From contig CP142452.1 in NCBI GenBank assembly GCA_038049695.1, positions 55,634,501 through 55,698,500 of the forward strand: a stretch of DNA of 64,000 nt. The letters are read 5' to 3'. The stretch is from Cinnamomum chago. Taxonomy: Eukaryota; Streptophyta; Magnoliopsida; Laurales; Lauraceae. Position 1 is the first letter of the stretch, and each line of letters opens with the position of its first letter. A program made the position numbers and the translations under genes. Under the pieces are notes generated by a model. That model searched no databases. It was not told the origin of the DNA and saw only the letters and a list, made by a program, of their open reading frames with translations. Below, in pieces: positions 1 to 64,000 of the stretch.

Positions 1-300
1 GCTGCAGTAGGCAGCTGGCAGCAGCTACATCTCTTCCTTGGTAGCAGGGGTAGGACTTGGCCACTGGGCCTGTTGGCAGAAATTCTGGCAGCTGGACTGG
101 TGCTTGGGCTGATGGCAGCTGGCAGCCGGAAGGAAAATCCTAGCCGCTGGGAAATGGGTAGCTGGCTGCTGAAAACAAAAGAGGGGTCTGGACCACTGGG
201 AGGGGAGAACACCTGGTTGCTGGGAAAGTTTGGGGGCAGCAGCTGCCGGACGCCGCTGTTGCTGCTGGCTGGCAGCTGGTAGCGAGGAGGGGGAAGACGA
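1..300. other. GC-rich segment with repeated CAGCTG
   Basis: This stretch is much more GC-rich than its surroundings and repeats GGCAGCTGG-like words and the palindrome CAGCTG many times. An open frame at 73-282 is low-complexity and matches nothing I recognise, so I do not call it a gene. It could be the edge of a repeat that begins outside the window. Confidence 0.4.
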
Positions 301-329
301 GGAGAGTATTTTGGTCAGTCTTATATAAA

Positions 330-535
330 TTTTATTCCATTCTGGGCATCATTCCAGCGTACCAAACGAAAGAAAAAAAATAAGAATTTCATTACTGGAC
401 TGATTCTTCAGTCTAACCAAACCTTGGAATGGAAATGATCATTCCTGCTTCATTCCATTCCAGACTCATTCCACTCTCCATTCCATTCCTACGTAAAACC
501 ATTCCAGCGAACCAAACGCTACCCTAGTTCTCCTC
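330..535. repeat. MITE-like ATTCC-rich segment
   Basis: Two copies of CATTCCAGCG(T/A)ACCAAACG lie at about 351-369 and 499-517, with several CATTCCATTCC words between them. Words of this kind (ATTCC runs next to AACCAAACG) are typical of plant hAT-like or Tourist-like miniature elements. The two copies are direct rather than inverted, so the element is partial or rearranged and its ends are not fixed. Confidence 0.35.
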
Positions 536-602
536 TCATGGGGCTGTTATTCATTTGAGAAGATGTGGTTTGGGTGAGATCAATGTCAAGCCACTACACC
601 AA

Positions 603-850
603 ATTAGGGTTTTTACGGTGTGCAAATTACGGCTTGCATCAGGTGCACGCCGTAAATGATATAAAATTACGGCGTGCCTGAAATGCGAGTCGTAAAAATT
701 CTTTTTTTACTCTTTTTAACGGCGTGCGTGTCTCGCGTCGTAAATGAGTGTCAATTACAGCGTGATCTATGCGGGTCGCAAATGAATACCTTTTTACGGC
801 CTCCGTCGCACACCGTAAATATCTAATGTTTCATGACCTACACTTGCACG
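603..850. repeat. Left subterminal palindrome array of the CACTA-like element
   Basis: At least five imperfect palindromes of 26-30 bp with the pattern TTACGGCxTGC...GCxCGCCGTAA are centred near 641, 680, 730, 768 and 806. Spacing is about 38-50 bp. Mutations have damaged individual arms, but TTACGGC/GTCGTAAA remains clear in each unit. Confidence 0.7.
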
Positions 851-1104
851 CCATAACATTGTAGCCCACCAAAAATTTCAGCCAAAATAATCTCTCTCAC
901 CAATCTTACAATAACCCACAAAATCGATTGATTAATTTTAAGAAAAAGAAAATCATTAATTTTAAGAAAAAGAAAACGCAGATTTAAAGAAAAAAAATTG
1001 GTCTCTTTGTCTGCCAAAATCGATCCCTCCGCCCAAGTCACTTCCAGGGCCCTTGGTGACGGCAACCTACAGTTGCATCTCCGGCGACCGTCGGCAACAA
1101 CTCT

Positions 1105-1440
1105 TTGGCGACCTACAGAGCATTTAATAAGGTCGGTAAAATTATTTTTATAATTTTTTTTATTTTTACTTATCCTTTTGCCGACGAAAAATACATCGGT
1201 AAAAGTATTATATATAATTTTTACCGACGAAAAAAAACGTCGGTAAATATATTTTTATATTTTTTATTTTATTTCTTATTTTGCAGAAGAAAAAAATGTC
1301 GGTAAAATTATTTGTATATTTTTATATGTTTATATTTTTAACTTTTTTAGCCGACGAAAAAGAAACGTCGGCATATGTATTTTTATGTTTTTTATTTTAT
1401 TTTTTATTTTGCCGACGAAAAAAAACGTCGGTAAAGTTCT
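1105..1440. repeat. Array of CCGACG-A(n)-CGTCGG hairpins
   Basis: About five units of the form GCCGACGAAAAAAAACGTCGGTAAA-like hairpin (arms CCGACG and CGTCGG, loop mostly A) occur near 1178, 1223, 1281, 1350 and 1411. They are separated by T-rich spacers of about 45-70 bp. The style is that of CACTA subterminal repeats but the motif differs from the TTACGGC array, so this may be the arm of a second, nested element. The small open frames across it are low complexity. Confidence 0.6.
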
Positions 1441-1449
1441 TATTTTTTC

Positions 1450-2640
1450 ACTCACCCGCCTCCAAAAGCCCCCTTTTCGCTCATGTGACTCTCTCCCTCC
1501 AAAAGCCCTATTTCCTTTGTTCTCTTATCTCACTCTCGCTCTCTCTGCTCTTATCTCACTCTCGCTCTCTCTGCTCTCTCGCTCCCTGCTCTTCTCTCAC
1601 TCTCGCTCTATCTTCCCTCAAAAGCCCTCTTTTCCCTCTTTTCTCTCTTTCATCTCTCTCTCTCTCTCCACGCTCTCTCTGCTCATCTCTCTCTCCACGT
1701 TTGATGGTCAGTGTTTGATGGCCTGGTTTTTTCCGAATGTGGAGAAAAGAAGTATCCTATTCTGCTTTTCGCTTGTTTATATACTCTCTGCCTGCGATCG
1801 AATGACGACTTCTGGTATTCCGGCGGGAATCCCTACCAGAATGTCGTGCTGGTGGCGGTTTTCAGATGTATTCCATCGCCGTAATTTAAACCTCCAGAGC
1901 CAACGTGACCGACGGACCCTTATAACTCTCTCCATCTGATCTCGACGCAGGTTCGATTTCCGAAATTCAGCATTTTGTTCTTCTTTCTCGTTTTCGTTTG
2001 ATATATTTTGAGTGTCTGGATTTTTTAGGATCGATTCTCTTCTGTTGTTGTTTTTCCAACTCTTTTGGCATTTCAAGGGTAAGGGTTTCTACAGCAAATT
2101 AGATTCAATCTGCAATGGCGATGGCTGCGACTCTGCGACGCAAAGGGAGGCGTCTCCTTCCGATCATCTCCTCTTCTCCCAACCCATCTCGATCGACGCT
2201 TCTCTTAGAGTAAGATCAACATCATAAACCCCATACTTTTCTTTATCTCTTTTCTCCTTTCCTGCGCACGCCAATCTTCAACTCTGCCTCTATACCTACA
2301 CATGCTGCGCTCCTCCTTCCTCGCCCCTCTCCTCCACTGCTCACTCTCCTTGGCTCTCTCCTCCTCTCCCTCTCCTTCCCTGCTCTCCCTCTCCCCTGCT
2401 TCCTCCTTTCTTCCACCCTGCACCGCCTTCTTCCTCCTCTCCCTGTCTCCCTCCGCCCAGAGCTCTTCCTGTTCCTTTCCTTCTCCACTGTTCCTCTCAC
2501 CCTCTTCTTCCTCTATCTTTCCTCGCTCTCCTCTCCCCTGCGGATCTGCACCCACTGTAACTCTCCTTTTATTTTTCTTCTTTCTTCTCTTCCTCTACTT
2601 CCCCATCTTCTCCTTTCCCTTCTCCATCTCATTGCTGCAC
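1450..2640 (+). other. Pyrimidine-rich (CT)n promoter/5'UTR-like region
   Basis: Two long CT-rich stretches (about 1490-1710 and 2240-2640) flank a more complex segment holding a short ATG-initiated reading frame at 2115. CT-rich tracts like these are common in promoters and 5' leaders of plant genes and are often carried along by gene-capturing Helitrons or Pack elements. The long frames across the tracts (Ser/Leu-rich on plus, Arg/Glu-rich on minus) are composition artefacts. Confidence 0.4.
2115..2209 (+). pseudogene. Captured first exon with mitochondrial-presequence-like N-terminus
   Basis: The ATG at 2115 opens a peptide starting MAMAATLRRKGRRLLPIISS, followed by more Ser/Pro/Arg/Leu and no acidic residue until its last codon. 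That composition fits an amphipathic, Arg/Ser-rich mitochondrial (or dual) targeting presequence. Near its end the frame runs into TTAGA|GTAAGAT, a good plant splice donor (GT at 2210). I therefore read it as exon 1 of a host gene whose remaining exons are absent here. It sits between CT-rich tracts typical of a 5' leader and lies upstream of other captured exons. The parent gene is not recognised. Confidence 0.4.
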
Positions 2641-3320
2641 CTGCACAAACCTACTCCGCTGCACTACGTCGTTTTCTCTATCTATCTCGATCGTTCTCTT
2701 TATGGGGTAGAGGATTGGGTGGGGTTTTCGGCTGGGGTCTCAGATGGGGTGTGGGTGAAAAGGGTTTTAGCTTTACAGAGGTGGGGTTTAGGCTTTGAGT
2801 GGTTCGAGATTGAAAGGGATTAGATATGGTGATTTAGGTTCTCATTTGCTATTAAGGGGAGGCTTTTTTTTCTACCAAATCTATCTCTTCCCTTTGCTGT
2901 TAGGGTTTTTTTTCCCGTCACTGCACCGCCCTGTCTTTCATAATCATCATATACAAACCACACCTTTTTCCCTTCTTGAGTAACATCTGCAATGATGTTT
3001 TCTTATTTTATCAGGTAAGACCATTGAAAACATGGGTCTTTGTTTGTTCTTCTAATTTTGAAGACCTAATTCATGTTTTTTTATGTTGGCAGTGAGAATC
3101 CATAGCAATCGATTAGCACTTAGGTTGTTTTAAATTTTAATTTGAAACCTGGTGATGGCTATTTAATGAGAATTCATTCCTAAATAAATATGGGATTTTG
3201 TTTTTTCTTCCAATGTTAATGAAACAATTTCATGTTTTTGGTGTTCTTCTAATTTTGATGACCCATTTTTTATGCTTTTGATGTCAGCACTAAGAATCTA
3301 AGGTTGCCCATCTGTAAGTG

Positions 3321-3485
3321 CTTTGCTTTCCATTATTATTCTCCTTTTTCTCCTTTTTTTTTCATGTTTGTGGTTGATTTATCCAATTCAGTTCTTTTAC
3401 TTGATATGAGTACTCTTCTTTTCCTTTCTTTCTTTCTATTTCTTTTGAAATATATTTGATATATCTCTCTTTTCTTCTTTTTATA
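3321..3485 (+). repeat. Intron duplicate, copy 1 (matches 4423-4583)
   Basis: About 160 bp beginning CTTTGCTTTCCATTATT and running through TTGATATGAGTACTC is nearly identical to 4423-4583, differing by a few bases and T-run lengths. Copy 1 ends at the acceptor AG of the exon at 3497. Copy 2 follows the donor of the exon at 3966-4360. Both are therefore the same intron. Confidence 0.85.
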
Positions 3486-3496
3486 TGCACGAGCAG

Positions 3497-3574
3497 CTTC
3501 TTGCAGTGATTCTGCCAGTTGCAGGCTTATGTGCTTTCTTGTGGTTTGCTGGCAGAGATATTGTTCAAGGCAGT
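3497..3574 (+). pseudogene. Captured exon 2 of a host membrane-protein gene
   Basis: Seventy-eight bases bounded by ...GAGCAG (acceptor) and GTAAGG (donor at 3575) encode 26 residues in phase 0: LLAVILPVAGLCAFLWFAGR followed by DIVQGS. This is a membrane helix ending in a conserved-looking charged turn. It is the natural continuation of the exon at 3966-4360, which ends GWILDTIVSIW, yet it lies upstream of that exon. I recall plant plastid membrane proteins with a near-identical run (...LTYLSMTGQLGW... then ...LWWAGRDI...) but cannot name the gene with confidence. The following exon (a C-x2-C domain in my recollection) is not visible. Confidence 0.65.
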
Positions 3575-3965
3575 GTAAGGACCCTTCCAAATACAACTCT
3601 TCTTCTAACATTAAGAAGTATTGCCTGTTGTATTATAGTCTTAATTTTCATCATACATTTCAGCCTTCCAGAGAAAATTGGAAATATGATTCACTGTTTA
3701 CAATAATTTTTTTTTAATGGTCTGTTTACAATAATGTTACATCTTGGCTGAGATGTTACGGTGTGTTTTTCCAGTAGTCTTTTAACTATCAGTTCATCAG
3801 ATGCTTCATGATTAACTGATATGATATCATTCACATACATTTAAACCTATGTTTGTGTTGTATGGATTCTTTTCAATGGACCACTTAGCAGTGCACGTAA
3901 CAAAAAGTTGGATTTACCATGGATTCTTCTAGGACTAAATTGAACATTGCCTTTCTATAGATAAA

Positions 3966-4360
3966 ATGTTATTGTGTGAAAGCATCTGTGATGATAGTTT
4001 CAGTAAAAAAACCCATTTGGGTTTCAAGCTCCTGCCACCAAGAAACTGCTATTCATTATCAAGAAGAAAGCTTGGTCTTTTGCATAGAAATGGGCGCAAG
4101 TTGAGAGCTTTTTTAGTGGGTTGGTCTTTCTTGGGAGATACAGAGGAAAAAGATGGGATTTTTATGGGAAGGGAGAAGAAAGAGAAGAGGGTGGTTGTGG
4201 TTAGAGTGAACCAGGGCTTCGGTTTCATGGGGGTGGAGGTGGGAAGGATAACAGCAACACTGCAAGGCTTTTGGGGAATATTGCTTTTGCTACTGGGCTT
4301 ACTTATCTCCCAATGACAGAGCAGCTTGGTTGGATTCTGGATACAATTGTTTCTATCTGG
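3966..4360 (+). pseudogene. Captured exon 1 of the same host gene, N-terminal part
   Basis: The ATG at 3966 opens a basic, Ser/Arg-rich leader (RNCYSLSRRKLGLLHRNGRK) that looks like a chloroplast transit peptide. After a Gly-rich stretch near 4225 the better frame shifts by one base: it reads GGGGKDNSNTARLLGNIAFA, then TGLTYLPMTEQLGWILDTIV and SIW, and stops at donor TGG|GTAAGG (GT at 4361). So there is one frameshift relative to the presumed parent. The intron after it duplicates the intron before exon 2 at 3497, which ties both pieces to one gene. No usable gene remains. Confidence 0.65.
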
Positions 4361-4422
4361 GTAAGGGGTTTTCAATCTGGGTGGGCTTTTTCTTTTTTTT
4401 TGTTCATATAATTTTCATCTTT

Positions 4423-4583
4423 GCTTTGCTTTCCATTATTTTTCTCCTTTTTTTTTCTTTTTTTTTCATGTTTGTGGTTGATTTATCCAATTCAGTTCTT
4501 TTACTTGATATGAGTACTCTTCTTTTCCTTTCTTTCTATTTCTTTTGAAATATATTTGATGTATCTCTCTTTTCTTCTTTTCT
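4423..4583 (+). repeat. Intron duplicate, copy 2 (matches 3321-3485)
   Basis: Second copy of the intron sequence described at 3321-3485. It follows exon 1 (ending 4360) in its expected position but then runs into unrelated sequence (AAAATGTAAGGTGCACGCC) instead of exon 2. Confidence 0.85.
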
Positions 4584-4724
4584 GTTTTGAAAATGTAAGG
4601 TGCACGCCTAATGATTCTCATGATTTAAAAGAAATCTTTTATGAAAGTCTATTTTATTTTATAAGTATTCGAAGAATTATTATTTTATGAATTTTGTAAT
4701 AAACTATTTAGTTTTTTTTATCGA

Positions 4725-4756
4725 GGCCCGGGCTAAGCACGGGCCTGCATTGCTAG
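4725..4756 (+). mobile_element. Helitron 3' terminus (hairpin + CTAG)
   Basis: A GC-rich hairpin (arms GGCCCG at 4725-4730 and CGGGCC at 4740-4745) is followed 7 nt later by CTAG and then T. This is the standard plant Helitron 3' end: a hairpin about 10 nt before CTRR, inserted before T. The captured exons on the same strand upstream (2115, 3497, 3966) are what a gene-capturing Helitron would carry. I could not fix the 5' end (expected TC after A); it should lie left of 2115 if all three exons belong to it. Confidence 0.65.
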
Positions 4757-4778
4757 TATATATATATATATATACATA
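4757..4778. repeat. (TA)n microsatellite
   Basis: Run of TA dinucleotides directly after the Helitron insertion boundary. Confidence 0.8.
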
Positions 4779-5877
4779 CATATAATTTCAAAGTGTTCAA
4801 TTATTAATTGCTACTAGAATTAACACCAACCAAGACTAGGTAAAGCATTTGGCCTTATCCAAGATTAGGTTATTTATAATCAATAGAGATAGACAGACAA
4901 TTATAAAGACCACATTGCATGATGTTGCCCTCTTACGTACCCTACATAAATTCTGTTAACTAGTTTATAACGTTTGCATTCATAAAGTTTAGATATGAAA
5001 AACTAAAGGAAAATTCGAAATTAACTAGCACTATTGTCATTAAGAAAAATACAAATCAAAAAATGAATGATACATACCACAAATTACAAAGAACATGCAT
5101 TTGTTCTTCTAGTCCCTAATATTTGTCCACTGAATAGCTGTTTTGTCTTCAAATTACAATCTAACTAGGGACATACATATACAGGACCCATCTTTTGTTT
5201 TTTTTATTAAAACCAATTGTAAACTTGCCTCATATCGACCAACTCGGGAAGCTTTTCTTCTGAATGAAGTATTGGGAAGCACAATTGCATGGCCGATCAA
5301 GTACATCGTACCTTGTTAGAAGATGAGAGGTAAAAAATCTTCGATTGAGTTTTTGGGTTTCAAGTCTTCAAGTTTATATTATCTTGAACCTGCTTGTGGG
5401 AATTAGGATTGGATTTTTAAACCTTGCTGATGCTACACTACTACTACTACTCTACATCTCTTTTAACATTTAAAAATTATTTGGGTTGGTGAAGTTATGT
5501 GCTACCTAATATTGCAGTAACGATTCTGTAAAATTTTGTTTGTTTGTGCAGATTTTGCTGATAAGTATTAGAAGGACACAATTTCAGTTCCAGCTTCATG
5601 GGTATCTTTCTCGGGAGTTTTTTTTTTTTTTTTGTGGTTCACTTTTGTTGTATTAAGAACAAATACTAAGGCTTTTGTTTCTAAAATTGTATTGGTAGCA
5701 TTGATATGTTGAAATATTGATTTCGTTTCTTCACTTTAGGTTGAAAGAGAACTACAAAGTTTAATAGATTTCATTCATGTATGGGCACATATGTTTTGTA
5801 TTGGTTGAATTTAGTTTCAATTTAACAGGATATTAATGGTTTACATTCAATTTTTTTGTTTAAAAAAAATAACACAA
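4779..5877. other. AT-rich interior of the CACTA-like element, no gene seen
   Basis: AT-rich DNA without a credible reading frame, with short T runs and a (CTA)n stretch near 5441-5452. It links the Helitron end to the right subterminal array. Confidence 0.5.
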
Positions 5878-6285
5878 TCACGGCGCGCGATGCACGTCGT
5901 ATATTAGATCTTTCCAATCCTTTTACAGCCCTCTTTGCACGCCGTAAATTCGTTCTAGAAACCCATTTACGGCCTACGTCTACACGCCGTAACAACGATT
6001 TACAAAATTAATTTACGGCCTGCGCGTGCACGTCATTATTACATATTCTAATACGTTTTCACGGCATGTCATGTGCATTGTAAGATAAAAATAACCAACT
6101 CTTTAACGGCCCTCCCAGCGCGTCGTAAAAGACCTTCATTAATGGCATTCATTTAGTGCCGTGAATATGTTCTGAAAGTCATAGCAAGCTTCACTTACGG
6201 CGTGCATTTGAGTATGTTACGGCCCGCAAATGTGCGTCGTTAATACACATATCCTTTTACGGCTGGAGCTTCTACGGCACGATAC
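5878..6285. repeat. Right subterminal palindrome array of the CACTA-like element
   Basis: Roughly eight units of the TTACGGCC...GCACGCCGTAA type (for example near 5925-5950, 5968-5992, 6010-6035, 6105-6130, 6215-6242) at about 45-55 bp intervals. They match the left array at 603-850 and so define the other side of the same element family. Confidence 0.7.
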
Positions 6286-6290
6286 GGCAA

Positions 6291-6837
6291 AAGTTGTGTG
6301 TCAATCAAGTTCGTCAAAATCCCATGAGAAATAGAGATATCTTTATGCCATATCGCAGGACATCTTTCAACCTTTCGATTTAATCCAAAGGACATGCATT
6401 TAGTGCAGACCAGAGCTTACCAACATGAGTCGTGCAAGGTGATCCTTTCTCCTTATACTAGTGTAGCCCTGCACGTGCAGTGCTGAAACAAATATATGAA
6501 GAAAAGGTTAATAGACAACTTGATTTATTAGACAGAGATCATATGATTAAGATCATCAAATCTGATGTTTGATTTATAATAGGGCCCATGAATTGGAATG
6601 TTTTGATACAAAGACATACATGTATGATACATATGTAGTAGTTATAATGCTTTGTACAAAAACAAGTAGAATTTTTCTTACCAGCTTCAATTTGTTGTTG
6701 ATAGCTAAAAATGGATTATGTGTGTCTATGCAAGTTGTGAATTAATGAAAGATGACAGCAACCAAGCAGTAAGCAATAGTACATGAAGCAAGTTTCGAAT
6801 ATGTTTATCTACTTTTGTTGATAATGGTCAGATCAAG
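6291..6837. other. No gene or repeat recognised
   Basis: AT-rich sequence with no credible reading frame, splice pattern or terminal repeat that I could support. Confidence 0.5.
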
Positions 6838-7068
6838 GTTTAAAAAACCGGACTCGGGACCTGACTCGTTCATGACCGAGTCCGAGTCGACTGGCTGAGT
6901 CGCAGGGACTTGGCCGAGTCCCAACTTCAGTTGGATAGCCGAGTTATAGGACTCGGCCAAGTCCCGTGCAACTCGACCAAGTCCCTTGATTCGAGTCCGA
7001 GTCCTATGCGAACCAACTTCGTATGTGCCGAGTCCGAGTCAACTAGGACTTGGCCGATTGTTTAAAAC
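6838..7068. mobile_element. Short palindrome-rich MITE-like element
   Basis: About 230 bp bounded by GTTTAAAAAACCGG and its rough inverse CCGATTGTTTAAAAC, with GATCA just outside each end as a possible target duplication (6831-6835 and 7072-7076). The interior is made almost wholly of GACTCGGCCGAGTCC-like words in both orientations. No coding capacity. Superfamily not assigned. Confidence 0.5.
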
Positions 7069-7504
7069 ATGGATCAGATAAATTAGAAAACCAAGTATAA
7101 AAAATTGTGTTAGGCACAAGAAAGCTAATCATTTTATCATATGAAGTAAGTGAGGAACACTATTAGATTGTATATAGCCTTGAACAAACATTTTACCTTT
7201 AGTCTTTAAACTTGCTGTCGCGACGTCGGACCGGGTTAACACCAGGAGTGCTCTCCTAATCCGGGATCAGGACTGCAAGGGTGGTAAGCATAAATATTGT
7301 CTTTTTCTTTTTCTTTTTACATGTACACTGATCAAGAACGAAAACCACATCCGTGTACGTGATTTCCCACAGGTTTCCGCTATGAGGATGTCACGCTCAC
7401 AAGAAAATCATCATCAGAGTGCGGAAGCATGTAGCAAACTAAGTATAGAAAAATAAAAAACCTTTCCATGATAGCAAGACTGATAAGACAATTCTATTTG
7501 TCAT

Positions 7505-9120
7505 TGAAAGTCCGGGATCCTAATCCTAGAGGGGGTGGGGTTGAATAGGGTGAGCTACAAATTAGTGACCAATTATGCCAAATTTTAACTTCTTTAAAAT
7601 TAAATAGTCACAAGTGATGATTAAGTAAATAAATGCGGAAGCTAACTGAAACAATCACCACAAAGCATGTACCATCACACAGTGATTTATAGTGGTTCGA
7701 CCTCAATGCCTACATCCACTACATGCTTGTGATCCAACACCCCACCGGATTTCCACTATATATATGCTTTTCAAAAGGCTAAGCACTAACCTTTACAATG
7801 ATGTTTTTCTAGGCTAAACAACAACCTATCAATGTGCTTTTCTAGGCTAAGCAATAACCTTTACAAGATGCTTTTCCAAGGCTAAGAAATAACCTCTACA
7901 ATGATGCTTTTCTTAGGCTAAGCAATAACCTTTACAAGATGAATAATTTCTTTCAAAATAGTGTCTACACGAACACTAAAAGAGATACAATTTAAGCTCA
8001 ATACATTTGCCTCTTAATTAGGCTGATATGAAAGTTAAAACAAGATACAAACATACACAAACAATTAGCTAAAGTGTGTGCTCAAAGTGTGTGAATGTTT
8101 ACTTCAATCAATTTCTAAAATGAAGTTCTTAAATGAATGCTTGATGCATTTGAAAATCTAAGCTCAGAAAATGATGATTGAAGTGATGTGCTAATCACAT
8201 GAAATATTCAAAACAACTTGAAAAGACATACTATACAATTTGTATGAAGTTTAAAGACTAAAACACATGTGATTGAGACATGAGTGTTTGCAAAACAATC
8301 TAATATGCTTAAGTGATTTGGTGTTTGTAAAACAACTCAGTTAAAGCTAGAAATCATGCTGATAAGGAGTTACAAAGATTAGAACATGCATGGATTTCAA
8401 ATGGAATGGAAATCAACCTTAACTTGGAAAGATATACCATTAAATCTCAAACATTTGGATTTCCATTTGCCCTCTAGCTTTCTCATCTTATTCATCTTCC
8501 TTAGGCTTTAAAACAGTTCCAAAGATTCACTCGACAAGCCCCTAAAAGGTGAGGAATGATTTGGACTTTTATACAAAAAACAGTCCAACGGCTTGTTGGC
8601 TCGGTCGACCCCATGACCCTTCAGTCAACCAGGAACAACGGTCATATTGGCCAACAGCTAGTTTCCCTAGTCGACCTGGATTGGGCTCAGTCGATCGGGT
8701 ATACTAGCTATATTTCCCAACAGCTAGTTGGCTCGGTCGACCGAGTACAAGGCTCGGTTGACTGAGTACACTGGCCTGGGAGGAGTTCCTGCAAAATCTT
8801 CAATTTTCTAAAAAATGAAACTTGGAACAGGGCCAGCATGATTTATGCATAACATCGAGATTCTAAAGATGAGGAATGTATGCAAATCACAAACCTAGAT
8901 TTCTAACTTGATTTTCCAAAAACATGCATGAAGAATAAGATTTTCGAAAGAGCATTTAAAGTTCTAAAACATGCATGATTAAATCATTTGAAAATCAAAT
9001 GCATATGCAAGCTAGGAACTTAGATTTCAATGTCCAAACTAAGATGCATGAGTGTGTGATCAATTGATGATGAAAGTGATAGTGTATCCATCAAATTAGC
9101 AACATACAAAAATCCTAACA
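7505..9120 (-). mobile_element. Family B solo LTR (B1)
   Basis: Runs from TGAAAGTCC to AATCCTAACA on the plus strand, the same termini as the LTRs of the complete element at 9742-17167, so it reads TGTTAGG...CTTTCA on the minus strand. Flanks GTCAT and ATCAT are a decayed 5-bp target duplication. No interior is attached. It contains the GGTCGACC-type palindrome cluster at 8590-8770. It looks older than B2 by eye. Confidence 0.85.
8590..8770 (-). promoter_or_regulatory. TCGA-core palindrome cluster and MSA-like site in B1 U3
   Basis: GGTCGACC-like palindromes (CTCGGTCGACC, AGTCGACCTG, AGTCGATCGG, CTCGGTCGACCGAG) recur at roughly 20-60 bp. A TCCAACGGCT match to the MSA consensus (YCYAACGGYY) lies at about 8582-8592, beside a TATA-like stretch on the minus strand. 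Regulatory role is inferred from position and motif only. Confidence 0.5.
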
Positions 9121-9741
9121 ATCATGATGTCAGAATGAGAAGTGTTCATGTAGCATTCCCAAGGCATAAAGTTAAGTGTTTAAACAAAAGATAAGTTTAA
9201 TTAGCATTCCCCAAAAGTAAAGGCCAACAAAGGCCAGTACATCCCAAAAATCCAAAGTGTAATGATCACTATCCCAAAAGATGTGTCGTAAATCGTAGCA
9301 TGACTCCAATGTCTAAACGACATCATCAGCTCGCCATTCACCTACACGTTGCTGCTCTCCGGTCGCTCCCTCTGGCTCCTACTCAAAGGCAACGGGATCT
9401 GGACCTAAGTACCAAAGTAGTGGGTCAGACACGACGGTCTGGCAGGTGGGTGAAGAGAAATAAACTATATAATAGTTTATAAATCAATTGAAAAAAGCAT
9501 TTAAAATCGGTAGAAACAATAAATGTCATGAAATACAATGCATGCTTTACTCAAAAACACATGATCGATGTAAAACATGAGTACGTCAATGAACAGATAA
9601 CTGGCAAGATGGCAACCACACAAAGTTAAACTCTCCATCACTAATGTGATAAGAGCATGCTAGAGGCGTTGGTCTCGGACCCACGAAGTGACAAGAGCCA
9701 ACTAAATACATATACTAGATGCAAAGAAACTTGGATAACAG

Positions 9742-11454
9742 TGAAAGTCCTGGGATCCTAACCCCAGAGGGGGGGGGGTGAATAGGGTGAGCTACAAAAT
9801 GTGACCAATAATGACAAATTATAACTTCTTAAACTAAACTAGTCACAAGTGATGATAAACAATCTAAATGCGGAAGCTAATAAAACAATCATCACAACGC
9901 ATTCACCACCGCACAATGATTTATAGTGGTTCGGCCTCAATGCCTACATCCACTACCGGCTTGTGATCCAATCACCCCACCGGATTTCCACTATTTATGC
10001 TTTTCAATAGGCTAAGCAATAACCTTTACAATGTTGTTTTTCTATGCTCAACAACAACCTTTACAAGATGCTTTTCAAGGCTAAGCAATAACCTTTACAC
10101 AATGCTTTTCTTAGGCTACGCAATAACCTTTACAAATGAAGGGTTTCTCTAAGAAGGTGTCTTCACAAAAAACACTCTAAGAGATACAATTTATGCTCAA
10201 TTAAACTGCCTCTAAAATAGGCGGATATGAAAGTGAAAAACAAACTCACACAAACACTATATGAATGCAAATGTGTATGCTCATAATGTGTGTGTGTGTG
10301 TGATAACTTCATTCAAGTTTAAAAACTAAGTTCAATCAATATATGCTCAAGGCATTTAAAAATTTAAGGCACATAAAAGATTTGATTGAAGTGTAATGCT
10401 AATCACATGTATGAATATCAACTTGTTAATGACATGAAAATCAAGAGCTCACAAGTTGTATGAAATTTGTTAACCTAATATGTGATGCATGTGTAACGTT
10501 GTTTTCAAAACAAAATAAATTTAACTAAGGTTTAAATGAATGAAAACAACAAATAAGAATTCAACCAAGAAAATGAATCATGCTTTAAAAGAAATCAAAG
10601 ATTTTAGCTAAGCATGATTAAAGAAGATTTTAAAACAACTTGGTTTGAAATCAAGGGTGAAGAATCCAATCCAACAAAAATTAAAGATTAGAAAAAGAAT
10701 GGGTTCAACACATCATAGTTATAATGCTAAAATTAATTTACCAATAATTTAAACAAAGCATATAACATATGATTAATAAAAAGTAAAGCTTACTTAGAGA
10801 TTTAACTTCATTGATCCAAGCTTTAGCTTCACTAATGACCCCTTGATCTCTCTTAGTTCATCCCCTTTTCTTTGTCTCAAAACACCTCAAAAGAGTCTTC
10901 AAAATCTCCAACTTTTGAAAAGGAATGAACTTCATTTTATACCCAAAAAGTGGGTTTCTGCGACTGCCCGGTCGACCTGGTACAGAGCCCGGTCGACCTG
11001 GCTTCAAACGGTCAGAAAAATGACCGTTGGAAGAGCCAATAGCTCTTTGCCCCGGTCGACCGCGCAGTGTGGCCGGTCGACCGGGTCCACCAAAATTCCC
11101 AAAAATATCATATTTCAAAGTTTTTCTTGAGGGAACTTTTTGGGCCATTAAATCAAGCTTGAAACCATGTTTTAAATCATTCTAAGGGTTTTAAAACATG
11201 AAACATAAAAAGGCAAAAAGATTCGAAACTTTAAAACCAATGGCTTGCTTGATTTCTAAAACTTCTTTTCAAAAACAATTGCATCCAAGATTAAAAACAA
11301 AACATGCACAAAACAATATTTCTTCAAGTCTAAAAGCCAATGCATGTGTAAAACAAGATTTCAAGTTTTTCTAAATCAATGCATATGTGTGTAAATCAAA
11401 TGATGCTAAAATGTTAATGCATCCATCAAATTGCAATATACAAAATCCCTAACA
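9742..11454 (-). repeat. 3' LTR of B2
   Basis: 1.71 kb, TGAAAGTCC...CCCTAACA on the plus strand, matching 15405-17167. It has a 10-G run about 25 bp from its terminus and a TATA-like box (minus strand, near 10939) just downstream, in element sense, of the palindrome cluster at 10967-11085. Confidence 0.9.
10967..11085 (-). promoter_or_regulatory. U3 palindrome cluster with inverted AACGGTCA pair (B2 3' LTR)
   Basis: Four GGTCGACC-type palindromes lie in two pairs. Between them AACGGTCA (11007-11014) and its exact reverse complement TGACCGTT (11021-11028) are separated by 6 bp. The right arm with its flank reads TCCAACGGTC on the minus strand, a perfect match to the plant MSA consensus bound by MYB3R factors. 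The same layout recurs at 16639-16800, 33170-33310 and 53329-53475. Confidence 0.6.
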
Positions 11455-11860
11455 ATCTCCCCCTTTACAATTTGATGGCAACTTACTCAACACCGAATTT
11501 TACACACTAAGTCTTCAGCTCCCCCTAAGCTGGACACGTCTTGAAATCTCTTGGAAGCTCCTTCTCTTAGCTTGGACTCTAGTTCTTTTTCTTCATTCTT
11601 CTTGATGCGTGGAGCTTGATCATTCTTCAAGCTTTCTCTTCTTCTTTCTTTCTTTAGCCAAGCATCTACTTTAGCTCCCAAGCTTTCTTTCTTCTGCCTC
11701 TCCCCCTTTGACCATGCCACTCTCTCCCTTTGGCAAGATATGCATTCTCTCCCCCTGTAGAAGATCATACAATATCTCCCCTTAGGAAGCTTGGACATTC
11801 TCTTCCCCTTTAGAGAACTTGAATGCTCTCTCCCCCTTTGACATTAAATTGCAAAGGTAC
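11455..11860 (-). repeat. Polypurine tract and repeated PPT-like tracts
   Basis: The tract directly next to the 3' LTR reads AAAGGGGGAGAT on the element strand and is the expected plus-strand primer. At least six more runs of the form AGGGGGAG occur within the next 400 bp (near 11517, 11700, 11750, 11778, 11808, 11829). The same set is present beside the 3' LTRs of B3 (33823-34260) and B5 (63404-63780). Confidence 0.7.
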
Positions 11861-13855
11861 CTACACACATGAAACAAGGAAAATACCTTTTAGTAGCACC
11901 TGTTAACAAAAGAAATCGAAAATGAAATTCATAACAGGTTATCATGTATGGTAGTAGTCTCTAAGGGTTCAAAGTCAATCCAAGGGTCAATTTGATCAAA
12001 ACTAATACTTCCTATGAAGGTTTACACTCCCCCTCAATCCATTCTCTCCTTTTGTCAAACTTTTGACAAAGATATAACTATTTGGTGCAAGGAGAAGATG
12101 GTTTAACTAATTGAGGGTCAACTTCAAGGAAAGGATTAGACATGTTTAACTATAGAGCTCAATATGATCAAATTACCAAAAGAAAGCAAGGTCAAGGCGA
12201 AAAGCGATCATGGATACCAATTGGAAAAACAAAGAATATCAATTGAGATTCAATGATAAGACTATAAAATCAATCACTCTAAAATGGAGTTATAAAGAAT
12301 ATAACTATTAAGATAAATCCAAATTAGAGCTATCCATGATAAAATGGGGTTTACTAAACATAGCATCAAATAATTTAACTAGAAAATCATATGCTATGAA
12401 AGTTTTGAAATCATTTCATTCAATCAATAAATATGACTATCAAGTGCAAGATGAGTGAAATGAAATTCAAACATGAAGCCAACCTCAACTAATAACCAAC
12501 CAAGATTATGAATACATAAACATGGTGGTCATGAGATATACCTAATATACCTATATGAGCAAGAGATGTGGAAAACATGAAAATTATGATGCTAATGAAA
12601 TGTGACATGGAAAAAATATATTACCATCAAGTTCAATCCAATGTACACAAGGTCTATCACATACACAAAAAATCAAACCAATCGAAAATTCTACAAATTG
12701 AAATCAATTGAATTTGACAACATGATTAAGATCAAGAATGTGACAAACACAAAATTCCATCAAGCATCATAAATGGATATTCATCACTTTTAAAGATATA
12801 ACTAATGTGCAAAGTGATGAACAAGATAAATTGCAATGCAAAGGATATAACTTTGAAATGCATGCAATTTTCAAAGTGACTAAATCATATGAATTCAACA
12901 ACTAAGATAGCCATCAAACATATAGATATACAAGGGATGGATTTCAAAGAGTTTCATATGATCAAGATCACTTCTATGAAGTTGAAACATGTATAAGGAT
13001 GAAATCACTTATAGAATATACATGAATCAACATCATAACCATCCAAAAAGAAATGACTAGAGTGCATAGAGGATGGATTTGAGTTCTAGTATGGTTTCTA
13101 CAAATATAACTAATATCACAACCATACATGGAACCAAATGACATTTGCATATAGAAAGAATGTAAACAAATAAGCAAAGATGCAAACAATATTCATTTCC
13201 ATTTCTAAGAAGATGTAACCAAAAGAAAAAGGAAATGAGAATCATGGAACATGCTTTGATGATTATAACTAATGATGTTTTAGAGCATTTCCAATCATAC
13301 AATCTTCAAATCATTTCAATAAACAAAATCCAACAATAAGCATAAAAAGAATGAATTTGAAGAATAATTTTCAACATTGTATTTTAAAAGATATAACTTA
13401 TTTGAAACACATACAAGTTGATTTTTCAAAACAATAATTTTCCATATTAAAGAATAACTTAGAAATCCATGGAAAACTTAAATTAACTCAAATCATTTGT
13501 TCAAATAATCTTACTATGACATCTACACAAATGATTTTGCAACAACAATTGATCATGAATATTCTAGCTATGAAAGCTTTTGAAATCACAATCAATTGAT
13601 CATGTATAGAAATGCAATGCAAGAGCTATAACTAAATGTGAGCAAAAAGTAATTCTAACATGATGAAATTATAATCAAAAGATTTTGAAAACCATGATAT
13701 GTAACTAGAGATGTACATGAAGACAAAATCAATTGATCATAAAGAAACAATGCATTTTAATAAATGTAACTAAGAAAGAACAAAAATGCAAATGTAACAT
13801 GACCAACAATATGATTTAACTATAAAGAATAGGTTGGTCAATGAGGTTCAAGGCC
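11861..13855 (-). other. Non-coding interior of B2 with recurring ATAACTA words
   Basis: About 2 kb without a credible reading frame. The word (A/T)TATAACTA or a one-base variant recurs some fifteen to twenty times at irregular 40-130 bp spacing. Much of this interior, and the words, are shared with B3 (34450-35800). Function unknown; it could carry packaging or structural RNA signals. Confidence 0.5.
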
Positions 13856-15302
13856 TTAAGGTTTGTCTAAGTATCTAACTTTAGGAATCCACCTAAGGTC
13901 TTGAGAGGGTTGATCTTTGAGGTCTAGTTTGGAAGTCCCACCAACTATAAGAGATTTTACTTGATAAATTTTCAATTTGGACTTATCACCATGATATTTA
14001 GATTTTACTAAATTTAGCTTAGATTGGTGATTAGTCTTTTGAGGTTGGTGAGTTTGTTTCTTAGGGGATTGATTCATCTTTCTTTTCTTCTTATATTCTC
14101 CCTTTATTTGACTTTTGAATTTTAAATTTAACTTTGTTACTTTCTTCAAAAGTTCTTTCATGGGTTGATATAAGGGAGATAGGTTGAGAAGCTTTTTGTT
14201 TATAGATTCTTTTATACTTGGTTTAACTTGTTTAAACTTTTTAGAATCTATTTTAGGAGATTCCATTTTAATTGATTTAACTTGTTTAATCTTTTTGGAG
14301 TCTTCTTTGGTTTTTAGTGTCTTACCCTTCATAGATTTAGATTCTACCTTTTTGGGTTCAAAGATGGGTTTAGACACATGGCTACTTCTTAGTTTGCACT
14401 CAAACCTAAAATGCCCTTCAATGCCACAATAAATACATTTGGATTTGGGCAAAAAGAGGAAGAGTGCTAGAGAAAGAGGACTCACCTTTCACAAAAGTGT
14501 TGGTGAATTTAGGGTCATATGAAGTATACTTATCAAAACCAAGACCCGTCCTATCTCCATGAGGTTTACCCAATTTAAGTAACTTTTCAAGTCTCTCTTC
14601 ACTTTGGGTAAACTTGCACTCATACTTTTGTTTGTATCCTTTAAGTTGAGTGACTTTGGTTATAAGGATTGAATTTTCATTTTTGACTTTTAATAAATCA
14701 TTTTCAATTTCCTTATAGTTGTTTAACTCTTCATTGGTAAGTTTTAATTCGAGTTTAAGTTCATTAACAACATTAGATCCAAGTTCTAAGTTTTTTACCA
14801 TACTTTTAGCATTAGACAATTTTTCCTTGGAAATTGTCACCTCGGACTCTAAATTGATAATGTCTTTGTCTTGCCTTTTTAATTGATCTCTTAGGTTTAA
14901 ATTTTCCTTTTTAAGATCATCATAACTTATCTTAATTTCATTTAGTTCTTCTTTGATATTTGATAAGTTATTTAAAGAGATCAAAAACTTAGAGTCTAGA
15001 CATTGTATTACTTCTTCTTTCTCTCTAAGTTCATCTTTTGAAGAGACTAGTTCCTTGTTTAGTCTTTTTTATTCTTCTTTTAAACTTTTATTTCTTTTAT
15101 CAAGCTTTAAAGTTAATGTATATAATTCCTCATAGGCTTGTAGAACATCATCTTCATCATATTCTTCTTCTTTTAATTCACATTGAGATTCATTTATTTG
15201 AAGGTTTGAATCTCCAATAGATGGAAGAATGAGAGGTCTAGAAGAATCTACACAAAAGTCTAAACAACCTACCTTAATGGAATCCATTTCAATAGTATTC
15301 AT
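13856..15302 (-). pseudogene. Gag-derived region of B2 (coiled coil + CCHC zinc knuckle)
   Basis: Order in element sense: an acidic N-terminal part starting MNTIEMDSIKVG, a long Leu/Lys/Glu/Asn heptad-rich coiled coil (plus positions about 14420-14980), the motif GKPHGDRTGLGFDKYTSYDP, a retroviral-type zinc knuckle CIYCGIEGHFRFEC (CX2CX4HX4C), and a Lys-rich tail ending near RWIPKV. SIRE/Maximus-type Gag proteins share the coiled coil, the K-x-GLGFD motif and the knuckle. The globular Gag core expected before the coiled coil is not seen. B3 carries the same region, so this reduced gag is a family trait. Broken (a few breaks). Confidence 0.75.
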
Positions 15303-15390
15303 TCAAACATAAATCTAGGGTTATGACTCAAGGTTTTTACACCTAATCAAGAGTTTCAAAAACACTTGATCCTAAAAGATAGAGCACGAG

Positions 15391-15402
15391 GCTCTTATAC
15401 CA
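15391..15402 (-). other. Primer-binding site of B2
   Basis: On the minus strand, three bases after the 5' LTR end, the sequence is TGGTATAAGAGC, one base different from the usual plant initiator-Met tRNA complement TGGTATCAGAGC. This fixes the element's orientation. Confidence 0.8.
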
Positions 15403-15404
15403 AT

Positions 15405-17167
15405 TGAAAGTCCTGGGATCCTAACCCTAGAGGGGGGGGGGGGGGGGGGTGAATAGGGTGAGCTACAAAATGTGACCAATAATGAAAAATTTTAACTTCT
15501 TAAACTAAACTAGTCACAAGTGATGATAAACAATCTAAATGTGAAAGCTAATAAAACAATCACCACAACGCATTCACCACCACACAATGATTTATAGTGG
15601 TTCGGCCTCAATGCCTACATCCACTACCGGCTTGTGATCCAATCACCCCACCGGATTTCCACTATTTATGCTTTTCAATAGGCTAAGCAATAACCTTTAC
15701 AATGCTGTTTTTCTAGGCTCAACAACAACCTTTACAAGATGCTTTTCAAGGCTAAGCAATAACCTTTACACAATGCTTTTCTTAGGCTAAGCAATAACCT
15801 TTACAAATGAAGGGTTTCTCTAAGAAGGTGTCTTCACAAAAAACACTCTAAGAGATACAATTTAAGCTCAATTAAACTGCCTCTAAAATAGGCGGATATG
15901 AAAGTGAAAAACAAACTCACACAAACACTATATGAATGCAAATGTGTATGCTCATGATGTGTGTGTGTGTGTGTGTGATAACTTCAATCAAGTTTAAAAA
16001 CTAAGCTCAATCAATATTTGCTCAAGGCATTTAAAAATTTAAGGCACATAAAAGATTTGATTGAAGTGTAATGCTAATCACATGTATGAATATCAACTTG
16101 TTAATGACATGAAAATCAAGAGCTCACAAGTTATATGAAATTTGTTAACCTAACATGTGATGCATGTGTAATGTTGTTTTCAAAACAAAATAAATTTAAC
16201 TAAGGTTTAAATGAATGAAAACAACAAATAAGAATTCGACCAAGAAAATGAATCATGCTTTAAAAGAAATCAAAGATTTTAGCTAAGCATGATTAAAGAA
16301 GATTTTAAAACAACTTGGTTTGAAATCAAGGGTGAAGAATCCAATCCAACAAAAATTAAAGAATAGAAAAAGAATGGATTTAGCACATCATAGTTATAAT
16401 GCTAAAATTAATTTACCAATAATTTAAACAAAGCATATAACATATGATTAATAAAAAGTAAAGCTTAGAGATTTAACTTCATTGATCCAAGCTTTAGCTT
16501 CACTAATGACCCCTTGCTTTCTCTTAGTTCATCCCCTTTTCTTTGTCTCAAAACACCTCAAAAGAGTCTTCAAAATCTCCAACTTTTGAAAAGGAATGAA
16601 CTTCATTTTATACCCAAAAAGTGGGTTTCTGCGACTGCCCGGTCGACCTGGTACAGAGCCCGGTCGACCTGGCTTCAAACGGTCAGAAAAATGACAGTTG
16701 GAAGAGCCAATAGCTCTTTGGCCCGGTCGACCGCGCAGTGTGACCGGTCGACCGGGTCCCCTGGGCCGGTCGACCGGCCACACTGCAGGTCTACCCCCTG
16801 GGACCAAAATTCCCAAAAATCTCATATTTCAAAGTTTTTCTTGAGGGAACTTTTTGGGCCATTAAATCAAGCTTAAAAACATGTTTTAAATCATTCTAAT
16901 GGTTTTAAAACATGAAACATAAAAACCCAAAAAGATTCGAAACTTTAAAACCAATGGCTTGCTTGATTTCTAAAACTTCTTTTCAAAAACAATTGCATCC
17001 AAGATTAAAAACAAAACATGCACAAAACAATATTTCTTCAAGTCTAAAAACCAATGCATGTGTAAAACAAGATTTCAAGCTTTCTAAATCAATGCATATG
17101 TGTGTAAATCAAATGATGCTAAAATGTTAATGCATCCATCAAATTGCAATATACAAAATCCCTAACA
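15405..17167 (-). repeat. 5' LTR of B2
   Basis: 1.76 kb counterpart of 9742-11454. It has an 18-G run near its U5 end and a larger palindrome cluster (16639-16800) that includes an extra GGTCGACC pair absent from the 3' LTR. Confidence 0.9.
16639..16800 (-). promoter_or_regulatory. U3 palindrome cluster (B2 5' LTR)
   Basis: Five GGTCGACC-type palindromes, plus the AACGGTCA inverted pair with one arm altered. The cluster is about 48 bp longer than in the sister LTR because of an additional palindrome pair, showing the array changes copy number quickly. Confidence 0.55.
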
Positions 17168-17837
17168 AACAGGATAAACACCGGCCACAGATCCAGATAA
17201 CAGGACAAGCTAGAACCCAAACTGCAGCTGGCACAAGTTATTAAGGACCCCAAGCCGGTGGATCAAGCCGACAAGGCTGCCCAAGTTTAGTGGTGCCGAC
17301 ACGTAGGTCACATGATGAAATCAGAGAATATATGGTGTATAACACCAAAAACAGGCTAAACTGAAAGCTTATCCAGATGTATAACTTGCTGATAACTTGT
17401 CATGAATGTACAGGCCAACTGGATGCTCAAATTGCATGATCGATACAGTAGTTTTAAAGTAAAACTAGTAATGATGAACAATAATGGAGGGAAATCATAT
17501 AATTTGAATAAAAATAGAAATACGATAAGCTTTCCACATGTATGTCAGACCATGTATTGAGGCTTCAAGGCTAAGTTCAATGTGTATAAGAACTCGTATG
17601 TCAATTGTTTTATTTTCCATGACTTGGTACTCCAGAAGATCAAGGACATTCCAAGTACCCTATACACATTGATAATTCAAGAATCCTCAATATATTTCCG
17701 GAGTGAGATTTTTTTTCTCAATTAGAATCCCATACAATCCTTCCTACCCTAATCATGAAGATAAGACTCGAAACAGTCCCTTCTTCCTCCTCAAACCCTC
17801 TTCCTAGGCTCCAAACATGACCCAGGCCAGAAAGGGG

Positions 17838-18110
17838 GTGCGCTAGAGCGGGCGTAGGTACACTCGAGCAGACTTGTGCTGCGTAGGAGAAGCGGCAAAC
17901 AGAATATCTACTCGCTCAAGCAACCCCATATCCGCTCGAGCAGACAAGCATTTTGTTGCATGGGAGTGGTAGACATAATGTCAGCGCGCTCGAGCAGCCA
18001 GATGTTCGCTCGCGCAGGCAGTCATTCTGCTGCCCTAGGCCGCAGCCAGAAAGCCTACGTGCTTGAACGGCCAGATGTCCGCTCGAGCAGGCAGTCAATC
18101 CTGCTGCCCG
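17838..18110 (-). promoter_or_regulatory. GCTCGAGC palindrome cluster in Tekay LTR-1
   Basis: At least six GCTCGAGC-type palindromes (some decayed to CTCAAGC or CTCGCGC) lie 25-60 bp apart within the upstream U3 part of the LTR. The position corresponds to the cluster at 41780-42000 in the young Tekay element. Confidence 0.55.
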
Positions 18111-19491
18111 AAAATGGCCTTCCTACCTTCTTCTTCTCCTTCTGAAAATCACTTTTCTTGCTCATAAAAAGGCCTCTTGCCTCCCAATAACCATCAACCA
18201 ACCTCTCCCAAACATACCACAACATTTCACACCATCCTCCTTCATATCCAACCAATCCATCATACATGTGAATCATTTAGGTAATAAAATCATATTAAAC
18301 AAAACAACCTTTAACACTTCAAATGAGTTCATCAAGAGAGAGAGAGATAGCTTACTAAGCATGTACTTGCAAAAACTAATGGAAACCATAGCATGGATTT
18401 CAAAGTAGATGAAGACATGAAAAACATTGTAAAGACATAGTGAAGCATCAAGAAATCATCCATGAAAGAGTTAATATTCAAAATAAATCCATTCAACCAC
18501 TTACCTTGTCTCCACTAGCACAAACAAACCTCCCATAACCACTCTCAAGACCAAACCTACAAGCACACAAAAAAACCCCAGAAAAAAACCCATTTAAAAC
18601 CCTAAATGGCCAACATAGAGAGAAAGAAGGAAAGAACTAGCAATAAGAGAGGAGATTAAAACACTAATCTAGCAGATGAGAGTGATTACTTACTTGGAAG
18701 ATCCTCAAATGTACAAGGCTTGCTCAAAGGGAGCCCTAATGTGGCTGGATTTCTCTTCCATTAATGGCATCAAAGGAATGCTCTCATGGTGGGGAAGAAG
18801 AAGATGTAATCCTTTTCTCTATTTGGCCAATAGTTGAGGTGGATTGAAAGGAAGAAGCAAGAAGAAGTAGTGAAGAGGGAAAACCCTAGCTTGGCTTTGA
18901 ACCACTCTCCTTTAGCAAACATGAAAAAGAAAAGGGGAAAGGAAAAGCGTTCTCCTTATATAGGAAGTGCTTGTGGGTCTCACAACTAACTTGTGGGTCT
19001 CACAACTAACAAGGCTTGTCGGGCTTAAAACATAGGTTTCTGGGCCTCGAATGACTTCGACGACAAAGAGAAAAATGTTTGTCATAAAATCTTGTTTCCG
19101 AAAAGTACATATTTCAAAGGGTTTGAAGATATCAGAAAATGTGTCCAGATTTTGTGTAAAAAGACTGAATTGCCCGTAAAGCTGGAAAAACTGAGTTTAG
19201 GGGCCTCGAATGAGAACGAAGTGAACACGAAAGTTGTCGGGGTTAACAAGATCTATCAATCGAAATGGAAATAAGAATTTATTGAAATCAAGGATAATCC
19301 CCCACACTTAACGCGTAGTCACTAAAAGAACCCCCAAAGGGTCACATTAAGTCAAAAGGCTCTCAAAAACTCCTCAAAGCTATATAGAAGCTATTCTAAT
19401 CCAAACTTAAAACAAAATCCACTAACCCCACTTAGAGCTAACACACGACTTAATTAGTGCTAATCGCGGTGGTTCAGGCCGGGGTCTTACA

Positions 19492-19900
19492 CTTGTGCTG
19501 GCTTTGCTTCAAACCACTAATGTTGCTGAAATGGTACAAAAGCTTTTATTAGTGGCAACTTCAATGCACAGGGTGAATCTAAAGATGTTGAAGTAAAGAG
19601 TATCATTCTAAACAAGCTTTTGAAATAATATGCATTATTTTTTTAATGGAAAAAGACAAGCATTTGGTGTAACTAAATAGCTAATGGTGGCATCCATATT
19701 GGTAACTTGGTTGTGTGGCTCAAGTTTCTCAAGTAACTCGGTTTGACTAAAACTCTCATTCAGTTTTGTAATTTTCTCCCCGAGGCAAGTTATTTAGACC
19801 CTAAACATGAATGATATAATTTTTCCTCTGTTTACAACAATTACACAACCAAAGAAAAATTGCTAACTAATGCGACAAAAAGCTAAATCAATAAATAAAG
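19492..19900. other. No gene recognised; flank of the MULE
   Basis: AT-rich DNA without a supported gene. Its last 40 bp (TTGCTAACTAATGCGACAAA onward) recur on the far side of the MULE at 24131, showing a pre-existing short tandem duplication. The start (CTTGTGCTGGCTTTGCTTC) resembles sequence near 29155. Confidence 0.5.
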
Positions 19901-19945
19901 GAGTGCTGCTACCTACACACTGCATTTTGCTCTCCACACACTGCA
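19901..19945 (+). repeat. MULE left terminal inverted repeat
   Basis: GAGTGCTGCTACCTACACAC and following bases through CTCCACACACTGCA match the complement of 24073-24117 with about five mismatches in 45. Confidence 0.9.
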
Positions 19946-20390
19946 ATAGATTGTGACTAAAATGCCCACTTGTAAATTTACCAAAATGTTTGAACTTCAG
20001 CCCTCCCAGTCTACTTGAAATGCTATCTACACACTGCGTATTTCCACTCCACTTGAAATGTCTAAACGTATGTTAAGGGTTTCACTCCTCTCCACTTCCT
20101 TCCATTTAGTTTGTGCCATGCATCATGAAATAAAGACAAGGTTTCTACTTCTTCCTGCATTTTACTGATCTTTACTTCCTCCATTTTTCATCTTCTCTCT
20201 CGGTTTCAATCCTCACTTCATTCTCAATTGATTGTAACTCATTAATCTTGATTTCATTCAAAGTTGAAACCCAATTTGCTAGCATTCTTAATCAATGGAC
20301 GAGCAAAAGGACAAGCAGATGATGTCTCCTGATCATTCTAGCAGCATAGAGGTAAGCATATTCATCGCAAGCTGTGTATATGGGCAGAGA

Positions 20391-20613
20391 CGAACAGTTC
20401 GGCCCTGCATGTCCGACCGAATGTCCTCTGCGCGGCCTTTCAGGGCCGATCAGAGGTACTTTACGTGGCCCTGAAAGGCCGAACAGAGGTACTTTGCGCG
20501 GCACTACAGTGCCGAGAAGAAGCAAAATATGTGGACATGCATGGCCGAAAATAAGGACATTATGCGGACATGCATGGCCGAACAATTTAATTTTGTCCAG
20601 ATATTCAGAGTCG
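20391..20613 (+). repeat. MULE left 33-bp palindrome array, seven units
   Basis: Seven imperfect 16-18 bp palindromes, consensus near CGGxCxTxCAxGxCCG (best copy CGGCACTACAGTGCCG at 20499-20514), are centred at about 20407.5, 20440.5, 20473.5, 20506.5, 20539.5, 20572.5 and 20605.5. That is exactly 33 bp apart with no slippage. Spacers differ between units. Because 33 is a multiple of three, both strands stay open and read as 11-residue repeats (G-H-A-W-P-like); I regard coding as possible but unproven. The array begins about 500 bp inside the left end and lies upstream of the plus-strand gene. Confidence 0.9.
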
Positions 20614-20657
20614 TGCAGTTGTGTCATTTACGTACTCTAACAAAATTGGTTCCATAG

Positions 20658-22568
20658 CAGTTTCATGCACCTAATGAATGCAGCAAGGTTGGCTCGGAAT
20701 GTGTGGTCGACTATAGTAATGAGTTTATCACTGAAGAGGTAATTAATCAAGATGAATCATTCGATATTTAAATTGATGTAGTCACTTTGTTCAATATAAT
20801 TTTGTTTGGTTATGCATAGATATTCATAAGCCGAGAATTCCTAATTAATTGAGCTTGTGATGTTGGGAGGAGAAATGGTTTCATTGTTGTGATTAAGACA
20901 TCAGCAGCGCCCAACAGGAGAAATAAAAAACCAAGGCTGACCCTTGGGTGTGAGAGGAGTGTGACTTATAAAGACACGAGGATTACTAAAGACGGGATTG
21001 GTGGGAAGAAATTGAAGCAGGCTGGTTCGAAAAAATGTGGATGCCCATTCACGTTACAAGGCAAAGTTGTTGGCTCAAATGAGGAATGGATGTTTCATGT
21101 AGTGTGTGGTGTGCATAATCATCCTGCTGTAGACTTTCTGGAAGGGCACTCATTTGCAGGGAGATTAACAAAGGATGAAACTTCAGTGCTGGTGGACATG
21201 TCCAAGAATATGGTTCGGCCAAACGATATCTTGGTGACACTGAAACATAAAAATGAGTTAAATGTAAGCACACTGAATTCAAAGAACTTCGTGGGAACAT
21301 TTCTATATGTGCATTAGAGAAAATCTTGGCCGAGATGAAACGAGCCTCATCAGTCGGTATTGATAAAGATGCTTGTGGTTGTGTACTTCGACAGACACAT
21401 GGCCTACCTTGTGCTCATGAGATTGCAGAATACATAAGTGCTGGGCTCCCTATTCCTTTAGATTACACGCATATGCATTGGCGCAAGCTTGACTTACTAC
21501 ATGCCGCTTATGACCAGGACTCCAATGTCAATTTGGATTGCATGCCAGAGATAGATTTAATTGTCGAACAATTCAGGGGCTATGATTCGAGAAAGAAGTT
21601 ACAGATCTTGGATAAGCTTAGGGAGCTTGCAAAGCCTAAGACGACCTCACTGATCGTGCCAGATTCGAAAACTAAATGTCGGGGACGCCCAAAATTGAAA
21701 TTACACAATTCTACTAAACGTGAACCCTCTTCCTTTGAATATGTCGAATCAGCTCAGGATAGTTAGTCTCCTGTCTTAAAGATGGAAGAGACTATTGTCA
21801 GTAGTGGGGCCTCTTTGGTGCCCGTGAAGAAGCTGATTCCTAAGCAAAAGGTCAACCGCACCCGAAATTTGAAGCCAACCACTTATATTAACACACTCCC
21901 AGATGGTTTAAGGTCATATATTCATCATGTAAAAGATGTCAATGCGGATGGCAATTGTGGCTTTAGAGCCATTGCAGGGTTGATGAGACTTGGTGAGGAT
22001 TCGTGGCAACAGGTACGGAAAGATTTTTCTAGAGAGTTGGTGACTCATGCAGAACACTACAGACAACTATATGGATCACACCAAAGGGTTGATGAACTTC
22101 TCAATATCATATCGTACCAAGGGGATTGCCCTTCATATGATCGATGGATGACGATGCCGGACATGGGACATCTAATTGCCTCGCACTATAACGTTGTCCT
22201 ATACCATTTGTCAAATGAGCAATGCCTGACTTTTCTTCCTCTTCGATCGGTCCCTATTCCTACTGCTGCTAGACGAGAGATCGCAATCGGTTTTGTCAAT
22301 CAAAACCACTTTGTTCAGGTGATAATAGTAGATGCATAGATTCACCAAACTTATTTTCCCTGAAATGCCGTGACTCACTTGAACTCCTTGTTATATGTAG
22401 GTTTTCCTCGTACAAGGTCATCCAATTCCTCCTATTGCTACTAATTGGGTTCGTCACCATCACCCTTCTGCAGATGGTTGGGATATAGCTTATCAATCTC
22501 GGATCCAACATTTCAGAGAAATTATAAGTCCATCAGTTGCCACATGCAAAACCATCGATCTGGAATGA
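20658..22568 (+). pseudogene. MULE transposase remnant (FAR1-type and SWIM domains) fused to an OTU protease
   Basis: Three exons can be read: about 20658-20738 (donor GTAATT), 20820-22318, and 22401-22568 after an 82-bp GT..AG intron. The second begins ISREFL..., continues CDVGRRNGFIVVIK and LGCERSVTYK, and includes KKCGCPF and HNHP: a FAR1-type C2H2 DNA-binding domain. After NELNVSTLNS it jumps to ISICALEKILAEMKRASSVG and a SWIM zinc finger (CGCVLRQTHGLPCAHE), so the ~250-residue DDE core is deleted, with a frame change at the junction near 21275. An OTU cysteine-protease domain follows in the same frame: DGNCGFRAIA (catalytic Asp/Cys) and NHFVQV (catalytic His), ending QSRIQHFREII. Stops at 20850 (TGA where Trp is expected) and 21764 (TAG between SWIM and OTU) make it a pseudogene. 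Transposase-OTU fusions are known from plant MULEs. Confidence 0.8.
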
Positions 22569-22660
22569 TTGTTATATTTTATAAGGATGTCAATGCGGAT
22601 CCAATTTTTTTAAGAGCTTAATGCAATTGAGCATTGTTGTAAATTAAGATGAGAACATTC

Positions 22661-23324
22661 TCACTTTGTTTTATAAAAGAACATTCCATATATCTTCATG
22701 ACCGGGATCCCTAGAATGGTGCCCACGTCATCAAGGGTAATCGTCATTTCACCAAAAGGCATGTGGAATGTGTTTGTCTCAGGCTGCCATCTTTCCACAA
22801 ATGCTGACACCATGTTCTTGTTGATGGAACGATAAGATGTCGCCACCAATGGAGCCAACCCCGAACGGCTAATGAGACGACTAAAAATGGTATTCTGCCT
22901 TCCCTCTGAATTCCATGCCCATTCACTGATTTTTTGGCCATGGCTTATGCATTTAAGTGGTGGTCTCTCCTGCAAAACGAAATAAATAACAAATTAGTGA
23001 AGCTAATAAACTTTTAAAATATGTTAACCAAGATTAATCACAAACTTGTTGCTGCCAAATACTTGCAGCAATATGCGTCCGGAAACTAGGTAGAAGGCTC
23101 AAACTTGTAGGCCCCCCGGGAATTTCTCCAGTCATATCATGAGCAACAGTTGATGTTCGTTCACGTACTTCTTCTGCCTGTTCGGCGACTTCGGTCTCCA
23201 CTTTGGGAATAGATTGTTCTTCAACTACTTCTTCATCACCATCGGACGCATCAGCAACAAACCTGTGACGGAGTCTCCTGTTCAACGTTGTGGGTCGAAC
23301 CCTAGAGGTACTGGGTGCATCCAT
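22661..23324 (-). pseudogene. Plant mobile domain (PMD/MAIN-like) gene remnant in the MULE
   Basis: The ATG at 23324 (minus) starts MDAPSTSRVRPTTLNRRLRH, an acidic linker follows, and exon 1 ends IAASIWQQ at a GTTTGT donor near 23045. Exon 2 begins after TTTTGCAG at about 22969 and reads ERPPLKCISHG, then SRSGLAPLVATSYRSINK, MVSAFVERWQPETNTFHMPF and GEMTITLDDVGTILGIPV. That is the signature of the plant mobile domain found in MAIN/MAIL proteins and in several transposon groups. The gene is cut off after GIPV; most of the domain is missing. It converges on the OTU gene with about 90 bp between the two remnants. Its role in the element is unknown. Confidence 0.8.
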
Positions 23325-23377
23325 ATATCTGAAAAAAAATTCATAAAGACATAGTTCAGAACTGAGTCACAGCCCAT

Positions 23378-23595
23378 TCAGACCTGACTATCCGTGTGTA
23401 CATTATTCTCTCGGTGTTACATGGCCGTGAAATTACAATCTGGTCGGACCCACGAAGCCAAGAAATTACAATATGGTCGGCCAAACATGTCCGACCAAAT
23501 TGCTTTTACTCGGACCTACAGTGCCGAGATCATATTCTTTTCACGGATCTTCAGGTCCGAAAGTAAGGACTACTTTTGAACCCATAGTGCTGAGC
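23378..23595 (-). repeat. MULE right 33-bp palindrome array, seven units
   Basis: Seven imperfect palindromes of the same design (CGGACCTACAGTGCCG at 23511-23526, CGGATCTTCAGGTCCG at 23544-23559, CGGCCAAACATGTCCG at 23478-23493) are centred at 23386.5, 23419.5, 23452.5, 23485.5, 23518.5, 23551.5 and 23584.5, again exactly 33 bp apart. The array starts about 520 bp inside the right end and lies just upstream of the minus-strand PMD gene, mirroring the left array. Confidence 0.9.
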
Positions 23596-24072
23596 GCGTC
23601 GTCATTCACAGCAGCGTTTAAATGGCAAAAACGATGACAATGGCTAGAGAAATGGGGGAGACAAACGCGCATGACGGAGGAAAAAACCTTTAAATAAACC
23701 AAATCTTTAATCTTAAGAGAACACTATAACCATTTTTGAGCAATCAAAAGGTATTGAAATCACTCACTGGGATTGAAAGATGGCCTACCTATGTTATGGA
23801 CTTTTGAAGAATGAGGGAAGAAGATCACAGATACCTTTGAGAAGATGCAGCGAAATCGTCCACAACGGAAATGTAGTTCACGTGCCTCATCGAGATTTCG
23901 TCGATTCAGTGAATGGGAGGGAAGAAATGCAGAAATGGAGGAAGACGATGATGAAGTGTAGTGTGTAGAGAGAAACGCAGGGAGGGAAATTGCATGGGCT
24001 TTTTAGGTAAATTGCAGTGTGTAGAGAGAAAGATGATGGAATCTTTTTACTATAAGTCACTGTGAAAAGAGA

Positions 24073-24117
24073 TGCAGTGTGTGGAGAGCAAAACACAATG
24101 TGTAGGTAGCAGCTCCC
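24073..24117 (-). repeat. MULE right terminal inverted repeat
   Basis: TGCAGTGTGTGGAGAGCAAA through GTAGGTAGCAGCTCCC, the inverse of 19901-19945. A related TGCAGTGTGTAGAGAG word recurs at 24012, so part of the terminus is duplicated internally. Confidence 0.9.
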
Positions 24118-24158
24118 TAAATAAAGATAAGTTGCTAGCTAATGCGACAAAAAACTAA

Positions 24159-25497
24159 GGGCGTGTTTGGCATCATTCTAGTAGGATGTTTCCATGTTCC
24201 CATGAGATAAGATTGTGGAAAACATGTTTGGTATGTGTAAATCATGGTTCTGGATTTTAATCTCACGGGAAGAAATCTCTAAATCTTATCCCGCTGGAAT
24301 AAGAAAGTGGGAACGAAAAAAAATTTTTTTTTTTTAAGAAACAACTTGCTGACACAGTTGTTTCTTACTTATCTCTTGCCTTTTAAAGAATGTCATTTAA
24401 ATCCTCTCACTTATCCTAATGGTAGGCCCCATGTTCACAATCTCAAAGAAGGTAGCCCCACTTTATTATTCTTAAAAGTGGGTCATATGGTTACAATCAC
24501 AAAAGGTGGGCCCATATTATAATTCTATAATGGCGGGACCGCATTATAAATCATATGAATGTGGGCCCTATCTTCTAATTTATAAAGGTGGGCATCACAT
24601 AATAATTCTAAAGGTGGGTCCCATGTCTACAATCACAAAATAGGTGGCCCCACTTTATTATTCTTTAAGGTGGGTCATATGATCGCAATCATTAAAGGTG
24701 AACCACATTGTAAATCCTATGAATGTTGGCCCACATTATGAATTCTATGAATGTAGCCCCATGTTCAGATTTCTAAAGGTGGGTACTACATTGTAATTTT
24801 TTAAAGGTGCGTCCCATGTTCACAATTACAAAAAAGATGGCCCCCACATTATAATTCCTATAAGGTGGGCCCACAATGTAAATCCATTGAATGTGCTGCT
24901 CCCATGTTCAAATTTCTAAAGGTGGGCACCACATTGTGATTTCTAAATGTGGGTCATGTGTCTACAATCACAAAAAATGTGGCACTACTTTGTCATTCAT
25001 GAATGTGGGTCACATGATCACGACCACAAAAGGTGGACGCACATTATAAATCCTATAAATGTGGGGCCCATATTTTAATGTCTAAATATTGTACTATATT
25101 GTAATTTCTAAAGGTGGGTCACATATTTACATTCACAAAAGGTGACCCCACATTATAATTCCTATAAAGGTGGGCTCACATTGTAAATCATATGAAAATG
25201 GGTTCCATGTTTTAATTTTTAAAGGTGGGTACCACATTGTAATTACTACAGGTGGGTCTCATGTATGATAATAATAGATTGGCACAAACAATAAAAGGTT
25301 GGTCTCAAATTGTAAATCATATGTCCGCTCCTTAGATCAAAGCTTTTATAATGTTACCAAACAAGTTCCGTACAACATATTCTCAGTAGAGTAATTTAAT
25401 AATATGATGCTAAACAAGTTCCGCATAGTATAGTATCAGCACAACCTGATCCGAGCACAAAATTGCGAACAACACAAGAACGTTACCAAATGGGCCC
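24159..25497. mobile_element. MITE-like DNA element, possibly PIF/Harbinger (Tourist) group
   Basis: Ends are GGGCGTGTTTGGCATCATTC and the inverse of ...ACGTTACCAAATGGGCCC, giving imperfect inverted repeats of the GGGCxxxTTTGG type. Comparison with the tandem copy of the flank at 19859-19900 suggests an empty site ACTAAATCAATAAATA, i.e. a 2-3 bp TA-rich target duplication, as in Tourist elements. No coding capacity; most of the interior is a ~28-bp tandem repeat. Confidence 0.55.
24410..25270. repeat. Degenerate ~28-bp tandem repeat
   Basis: About thirty units of 25-31 bp, typified by AAAGGTGGGxCCACATTxTA followed by AATTCTAT, fill nearly 900 bp of the MITE-like element. Units alternate between GGTGGGTCCCATG and GGTGGGCCCACATT subtypes. 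Confidence 0.75.
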
Positions 25498-25502
25498 TAT
25501 AT

Positions 25503-28339
25503 TGTCGCAACCCCGGAACGGATCCCGGGCCCGCGACGTGTTGATGATTTACGATTGAGTTGTTTATGTTTTCCCACAGGTTCCCGCGGTGAGGATTCCC
25601 AAAGACACGCGGAATCTGACTCACATGATCAAGTATGCGGAAGCGTGTAACAAATCACATCGAGATAAGATCCGATAAATCTTTAAGTGCTATGATAACA
25701 TAATAACAAGACATGGTATCCAAAGAAAGGAGTTAACATGGCATTCCCATTATAATTCAAGTTATGAGACTAACACGAAAGTAAGTTAAGTTTTAGTTAC
25801 ATCCCATAAGAGGCCAACACAGGCCAATACAATTCTCAAAATGATAAAAGAAACCCATGACATAATGACGAAACTCAAGAACCCGCCCGACGTCTCGTTG
25901 ACATCGTCGGGCTGCCATTCTCTAACAGGGGTTGGCTCAAAAGCCTCCTCCGGGCGCTCCTCCTCAAAGGCAACGCCTCCTGCACCTGGGCACCAATAAC
26001 AAGAGTCAAACACAACGGTTTGGCAGGTAATCAATTTAGGTGAAAACATGAAACAAACAACGTGATAAGAAAACATATAAACAAATCCCTGATTTGAACT
26101 ACTACAATGACTGAGATACATTTTCGAGAATACAAACAAAGCTGAGATACTAAAACAAACTAGCATGAGTACATATAATATCATGAATAGTTACAATCCA
26201 CAAAGAGCCCATCCTTTCTCTATCATATATATAATGAAAAGAGCAAGCACGCACGACAAGCACGATATACATAATATAATCACGACACGATTCCCACATA
26301 TACGGGGATTTCCGGCCGCGGAACCGTACACGCACGAGGTGTAATAGAATACACGACTAGTCTGCAGACAGTCCACATGTTTAAGGACCCCGAGACAGTG
26401 GATCAAACTGAAAGGGCAGTCCAAGCTCAGTGGTGTTCACTTAATTCATGAATGCACAAAACACGCGAAACACTATCAAAACATGTCGAGATAAAAAGGG
26501 GGAAAATCACTTATCAAACACAACAAACACGACTAGCAAAAGGCATAATAAATATGCATAACACGCTTAGGAAGTGATCCCCTTTTTCTTGAAACAAATC
26601 TTCAAAACAAGCTTATACTTGAAATTCAAAATGAGTACACGATGGTACTTATCGTACCAAGACGGAAATTCAAAATACGAAATCTGACAAGCATGTGTTA
26701 AGGCTACTAATTGACCTTTGTGTAATTGAGACCCTAAATGTCGGAATATACAAGAATTGGTGTCCCCGAAGTTGGGTTGCATTTTGAAGTTCCATTTACA
26801 CAATGTCAAGTCAAAACCCTTAACATAGTCTAGTTTTTCAACCTTCAAGAAAATACACAAATGAAATAATTCTTCTTCCTGAATCTGGTAGGTTTGTTCG
26901 AGCGGACCTTGTAAGGTATTGACACTTCGCTCGAGCGAGACAGTTCGCTCGAGCGGACAATAAGGTCGCTCGGGCGGAAAACTCTCTATCTTGCTCCAGA
27001 TTAAATAGTGGGCAGTTCGCTCGAGCGGACATAAGGTCGCTCAAGCGGACAGCTCTCTGTCTGCGCTCGGACCAAGCAGTGGCTTGGTCGCTCGAGCGGA
27101 CAAGCTTCTGCATGTGCTCGCTGAGTGCAGAAAAACCCTTCCTCTTGTCCAACTTTCAATACATTTCTCTCATTCTTCTCATCCTTAAGCCACATACAAT
27201 CCCTTGAGCCTTCATGCTCACCAAGGGTTCATTTTTCACAATTTCAACCATTCAATCTAAATGAAAACAAGATCATGAAGTTTATAAACAAGTTTATATG
27301 CACAATTTTTAAAATAGCAATGAAATCTAAAATACACATGCAACAAAGAGCCTATAGAGATTACTTGGCTTTGCCCAAATGCTAAACAATCCTCTTCAAG
27401 CACTCTTACTCAAAAGCTAAGCCAACACTACAAATAATCCCAAGGAAATCCATTCAAAACTCAACACAAATGAAAACAAAGAACCCATTTTCACAAAGGG
27501 GTTTGTAAACATGGAAAACAAGATCTCTAAGAACCGAAAAGGCTTCGTGAAGAATATGGGTTGAAGCTCTTACCTAGAAATGCTCAAACAAGAAGGAATG
27601 AAGGAAATTGAGAGCTTCCCCAACTTTAGCTTTCAAGAAGGAGACATCAATAGGAAGCTTGAGATGAGAGGAAGAAGGTGATGGCTTTGGAATTTTTTTT
27701 GGAGATCTCTAGCTAGATCATGCAAGGTGAGGAAGAGGGAAAGGAAAAGGGATTTTCAGCCCTAGGTTAAGAAAGTTGCAGGATTTTGGTTTTAGAATGA
27801 AAAGAGTAAAGGGGGAAAGAGATGGGTTGACTTAAGACACTTGCAAGTGGGGCCCAAATGGCCAAATCTTGTATCAATAAAAGCATGCTCTTGTGGGCCT
27901 CGAATGAACTCGACAAAGAAGGATAAAATGATCCTTGAAATATCTAGTTTCCAAAAAGTATATTTTTTACATGGTTTTGAGATCTTGAAAATTATGTCCA
28001 GATTTGTGCAAAAAGACCACTTTACCCTTTTTGGGCCAGAACTTAGGCTTTTGGGCTTCAAACATGAATGGGCTTAAGACGAAAGTTGTAACACATAGTA
28101 AAATCATTCACATGAAATCAAAATCACGATTACACGGAAATCGATACGATCCTCCCAAGCTTACACGTGCACTCAGGCCTTCTTGAGTGTGTCAGACTAG
28201 TACTAAACGTTCTCAAAACTCCCAGTGCTATGTCCAAGACTAAACTAATTAATTCTAACACAACGACAATTAAACCCACTTAGAGCTAAACACACACTAA
28301 TCGCACACTAATCGAATTGGTCTGGGTCGGGGTCTAACA
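25503..28339 (-). mobile_element. Tekay/Del-type solo LTR (LTR-2)
   Basis: 2.84 kb from TGTCGCAACCCCGG to GGGGTCTAACA on the plus strand, flanked by a perfect 5-bp target duplication TATAT (25498-25502 and 28340-28344). On the minus strand it reads TGTTAGACCCCGACCC..., closely related to the LTRs of the young element at 40577. The region near 25900 (GTTGACATCGTCGGGCTGCC on plus) and the TATA-like stretch near 26225 correspond in position. No interior; formed by LTR-LTR recombination. Confidence 0.9.
26893..27115 (-). promoter_or_regulatory. GCTCGAGC palindrome cluster in Tekay LTR-2
   Basis: Seven or more CGCTCGAGCG-type palindromes, several followed by GACA or GGACA, at about 20-65 bp spacing within U3, equivalent to 41780-42000. 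Confidence 0.65.
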
Positions 28340-28344
28340 TATAT

Positions 28345-29756
28345 CAATAAATAGAACACCAACATCATAATCTTTTTTTTTTCTATCTATAGTATGCAAC
28401 TTCACATCCTCACCAAAAAAGTTCTATATTTCCTCATCAAAAAAATTATATATTTCCTTTCTCTTTCAGCATTCGACCTCCTTGTAACATAATTGAACTA
28501 TGTTAATATGATACTCTTACAGATATGATACTCTGGCAGTCTCCCCTGTAACTGCAATTGTTCTCTTTATAGGCACTTGCTCAGTGCAAAGCAAAGTTTA
28601 GAAGAAACAAAAACTTATTTTTAAATAATAATCCAGTAAAAGGAAACAAGCATCAAACAAATGAAATGAATAAAAAAGGTAGCATGCACGAAATGAAGCA
28701 ATACCAACAAGAAATTATAAAGTAGAAGATTAAAACAGAATATAGTGGATAATCAACAACATAAAGCTATGGCGCATCATTGTGAAACCCAAACCAATCC
28801 AAACAACAAGCTTAAAAACTCAGTAAATAGAAGGACAAAAATATTAACAACAATTTTTAGTGGAGCTCTTTTGGAACAACAACATCACCATCATTAACAA
28901 CAAGGAGAATAACAATGAATGGTGAATTTGCGTGAACCCCAGATCATAGATTTGGAAGATTCTAATCCTATAATTAGCTGGACAATAAGAACACAAATAG
29001 GCAAGAAGAAGAAGAATTAAAAAAAAAAACACCTTATGCTTAAACCCTGAAATTCATCTCAAAGGTACAAGCAAACACGCCCTACTCAAGCGCACTATTA
29101 GATCGTATATAGACTTGAACAAACATTTTAGGTTACATTTGCATGATAGATGCAGATTCTCACTTGCGCTGGCTTTGCTTGCAATATTGAATACTGCTGA
29201 ATGCATGCCACGCTCAATGTCTTCTGTCTATGCAACCTTCATATCCAAAGCAATCTAACTATAAGAAAGCAAGAAGCCAAAACATTATAATTCTATGTTT
29301 TAATGAAATTACGTAAACCAAAATTCAAGTAAACATTAATATACCATTTGTTTTAAGAGAGAAGGGTCCGTCTATTAGTTCTACTAAAATCACAAATGTA
29401 ATATTTTCTCTTCTACTAAATCCTTTAATCATAGTATTAATATAGTTCTTACACTGAGGACCATTTATGAGAAGGCTTGTAGTTCTTATGATTTTATGTC
29501 AGAGTTGTACTTGAATGGAGATGGTGAGAGTGGATGGATTAATTTTTGAGGTGGTGGTGGAGATGGTGTTTATATGAGTTGTATTATTGAAGATTTTGTG
29601 ATAACCTGTGAGATGCCAAAAGAATAATTGAAAAAAAAAATTCCGAAAGAGTATAAAAAGAAAAGGAAATAATACACATTTAGTATTTGAAAATGATGCA
29701 ATCCAGTATCTTATTCATTAAATGGTTTGAATATCACCCATGGCCAATGTCACGCC
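28345..29756. other. No gene recognised
   Basis: AT-rich DNA. A 62-codon frame on the minus strand (28844-29032) has no recognisable features. A segment near 29095-29190 resembles 7146-7215 plus 19492-19510, so it is an older dispersed repeat or duplication. Confidence 0.5.
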
Positions 29757-29895
29757 CCAAAAATTCGATTGGATCCTAACCGCATCATTAAGGCATGAGA
29801 ATCGGGGCCAATTAAAATCCTTCCCTTAGATACATTTGCGGCCCCAGTTCTGGGTGGATAGAAGTCCTAAGTGAGGTTATGAGTGATGATCAGTT
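29757..29895. mobile_element. Probable LTR fragment (TGTCACGCCCC end)
   Basis: Begins TGTCACGCCCCAAAAATTCG, the usual look of a plant gypsy LTR end read on the opposite strand, and breaks off at the copia LTR starting near 29896. Too short to place. Confidence 0.3.
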
Positions 29896-31683
29896 TATTG
29901 GAAAAAGGTGGGTCTCGTGGATAGGTTTTCAAAACTTTTTGACCCACTTGACTCAGGAATCAACTATCCAGAAGGCTATAACCCAATTCAGGATGCAATC
30001 CCTCATTCTCATCAATCATGTACAGTAATATAACCTATCTAGAAGATAGAAATCAGCAACTACATGCAACAAAATAATCTACAACAAGTAGAGAAGCAGA
30101 TTATACCTTTGGAGCCCGGTATCGCTCTAATCGAGGACAAGACAACCAACTAGAACAAGAACTCTTCTTGAAGCAATTAGAGATCTCCAAGACCTTGTTG
30201 TCTTCCACGCTATGACCCTCTATCAGATCTCTTTTCTCAAGAAGATGTGTGGGATCTCCAAGAGAAAACCCTACTAAAAACTCTAAGGAACTAGAAGGCA
30301 ACTAGAAGAGAGAGAAGAGAAGAAAATTGTGCAACACTTGCACAAATAAAGAGGGTTGGGCGTGCACTCTTATGGTTGGACGTCCAAGGGGTGTATTCCC
30401 CTTTAAATAGCCCTCAAGTCTCATCTCTTATCTCTCTTACTAATTTGTATTAGAAGTCACACTTCCACACAAATTGGTAGCTTACTATTACCACTATTAG
30501 AAGTCCCACTTCAAAGAGAAATAATAACTTTCTAATTCCTTCCTTTTAGAGTTTAAGTAAGAATAGAATCTTTCTAATACTTGGGCTAGCGTGGGGACCA
30601 CTAGGGATTCCTTAGAAAGCTGACTCCAACTGCGCCCCGGAACCGAGGCCCTGATAATCAAGTCCTTAATCCGGGGGACGTGGCGCGACGATTCAGGAAA
30701 TTCCGCCCGCACACGCTATTTATTTACCCACAGGATTCCGCGGTGAGGATTCCATACGATCCATCATAACCAATTAATCGAATTCACAAAAAATAATAAT
30801 ATGCGAAAGCTTGTAACAAAATAAAAATCAAATGAGATATAAGCTAATTGCACAAACTCTGTATTAAAAGAGAAATATATAAAAGGTATAATCCAAAGTT
30901 AGTTAAAGTTGTGAGGATCACAAAAGTATATTTAATTTATACATCCCAAAAGAAGACCGATGAGGTCATAAACTAAGTTCCCAAAATGTTATCCCAGCTC
31001 AAATTCCAACACGACATCTACATGACATCGTTGGGCTGCCACTCACGCTCCACTGGCGGCTCTACCGCTTTAACCGCGTGCTCCGCCTCAAAATCTGCGG
31101 GTCCGGCATCTGACACCAAACAAAAGAGTATCAGACATGACGGTCTGGCAAGTGAATAAAGCAGATAAGGTATACAAGTTTTATAAATATCATGTTTAAA
31201 ATCATAAAAACACAATTGAAACGAAACATATATAAAAAGTAAACCAAATGAACCAAATCTATACAAATGAAAGAATTTCAAAGTTTAAATGTTTCAAACT
31301 AACTGACAAATAATCGAAATATTGGCAAACCACATGTAGCTATATTCTCCTATTACTGAAGTAACAAGAGCACATAGACAAATAACCGTTGCCATGTAAA
31401 ATGGCCGGAACAGACAGACAGAAGCCGTTGCCACTACTCGTGGGACCGAAATACAGAACCGTTGCCATGGCCGGAGCAAACAAATAGAATCCAAACTGCA
31501 GTTGGCAAATAATTTTAAGATCCCAAGCCGGGTGATCAGCCCAACTAGGTGACCTAAGCTTAGTGGTGCCATTTAAAACCAAAACTTGAATCGATACAAA
31601 TCAAATCATAGTAAGACATTTCCAAAATCGATAAAACGAACTACTCCAGACAAATACAGACTGACAAATTCGAACGAATCAGA

Positions 31684-32088
31684 TGAGTAGCCTTACCGAT
31701 GTTTCCAAATGTGGCAAACCACTCAAATCTATTTCAAAACAATTTGTAGAAAGTATACAAATTTTCTTAACTTGGAATGAATTAATGTATAGTGGTTTAA
31801 TGGCTTACCACGGGTCGTCTTGACATACACTTAGACCCTTAATGTCAATAATATATGTAAAGCTTGGTGTCACTGAAGATCTCTGACAATTAAAGATATA
31901 AAGTGTATATTAAGACTTGAATAAATTTCCCGGGTAATTCTAACATCAAACAATTCCATCATTTTTTCCATTTAAATTCACGATTTAAGGTAATTTGATT
32001 CAATGTATACATCTCATACTACTATGCTTCAATGGGTTTAAATGGGCTTCCAATAATGGGGGGAAAAGGACTGGAAATAGAGCCTAAT
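31684..32088. repeat. Direct duplication, left copy (matches 38101-38507)
   Basis: About 405 bp from GATGAGTAGCCTTACCGATG to GGAAATAGAGCCTAAT, with only about four or five differences from 38101-38507. It ends at the point where B3 is inserted. Confidence 0.9.
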
Positions 32089-33169
32089 TGAAAGTCCTTG
32101 GGATCCTAACCCTAGAGGGGGGGGGGGGGGGTGAATAGGGTGTGCTACAACTATGACCAATTTAGACCAATTTTAATTCCTTAACATAAACAAGTCACAT
32201 GTGATGATTAACCATACAATATGCGGAAGCTAATAAACACAATCACCACAAAAGCAAGCACCACAACACCAAGGTTTATAGTGGTTCGGCCTCAATGCCT
32301 ACATCCACTACCGGCTTGTGATCTAATCACCCCACCGGATTTCCACTATTTATGCTTTTTACTAGGCTAAGCAATAACCCTTACAATGTTGTTTTTCTAG
32401 GCTAAACAACAACCTCTCAATGTGCTTTTCTAGGCTAAGCAATAACCTTTACAAAATGCTTTTCTTAGGCTAAGCAATAACCTTTACACAATGCTTTTCT
32501 TAGGCTAAGCAATAACCTTACAAGAGATGATTTCTCTAAGAAAGTGTCTTCACAAAAGATCACTCCAAGAGATACAACTTTAAGCTCAATTGAATTGCCT
32601 CTACATAGGCTAATATGAAAGTTTAATTCAAATTACAAACATACACTAAAACAAGTTAAAGTGTGTGCACAAGTGTATGAATGCTTTTCTTCAATCAATT
32701 TTTACAATGAAGCTCCTAATGAATGCATGATGCATTTTAAAATCAAAGATTATAAAATGATGATTGAAGATAAAACTAATCACATAAAAGATTCAAACAA
32801 CTTTGAAGAAATGAAATAAGCAAGTTGTATGAATGTTAAAGTCTAAGAACACATGTGATTAGGAAAAAAGATTTTGCAAACCAAACTAATTTACCAAAGA
32901 AGATATTGAGTTTGCAACACAACTCTAGAAATCATGCATAAGTGAAAATACAAAGATTTAAGCATGCATGGATTTCATTTTAATGGAAATCAAAATACAA
33001 GTAAAGTGTACCTTTTTAAATCTCAAGTATTTGATTTCCAAATGGCCCTCTAGCCTTTCCAACTTCTTCCCCTTTCTTTGGCTCCAATATGGTCTCAAAA
33101 GTTCATGTATCAAGCCATGAAAAAGGTTGAAAATGAATGGACTTTATAGCCAAAAAGTGCCCAAAGGCT

Positions 33170-33310
33170 AGTCCTCGGCCGACCTGCAAAGAGGTCTCGG
33201 TCGACCATGAACACACAACGGTCAAATTTCTGACCGTTGGAGCACTTTGGCCCAGATGGTCTGCAATGTTCCCGGTCGACCGGGACCTCTGCGCCGGTCG
33301 ACCGGCGACA
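33170..33310 (-). promoter_or_regulatory. U3 palindrome cluster with inverted AACGGTCA pair (B3)
   Basis: GGTCGACC-type palindromes flank a perfect inverted pair AACGGTCA (33217-33224) / TGACCGTT (33231-33238). On the minus strand the second arm reads TCCAACGGTC (MSA consensus). A TATA-like box (minus, near 33145) follows in element sense. Confidence 0.6.
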
Positions 33311-35832
33311 CTGCCAGGCCACTCCCCTTTTGCAAAAATTGCAACTTTTGCACATTTGAAGGTATTTCTTTGGGGGGATTTTGGGGCCACGAAACCAAGC
33401 TTGGTAACATGTTTTAGATCAATCTAAGATGTATAAAAACATGAAACACAAAGAGCCTAAAATGATTTGAAACTTTAAAACCAAAGGCTAGCTTGATTTC
33501 TAAAAACTCTTTTCAAATGAAAATGCATACAAAGATGATTCTGAAAGTGATGAATGTATGCAAAACACAAACCTAAATTCTCAATAAGATTTCTCAAAAG
33601 TAATGCACAAAGAATTAGGTTTTCAAAAGAGTTTGGATTCTTATATCAATGCATCCAAGTTAAAAACCAAAACATGCATAAAACAAAACTTTTACACATC
33701 TTAAAAGCAATGCATGTATAAAACCAGATTTCAAGATATTCTAAAACAATGCATGAGTGTAAATTCAAATGATATGAATATGTTGATGCATCCATCAAAT
33801 TTCAAATACAAAATCCCTAACAATCTCCCCCTTTGCAATTTGATGGCAACTTACTTATCATTGAATTAACACAACAAGTCTTCAGCTCCCCCTAAGCTGG
33901 ACAAGTCTTGAAATCTTCTTGGATGCTCCTCCTCTTAGCTTGGGCTCTTGGGCTCTTTTCTTCAATCTTCTTGATGCTTGGTGCTTGATCAAACTTCAAG
34001 CTTTCTTTTCAGCTTCCTCTCTATGGCCAAGCATCTTCTTTAGCTCCAAGCTTTCTTTCTTCTATTTGCTCTCCCCCTTTGACCATGCCTCTCTCTCCCT
34101 TTGGCAAGGTATGCATTCTCTCCCCTTGTAGAAGATCATACACAACTCTCCTTAGGAAGCTTGGACATTCTCTTCACCTTTAGAGAACTTTGAAAGCTCT
34201 CTCCCTCTTTGAAGAGTAGGAGATCTTTGAGTACTTGAACTCTCTCTCCCCCTTTGCCATTAAATTGCAAAAATACCTACACACATGAAATAAGGAAAAT
34301 ACCTTTAGTAGCACCTGTTAACAAATGAAATCGAAAATGAAATACATAACAGGCTATCATGTATGGAAGTTAATCTCTAAGGTCTCAAAGGCAATCTAAG
34401 GGTCAATTTGATCACAACTAATACTTCCTATGAAGGTTTACACTCCCCCTCAATCCATTCTCTTCTTTTGTCAAACTTTTGACAAGATATAACTATTTGG
34501 TTCAAGAAGTAGATGGTTCAACCAAATGAGGGTCAACTTCAAGGAAAGGATTAGATTCATTTAACTATAGAGCACATTATGATCAAATTACCAAAAGAAG
34601 GCAAGGTCTAATGGGAAAAGCAATCATGGATACCAATTGGAAAAACAAAGAATACCAATTGAGATTTAAGGATATGATTATTAAATCAATCACTCTAAAA
34701 TGGATTTAAAAATATAACTATTAGGAAACATCCAAATTAGAGCTATCCATGAAGAAATGGGGTTTACTAAACATAGCATCAATTAATATAACTAATGAGC
34801 ATAGTGATGAACAAGGCAAATTGCAATGCAAAAGAATATGACTTGGTAAAGCATGCAATTTCCAAAGTGTCAAAATCATATGAATTCAACATCTAAGATA
34901 TCCATCAACCATATAGAAATATGAGAAATGGGTTTCAAAGAGTTTCATATGATTAAGAACACTACTTATGAAGTTGAAACATGTATAAGGATGATACCAA
35001 GAGAATCTACATGAGTCAACATCATAACCATCCAAAAAGATATGACTATAAGGCATAGAGGATGGATTTGGGTTCTAGTATGGTTTCTACAAATAAAACT
35101 AAGATCACAACCATACATGGAACCAAAAGTCATTTGCATATAAAAAGAATGTAAATAAACAAGCAAGGATGCAAACAATATACATTTCCATTTCTAAGAT
35201 AATGAAACCAAAAGAAAAGGAAATGAAAACATGGAACATGCTTTAGATGAATATAACTAATGATGTTATAGGCATTTCCATTCAAATAATCTTCAAATCA
35301 TTTTGAAAAACAAAATCCAACAATGAGCATAAAAAGAATGATTTTGAAGATCAATTTTCAACATTGTATTTTAAAAGATATAACTTAATTAAAACACATA
35401 CAAGTTGATTTTTCAAAACAATGTTCTCCATATAAAAGTATAACTTAGAAATCCATGGAAAACTTAAGTTGATTCAAATCATTTGTTCAAATAATATTAC
35501 TATGACATCTACACAAATGATTTTGCAACAACAATTGATCATGAATAAATTAGCTATGAAAGCTTTTAAAATCACAATCAATTAATCATGTAGAAATGCA
35601 ATGCAAAACTTATGTGTGCAAAAAGCAAATCAAACATGATGAAATTATAATCAAAAGATTTTGAAAACCATGACATGTAACTTGGAATGGTGCATGAAAG
35701 CAAAATCAATTGATCATAAAGAAACAATGCATTTTAAAGAATGTAACTATATAAAAGCAAAATGCAAATGCAACATGACCAACAAAGAGATTTAACTATC
35801 AAAGAATAGGTTGGTCAAGTAGGTTCAAGGCC

Positions 35833-36549
35833 TTAAGGTTTGTCTAAGTAGATAACTTTAGGAATCCACCTAAGGTCTTGAGAGGGTTGAACTTTGAGGT
35901 CTTGTTTGGAGTTCTCACCAACTATAGGAGATTTAACTTGATAAATTTTCAATTTGAACTTATCACCATGATATTTTGATTTGACTATATTTAGCTTAGA
36001 TTGGTGATTAGTCTTTTGAAGTTGGTGGGTTTGTTTCTTAGGGGATTGTTTCACTTTTCTTTTCTTCTTATTTTCTCCCTTTACTTGACTTTTGAATTTT
36101 AAATTTAACTTAGCAACTTTATTCAAAAGTTCTTTCATGGGTTGATATAAGGGAGATAGGTTGAGAAGCTTTTTGTTCATAGATTCTTTTAAGCTTGGTT
36201 TAACTTGTTTAAACTTTTTAGAATCTATTTTAGGAGACTCCATTTTAAATGATTTAACTTCTTTAATCTTTTTGGAGTCTTCTTTGGTTTTTAGTGTCTT
36301 ACCCTTTATAGATTTTGATTCTACCTTTTTGGGTTCAAATATGGGTTTAGACACATGGCTTCTTCTTAGTTTGCATTCAAACCTAAAATGTCCTTCAATG
36401 CCACAATAAATACATTTTGTTTTGGGCAAAAGAGAAAGAGTGCTAGAGAAAGAGGACTCACCTTTCACAAAAGTGTTGGTGAATTTAGGGTCATGTGACA
36501 TATTCCTATTAAATCTAAGACCCGTCCTATCTCCTTTAGATTTACCCAA
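35833..36549 (-). pseudogene. Gag-derived region of B3 (zinc knuckle)
   Basis: Reads GDRTGLRFNRNMSHDPKFTN, then CIYCGIEGHFRFEC (CCHC knuckle) and a Lys-rich tail ending RWIPKV. Very similar to the B2 region at 13856-14600, which shows that the reduced gag is shared by the family. Confidence 0.75.
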
Positions 36550-36634
36550 TCTAAATAATTTTTCAAATTTATCTTCTCCTTGGGTAAACTTGCACTCATA
36601 CTTTTGTTTATAGCTTTCAAGTTGAGTGACTTTG

Positions 36635-38100
36635 TGTGAGAACCCGACCCCTAATCTCTTGGATTAGTGTTGTTTTATTTGAGGATTAGTTTCTTTTAGA
36701 GGGATTAGTAGTTGTTGGGTTGAGTTTGTGAGCTAGATTGGTTTTTCTTCTAGTTTTGGGCTTTTGAGTGCTTTAGTAGCTAGTGGGGCCTTTGGGGGTT
36801 CTCTTTTCGGCTTTGCATTTACTTGTGAGATTTTCCCGATTTTTTTCGTATTGTGTTTTTGGCCCGTTGCATTCATCTTGAGGAATCCTACAACTTTCAT
36901 GTTGATCTCGTATCCATTTGAGAACCCGAAACCCGATTTCTTGGCCTTGAGGGCAAAACAGTCATTTCACACCAAATCTGTACCCAAAACTCGATATTCC
37001 CGAAACCCACGAAACATATACTTTTTGGAAACTAGATATTTCGACGATCATTTCTTCCTTCTTCGTCGAATTCATCCGAGGTCCCGAAAGAGATGATTTC
37101 AGCCACCCAAGTTCTTTAAGTTGTGGGACCCAAACCTCACTTGCTTATAAGAGGAACCCATCCCCTTCATTGCACCCCATTCTCCATTGTTCCAGCACAA
37201 CTATTGAGCCTAGGGCTTTTCTTGCAACTTCTTCTTCTTCTTGCTTCTTCATCTCCAAGCCACACCAAGAGTTCATCAATCAAGAAATGGAGACCATCTT
37301 CTTCTTCCTCTTCACCATGGCTCCCTATTGATACCATTTTTGGAGAAATCTCCCAACCTAGAGACCTCCCTTGAGCTTGTTCTTCTCATTTGAAGGTCAT
37401 CCAAGTAAGTGTTCTTCTTCATCTTCTAGATTTGTAATCTTCTAGCCTTAGAGAAGCTCCACCTTGATTATTGAATGGTTTCCTTATCATTGCATTGTTT
37501 AACCCATTTTAGGGTTTGTTTTTGGGGTTTTTGTAGAGATTGTGGATCTTGAGCTTGAGAGGTGATTAGGAGCTTGATTTGCTAGATTGGAACCCAAGGC
37601 AAGTGGATGATTGGATCGTTTTGATTATTAACATGTTTTGTGAGAAAAATCTTGTTTCATTAAGGGTTTTGGGTGATTTTAGTAGTTGTCTTTACTATGA
37701 TTAATATTGATTTCGAAATGTGCTTATTGATGAGTTATTTCCCTCTTGTTCATGCTTGGAAAATGTATGCATCATATTGTCAAGGTTTCAAATGGTTTCA
37801 CATGAATGAGTTTTCTCCACCTTGAGATTTATTGTGAATGGAAAGAATGGAAAGAATGGAAAAGGAGAAACTTGAAATGAGGAGCTCTTTAGCTCATTTT
37901 AATGTCTTGGAAACATATATTTAAATCATCTTGTTTATAGTTCTATGTGATTGTTTAAGTGTTGGAAAGGAAAGAAAAAAGGAAGAAAAAAAATCAGTGT
38001 CCCGGACCTGCTGCACGCCCAGGTCCGATCGATCGGACCTATAGGCCGATCGATCGGCCTGTCTTTTAACTGTAAGGCTTTTTGAGCCGATCGATCGGCC
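36635..38100 (+). mobile_element. 5' fragment of a Tekay/Del-type LTR (LTR-4), plus strand
   Basis: Begins TGTGAGAACCCGACCCCTAA at the break in B3's gag region and contains the Tekay LTR words TACTTTTTGGAAACTAGATA and TTCGACGATCATTTC, in the same order as 40960-41000. It stops inside a cluster of CCGATCGATCGG palindromes at about 38005-38100 and is joined there to the 405-bp duplicated segment. Rest of the LTR absent. Confidence 0.75.
38005..38100 (+). promoter_or_regulatory. CGATCGATCG palindrome cluster in LTR-4, at a breakpoint
   Basis: Three GGCCGATCGATCGGCC-type palindromes about 25-50 bp apart. This is the LTR-4 counterpart of the GCTCGAGC cluster in other Tekay LTRs. The rearrangement junction lies immediately after the third palindrome. 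Confidence 0.6.
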
Positions 38101-38507
38101 GATGAGTAGCCTTACCGATGTTTCCAAATGTGGCAAACCACTCAAATCTATTTCAAAACAATTTGTAGAAAGTATACAAATTTTCTTAACTTGGAATGAA
38201 TTAATGTATAGTGGTTTAATGGCTTACCACAGGTCGTCTTGACATACACTTAGACCCTTAATGTCAATAATTTATGTAAAGCTTGGTGTCACTGAAGATC
38301 TCTGACAATTAAAGATATAAAGTGTATATTAAGACTTGAATAAATTTCCCGGGTAATTCTAACATCAAACAATTCCATCTTTTTTCCCATTTAAATTCAC
38401 GATTTAAGGTAATTTGATTCAATGTATACATCTCATACTACTATGCTTCAATGGGTTTAAATGGGCTTCCAATAATGGGGGGAAAAGGACTGGAAATAGA
38501 GCCTAAT
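38101..38507. repeat. Direct duplication, right copy (matches 31684-32088)
   Basis: Second copy of the 405-bp LTR-3 segment. It continues without a break into the rest of LTR-3 at 38508, so it represents the empty insertion site. Confidence 0.9.
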
Positions 38508-38800
38508 ATGGGCTCGAAAGGGGCTGAAATGGGCTGGAAAACAACCCAGAAATTGGGCCTGAAAACAGCCCTGAAATGGCCTGAAATGGGCTGCAAACAG
38601 ACCATAAATTGGGCCTGAAATAGGCCTAGAATCTGCACAGAAATTGGGCCTGAAATTGGACAGAAAACAGCCCTTGAATGGGCTTGATATGGGCTGGAAA
38701 ACAGGCCTGAAATTGGGCCAAAAGTCAGCCTTGAAATGGGCCTAAAAACAGCCCAGAGGAGGGCCTGGAGACAGACTTGGGCCCTTGCCAGGCCCACTCA
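38505..38800 (-). promoter_or_regulatory. TGGGCY tandem array in LTR-3 U3
   Basis: About eleven copies of TGGGCC/TGGGCT embedded in degenerate 24-28 bp units (AAATTGGGCCTGAAAACAGC-like). TGGGCY is the plant site II element associated with TCP factors and with genes of dividing cells; its presence here is direct, its function in this LTR is inferred. The long minus-strand frame over it is a repeat artefact. Confidence 0.6.
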
Positions 38801-41779
38801 CTGCAAGCAGAGCCTTGTCCCCCCAGTTCAATGCAGGAAATCTGCACCAGTTTTCCTTGTTTGTTTTAACCCATTTCCCTCCTCCAATCTTATACATTTC
38901 CACCATTCCAACTACAACTTTCTACACTTCTATCAACATCCAATCAGCCCATTCAACCACATTAATCAAGCCTCATTCCCCACATCAGTAGCAACAAAAA
39001 TGGGAACTCAATATGAATGAAGTTGCAGGATTTCTAACAATCCAGTTTACATTCTTATAAGGCCATTAAAACCAAGACTATCCCAACTATAATAGGTATA
39101 AAACATTGCAGAAACATAGCATACTATTTTGCTTAACAAACTTTAGGAAATGAGCAATGTATAAATCAAGAAACAATTCAAATGAAATAGAGGTTGCTTT
39201 CATATCAAACTTAAAAAAAAAATTACCCATTTCAAATGCATGCATTCCTATCAACTTATTCACTTGCCTCCAATGGAATGGGTCTCAAGAATAGTCCAAA
39301 CAACTCCTACACAATTCAGCTGCAGACCTACACCAATCCCATGGGAAAAACCCATTCAAAAACTCAATATTTTGAAAAGAGAATGAGCTCTCAAAGAGCC
39401 TCCTTGCATGCAAGTAGAAGAGCTTCCAAAGGGTGTGAAAAACCCATATCTAAAAGGAGAAACAAAACCTTACCTGTAGATGTAAAAACCAGCAACAAAA
39501 GCTTGAGAAATGAAGTTGGTTTCAGCTGGAATTTCTCGAAAAATAGTATTAATAGCAAGCTTGGAAGATGAGGAATAGGGTGGTATAATTTGTTTTTCAA
39601 TTTGGGTTTGTTTTCTTGACATGCAAGAAGAGAGAGATTACATGAAGAAGGGAGTTCCCTCCCTGGCTCGTTGCTGCGGAAATGAAGAATGAAGAAGAAG
39701 GAGTGGACTGATGGGTCTTGGTTTTAAATGGGTTTAAGTTGTGAAAGGTGGGGCCCAAATCTTCAAGTGGCTGGATCGATCATTTGTGGGTCCCGAATGG
39801 AAACGACGAAGAAGACAAAAATTATCATTGAAAAATCTAGTTTTCAAAAAGTATATTTTCCTCATGATTTTCAAATTTCGAAATTTATGCACAGATTTGG
39901 GTGTGAAAAGACCGTCTTGTCTTTTTTCTCGAAAAACGTGATTCCTGGGTTTCAAATGCAAATGGAACAAACATGAAAGTTATTGGAATCAAAATAAAAA
40001 AATTCAAAAATGTCGAAATCCACATTTTTCATAAATCAATTAAATCAAATAAATCAAATTCTCATACTAACACGTGTCACGGGCCACCCCGGGCCCGGTC
40101 AAACTGAACTCAATGCGCTCAAAATTCCCCAAAGCTATCCAAAATTCTAATCTGACTAAAAATTCAAGCTAATCGTCTCATACTCCGACTTAGAGACTAA
40201 TCACAGTTAAAATAATAATAATATATACTAAACCTAGGTCGGGGCCTGACACGCGACCCCACATCTCATGTGTAATCCGGGCCCAAGCTAATTGCAAATA
40301 ACATTACTATATAAATGCAATTGCACTCTAGTCTTAGGAATAAATTATAATGAAGACTCTAAACTTCCCAATTACCACAAGTAGGCCCCCCTCTATCATT
40401 ATCCATGGATCAATTGGAATAAATCTGTCTCATCCAATCTTAGATCAACATCTTATTATCGTTGAGCCCCAATTAATTACAGTGATCATCAGTACCATCC
40501 AATTAACTCTTAATCGAGATGGGTGCGTACTTACTAATGATAAACCCATTAATTGGCATAAGGGGATAATGTAGATTGTTAAACCCCGACCCGGACCAAT
40601 TCGATTAGTGTGCGATTAGTGTGTGTTTAGTCCTAAGTGAGTTTAGTGGTTGTTGGGTTAGAAATGATTAGTTTAGTCTTGGACATAGCTTTGAAGATTT
40701 TGAGAACGTTTAGTATTAATTAAACACACTCAGGAAGGCCTGAGTGCACGTGTAAGCTTGGAAAGTCGTGTCGTGTTCCGTGTGAGGGTGGTTTTGATTT
40801 CATTTGAATGATCTTTTTATGTGTTACAACTTTCGTTTTAAGCCCATTCATGTTTGAAGCCCAAAAACCCATATTTTGGCCCAAAGAGGGTAAAATTGTC
40901 TTTCTTGCACAAATCTGGACACAAATTTCGAGATCTCAAAACCATGTCAAAAATATACTTTTTGGAAACTAGATATTTCGACGATCGTTTTATCCTTCTT
41001 CGTCGAAGTCATCCGAGGCCCACAAGGTCATGTTTTAGCCATTTCAAGTTCAAGCCCAATGGGCCCATGAGTCATCACTTAAGTCTCCTTTCTTCCTCTC
41101 TTTCATTCACTTTCCCCAATCTCTGCAACTTCTGAACCTAGGGCAAGAAAAACCCTTTTTCTCTCCCTCCTCATTTCCCCTTGCATGATCTAGTTAGAGA
41201 GCTCCAAATAAAGTTTCAAGTTCATCATCTTCTCCATCTCATTGCAAGCTCTCTATTGGTACAAGTTTCTTGGAGTTTCTTTTGGGACAAGATCTACATT
41301 TCCTCTCTTCTCTCTTGTGTGACCATTCCTAGGTAAGAGCTTCAACCCACATCTTTCATGGAGTCTTTTTAGTCCTTTAAGATCATGATTTTTCCTAGTT
41401 TCAACCCTTTTTCTAAATGGGTTTCTTGTTTTCAAGATTTAGTGAGTTGTGTGGTTTTCTCTTGGATTTTCTTGTAGTGTTGATTAGCTTGAGGAAGTAC
41501 TTGAGGAGGAGTGTTTAGCTTTGGTCAAGGCAAGTGATCTTTTTAGGCTTCATGTGCATTGTATTTTGGTTTCCATTGTATTTTAGAAATTGTGCTTACA
41601 TTGTTTACATGCTTCATGATTTGGTTTTTATTGGATTTAAATGTGTGAAATGATGGAAATGCACCTTGGTGAGCATGTAGGCTCAAGGGTTTTTGTGTGA
41701 TTGATGGATGAGAAGAAGGAGAAGAATGTAGTGAAAGATGTGCAAGGAAAGGGGATTTCCGCACTCAGCGAGCTCAGGC

Positions 41780-42000
41780 AGCAGCCTGTTTGCTCGAGCG
41801 ACCCTGGGTTCGCTCGAGCGAACAAGCCACTGTCTCCTACGGAGCGAGGCAGTGAGTCGTTCGTTCGAACGCATTTTATTATTCGCTCGAGCTAACATTC
41901 GCTCGAGCGAACTGTCTACGCCTTGTAAGGTCCGCTCGAGCGAAGTGTCTCGCTCGAGCGAAGTGTCATCAACGTGACAGGTTCGCTCGAGCGAACCTGC
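41780..42000 (+). promoter_or_regulatory. GCTCGAGC palindrome cluster in the Tekay 5' LTR
   Basis: About nine TTCGCTCGAGCGAA-type palindromes, several perfect over 14 bp, lie in groups about 20-45 bp apart, some 650 bp upstream of the TATA box. An identical cluster is at 49452-49672 in the 3' LTR. Confidence 0.7.
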
Positions 42001-42652
42001 CAGACTCAGGAAGATGATTTCTCTCCATTTTGTGTATTTCTTGAGGGTTGAAAACTAGACTATGTTAAGGGTTTTAACTTGACATTGTGTAAATGGAACT
42101 TCGAAATGAAACCCAACTTCGGGGACACCAATTCTTGTATTTTCTGACGTTTGGGGTTTCAATTACACAAAGGTCAATTAGTAGCCTTAGCACATGCTTG
42201 TCAGATTTTGTAGTTGAACTTCCGTCTGGATACGATGAGTATAAACGTGCACTTGTTTTGAGTTTCAAGTATAAGCTTGTTTTGAAGTTTTGTTTCCAGA
42301 AAAAGGGGATCACTTCCTAAGCGTGTTATGCATAATTATTATGCCCCTTGCTAGTCGTGCTCGTCGTGTTTTGATAAGTGATTTCCCCCTTTTTATCTCG
42401 ACGTGTTTTGATCGTGCTTCGCGTGTTTTGTGCATTCATGAATTAAGTAAACACCACTGAGCTTAGACTGCCCTTTCGGTTTGATCCACCGTCTGGGGGT
42501 CTTTAAACATGTGGACTGTCTGCAGACTGGTCGTGTATTTATTACACATCGTGCGTGTCCGGTTCCGCGGCCGGAATTCCCGTCTTTGTGGGAAATCGTG
42601 TCGTGCTTATATTATGTATATCGTGCTTGTCGTGCGTGCTTGCTCTTTTCAT

Positions 42653-42660
42653 TATATAAA
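42653..42660 (+). promoter_or_regulatory. TATA box of the Tekay LTR
   Basis: TATATAAA in the context CTTTTCATTATATAAATGAT; the same in the 3' LTR at 50325. Likely defines the U3/R boundary a few tens of bases downstream. Confidence 0.5.
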
Positions 42661-43402
42661 TGATAGAGAAAGGATGGGCTCTTTGTGGATTGTAACTATT
42701 CATGATATATTATGTACTCATGCTAGTTTGTTTTTGTATCTCAGCTTTGTTCGTATTCTTGAAAATGTATCTCAGCTTTGATAGTACTTCATACCAAAGA
42801 TCTGCTTACATGTTTTCTCTAAATGTTATTGTTCATGTTCATGCCTACATTGATTACCTGCCAAACCGTCGTGTTTGACCCTTGTTTGTTGGTGCCCAGG
42901 TGCAGGAGACGTTGCCTTTGAGGAAGAGCTTCAGGAGGAGGCTTGTGAGCCAACTCCCGTGAGAGAGTGGCAGCCCGACGATGTCATTTAGACGTCGGTC
43001 TGGTTCTCGAGTTTCGTCACCTTTAGTCTTGGGGTTGCTTTTAGCTATTTTGAGATTGTATTGACCTTTATTGGTCTCTTATGGGTTGTACTAAACTTAA
43101 CTTACTTTCGTGTTAAACTTATAACTTGAACTATGTTTGGGAATGCCTTGATAACTCTTTTCTTTGATGCTATGTCTTGTTATTAAATGTTATAGCACTT
43201 AAATATTTGGTTGTGCTTATCGTGATGTGTTTTGCTACACGCTTCCGCAATCGTGTACGTGTGAGTCAGATTCCGCGTGTCTTTGGGAATCCTCACCGCG
43301 GGAACCTGTGGGAAAGCAAAATATTCAATAGTAGTAATCATCACCCAAAAACCAAAACCGACGTCGCGGGCCCGGGGATCCGTTCCGGGGTCGCGACAGG
43401 AC

Positions 43403-43414
43403 TGGTATCAGAGC
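43403..43414 (+). other. Primer-binding site of the Tekay element
   Basis: TGGTATCAGAGC, complementary to the 3' end of plant initiator-Met tRNA, starts five bases after the LTR end. Confidence 0.9.
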
Positions 43415-43555
43415 GAGACATGTTTCAGGCAATTAAAAGAAACTAGAAAGGTCTTAGGAACGTGGCGAGGATTCGTGAGTTCGATTCGTTCGTATAGGAT
43501 CTTAGAAACCCTTGTACCATCATTATTGTGTTCTAACTCTTTGTTTTACAGCAAT

Positions 43556-46500
43556 ATGCCTCCAAGAAAAGCTCCAAATCATCATGCTTCAGGCAGTAAT
43601 CATAATGAGTCAGATGCATCTGATACACCTACAGCCACACAGTTTCAGGAACTTATGCAAGCCATGATAGCACAGCAAAGACAGGCTAATGAGAATCAAG
43701 CAAGATTTCAAGAGCAACTAACTAAGAAGGATGATGAGATGGCACAAGTTCAGAGGCAACTGTTAGAAGTACTTCAGAACAGGAATGTAGCACCACCTGC
43801 AGGTCCTCAAATTGTGATACAGAATAGGGATCCAGACCCTAATGCTCTATTTGAGAAATTTAGGAAAAGAGCACCGAAGGAGTTTTCGGGCAATGAGGAC
43901 CCGTTAGTGGCAGATGACTGGCTAGTCAATACCGAGAAGATCTTCGATGTATTCATGTGCACAGGACTCCAGAAGGTCAATCTCACAGCTTCATTGTTCT
44001 ACGGGCTTGCAGACAGGTGGTGGCAAACAGTCAAGGATCCTTATGCAGTGATGGCAGATGATGAGGCATGGGCAGCATTCAAGATACAGTTTCAAGACAA
44101 GTATATTCCCTCTCATGTCAAGAGGCAGAAGGCTATTGAGTTTCAGCAACTCAAGCAGGGTAGCATGACGGTTTTGGACTATGTCACCAAATTTGAAAGA
44201 TTGGCTAGATATGCCACCGAGCTGATTGACACTGAAAGGAAGAAGATAACTAAGTTTTTGGAAGGATTGAATCCGATCATCATGAGAGATGTCATAGGAG
44301 TAGTGCCTCCAGCTACATATGATGATGCAGTCAAGCGGGCTTATACATTTGAAGATATTAATAACATGATAGTTCAGGATAGGAAGCAGCAGTATCAGCA
44401 GCAAAATCAGAGGCAACAACAGGGCAAGAAGCCAAGGCAAGAGCAAGGCCATGTGAGGCAAGGTTGTGGACATTGTGGTAAGAATCATGAGACACACGAA
44501 TGTCGTAAGGCCATGGGTGCCTGTTTCAAGTGTGGGGCTATGAACCATTCAATCAAGGATTGCCCACTACTTCAGAATCAGGGGAACAGAAACCAGCAAC
44601 AGAGACAAGTAGCTCCTCAGAATCAAGCACCAGTTCAGAATCAGGTGAGACCACCTCAGCAGCAGCAGCAGGCTAGGCCACTAGTCCAGAATCAGAATGC
44701 TCGTCCTCCACAGCAGAACAGACAGGGCCAAGGAAGGCAGAACCAAGTACCGAACAGACTACAGATGCATGGACATTTGTACTATCTCAACCGTGCAGAT
44801 GCTGAAGCTGCAGGAGACGTGGTAGAAGGTAAACTCCTTGTTTGTGGGGTAGAAGCCCAGATTTTGTTTGATCCTGGATCCACTCATTCCTTTGCATCTC
44901 CTAGTTTTGCTAAGTTGATTGATGCACCATGTAGTGAGTTGGATTACATTTTGGTAGTGACCACTCCAGTAGGGAAACAAGTTGTGTGTAGAACCCATTA
45001 TCCTAGTTGTACAGTGTTGTTAGGGGATGTTAATTTACCGGCCAACCTCATAGTTTTGGACATGCATGATTTTGATGTCATTTTAGGCATGGATTGGTTA
45101 GAAGCATATCATGCCACCATGGATTGTTTTAGTAAGACCATCACATTCAGATTCCAAGGACCACAGGCAGAATTGATATTTCAGGGGAACAGGTGGAAAT
45201 CTCAGGCAGGGTTTATTTCAGTGTTGAAGGCAAGCAGATTAGTGCAGAGTGGGTGTCAGGCATTTATTGCGTTTATCACGGAGGATAAACAGTCCCAAGG
45301 GGTGGAGGATATCCCCATTGTGTGTGAATTTCCGGATGTTTTTCCAGAAGAAATCCCGGGTTTACCACCAATTAGAGAAGTTGAGTTTACAATTGAACTC
45401 CTTCCAGGGACAGCTCCGATCTCGATTGCACCATACAGGATGGCTCCAGCAGAAATGGGTGAGCTAAAGCTCCAATTGCAGGATTTGTTGAGCAAAGGTT
45501 TTATTAGGCCAAGTGTTTCACCGTGGGGAGCACCGGTGTTATTTGTGAAGAAGAAGGATGGAAGCTTGAGAATGTGCATAGACTACAGGAAGTTGAACCA
45601 TGTGACAGTGAAGAACAAGTATCCTTTGCCAAGGATAGATGAATTGTTTGACCAATTACAAGGAGCAGCCTATTTTTCCAAGATAGACTTGAGGTCAGGG
45701 TACCATCAGTTGAGAGTTAGAGACTCAGATGTTCAAAAGACAGCCTTTAGAACAAGATATGGGCACTATGAGTTCTTAGTGATGCCCTTTGGTTTGACAA
45801 ATGCACCAGCAGTCTTTATGGCTTTGATGAACAAGGTCTTTGCACCATATTTGGATCACTCTACAGTAGTGTTTATTGATGATGTTCTGGTATATTCCAA
45901 GAGTAAGAAGGAGCATGAAGAACATTTGAGGACAGCGTTGCAGCTCTTGAGGGACAATCAGTTATATGCGAAACTCAGTAAGTGCGAATTCTGGTTAGAG
46001 CAAGTTGCTTTTCTAGGCCACATCATCTCCAGAGAAGGTTTAGCAGTTGATCCAGCGAAGATAGAGGCAGTTGTTAGTTGGGTGAGGCCAAGCAGTGTGA
46101 CAGAAATTAGAAGCTTCTTGGGGTTAGCAGGCTACTACAGAAGATTTGTCCAAGGTTTTTCGTCCATTGCAGCCCCTTTGACGAAATTGACTAGGAAGAA
46201 TGTCCCATTTGTGTGGACCGATCAGTGTGAAACCAGTTTCCAAGAGTTGAAGGGAAGGTTAACCACAGCCCCGATTCTTACATTACCCTCGAGCAACGAC
46301 GGATTTATTGTTTATACAGATGCTTCGAATGTGGGACTAGGTTGTGTATTGATGCAAGATGGCAAGGTGATTGCTTATGGCTCGAGACAGTTGAAGGACC
46401 ACGAGAAGAATTATGCGACTCGCGACTTGGAGTTGGCAGCAGTTGTTTTCGCATTGAAGATGTGGAGACACTATCTCTATGGAGAGAAATTTGAGGTCCA

Positions 46501-48211
46501 TTCAGATCACAGAAGTTTACAGTATTTGTTCTCGCAGAAGGATTTGAATATGAGGCAGAGAAGGTGGATGGAATATATCAAAGATTATGACTTTCCGATC
46601 AAGTATCATCTAGGCAAAGTGAATGTGGTAGCTGATGCCTTGAGCAGGAAATCAGTGGTTATGGCTAATTTGAGAGGAATGGGTGTCTTACAGCAGTTTG
46701 AAGAGTTGGGTGTAGAAGTACAAACCCTAAGATTGGGTGCGATGTTAGCGAACATGACAGTTTCAGAACCTACCTTCATCCAGAAGATTAAGGAAAATCA
46801 GTTGCAAGACCCAGACTTGGCCAAGATAGTGGAAGTTATTGCAGAACGCCCCGATTTCAAGATGGTGAATGGGATATTGTATTTCCGTGACCGGTTGTGT
46901 GTGCCGAATGTGGATGATTTGAAGAATGAGATAATGAACGAAGCTCACAGTACGAGATATTCTATGCATCCGGGTAGCACGAAGATGTACCACAATTTGA
47001 AGAATAGATTTTGGTGGAACAACATGAAGAGAGAGATAGCAGCTTTTGTATCTCGTTGCCTAACGTGTCAGTTGATCAAGGCAGAGCATCAGAAGCCTCC
47101 CGGTTTGTTACAACCTTTAGAGATTCCGGAGTGGAAATGGGAGCACATTACCATGGATTTCGTCTCCGGTTTGCCTAATACTAAGAAGGGAAATAATGCA
47201 ATTTGGATCATTGTAGATCGTCTGACAAAGTCTGCTCACTTTATTCCGATGAAGACAGGGAACATGATGCATATGGCACCACTTGCGAAGTTATTTGTTG
47301 ATGAGATTGTTAGTAAACATGGTCAACCCGTCTCCATTACTTCAGATAGAGACAGCAGATTTGTTTCAAAGTTTTGGAAAACTCTTCATGAGTCGATGGG
47401 TACCAAGCTCCAGTTCAGTACAGCTTATCATCCTCAGACCGATGGTCAGTCAGAAAGGACGATACAGACTCTCGAAGACATGTTGCGTGCTTGTGTATTG
47501 GATTTCAAGATTCAGTGGGATGAATGCCTACCGCTTTGCGAATTTGCTTATAACAATAGTTACCACTCTAGCATTGGTATGGCACCTTTCGAAGCACTCT
47601 ATGGTAGAAGATGCAGAACTCCGGTTTGCTGGGAAGAAGTCGGTGAACGTAGTTTCCATGGACCGACGGTAGTGGGAGAGACAAGCGACAAAGTCAAATT
47701 GATTCAGGAAAGGTTGAAGATCGCCCGAAGTAGGCAGAAGAGTTATGCAGATACTCGCCGAAGAGAATTGCAGTTTCAGGTGGGTGACAAGGTGTTTTTG
47801 AAAGTCTCACCAACTAGGGGAACCTTGAGGTTTGGACAGAAGGGCAAATTGTCTAGAAGGTTTATTGGTCCGTATGAGATTTTGAGCAAGATTGGAGATG
47901 TTGCTTATAGACTTGCGTTACCGCCGGAATTCTCCGGGGTACACAATGTTTTCCATGTTTCTATGCTCAAGAAGTATGTCTCTAGTCCTGCACACATTCT
48001 ACAACATGAGCCTTTAGAGATTCGGGAAGATGCCTCGTATGTGGAAAGACCGATCAAGATCATTGACACCAAAGAGCAAGAACTGAGAAACCGGACTATT
48101 CATTGGGTCAAGGTACTTTGGGAAAATCACGAACCAGAGGAAGCCACCTGGGAATTGAGAGAGCAAGTGCAAAGAAAGTATCCACAGCTTTTACCAGAGG
48201 TAATTGTTTGA
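43556..48211 (+). CDS. Tekay gag-pol polyprotein with C-terminal chromodomain
   Basis: A single frame of about 1551 codons from the ATG at 43556 ([14 protein letters not shown]), chosen because it is the first ATG after the leader and starts a typical Tekay Gag. Order, with approximate residues: Gag core 1-300; CCHC knuckles near 303-330 ([27 protein letters not shown]); Gln/Asn/Pro linker; aspartic protease near 438 (DPGSTHSF); reverse transcriptase with [12 protein letters not shown] and FIDDVLVYS near 774; RNase H with YTDAS near 920; integrase with an HHCC finger near 1130-1172 and a DDE core ([29 protein letters not shown]); and a chromodomain near 1494-1548 (ERPIKIIDT..., [16 protein letters not shown]). 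Gag and Pol share one frame, as is usual in this clade. The chromodomain is thought to direct integration to heterochromatin. Confidence 0.95.
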
Positions 48212-48235
48212 TTTATTTGGTGGACCAAATATCGT

Positions 48236-48248
48236 AAGGGGTGGAGGA
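48236..48248 (+). other. Polypurine tract of the Tekay element
   Basis: AAGGGGTGGAGGA abuts the 3' LTR, the expected plus-strand priming site. Confidence 0.9.
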
Positions 48249-51071
48249 TGTTAAACCCCGACCCGGACCAATTCGATTAGTGTGCGATTAGTGTGTGTTT
48301 AGTCCTAAGTGAGTTTAGTGGTTGTTGGGTTAGAAATGATTAGTTTAGTCTTGGACATAGCTTTGAAGATTTTGAGAACGTTTAGTATTAATTAAACACA
48401 CTCAGGAAGGCCTGAGTGCACGTGTAAGCTTGGAAAGTCGTGTCGTGTTCCGTGTGAGGGTGGTTTTGATTTCATTTGAATGATCTTTTTATGTGTTACA
48501 ACTTTCGTTTTAAGCCCATTCATGTTTGAAGCCCAAAAACCCATATTTTGGCCCAAAGAGGGTAAAATTGTCTTTCTTGCACAAATCTGGACACAAATTT
48601 CGAGATCTCAAAACCATGTCAAAAATATACTTTTTGGAAACTAGATATTTCGACGATCGTTTTATCCTTCTTCGTCGAAGTCATCCGAGGCCCACAAGGT
48701 CATGTTTTAGCCATTTCAAGTTCAAGCCCAATGGGCCCATGAGTCATCACTTAAGTCTCCTTTCTTCCTCTCTTTCATTCACTTTCCCCAATCTCTGCAA
48801 CTTCTGAACCTAGGGCAAGAAAAACCCTTTTTCTCTCCCTCCTCATTTCCCCTTGCATGATCTAGTTAGAGAGCTCCAAATAAAGTTTCAAGTTCATCAT
48901 CTTCTCCATCTCATTGCAAGCTCTCTATTGGTACAAGTTTCTTGGAGTTTCTTTTGGGACAAGATCTACATTTCCTCTCTTCTCTCTTGTGTGACCATTC
49001 CTAGGTAAGAGCTTCAACCCACATCTTTCATGGAGTCTTTTTAGTCCTTTAAGATCATGATTTTTCCTAGTTTCAACCCTTTTTCTAAATGGGTTTCTTG
49101 TTTTCAAGATTTAGTGAGTTGTGTGGTTTTCTCTTGGATTTTCTTGTAGTGTTGATTAGCTTGAGGAAGTACTTGAGGAGGAGTGTTTAGCTTTGGTCAA
49201 GGCAAGTGATCTTTTTAGGCTTCATGTGCATTGTATTTTTGTTTCCATTGTATTTTAGAAATTGTGCTTACATTGTTTACATGCTTCATGATTTGGTTTT
49301 TATTGGATTTAAATGTGTGAAATGATGGAAATGCACCTTGGTGAGCATGTAGGCTCAAGGGTTTTTGTGTGATTGATGGATGAGAAGAAGGAGAAGAATG
49401 TAGTGAAAGATGTGCAAGGAAAGGGGATTTCCGCACTCAGCGAGCTCAGGCAGCAGCCTGTTTGCTCGAGCGACCCTGGGTTCGCTCGAGCGAACAAGCC
49501 ACTGTCTCCTACGGAGCGAGGCAGTGAGTCGTTCGTTCGAACGCATTTTATTATTCGCTCGAGCTAACATTCGCTCGAGCGAACTGTCTACGCCTTGTAA
49601 GGTCCGCTCGAGCGAAGTGTCTCGCTCGAGCGAAGTGTCATCAACGTGACAGGTTCGCTCGAGCGAACCTGCCAGACTCAGGAAGATGATTTCTCTCCAT
49701 TTTGTGTATTTCTTGAGGGTTGAAAACTAGACTATGTTAAGGGTTTTAACTTGACATTGTGTAAATGGAACTTCGAAATGAAACCCAACTTCGGGGACAC
49801 CAATTCTTGTATTTTCTGACGTTTGGGGTTTCAATTACACAAAGGTCAATTAGTAGCCTTAGCACATGCTTGTCAGATTTTGTAGTTGAACTTCCGTCTG
49901 GATACGATGAGTATAAACGTGCACTTGTTTTGAGTTTCAAGTATAAGCTTGTTTTGAAGTTTTGTTTCCAGAAAAAGGGGATCACTTCCTAAGCGTGTTA
50001 TGCATAATTATTATGCCCCTTGCTAGTCGTGCTCGTCGTGTTTTGATAAGTGATTTCCCCCTTTTTATCTCGACGTGTTTTGATCGTGCTTCGCGTGTTT
50101 TGTGCATTCATGAATTAAGTAAACACCACTGAGCTTAGACTGCCCTTTCGGTTTGATCCACCGTCTGGGGGTCTTTAAACATGTGGACTGTCTGCAGACT
50201 GGTCGGGTATTTATTACACATCGTGCGTGTCCGGTTCCGCGGCCGGAATTCCCGTCTTTGTGGGAAATCGTGTCGTGCTTATATTATGTATATCGTGCTT
50301 GTCGTGCGTGCTTGCTCTTTTCATTATATAAATGATAGAGAAAGGATGGGCTCTTTGTGGATTGTAACTATTCATGATATATTATGTACTCATGCTAGTT
50401 TGTTTTTGTATCTCAGCTTTGTTCGTATTCTTGAAAATGTATCTCAGCTTTGATAGTACTTCATACCAAAGATCTGCTTACATGTTTTCTCTAAATGTTA
50501 TTGTTCATGTTCATGCCTACATTGATTACCTGCCAAACCGTCGTGTTTGACCCTTGTTTGTTGGTGCCCAGGTGCAGGAGACGTTGCCTTTGAGGAGGAG
50601 CGTCAGGAGGAGGCTTGTGAGCCAACTCCCGTGAGAGAGTGGCAGCCTGACGATGTCATTTAGACGTCGGTCTGGTTCTCGAGTTTCGTCACCTTTAGTC
50701 TTGGGGTTGCCTTTAGCTATTTTGAGATTGTATTGACCTTTATTGGTCTCTTATGGGTTGTACTAAACTTAACTTACTTTCGTGTTAAACTTATAACTTG
50801 AACTATGTTTGGGAATGCCTTGATAACTCTTTTCTTTGATGCTATGTCTTGTTATTAAATGTTATAGCACTTAAATATTTGGTTGTGCTTATCGTGATGT
50901 GTTTTGCTACACGCTTCCGCAATCGTGTACGTGTGAGTCAGATTTCCGCGTGTCTTTGGGAATCCTCACCGCGGGAACCTGTGGGAAAGCAAAATATTCA
51001 ATAGTAGTAATCATCACCCAAAAACCAAAACCGACGTCGCGGGCCCGGGGATCCGTTCCGAGGTCGCGACA
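48249..51071 (+). repeat. 3' LTR of the Tekay element
   Basis: 2.82 kb, nearly identical to 40577-43398; carries the same palindrome cluster and TATA box. Confidence 0.95.
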
Positions 51072-52939
51072 TAGATAGATTCCATCTTGATCATTGCATG
51101 TTCCCACAATCCTACTACCACGTACCCAAGACACCGGGGTGTTGACCTACAGTTGGCCTCACTCATTGGTGACTTAAAGCAAATGAATAGACAGAAACTT
51201 GAGTTCATCAATGTCTCAGGATTGAGAGTCTATTGCTAGGGAATTATGAGAGCAGTCCTTAAATGGAGACAGTATTTCATAAGGTGCTTCTCATGGTCCT
51301 TCAATACATCCAATGTACCAGCACTATGATCCAGAATCTTACATTCTGATGATCGAGACAGATCACACTATCTCATAGTGATCAAATTACTGCAACCTTA
51401 TTAGATGAGATGCTTAGTCTCATCACTGGTTGTAAAGATATTTTAAGTATAAGATTTGTGACACATGTCTCCCGTATGTGGATCTCATCCATATACATAT
51501 ATCACATCTAATATACTAATGGGACCCGGTTCATCTCATGAACCATTATGTCATATGTATTGGTCATGTGCATTAAGTAATAAATACTCATTCATCTCAT
51601 GAAAGGAAAACATGATTATATTGATAAATAAAGAAATTAATCAATTTATTACATCAACAGATGGATTGAGACCATACAATCTAACAATCTCCCACTTGGG
51701 CTCAATGCCAGTCAGGGTTGCATCTCATGCCTATCCCATCAACATGCTGCTCAAAGACTTTGGTAGTCAAAGGCTTAGTAAAGGGATCTGCCAGATTGTT
51801 TGCAGAGTCTATCTAGGTGATAGCAGTATCACCTCTCTGCACAATCTCTCTGACCATGTGTTACTACCTTTGTACATGTTTTTGGGTCCTAGGTTCCTTG
51901 GACTTATCGACTACCATGATGTTATTACAGTAAACTGTGAGCGGTTGTCTTGCCAAAAGTACCACTCCAAGTTCCATAAGGAATCTTTTGAGCCAATATG
52001 TTGAAGCAACTATAGCATAAACACATACCCAAAAGTTGATTTCCTGGAATCCTTATCTGACATGAAGTGAGAATCTGTGTAACCGACTGGAATCAGTTCA
52101 TCACTGCTATAAATTAACATGTAATCTCTAGTCCTTCTCAAGTATTTTGAGAATGCACTTTACAGCAGTCCAATGTTCGGGTCCTAGGTTAAACTGATAT
52201 CTGCTGACTAAGCTCACTGCATGACAGATATCCGGTCTAGTAGATAGCATATCATACATGAGGCTACCAACAGCTGAAGCATATGGTATCGACCTCATCT
52301 GCTCCTTTTCCTCAGGTTTCTTAGGACACTGATCTTTGGAAAGGTGCACTCCATGCCTGAAAGGTATAATACCCTCCTTGGAGTCCTGCATAGCAAATCG
52401 TACCAGCACCTTATCTATGTATGCAGCTTGGGATAAGCCAATCATCCTATTTTTCCGGTCTCAATGTAGTTTGATCCCTAGGATGTGGTTGGGTTCTCCC
52501 AAGTCCTTCATATCAAAAGTCTTTGCCAACCAAACTTTCATTGCTGACAACATCTCTAAATCACTCTCTAGGAGAAGGATGTCGTCGACCCGAAAAATTA
52601 CCCTACCTCCTTTACTTTTCATATACACTCATGACTCATCTGTTTTTGACAAAAATCAAATGACTTGATTGCCTGTTCAAAACAGATGTTCTAGCTTCGG
52701 GATGACTGCTTCAGTCCATAAATAGACTTCTGCATCTTGCAAAGTCTTTGCTCTTGGTTTGTAGCTACAAAATCGTCTGGCTGCACCATATAGATGTCTT
52801 CCTCAAGATGGCCGTTGAGAAACGCCGTCTTGACATCCATTAGCAAAAACTCGTAATTGAGATGAGCCTAAATGGATAAGAGTATCCGGATGGACTTGAG
52901 CATGGCTACCGGCGAGAAGGTTTCCTCACAATAGAAATC

Positions 52940-55158
52940 TGTTAGGAATTTTGTAGATTGCAATTTGATGGATGCATTATCATTCAAGCATCATTTGATT
53001 CACACACTTGCATTGTTTTAAATAAACTTGAAATCTTGTTTTATTCATGCATTGCTCTTAAGATTTATAAAAGTATTGATTTATGCATGATTTGTTTTTA
53101 AAACTTGGATGCATTTGTTTTAGAAAGAAGTTTTCAAGAAATCAAGCAAGCCTTTGTTTTAAAAGTTTTGAATCTTTTTAGGCTTTTTATGTTCATGTTT
53201 TAAAAACCATTAGAATCTTTAAAACATGTTTTTCCAACTTGATTTAGTGGCCAAAAGGTCCCCCAAAGAAATACCTTCAAAATATGCAAAGTTGGAATTT
53301 TTGCAAAAAAGGGGTGTCCCGGCAGTGTCGCCGGTCGACCGAGACCTGTGTCCCGGTCGACCGGGAACACTGTCGGGCGAGTCAGCAGTTTCTGAGCTGA
53401 AACTTGCCAACGGTCAGAAATATGACCGTTGTGCCTTCCCGGTCGACCGAGACCCCTTTGCCGGTCGACCGAGGACTAGCCGTTGGGCATTTTTGGCTAT
53501 AAAAATGAGTTCTTTCCTTTGCCAAAAGTTGGGAATTTTAAGCCCCTCCTTGAGAGGTATTGAGGCATATCAAAAGGGAAAAGAACCAAGGGATGAAGGG
53601 GATGATTAGGAAAGCTAAAGCTTGGATTAATGAAGTTAAACCACCAAGTAGGCTTTTCCTTCCTTAATCATAAGTTTTCATGCTTTGTTTTATTTTTGGT
53701 AAATCATTTCTAGCATGTTAAACTATGTTTGTGTTGTGTCCTTAACATATTTTATGTTTTGAGTTGATTTATTGTTTTGGATACAACACCATATGATTCA
53801 ATCCAAGTAGTACTTAACTTTGGTAAATCTAAGTAGATCATGTTAATGGAAAAATCTTTGAAATCATATGTAACATGATCCATATACTTGGTTGAATCTT
53901 TGGTTGTTGTTTTCAATCATAAGAACATCTCTTTCAAAACTAACTTATGTTTTGGATTCAACTTCTTTACAAATCATATGTTTTCATGTTTTGTTTTATC
54001 TTTGATAAATCTTTTGTAGCATGTTAATCTATGATTTGTTGTATCCTTAGCATGTTCTATATTTTGAATAGATCTATTGTTTTGGATACATCACCATTGA
54101 TTCATCAAAGTAGTACTTTATCTTTGGTAAATCTAAGTAGATCATGTTAATGAAATATGTAACATGATTCATATACTTTGTTGAATCTTTGGTTGTTGTT
54201 TTCCATCATGAGAAAATCACTTTCAAATGTATCTTATGTTTTGGATTCAACATCATTACAAATCATATGTGTATTATTGTTTTAAAGTTTCACAACTTGC
54301 ATCACTTTGATAGGTAAATCATTTTCAAGTTGTATTTATAATTACATATGATTTGTCCCCTCTTTTCAATCAAATCTATTTTTATGTTTTGAGCTTCATT
54401 GGTGATTTGATTGACATCCCTATGCATCACATGTTTAGAGCTAATCCATTTCATACAACTTGTGTAACTTTGATATCATTAACAAGTTGTTACTTTTAAC
54501 ATGTGATTGCATTACTTCCTCAATCATAAATGTTTTTGAGCTAAAACTTTCAAAAGCCTTAGGCATACATTTATGAGCTTTCTTTTTCTAAATGATTGAG
54601 GACCACACACACACACTTCATGTACTTTCATCTTTGCATCCATAGTGTGAGTGTGTATTAGTTTTTCACTTCCATATCCGCCTATTTAAGAGGCATTGTA
54701 ATGAGCTTAATAGAATCTCCATCAAGTGTATGTTAGACACTATCTTAGTGAGATAACCAACCTTATGGTTGAAGAGGTTATTGCTTAGCCTATAAAAGCA
54801 TAGTGTATAGGTTGATGTTAAGCCTTGAAAAACATCAATGTAAGGTTATTGCTTAGCCTTGGAAAGCATATTGTAAAGGTTATTGCTTAGCCTATTGAAA
54901 AGCATATATAGTGGAAATCCGGTGGGGTGTTGGATCACAAGCCGGTAGTGGATGTAGGCATTGAGGCCGAACCACTATAAATCCTTGTGTGATGGTGCTT
55001 GCTTTGTGGTGATTGCTTATATTAGCTTCCGCATATTGTTTGATAATCATCACTTGTGACTAGTTTATTTTAAAGAAGTTAAAATTGTTAAAATTGGTCA
55101 TAAAAGAAGCTCACCCTATTCACCCCCCCTCTAGGGTTCGGATCCCCATGGACTTACA
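52940..55158 (+). mobile_element. Family B solo LTR (B4), plus strand
   Basis: 2.22 kb from TGTTAGGAATTTTGTAG to GGATCCCCATGGACTTACA, flanked by a perfect 5-bp target duplication AAATC (52935-52939 and 55159-55163). It is inserted in the pol region of copia copy 1. Because it is in plus orientation it shows the family promoter plainly: palindrome cluster 53329-53475, MSA-like site 53478-53489, TATA box 53498-53505. No interior is present. Confidence 0.9.
53329..53505 (+). promoter_or_regulatory. Family B U3 promoter block (B4)
   Basis: In order: CCGGTCGACC palindromes at about 53331, 53353; the inverted pair AACGGTCA (53409-53416) / TGACCGTT (53423-53430); two more GGTCGACC palindromes near 53440 and 53462; a CCCAACGGCT match on the minus strand (53478-53489, MSA consensus YCYAACGGYY); and TATAAAAA at 53498-53505. 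Spacing from the inverted pair to the TATA box is about 70 bp. The layout repeats in B2, B3 and, decayed, in B5. Confidence 0.65.
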
Positions 55159-56716
55159 AAATCTTCTTTCTGAGTATATCCTTTCACAACAAGCCAGACC
55201 TTTAAAGGTCTCAACTCTTCCATCTGGTCCTCTGTTTCTCTTGTAGACTCACTTGCACCCAATAAGTTAGATATTGACAGGCAAGTCCACAAGTGTCCAG
55301 ACCTGATTAGAGTACATAGACTCCATCTTAGCTTCCATAACAACTTGCCAACGTCTCAAATCTATGTCATTAATTGCTTCATCATAGTTATAGGGATCAT
55401 GTTCCAGTTCTTCCGGGATTGCCTCGTAAGACTCTCCCAAGAACGGGAATCTGTCAGGGGCCCTGACTATTCTCCCACTACGACGAGGCACTGGTGTAAC
55501 TACTGGGTGTGGTAAGGGCGATTCTTCCTCAAGTTTGGTCATACTTGGATTTGAAATTGTTTACTCTTGAATTTCTTCCAAGATCTCCTTTTCTAAAGAT
55601 TTCCGGTCTATCATATAATCTTCCTCCAGAAAACCGCATTAGTGCTCACCAGCACTTTTTACTTTTTGGGATTATAGAAAAATCAACATTTAGTTCCTTT
55701 AGGATATCCTACAAACGTGCACACTTCCGACTTCGTTTCCAACTTATCCGTCTTAACCTTTAGCACGTGTGCCGGACAACCCCAAATGTGTAAATGTTGT
55801 AGACTAGGCTTTCGCCCGGACCACAACTCTCGGGGAGTCTTAGGTACAGACTTAGATGGTACGATGTTTAGTATGTACATTGCAGTATCCAAGGCGTATC
55901 CCCAAAATTATATAGGTAATCATGAGAAACTCAGCATAGACCTCATCATATCTAAAAGAGTCATGTTCCTTCTTTTTGCTACTCCATTCTGTTGAGGTAT
56001 ACAAGGAGCAGACAACTGGGATAGAATCCCATTTTCTAATAAGTATCCCATAAAATCAGCAGAGAGATATTCCCCTCCTCGATCTGATCGAAGAGTCTTG
56101 ATACTCTTACCTAATTGCTTTTCCGTTTCCGCTCGAAACTCTTTGAACTTTTCAAAAGCCTCGGACTTGCGGTGCATAAGGTATATGTATCCATATTTTG
56201 AGTAATCATCTGTGAAAGTGATGAAATACTCATATTCTTCTCTGGCCCTGACATTAATGGGTCCACACACATCAGTATGCACTAATTCCGATAAACCTTT
56301 GGCCCTATTGCCCTTAGATGAAAAGGGTCTTTTGGTCATTTTGCCTTCCAGATAGGACTCGCAGACAGGCATTAGTCTACCACCAATGAAGGCAAGATAT
56401 CATCTTTCACTAGCCTGTCAATCCTGTTTAGGTTTATATGACCTAGCCTCAAGTGCCAAAGTTTTGTTGGATTAGATGAAGGTGACTTTCTCTTCAATGA
56501 TGGTCTATTAATTGTTTCCGTATCATTATCTCATACATTATGGGGGTTAACAAATAAAGCTCATTGGTTACCTTGCCAGAACATATAAAAGTATCATTCC
56601 TCTTTATGACAAATTTAGTACCAAAAGAATGGAATAACTTTTATTCACCAAACTAGAAACTGAAATTAAATTCTGCCGTAAAGACGGTACGTATAACGTG
56701 TCTTTTGGGATTAAAC

Positions 56717-56800
56717 CCAATCATAACTTTATGTAAGGATCAGTTATGAATGGGTTTTATGATCCAATCATAATTGATCCTTACATAAAGTTATGATTGG
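56717..56800. repeat. Perfect 26-bp inverted repeat with 32-bp spacer
   Basis: Arm 56717-56742 (CCAATCATAACTTTATGTAA plus GGATCA) is the exact reverse complement of 56775-56800. It lies just beyond the point (about 56710) where the minus-strand copia copy 1 stops and plus-strand sequence begins. Confidence 0.9.
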
Positions 56801-58511
56801 ATTTGTTCACTTTATGTAGTAAATCCATGTTTGGATAATCACTAAAAGGGTTTAATTATGATGGAAGGATGGTAGGATGCCATTGAGAGCCTTCAAAAGT
56901 GTTTTGGAGGTGTTTGGACTCGAATTGAAAAAACCCAATTTTCTGCCTTCGTTAGGCGGGTCGACCTGGCCCCGCGCTCGGTCGACCGGGTACCTGTAGG
57001 GTTGGTCGACCAAGCCCTCTGGGCGGTCGACCGGGAACACAGGATCACTTTATTATTTGATCCGGATTTTTGGTCCAGGGGCAACGCGAGCTGACCGGTT
57101 AGCTCGACCCCCGCCGGGGAACACCCCCGGACCCCCTCTGCGAAGTGCATGTATTAAAAGGGTGGCTACTTTTGGGATCTTGTTTTTCCATTGTGGTTTG
57201 GTAACCTGGTTTTGTGAGATGCTTTGTTGTATGAGATACTAACTTGCAGGTGATAATGTCCTCTCCATATGGCCCACAAGTCTTTTACTTTCTTTTTATG
57301 GTTATTGGTTTATTTGAGGCTAAGTGTAAAGGGCATCATGGTTTCCTTGGTTTCCCGTGAAAGGGCAAGGCAAGGTGAATTTCCCTATAGCCCTTTTATT
57401 TCCATATTTAGATTACCATGTAAGTCTCATAATTGAGGCATAGGAATTTATGTAATTTTTCTAAATTTGTAAATTATGGCGATGTCCGAGACGAGGAAGG
57501 AAAGTAAAGTTGGACTCCTAATCAAAGAGTTTGAAGATTACCAAAAGCCTTTTGGTGATGCCCAAAGAGTTTGAGGAATCCCAAAGTTTTGGAAAGTCTA
57601 GAAGTCCAAGAAGTCTATTCCGCTTGGGCCATGTGGAGGAGAGGACTCGTTTCTAATTTTAGCTTTTTCTCTTTATGGATGTCTGCTTAATTTAGAATGT
57701 TTCCAAATCTGATCTAAACATAGCAAGTTACTAAAATTGGTCAAATCAAATTAATTTTTGGAAAGAGTTCTAATTAGTGTTGATGACCCATGAGATGGAC
57801 ACATTGGTAACACTAATTTAAGAAACTGAACTTTCCTTAAAATAACTTGACTTGGAACCAATCTTTGATCATATCATGAGATGATTTGATGTTCATAAAT
57901 ATACATGTGGGCCCTAATACCTTACAAGGAAATCCTCAATTATAAAATATTAAGTGCTAGCGGGGCATTTAAATTGAGAAATCCCCATGGTTTTCCACAA
58001 TAGGTCCATTGTAAAGAAAGTATTAGCCTCGTGCCATCTTGAGAATGGCCATTCCCCATGGAGGGCTTTTATTTCTCCGGTTACTAGATATGGATCTCCT
58101 ATGGATAGTGTTGGTGAGACGGGGCAGGGGCCCACTCCCTAAGGAGGAGCTGCCCGCAACGGTTGTCATACAATGCTAGTTAGTGGATCACACTTAACTA
58201 AAATAATGATGTAGTATCCCCAAGGATTTGCCTCGTATATTTTAGAAACCAAAACTAATCGGGAGTCATTCATTATTTGGTATGAGATACCTAGATAATA
58301 ATGAATGAAGGGGATCATGGATAGTTAGTCTTAATCCTAATTTTGACCAACTTTGATCCGCACCAATCTAGGTGGTATTCGTACTCCCCAAGAAGGCATA
58401 CCCCGGGGATTGGGATTCCGATGTATTCTAAATTTAGTGGTTATGAAGATTCCCACATAAATTTGGTAGAATACTAAACCCTAATGTCATTTAAATTCAT
58501 TAATTGAATGT
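56801..58511 (+). other. LTR/leader-like sequence ahead of the plus-strand copia gag
   Basis: Contains a GGTCGACC palindrome cluster (56958-57032), a GC-rich block (57065-57145) with CCCCCGGACCCCC-like runs often seen in plant copia LTRs, and a TATA-like GTATTAAAAGGG near 57151. About 1.3 kb without a reading frame then leads to gag at 58512. I take it as 5' LTR and leader of the copia fragment that follows, but LTR ends and the primer-binding site could not be placed. Confidence 0.4.
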
Positions 58512-59904
58512 ATGGTTATGTGCTACAGCTTTTCAAGTATGAATTCAAATATTTTCAATCCACTTGCAACTATCCTCAACCAGAATAAGTTGGTGGGATC
58601 CAACTATGTAGACTTGAAACGGAACCTGGATATTGTCTTGACCGCCTCAGGTTATAAATATGTCCTTACCAAAACCCCCCTTGATGAGCCTGGTCCGGAT
58701 GCACCGGAAGAAGGAAAGGAACTTTACACCCAATGGGCCAAAGATGATGAGATGGCCAGATGTTACATTCTGGCATCCATGTCTAGTGTTTTGCACCACC
58801 AACATCAATCCTATAAGACTGCATACGATATTATATCGAACTTAAAGGAGATGTTTGCGGAACAGGGCAGGCCTGCTAGACAGGCTGCTATGAGGGTGCT
58901 TATAAGCACCAAGATGGCTGAAGGCACACTAGTATAGGACCACATGTTGAAAATGATGGACTCATTGAATGAGTTAGATGTACTGGGGGCTGCGATTGTT
59001 ACAGAATCGCAGATCGACATAATCCTTGAGTCACTACCAGAGTCATTCAACAATTTCAAGGTTAATTACAATATGAATAAGATGAATTTGACTCTGGCTG
59101 AGCTGTCTAGCCAACTGAGTGACTGAAGGGATTATGAAGAAGAAGCCAACTGCCCTAGTGACAGAAAAGTCAGATGCCAAATCCAAGCCGAAAGACAAAG
59201 GGCAGAAAGGCAAAAAAAAATCAGTTTCGAAAGGTCCTAAGGTGGAGAATGGTCCTAATGGTGGCATGGCCAGGCTAAGGGTTCACGGTCAAAAGGAAAG
59301 TGTTTCCATTGTGGTAAGACAGGACATTGGAAAAGGAATTGTCCAGAATATCTGTCTAAGAAGAAGACCTCAGGTATGATTGAGTCACTTATTTCTGAAG
59401 TTAGTTTTGCAACTGGTACTTCAGAATCTTGGTGTATGGACTCCAGTGCAACTGATCACATATGTAATTCGTTGCAGGGGTTCAGGGAAACCAGGAGGCT
59501 GAGTGACGGAGAAATCATTGTTAACCTAGGATCTGGTGCTCAGGCAGAGGTTGTTTCAGTGGGAGTTATCACTTTATGTTTTTCAAATAATAAGTTGGTT
59601 TTGTCAGACACGTTATATGTACCGTCTTTACGGTGGAATTTAATTTTAGTTTCTAGTTTGGTCAATAAAAGTTATTCCATTACTTTTGGTACTGAAGTTG
59701 TCATAAAGAGGAATGATACTTTTATATGTTTTGGCAAGGTAACCAATGGGCTTTATTTGTTAACTCCTACAATGTATGAGATACATGATACTGAAACAAT
59801 TAATAGACTATCATTAAAGAGGAAGTCACCTTCATCTGATCCAACAAAACTTTGGCACTTGAGGCTAGGTCATATAAACTTAAACAGGATTGACAGGCTA
59901 GTAA
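58512..59904 (+). mobile_element. Ty1/copia gag-protease fragment, plus strand, broken
   Basis: Gag begins near MNSNIFNPLATILNQNKLVG (ATG about 58541) and continues LDIVLTASGYKYVL. A zinc-knuckle region follows (around 59280-59350), then the protease part with SWCMDSSATDHICNS, then the GAG-pre-integrase domain with LWHLRLGHINLNRIDRL. It ends at 59904 where a copia LTR in the opposite orientation begins. Same family as copy 1: the stretch 59600-59900 matches the complement of about 56400-56710. Broken, several breaks. Confidence 0.8.
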
Positions 59905-61202
59905 TGTTGGAATATAGGTGGGCCTTCCAGACAGGTTTCAAAAACTTTTGACCCACTTGATGCAGGGATCAATTGTCTAGAAGACAACAAAACCCAATCC
60001 AGGATGTAATCCCTCAAACTCATAAACCATGTACAGCAACATAACCAATCTAGAAGATAGAAAATAGCACATAAACATGCAACCACGAAATCTACAGCAT
60101 ACAAGGATGTAGATATACCTTTGGAGCTTTGTTGTGCTCTAATGGAGAATTTGAGTTCTTTCCTTTGATGATGAACACCTTCACTATCCAATTCAGAATC
60201 TCCAACACCTTTTGATCTTTCACGCTATGACACGTATTAGATTCTCTTTTCTCAAGAAGATGGTGGGATCTCCAAGAGAAAAACCTAGCTAGTAACTCCA
60301 AGGAACTAGAGGAAGAAAGAGAAGAGAACTTAGAGAGGAAGAGAAGTAGTGCAACACTTGCACTAAGTGGTTGGGCTGGCTCTCCTTGTTATGCACGTCC
60401 AAGAGGGGTTAATTCCCCTCTTTATTGCCCTCAATTCCACCTCTTTTCCTATTTGAAATAGAAGTTTAACTCCCATTACAAAATAGTAACATATTCCCTT
60501 GCTAGTTGCCATAGAAGTCTTACTTCCACAACAATTAGTAGCTTTCTCCTTTCTAATTAAAATAGAAGTCCTACTTCCATTAATAATTAGTAGCTTTTTC
60601 CTTTCTAATTAAAATAGAAGTCCTACTTCCATTAATAATTAGTAGATTACCATTACCACTATTAGAAGTCTCACTTCAAATAGAAATAGTAACCTTCCTT
60701 TTAGAGTTCAAGTAGAATTAGTACATTTCTAATAACTTGGGCCAGCGTGGGGACCACTAGGGATTACTTAGAAAGCTGGCTCCAACTGGGACACGCGACC
60801 CCACATCTCATGTGCAATCCGGGCCCACAGTTAATTGCAAATAACTCCACTATATAAATGCAATTGCACTCCACTCTTATGAATTGATTACAATGAAGAC
60901 CCTAAACTTCCCAATTACCACAAGTAGGCCCCTCTATCATTATCCATGGACCAATTGGAATAAATCTGTCTCATCCAATCTTAGATTCACATCTTATTAT
61001 CCTTTAGCCCCAATTAATTATTGTGATCATTTGGTACCGATCCAATTAACTCTTAATTGGAATGGGTGCGCACTTACCAATGATAAATCCATTAATTGGC
61101 ACAAGGGGATAATGTAGATAGATTCCATCTTGATCATTGCATGTTCCCACAGTCCTACTACCATGTACCCAAGACACCGAGGTGTTGACCTACAGTTGGC
61201 CT
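59905..61202 (-). mobile_element. Ty1/copia copy 2, part of 3' LTR
   Basis: Starts TGTTGGAATATAGGTGGG on plus and aligns throughout with the copy 1 LTR (29896-30630, 40252-40576, 51072-51170), including the CACGCGACCCCACATCTCAT and GGGGATAATGTAGATAGATT segments. It was inserted into the plus-strand copia fragment and is itself cut at 61202 by family B element B5. The rest lies beyond the window. It also preserves the uninterrupted version of both sites disturbed in copy 1. Confidence 0.8.
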
Positions 61203-64000
61203 TGAAAGTCCATGGATCCGAACCCTAGAGGGGGGGGGGGGGCGGTGAATAGGGTGAGCTTCATTTATGACCAATTTTAGCCAATTTTAACTTCTTTAAA
61301 TCAAACTAGTCACAAGTGATGATTATCAAACAAAATGCGGAAGCTTAATAAAAACAATCACCACAAAGCAATCACCATCACACAAGGATTTATAGTGGTT
61401 CGGCCTCAATGCCTACATCCACTACCGGCTTGTGATCCAAACACCCCACCAGATTTCCACTATTTATGCTTTTTAATAGGCTAAGCAATAACCTTTACAA
61501 TATGCTTTTCAAGGCTAAGCAATAACCTTTACAATGATGTTTTTCAAGGCTTAACATCAACCTATACATTATGCTTTTCTTAGGCTAAGCAATAACTTCT
61601 TCAACCAAATGGTTGGTTATCTCTCTAATTAGTGTCTATCATACACTTGATGGAGATTCAATTTAGCTCATTACATTTGCCTCTAAAATAGGCGGATATG
61701 AAAATGAAAAACTATCTCACACACACACACTAAATGAATGCAAAGATGTATGCTTATGATGTGTGTATGATGTCCTCAATCATTTTTAAAATGAACGCTC
61801 ATAAATGTATGCCTAAGGCTTTTGAAAGTTTTAGCTCATAAAACATTTATGATTGAGGAAATGCTAATCACATGTTAAAACTAACTTGTAAAAGATATAC
61901 ATTTGTATGCTAAACAAGTTGTGAAAATTCAAAGACCAAAACATGTGAAGCATAGGGATGTCAATCAAATCAACAATGTAGCTCATAAAACATAAAAATA
62001 GATTTGATTGAAATAAGGGGACAAATCATATGAACTTATAAAATCAACTTGAAAAAGATATACCTATCAAAGTAATGAAAGTTGGAAACTTTAAAACAAA
62101 AGTCCATAAGATTTGTGAAGTTGTTGAATCCAAAACATAAGATATATTTGAAAGAGATTTTCTTGTGATGAAAAACAACAACCAAAGATTCAACCAAGTA
62201 TATGGATCATGTTACATATAATTTCAAAGATTCTTTCATTAACATGATCTACTTAGATTTACCAAATAAAGTACTACTTGGATTGAATCAAATGGTGATG
62301 CATCCAAAACAATAGATCAATTCAAAACATAAAACATGTTAAGGACACAACAAATCATAGTTTATCATGCTAGAAAGGATTTACCAATAATTAGAGCAAA
62401 ACATGAAAACATATGATTTGTAAAAATGTTGAATCCAAAACATAAGATATATTTGAAAGTGATTTTCTTATGATGAAAAACAACAACCAAAGATTCAACC
62501 AAGTATATGAATCAAGTTACATATAATTTCAAAGATGTTTCCATTAACATGATCTACTTAGATTTACCAATTCAAGTACTACTTGTATTGAATCAATGGT
62601 GATGCATCCAAAACAATGAATCAAGTCAAAACATAAACATGTTAAGGATACAACAAAACATAGTTTATCATGCTAGAGAAGATTTACCAAAAATAAAACA
62701 AAGCATGACAACATATGGTTAAGGAAAGTAGAGCTTACTTGGTGATTTAACTCATTAATCCAAGCTTTAGCTTTCCTAATGATCCCCTTCATCCCTTAGT
62801 TCATTTCCCTTTGTTTTGCCTCAAAACCACTCAAGGAGGGCCTTAAAATTCCCAACTTTTGGCAAAGGAAAGAACTCATATTTATAGCTAAAACAGCCCA
62901 ACGGCTAGTCGCCCGGTCGACCTGGCCCTTCCCCGGTAGACCTGGCCTTCACAACGGTAAAAAAACAGACCGTTTGAAAGGGCTGCAACGGCTCTTTCCC
63001 GGTCGACCGGCCACACTACAGGTCGACCCCCTAGGACCAAAAATTCCCAAAAGTGCATATTTGAAGGTATTTTCTGTGGGAACTTATTGGCCACTAAATC
63101 AAGCTTGAAAAACATGTTTTAAATAATTCTAAGGGTTTTTAAAATATGAAACATAAAAAGCCTAAAAAGATTCAAAACTTTAAAACCAAAGGCTTGCTTG
63201 ATTTCTAAAAACTCTTTTAAAAAACAAATGCATCCAAGATTAAAAACAAAACATGCATAAATCAATACTTTTACAACTCTTAAAAACAATGCATGTATAA
63301 AACAAGATTTCAAGATTTCTTAAATCAATGCATATGTGTGTAAATCAAATGATGCTAGAATGATATTGCATCCATCAAATTGCAATCTACAAAATCCCTA
63401 ACAATCTCCCCCTTTGCAATTTGATGGCAACTCACTCACCACTGAATTTACACACTAAGTCTTCAGCTCCCCCTCAGCTGGACAAGTCTTGAAATCTTCT
63501 TGGATGCTTCTCTTAGCTTGGGCTCTTGGGCTCTTTTCTTCATTCTTCATGATGCTTGGTGCTTGATCATTCTTCAATCTTTCTTTCTTTAGCCAAGCAT
63601 CTTCTTTAGCTTCCAAGCTTTCTTTCTTCTATTAGCTCTCCCCCTTTGACCATGCCTCTCTCTCCCTTTGGCAAGGTATGTATTCTCTCCCCCTGTAGAA
63701 GATCATACAAAACCTCCCCTTAGGAAGCTTGGACATTCTCTTCACCCTTTTGAGAACTTGAATGCTCTCTCCCCCTTTGCCATTAAATTGCAAATGTACC
63801 TACACACATGAAATAAGGAAAATACCTTTTAGTAGCACCTATTAACAAAAGAACTCGAAAGTGAAATACATAACAGGTTATCATGTGTGGAATTAATCTC
63901 TAAGGGTTCAAAGTCAATCCAAGGGTGAATTTGATCAAAACTAATACTTCCTATGAAGGTTTACACCCCCCTCAATCCATTCTCTCCTTTTGTCAAACTT
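61203..64000 (-). mobile_element. Family B element B5, continues past the window
   Basis: 3' LTR 61203-63403 (TGAAAGTCC...CCCTAACA on plus, 13-G run near the terminus), polypurine tract from 63404, PPT-like repeats to about 63780 and non-coding interior to the window end. Its LTR is about 2.2 kb, like B4, while B2 and B3 have about 1.7 kb, so at least two LTR length classes exist. Coding part not reached. Confidence 0.85.
62913..63025 (-). promoter_or_regulatory. U3 palindrome cluster of B5 (decayed)
   Basis: GGTCGACC-type palindromes near 62916 and 63001 with a degenerate AACGGT...ACCGTT inverted pair at about 62954-62976. A perfect MSA match CCCAACGGCT lies at about 62898-62907 and a TATA-like ATTTATAGCT (minus TATAAAT) near 62878. 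Confidence 0.5.

Follow-up and report, generated by a model that had tools for sequence, protein, structure and literature searches.

Tandem dyad arrays at a constant 33-bp pitch in MULEs of Cinnamomum chago that carry a plant mobile domain gene

Introduction

What are two arrays of short dyads, each repeating every 33 bp, doing inside a MULE? The question is raised by a window of 64,000 nt of Cinnamomum chago DNA (GCA_038049695.1, contig CP142452.1, 55,634,501 to 55,698,500, forward strand), in which a preliminary description had recognized the element, its twin arrays and two convergent genes, and had offered binding sites, a promoter switch or a repeat peptide as explanations. Here the arrays are compared with those of related elements and with known systems.

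Results

The element and its genes

The window element is a MULE, as first described: it has TIRs and a 9-bp TSD (Table 1), and the MULE transposase domain is found in a full-length copy, L075 (PF10551, 2.8e-27; PF00872, 9.3e-9), whose 9-bp TSD is also exact. This middle part of the transposase is deleted in the window copy, which is made shorter than L061, L075 and L076 (6.9-7.0 kb) by its internal deletion and retains, in tblastn comparison with the L075 proteins, only transposase residues 1-170 and 467-823 and PMD-exon residues 1-98. The transposase and PMD genes are separate and convergent. The FAR1 match of transposase exon 3 (Pfam E 4e-5) is under the gathering score. The portion beyond the deletion presumably includes SWIM-like and OTU-like parts, labels given by eye; the OTU reading follows the motif DGNCGFRAI...NHFV seen by eye, and Pfam and PDB matches are non-significant (best PDB E 0.45).

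The introns around both arrays are predicted from sequence signals. The donor of transposase exon 1 is the same in the window, L075 and L076, and a motif search finds its context in 29 of 30 copies, two of which (L006 and L022) have GT changed to AT; the predicted exon has no indels among 28 copies. A motif search likewise locates the intron 1 acceptor context in 27 of 30 copies, and the exon 2 stretch is identical at 76 of 79 bases between families A and B. For the PMD leader intron, similar acceptors occur in L075 and family D, and a similar donor in D; by motif search the donor was not found in L075 or family B, nor the acceptor in B.

Table 1. Features of the MULE copy in the window (window coordinates; a slash marks a predicted exon-intron boundary).
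Feature	Position	Strand	Details and basis
MULE copy	19901..24117	.	4,217 bp, internally deleted; TIRs and TSD
9-bp TSD	left 19892..19900, right 24118-24126	.	TAAATAAAG; exact sequence match
TIR pair	left 19905..19945, right 24073..24113	left +, right -	41 nt, 93% identical; sequence comparison
Transposase exon 1, predicted	20295..20351	+	19 codons, MDEQKDKQMMSPDHSSSIE, donor GAG/GTAAGC; read from sequence
Transposase intron 1, predicted	20352..20660	+	phase 0, GT...AG; contains array 1
Array 1	20400..20613	.	7 cores of 16 nt at 20400, 20433, 20466, 20499, 20532, 20565, 20598; 17-nt spacers
Transposase exon 2, predicted	20661..20738	+	26 codons, phase 0; read from sequence
Transposase exon 3 part	20820..21270	+	FAR1-like DNA-binding domain and transposase start; end approximate, at internal deletion
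Transposase remainder after deletion	21270..22336	+	putative SWIM-like and C-terminal OTU-like parts; frame broken; tblastn to L075
PMD gene, N-terminal part of plant mobile domain	22661..22990	-	Pfam PMD 1.8e-17; remainder deleted
PMD first coding exon	23034..23324	-	ATG at 23324, MDAPSTSRVRPTTLNRRLRHRF...; end approximate; related exons in families A, B and D
PMD 5'-leader intron, predicted	23329..23834	-	CAAAG/GTATCTG ... TTTTTTTTCAG/ATATATGG; contains array 2; read from sequence
Array 2	23379..23592	.	7 core slots at 23379, 23412, 23445, 23478, 23511, 23544, 23577

The arrays in the window

Both arrays keep an unbroken 33-bp pitch over seven positions (k = 0-6) with zero slips, which bears out the original observation. 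Scored as seven CGG-N10-CCG units (maximum 42), array 1 reaches 38 and array 2 reaches 37; the score of 38 is the element's best across all pitches from 17 to 60, and none of its 200 first-order Markov controls exceeded 25. When palindromy alone is scored over the whole window, array 1 has the maximum, 40 (three Markov controls, 32-33), and array 2 falls outside the 25 best. Seven palindromes per array had been counted, which is right for array 1; the edge cores of array 2 in the window (CAGACCTGACTATCCG and TGAACCCATAGTGCTG) are degenerate, and full cores stand there in other copies.

The distances given earlier, about 500-740 bp from each end, are correct (499-738 bp inside the element's ends). 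The arrays had also been placed ahead of the two genes, and here the picture changes: a 19-codon exon of the transposase gene comes before array 1, which lies inside that gene's predicted first intron, and the predicted intron that contains array 2 belongs to the 5' leader of the PMD gene. Between the end of the array and the predicted 3' splice site lie 47-52 bp in A1, A2 and D array 2 (47-50 bp for the window arrays).

Three arrays in full-length elements

The term 'twin' fits the window copy and understates the family: all four full-length copies read (L061, L075, L076 and L077; about 7 kb) have three arrays each, two of them within a predicted leader or leader intron and a third between the 3' ends of the two convergent genes. 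Array positions correspond across families A (L061 and L075), B (L076) and D (L077). L076 is 90% identical to L075 in the transposase and PMD domain and 73% in the PMD N-terminus; for L077, identity is 63-68% in the transposase and 58% in the PMD. In A and B the arrays within one element are no more alike than arrays across families (A1-A2 0.63, A1-B1 0.72); D is the only family in which A1 is similar to A2 (80% over 128 bp). An exact D unit lies within 1.5 kb upstream of 41 of the 50 listed D-type PMD exons on C1-C3, as counted among the first 100 of 262 D matches and the PMD matches on C1-C3 among 150 listed.

Family C, known from three loci, is a 654-666-bp derivative that has no match to the element's proteins and retains the element ends and a single array, on one side only. 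Its spacings include 50 and 60 bp, and 19 of the 39 distances listed among the first 100 of 153 matches are not multiples of 33.

The core motif

Across 74 units from 13 arrays, a non-independent set in which A and D are each represented by two copies, information peaks at T-CGG and CCG-A, plus a central T..A. Palindromy of the inner ten bases is not above column composition (131 of 340 pairs; shuffle mean 139). The cores had been described as 16-bp palindromes; this holds for their outer and central positions and not for the inner ten bases, and the constant dyad is therefore TCGG...CCGA plus the central T..A. The outer CGG/CCG positions are 82-100% identical as against 31-82% for the inner bases, and TCGG/CCGA is constant between families.

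Pitch is constrained and sequence turns over

Throughout the genome, the pattern TCGG-N10-CCGA-N15-TCGG, which corresponds to pitch 33, has 3,561 matches as against 212 for its backward control; the next larger 15 spacings, N16-N30, combined give 1,860 (control 1,275). A stricter pair motif has 379 matches at gaps of 2-32, with 13 at 2-16 and 6 at 18-32, and by subtraction 360 at gap 17.

Sequence turns over fast within this fixed geometry. In the single pair of elements compared between families A and B (L075 and L076), arrays are 47-65% identical as against 82-96% for coding exons, and a further five regions away from the main exons are 67-86% identical, the 'leader' region among those compared including the 57-base exon 1. 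The five non-array regions have 28 gap openings per 460 mismatches; at that ratio the 211 array mismatches should have brought about 13 pitch-changing gaps, but every core-to-core distance in the arrays of both elements is 33. Adjacent spacers give the same result, with 225 mismatches in nine arrays and all lengths unchanged (the flank ratio predicts 13.7 changes, P ~1e-6; half that ratio predicts 6.8, P ~1e-3).

Array 1 (28 copies) has 11 indel runs, nine of them exactly 33 bp long, and array 2 (20 copies) has four indel runs, of 2, 12, 13 and 14 bp, none a whole unit. These counts, like those for CpG below, omit L005 and L019 of the 30 left copies and L051-L060 of the 30 right copies; of the latter, L056 and L057 are short by 51 and 44 bp over the array-2 query, and L051-L055 match it from position 52 only. 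The constancy of pitch predicted for relatives is mainly borne out: it holds for most indel runs of array 1 and extends to the family whose PMD is 58% identical, and the indels of array 2 and the spacings of family C depart from it. Substitutions had been expected to concentrate outside the palindromes. Close copies show as much variation in the core as in the spacer (0.038 and 0.041 in 17 copies, with 13 of the 30 array-1 copies left out: L005, L014, L019 and L021-L030, the last ten all having matches 33-35 bp shorter); the expected pattern appears only between units and families, mainly as conservation of the outer CGG/CCG. Decay of CpG relative to other C/G sites, for which ratios alone are used since the 'outside' class contains some unrelated flank, is 1.36 in arrays and 1.53 elsewhere on the left and 1.63 and 1.48 on the right; there is no consistent difference, and so no clear trace of hypomethylation in the arrays.

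Discussion

A reading of the arrays as phased binding sites is well supported by the constraint on their pitch, with the other spacings of family C standing against it. Binding along one DNA face, as first envisaged, would be only approximate, a repeat of 33 bp being 3.14 turns at 10.5 bp per turn, with a drift of about 51 degrees per unit. We propose, with a probability of roughly 0.45, that the arrays are phased TCGG-N10-CCGA sites for a dimeric, probably element-encoded protein that keeps the element unsilenced, as VANC does for VANDAL elements. A dimer would contact the two TCGG half-sites, one dimer per 33 bp, and adjacent dimers may touch to form a regular filament; sited in each leader intron and between the 3' ends of the genes, the arrays would then allow the entire element to be covered. 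The protein we infer to be bound is most likely encoded by the element, the PMD protein being the first candidate and the FAR1-type zinc domain of the transposase the second, and its most likely role would be as a sequence-specific mark on the element's non-coding DNA that blocks silencing, such that both genes stay expressed.

Several alternatives account for part of these data. The arrays could be intronic enhancers that co-opt a dimeric host transcription factor to drive both genes; the predicted leader-intron position, a short way before the splice acceptor of each gene, the fixed geometry and the interfamily constancy of TCGG/CCGA are in keeping with this, but a third array stands between gene 3' ends, the gene-less 660-bp derivative retains an array, and site sequence turns over between families whose proteins are 90% identical, which is unusual for a fixed host specificity. 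We are not aware of a plant factor whose CGG-N10-CCG sites repeat every 33 bp, and consider a host factor rather unlikely. Unlikely, too, are transposition enhancers on which the transposase, through its FAR1/WRKY-GCM1-type zinc domain, brings the element ends together. Two arrays are mirrored towards the ends, family C retains ends and an array, and subterminal tandem repeats are known in other MULEs, Aedes Muta1 being an example in the accessible part of PMC5225508; against this, the arrays are set well inside the ends, the third is mid-element in full copies, and each of the three family C loci has one array on one side. Sites are thus not confined to the element ends, as subterminal transposase-binding repeats would be expected to be.

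A functionless minisatellite spread by unequal exchange, which can maintain a period unaided, would explain whole-unit gain and loss in array 1, and the spacers of D and its neighbour, 69-78% alike, are consistent with some homogenisation. In A and B, spacers within an array share only 41-63% identity, a sign of weak homogenisation; the spacer mismatches without length change, the higher identity of the outer CGG/CCG and the identical pitch at three places in several families also make a neutral repeat quite unlikely. RNA hairpins controlling splicing of the leader introns would suit arrays that stop at a near-constant distance from the predicted 3' splice site, but no intron is known around the middle array or the family C array, and inner pairs that lack covariation led us to reject hairpins, which we regard as very unlikely. 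The 11-residue repeat peptide suggested earlier (33 bp being 11 codons) is scarcely credible: some frames are open by periodicity, but the arrays are in predicted introns, there is no codon periodicity (0.042, 0.037, 0.039), and all six frames of array 2 in the window contain stops. A simple promoter role, including the bidirectional switch once proposed, was dismissed on the predicted intron location of two arrays and the position of the third.

Returning to phased sites for an element-encoded protein, a more specific version, which we hold as a doubtful possibility, is that the PMD protein, as a diverged relative of VANC, itself binds DNA sequence-specifically and counters silencing, forming dimers on the 33-bp arrays of the two leader introns and of the stretch between the genes. 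DUF1985 is matched weakly, below the Pfam gathering score, by five of six PMD proteins; the four listed matches (E 8e-4 to 4e-3) fall in the same segment and come from families B and D, most matching members being near relatives in D, and the family A protein of L075 has no match. A DUF1985 search of the genome gave no match, and 14 control genomes likewise gave none. An AlphaFold model of the PMD exon, built with six sequences, has a mean pLDDT of only 31. If this version were true, it would be the first molecular function for PMD, and would tie MULE anti-silencing to MAIL1 and MAIN, host silencing factors that bear the PMD domain. A MULE pairing a PMD gene with three phased arrays offers a ready DNA bait for PMD or transposase binding. 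The broader VANC-like reading, if true, would amount to a second MULE route to resist silencing, with far stricter DNA geometry; it would also supply a natural, modular means of opening plant chromatin in a sequence-specific way.

Another form of tandem target array has already been described in MULEs. In the accessible parts of PMC5735166 and PMC10398659, VANC targets are fast-diverging tandem repeats in introns and in intergenic and terminal non-coding DNA, VANC proteins bear DUF1985 (PMC5735166), and VANDAL21/Hiun and VANDAL6 are, like the present family, MULEs with an extra gene beside the transposase. The likeness extends to tandem motifs, here putative targets, in predicted introns or leaders and between genes in all four full elements, and to the divergence of arrays relative to coding exons in the one pair compared. 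The second gene here, however, is a PMD gene with only weak similarity to DUF1985, and TIRs are present, whereas VANDALs are not known to have long TIRs. VANC motifs are of 8-9 bp (PMC5735166; PMC10398659, in the parts available), in contrast to dyads at an exact 33-bp pitch, and the terms 'palindrom' and 'spacing' are absent from the main text of both papers.

PMD-bearing MULEs of rice, grasses and Amborella (Ikeda et al. 2017) carry a PMD as here, but PMD-C members there are reported to be fused to the transposase (PMC5418596) and the present PMD gene is separate and convergent; as far as the accessible part of that paper goes, MULE-borne PMDs are speculated to act in anti-silencing, and arrays are not mentioned. 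Aedes Muta1 and Muta5 share tandem repeats near the ends and an 8-9-bp TSD (PMC5225508, accessible part); their repeats, however, are of 12-15 bp and lie in the TIR (nine of 12 bp in Muta1, with 3-4-bp linkers), unlike 33-bp intronic dyads. The preliminary description knew of no such MULE, and in the open-access literature searched we found none with phased arrays of this geometry. A further likeness, in geometry only, is bacterial: sopC of plasmid F consists of tandem repeats at a 43-bp pitch, each with a 16-bp dyad that is bound by a dimer, in a higher-order complex.

Structure and families of the MULE

The MULE copy at 19901-24117 of the window has TIRs and is flanked by a perfect 9-bp target duplication (TAAATAAAG). 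Each side of the element also bears one unit of a 36-nt direct repeat (89%), which overlaps or adjoins the duplication in a different register. The source genome (1.06 Gb, 14 contigs) contains full-length relatives of about 7 kb (loci L061, 7,003 bp; L075, 7,032 bp; L076, 6,896 bp), ordered from left to right as TIR, leader and transposase gene, with a gene for a plant mobile domain (PMD; 3.9e-57) on the opposite strand. The transposase gene is an 823-codon open frame, matching in L075 a FAR1-type domain (2.6e-6) and a MULE domain (2.8e-27). The window copy is without transposase residues ~171-466, and its PMD exon has nothing beyond residue 98. An OTU-like cysteine-protease motif (DGNCGFRAI...NHFV) was seen by eye at the transposase C-terminus in families A (L061, L075) and D (L077), with no confirmation from Pfam or PDB sequence searches.

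At least 40 genome copies carry array 1 and at least 40 carry array 2, both lower bounds since 40 candidates were scored in each search, and there are at least 150 FAR1/transposase matches. Several of these share the 823-codon frame and an identical score, so the family still has intact members that are probably recent. L076, of family B, is 90% identical to L075 in transposase and PMD domain; for family D the values are 63–68% (transposase) and 58% (PMD). Members of family C are 654-666-bp derivatives with related TIRs; the three loci gave no element-protein match with tblastn and retain four units at pitch 33, which in L073 form a 129-nt inverted repeat. At locus L069 a D-type element is followed almost end to end by a second, related MULE with a similar TIR and an array of its own.

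Geometry of the arrays

The arrays reported in the preliminary description are confirmed and enlarged upon here. Each comprises seven 16-nt core slots at an exact 33-bp pitch, as described, at window positions 20400 + 33k (array 1) and 23379 + 33k (array 2). Over pitches 17-60, the top seven-unit CGG-N10-CCG score in the element is that of array 1 at pitch 33 (38/42); array 2 scores 37, and the maximum among 200 Markov controls is 25. The two were called twins, and two are present in the window, but full copies have a third between the convergent gene ends, and the twins are therefore two of three. This three-array plan is kept in families A, B and D.

Arrays 1 and 2 end 47-50 bp upstream of the predicted acceptors of the introns that hold them, the gene structures being predicted from sequence and not from RNA. 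Motif searches of 30 left copies recovered the array-1 donor context from 29, two of which (L006, L022) have AT in place of GT, and the acceptor context from 27. For the PMD leader, family D shares both splice sites and L075 the acceptor; the motif search detected neither site in B and no donor in L075, which makes the intron less secure in these two.

Coordinates of features in the window and in related loci
Feature	Sequence	Coordinates	Remarks
Predicted phase-0 intron, holds array 1	Window	20352-20660	Between 19-codon and 26-codon exons; read from sequence
Predicted 5'-leader intron of PMD gene, holds array 2	Window	23329-23834	Read from sequence
Middle array	L061	3987-4167	Six units
Middle array	L075	From 3954	Seven slots
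Middle array	L076	3867-3981	Four units
Middle array	L077 (divergent, D-type)	4102-4249	Five slots, four scoring
OTU-like transposase end	L077	3805-5142	Minus strand; motif by eye
OTU-like transposase end	L075	2997-3533	Motif by eye
36-nt direct repeat	Window	19851-19886, 24123-24158	
D-type element, end	L069	~2103	
Second MULE, start	L069	2112	
Array of second MULE	L069	2634-2814	
2.82-kb direct repeats	Window	40577-43398, 48249-51071	99.7% identical
TTCGCTCGAGCGAA palindrome clusters	Window	41881-41995, 49553-49667	
Relative of 2.82-kb repeat	Window	25503-28340	Inverted; 81%
GGTCGACC-type pairs	Window	8730-8770, 33272-33314, 53326-53375	
35-bp ATGCTTTTCTAGGCTAAGCAATAACCTTTACAA-type repeat	Window	7764-7941, 9997-10135, 15668-15806, 32352-32523, 54775-54906, 61465-61596	

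Conservation across 74 units from 13 arrays is highest at T-CGG and CCG-A, with a central T..A as well. The 16-bp palindrome design thus stands for its outer dyad and central pair, but within the inner ten bases palindromy does not exceed what composition gives. In family D most spacers are also palindromes, e.g. AACAAAATCATTTTGTT.

Sequence turnover and fixed spacing

Between L075 and L076, coding regions are 82-96% identical and five further regions (the leader including exon 1, intron 2, two 3' segments, and array 2 to TIR) 67-86%, compared with 65% for array 1, 64% for array 2 and 47% for the middle array; the arrays are therefore the fastest-changing part among those compared. Every core-to-core distance in these arrays is nonetheless 33. 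The five other regions have 460 mismatches with 28 gap openings, and at this ratio the 211 array mismatches would be accompanied by 12.8 length changes. Alignment gaps within the arrays amount to four openings, accompanying unequal unit numbers (middle 7/4; array 2 7/6), and by eye one short deletion appears to affect array 1 of B in its edge unit; P is ~4e-5 with one event and 3e-6 with none. Some array mismatches may reflect turnover of units rather than substitution, and the test would be the weaker for it; a partial check is the within-array spacer version, with 225 mismatches and no length changes (13.7 expected, or 6.8 if halved).

Genome-wide, 379 matches to the core pair CGGNNNTNCANNNCCG have gaps of 2-32 (control 2): 13 of 2-16 (control 2), 6 of 18-32 and, by subtraction, 360 of 17. 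Half-sites only (TCGG-N10-CCGA-N15-TCGG) give 3,561 matches against 212 in the control, and N16-N30 summed over all spacings 1,860 against 1,275. The distance between neighbours is a multiple of 33 in 33 of 34 cases for family D (first 100 of 262 matches) and in 20 of 39 for family C (first 100 of 153), where 50 (five) and 60 (two) are the main ones among the rest. These genome-wide matches are repeat copies and not independent; what supports the pitch independently is that it reappears in three array positions and in families whose spacers differ.

Close copies give a mixed picture. Array 1 holds the pitch, nine of 11 indel runs in 28 copies being exactly 33 bp (the others 35 and 1), but in array 2 the four runs in 20 copies are 2, 12, 13 and 14 bp; of ten further array-2 copies outside this count, five align only from position 52 onward and two fall short by 51 and 44 bp. 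Substitutions had been expected to concentrate outside the palindromes, and in 17 close copies they do not (core 0.038, spacer 0.041). The same copies speak against an encoded 11-residue repeat, as variation in the array has no codon periodicity. We infer that close copies are mostly decaying, so that constraint is expected on deeper branches only.

Possible function

On this sequence evidence, the proposal that the arrays are phased binding sites is well supported (probability about 0.85). The site would suit a dimer whose contacts are two CGG half-sites separated by about one turn. Bound proteins had been placed on one face of the DNA; 33 bp is near three turns, but at 10.5 bp per turn it is 3.14, so dimers would trace a slow helix.

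The nearest described system is VANDAL/VANC of Arabidopsis, in which an element-encoded protein that binds short motifs, tandemly repeated in introns and in intergenic and terminal non-coding DNA, frees the whole element from silencing, motifs and protein diverging fast between families (PMC5735166, PMC10398659). The likeness lies in array positions, rapid sequence turnover and a second, non-transposase gene. By analogy, an element-encoded protein would bind the phased arrays and lift silencing, a function that is plausible at somewhat less than even odds. The PMD protein would be the first candidate binder and the transposase the second, given the VANC likenesses, a weak match to DUF1985, which VANC proteins carry (PMC5735166), and the speculation of Ikeda et al. 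that MULE-captured PMDs serve anti-silencing (PMC5418596); Nicolau et al. describe the PMD as a domain of unknown function (PMC7156037). The DUF1985 match, first seen independently of its link to VANC, is present in five of six PMD proteins here and absent from that of L075. Its weakness counts against a VANC-like PMD protein, as do the other spacings of family C, the lack of consistent CpG protection in the arrays and the finding that in A and B the arrays within an element do not cohere. That the PMD protein binds the arrays has well below even odds.

Other repeats in the window

Two direct 2.82-kb repeats flank a 1,648-codon open frame, gag-pol-like by eye, and form with it a very recent LTR retrotransposon; each contains a TTCGCTCGAGCGAA palindrome cluster, and the repeat has a single inverted relative in the window. 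Short tandem pairs of a different palindrome type, around GGTCGACC (e.g. CCGGTCGACCGG), lie within or beside copies of other dispersed repeats; they are another case of clustered palindromes associated with TEs. A 35-bp tandem repeat of ATGCTTTTCTAGGCTAAGCAATAACCTTTACAA type occurs six times within copies of one dispersed repeat family.
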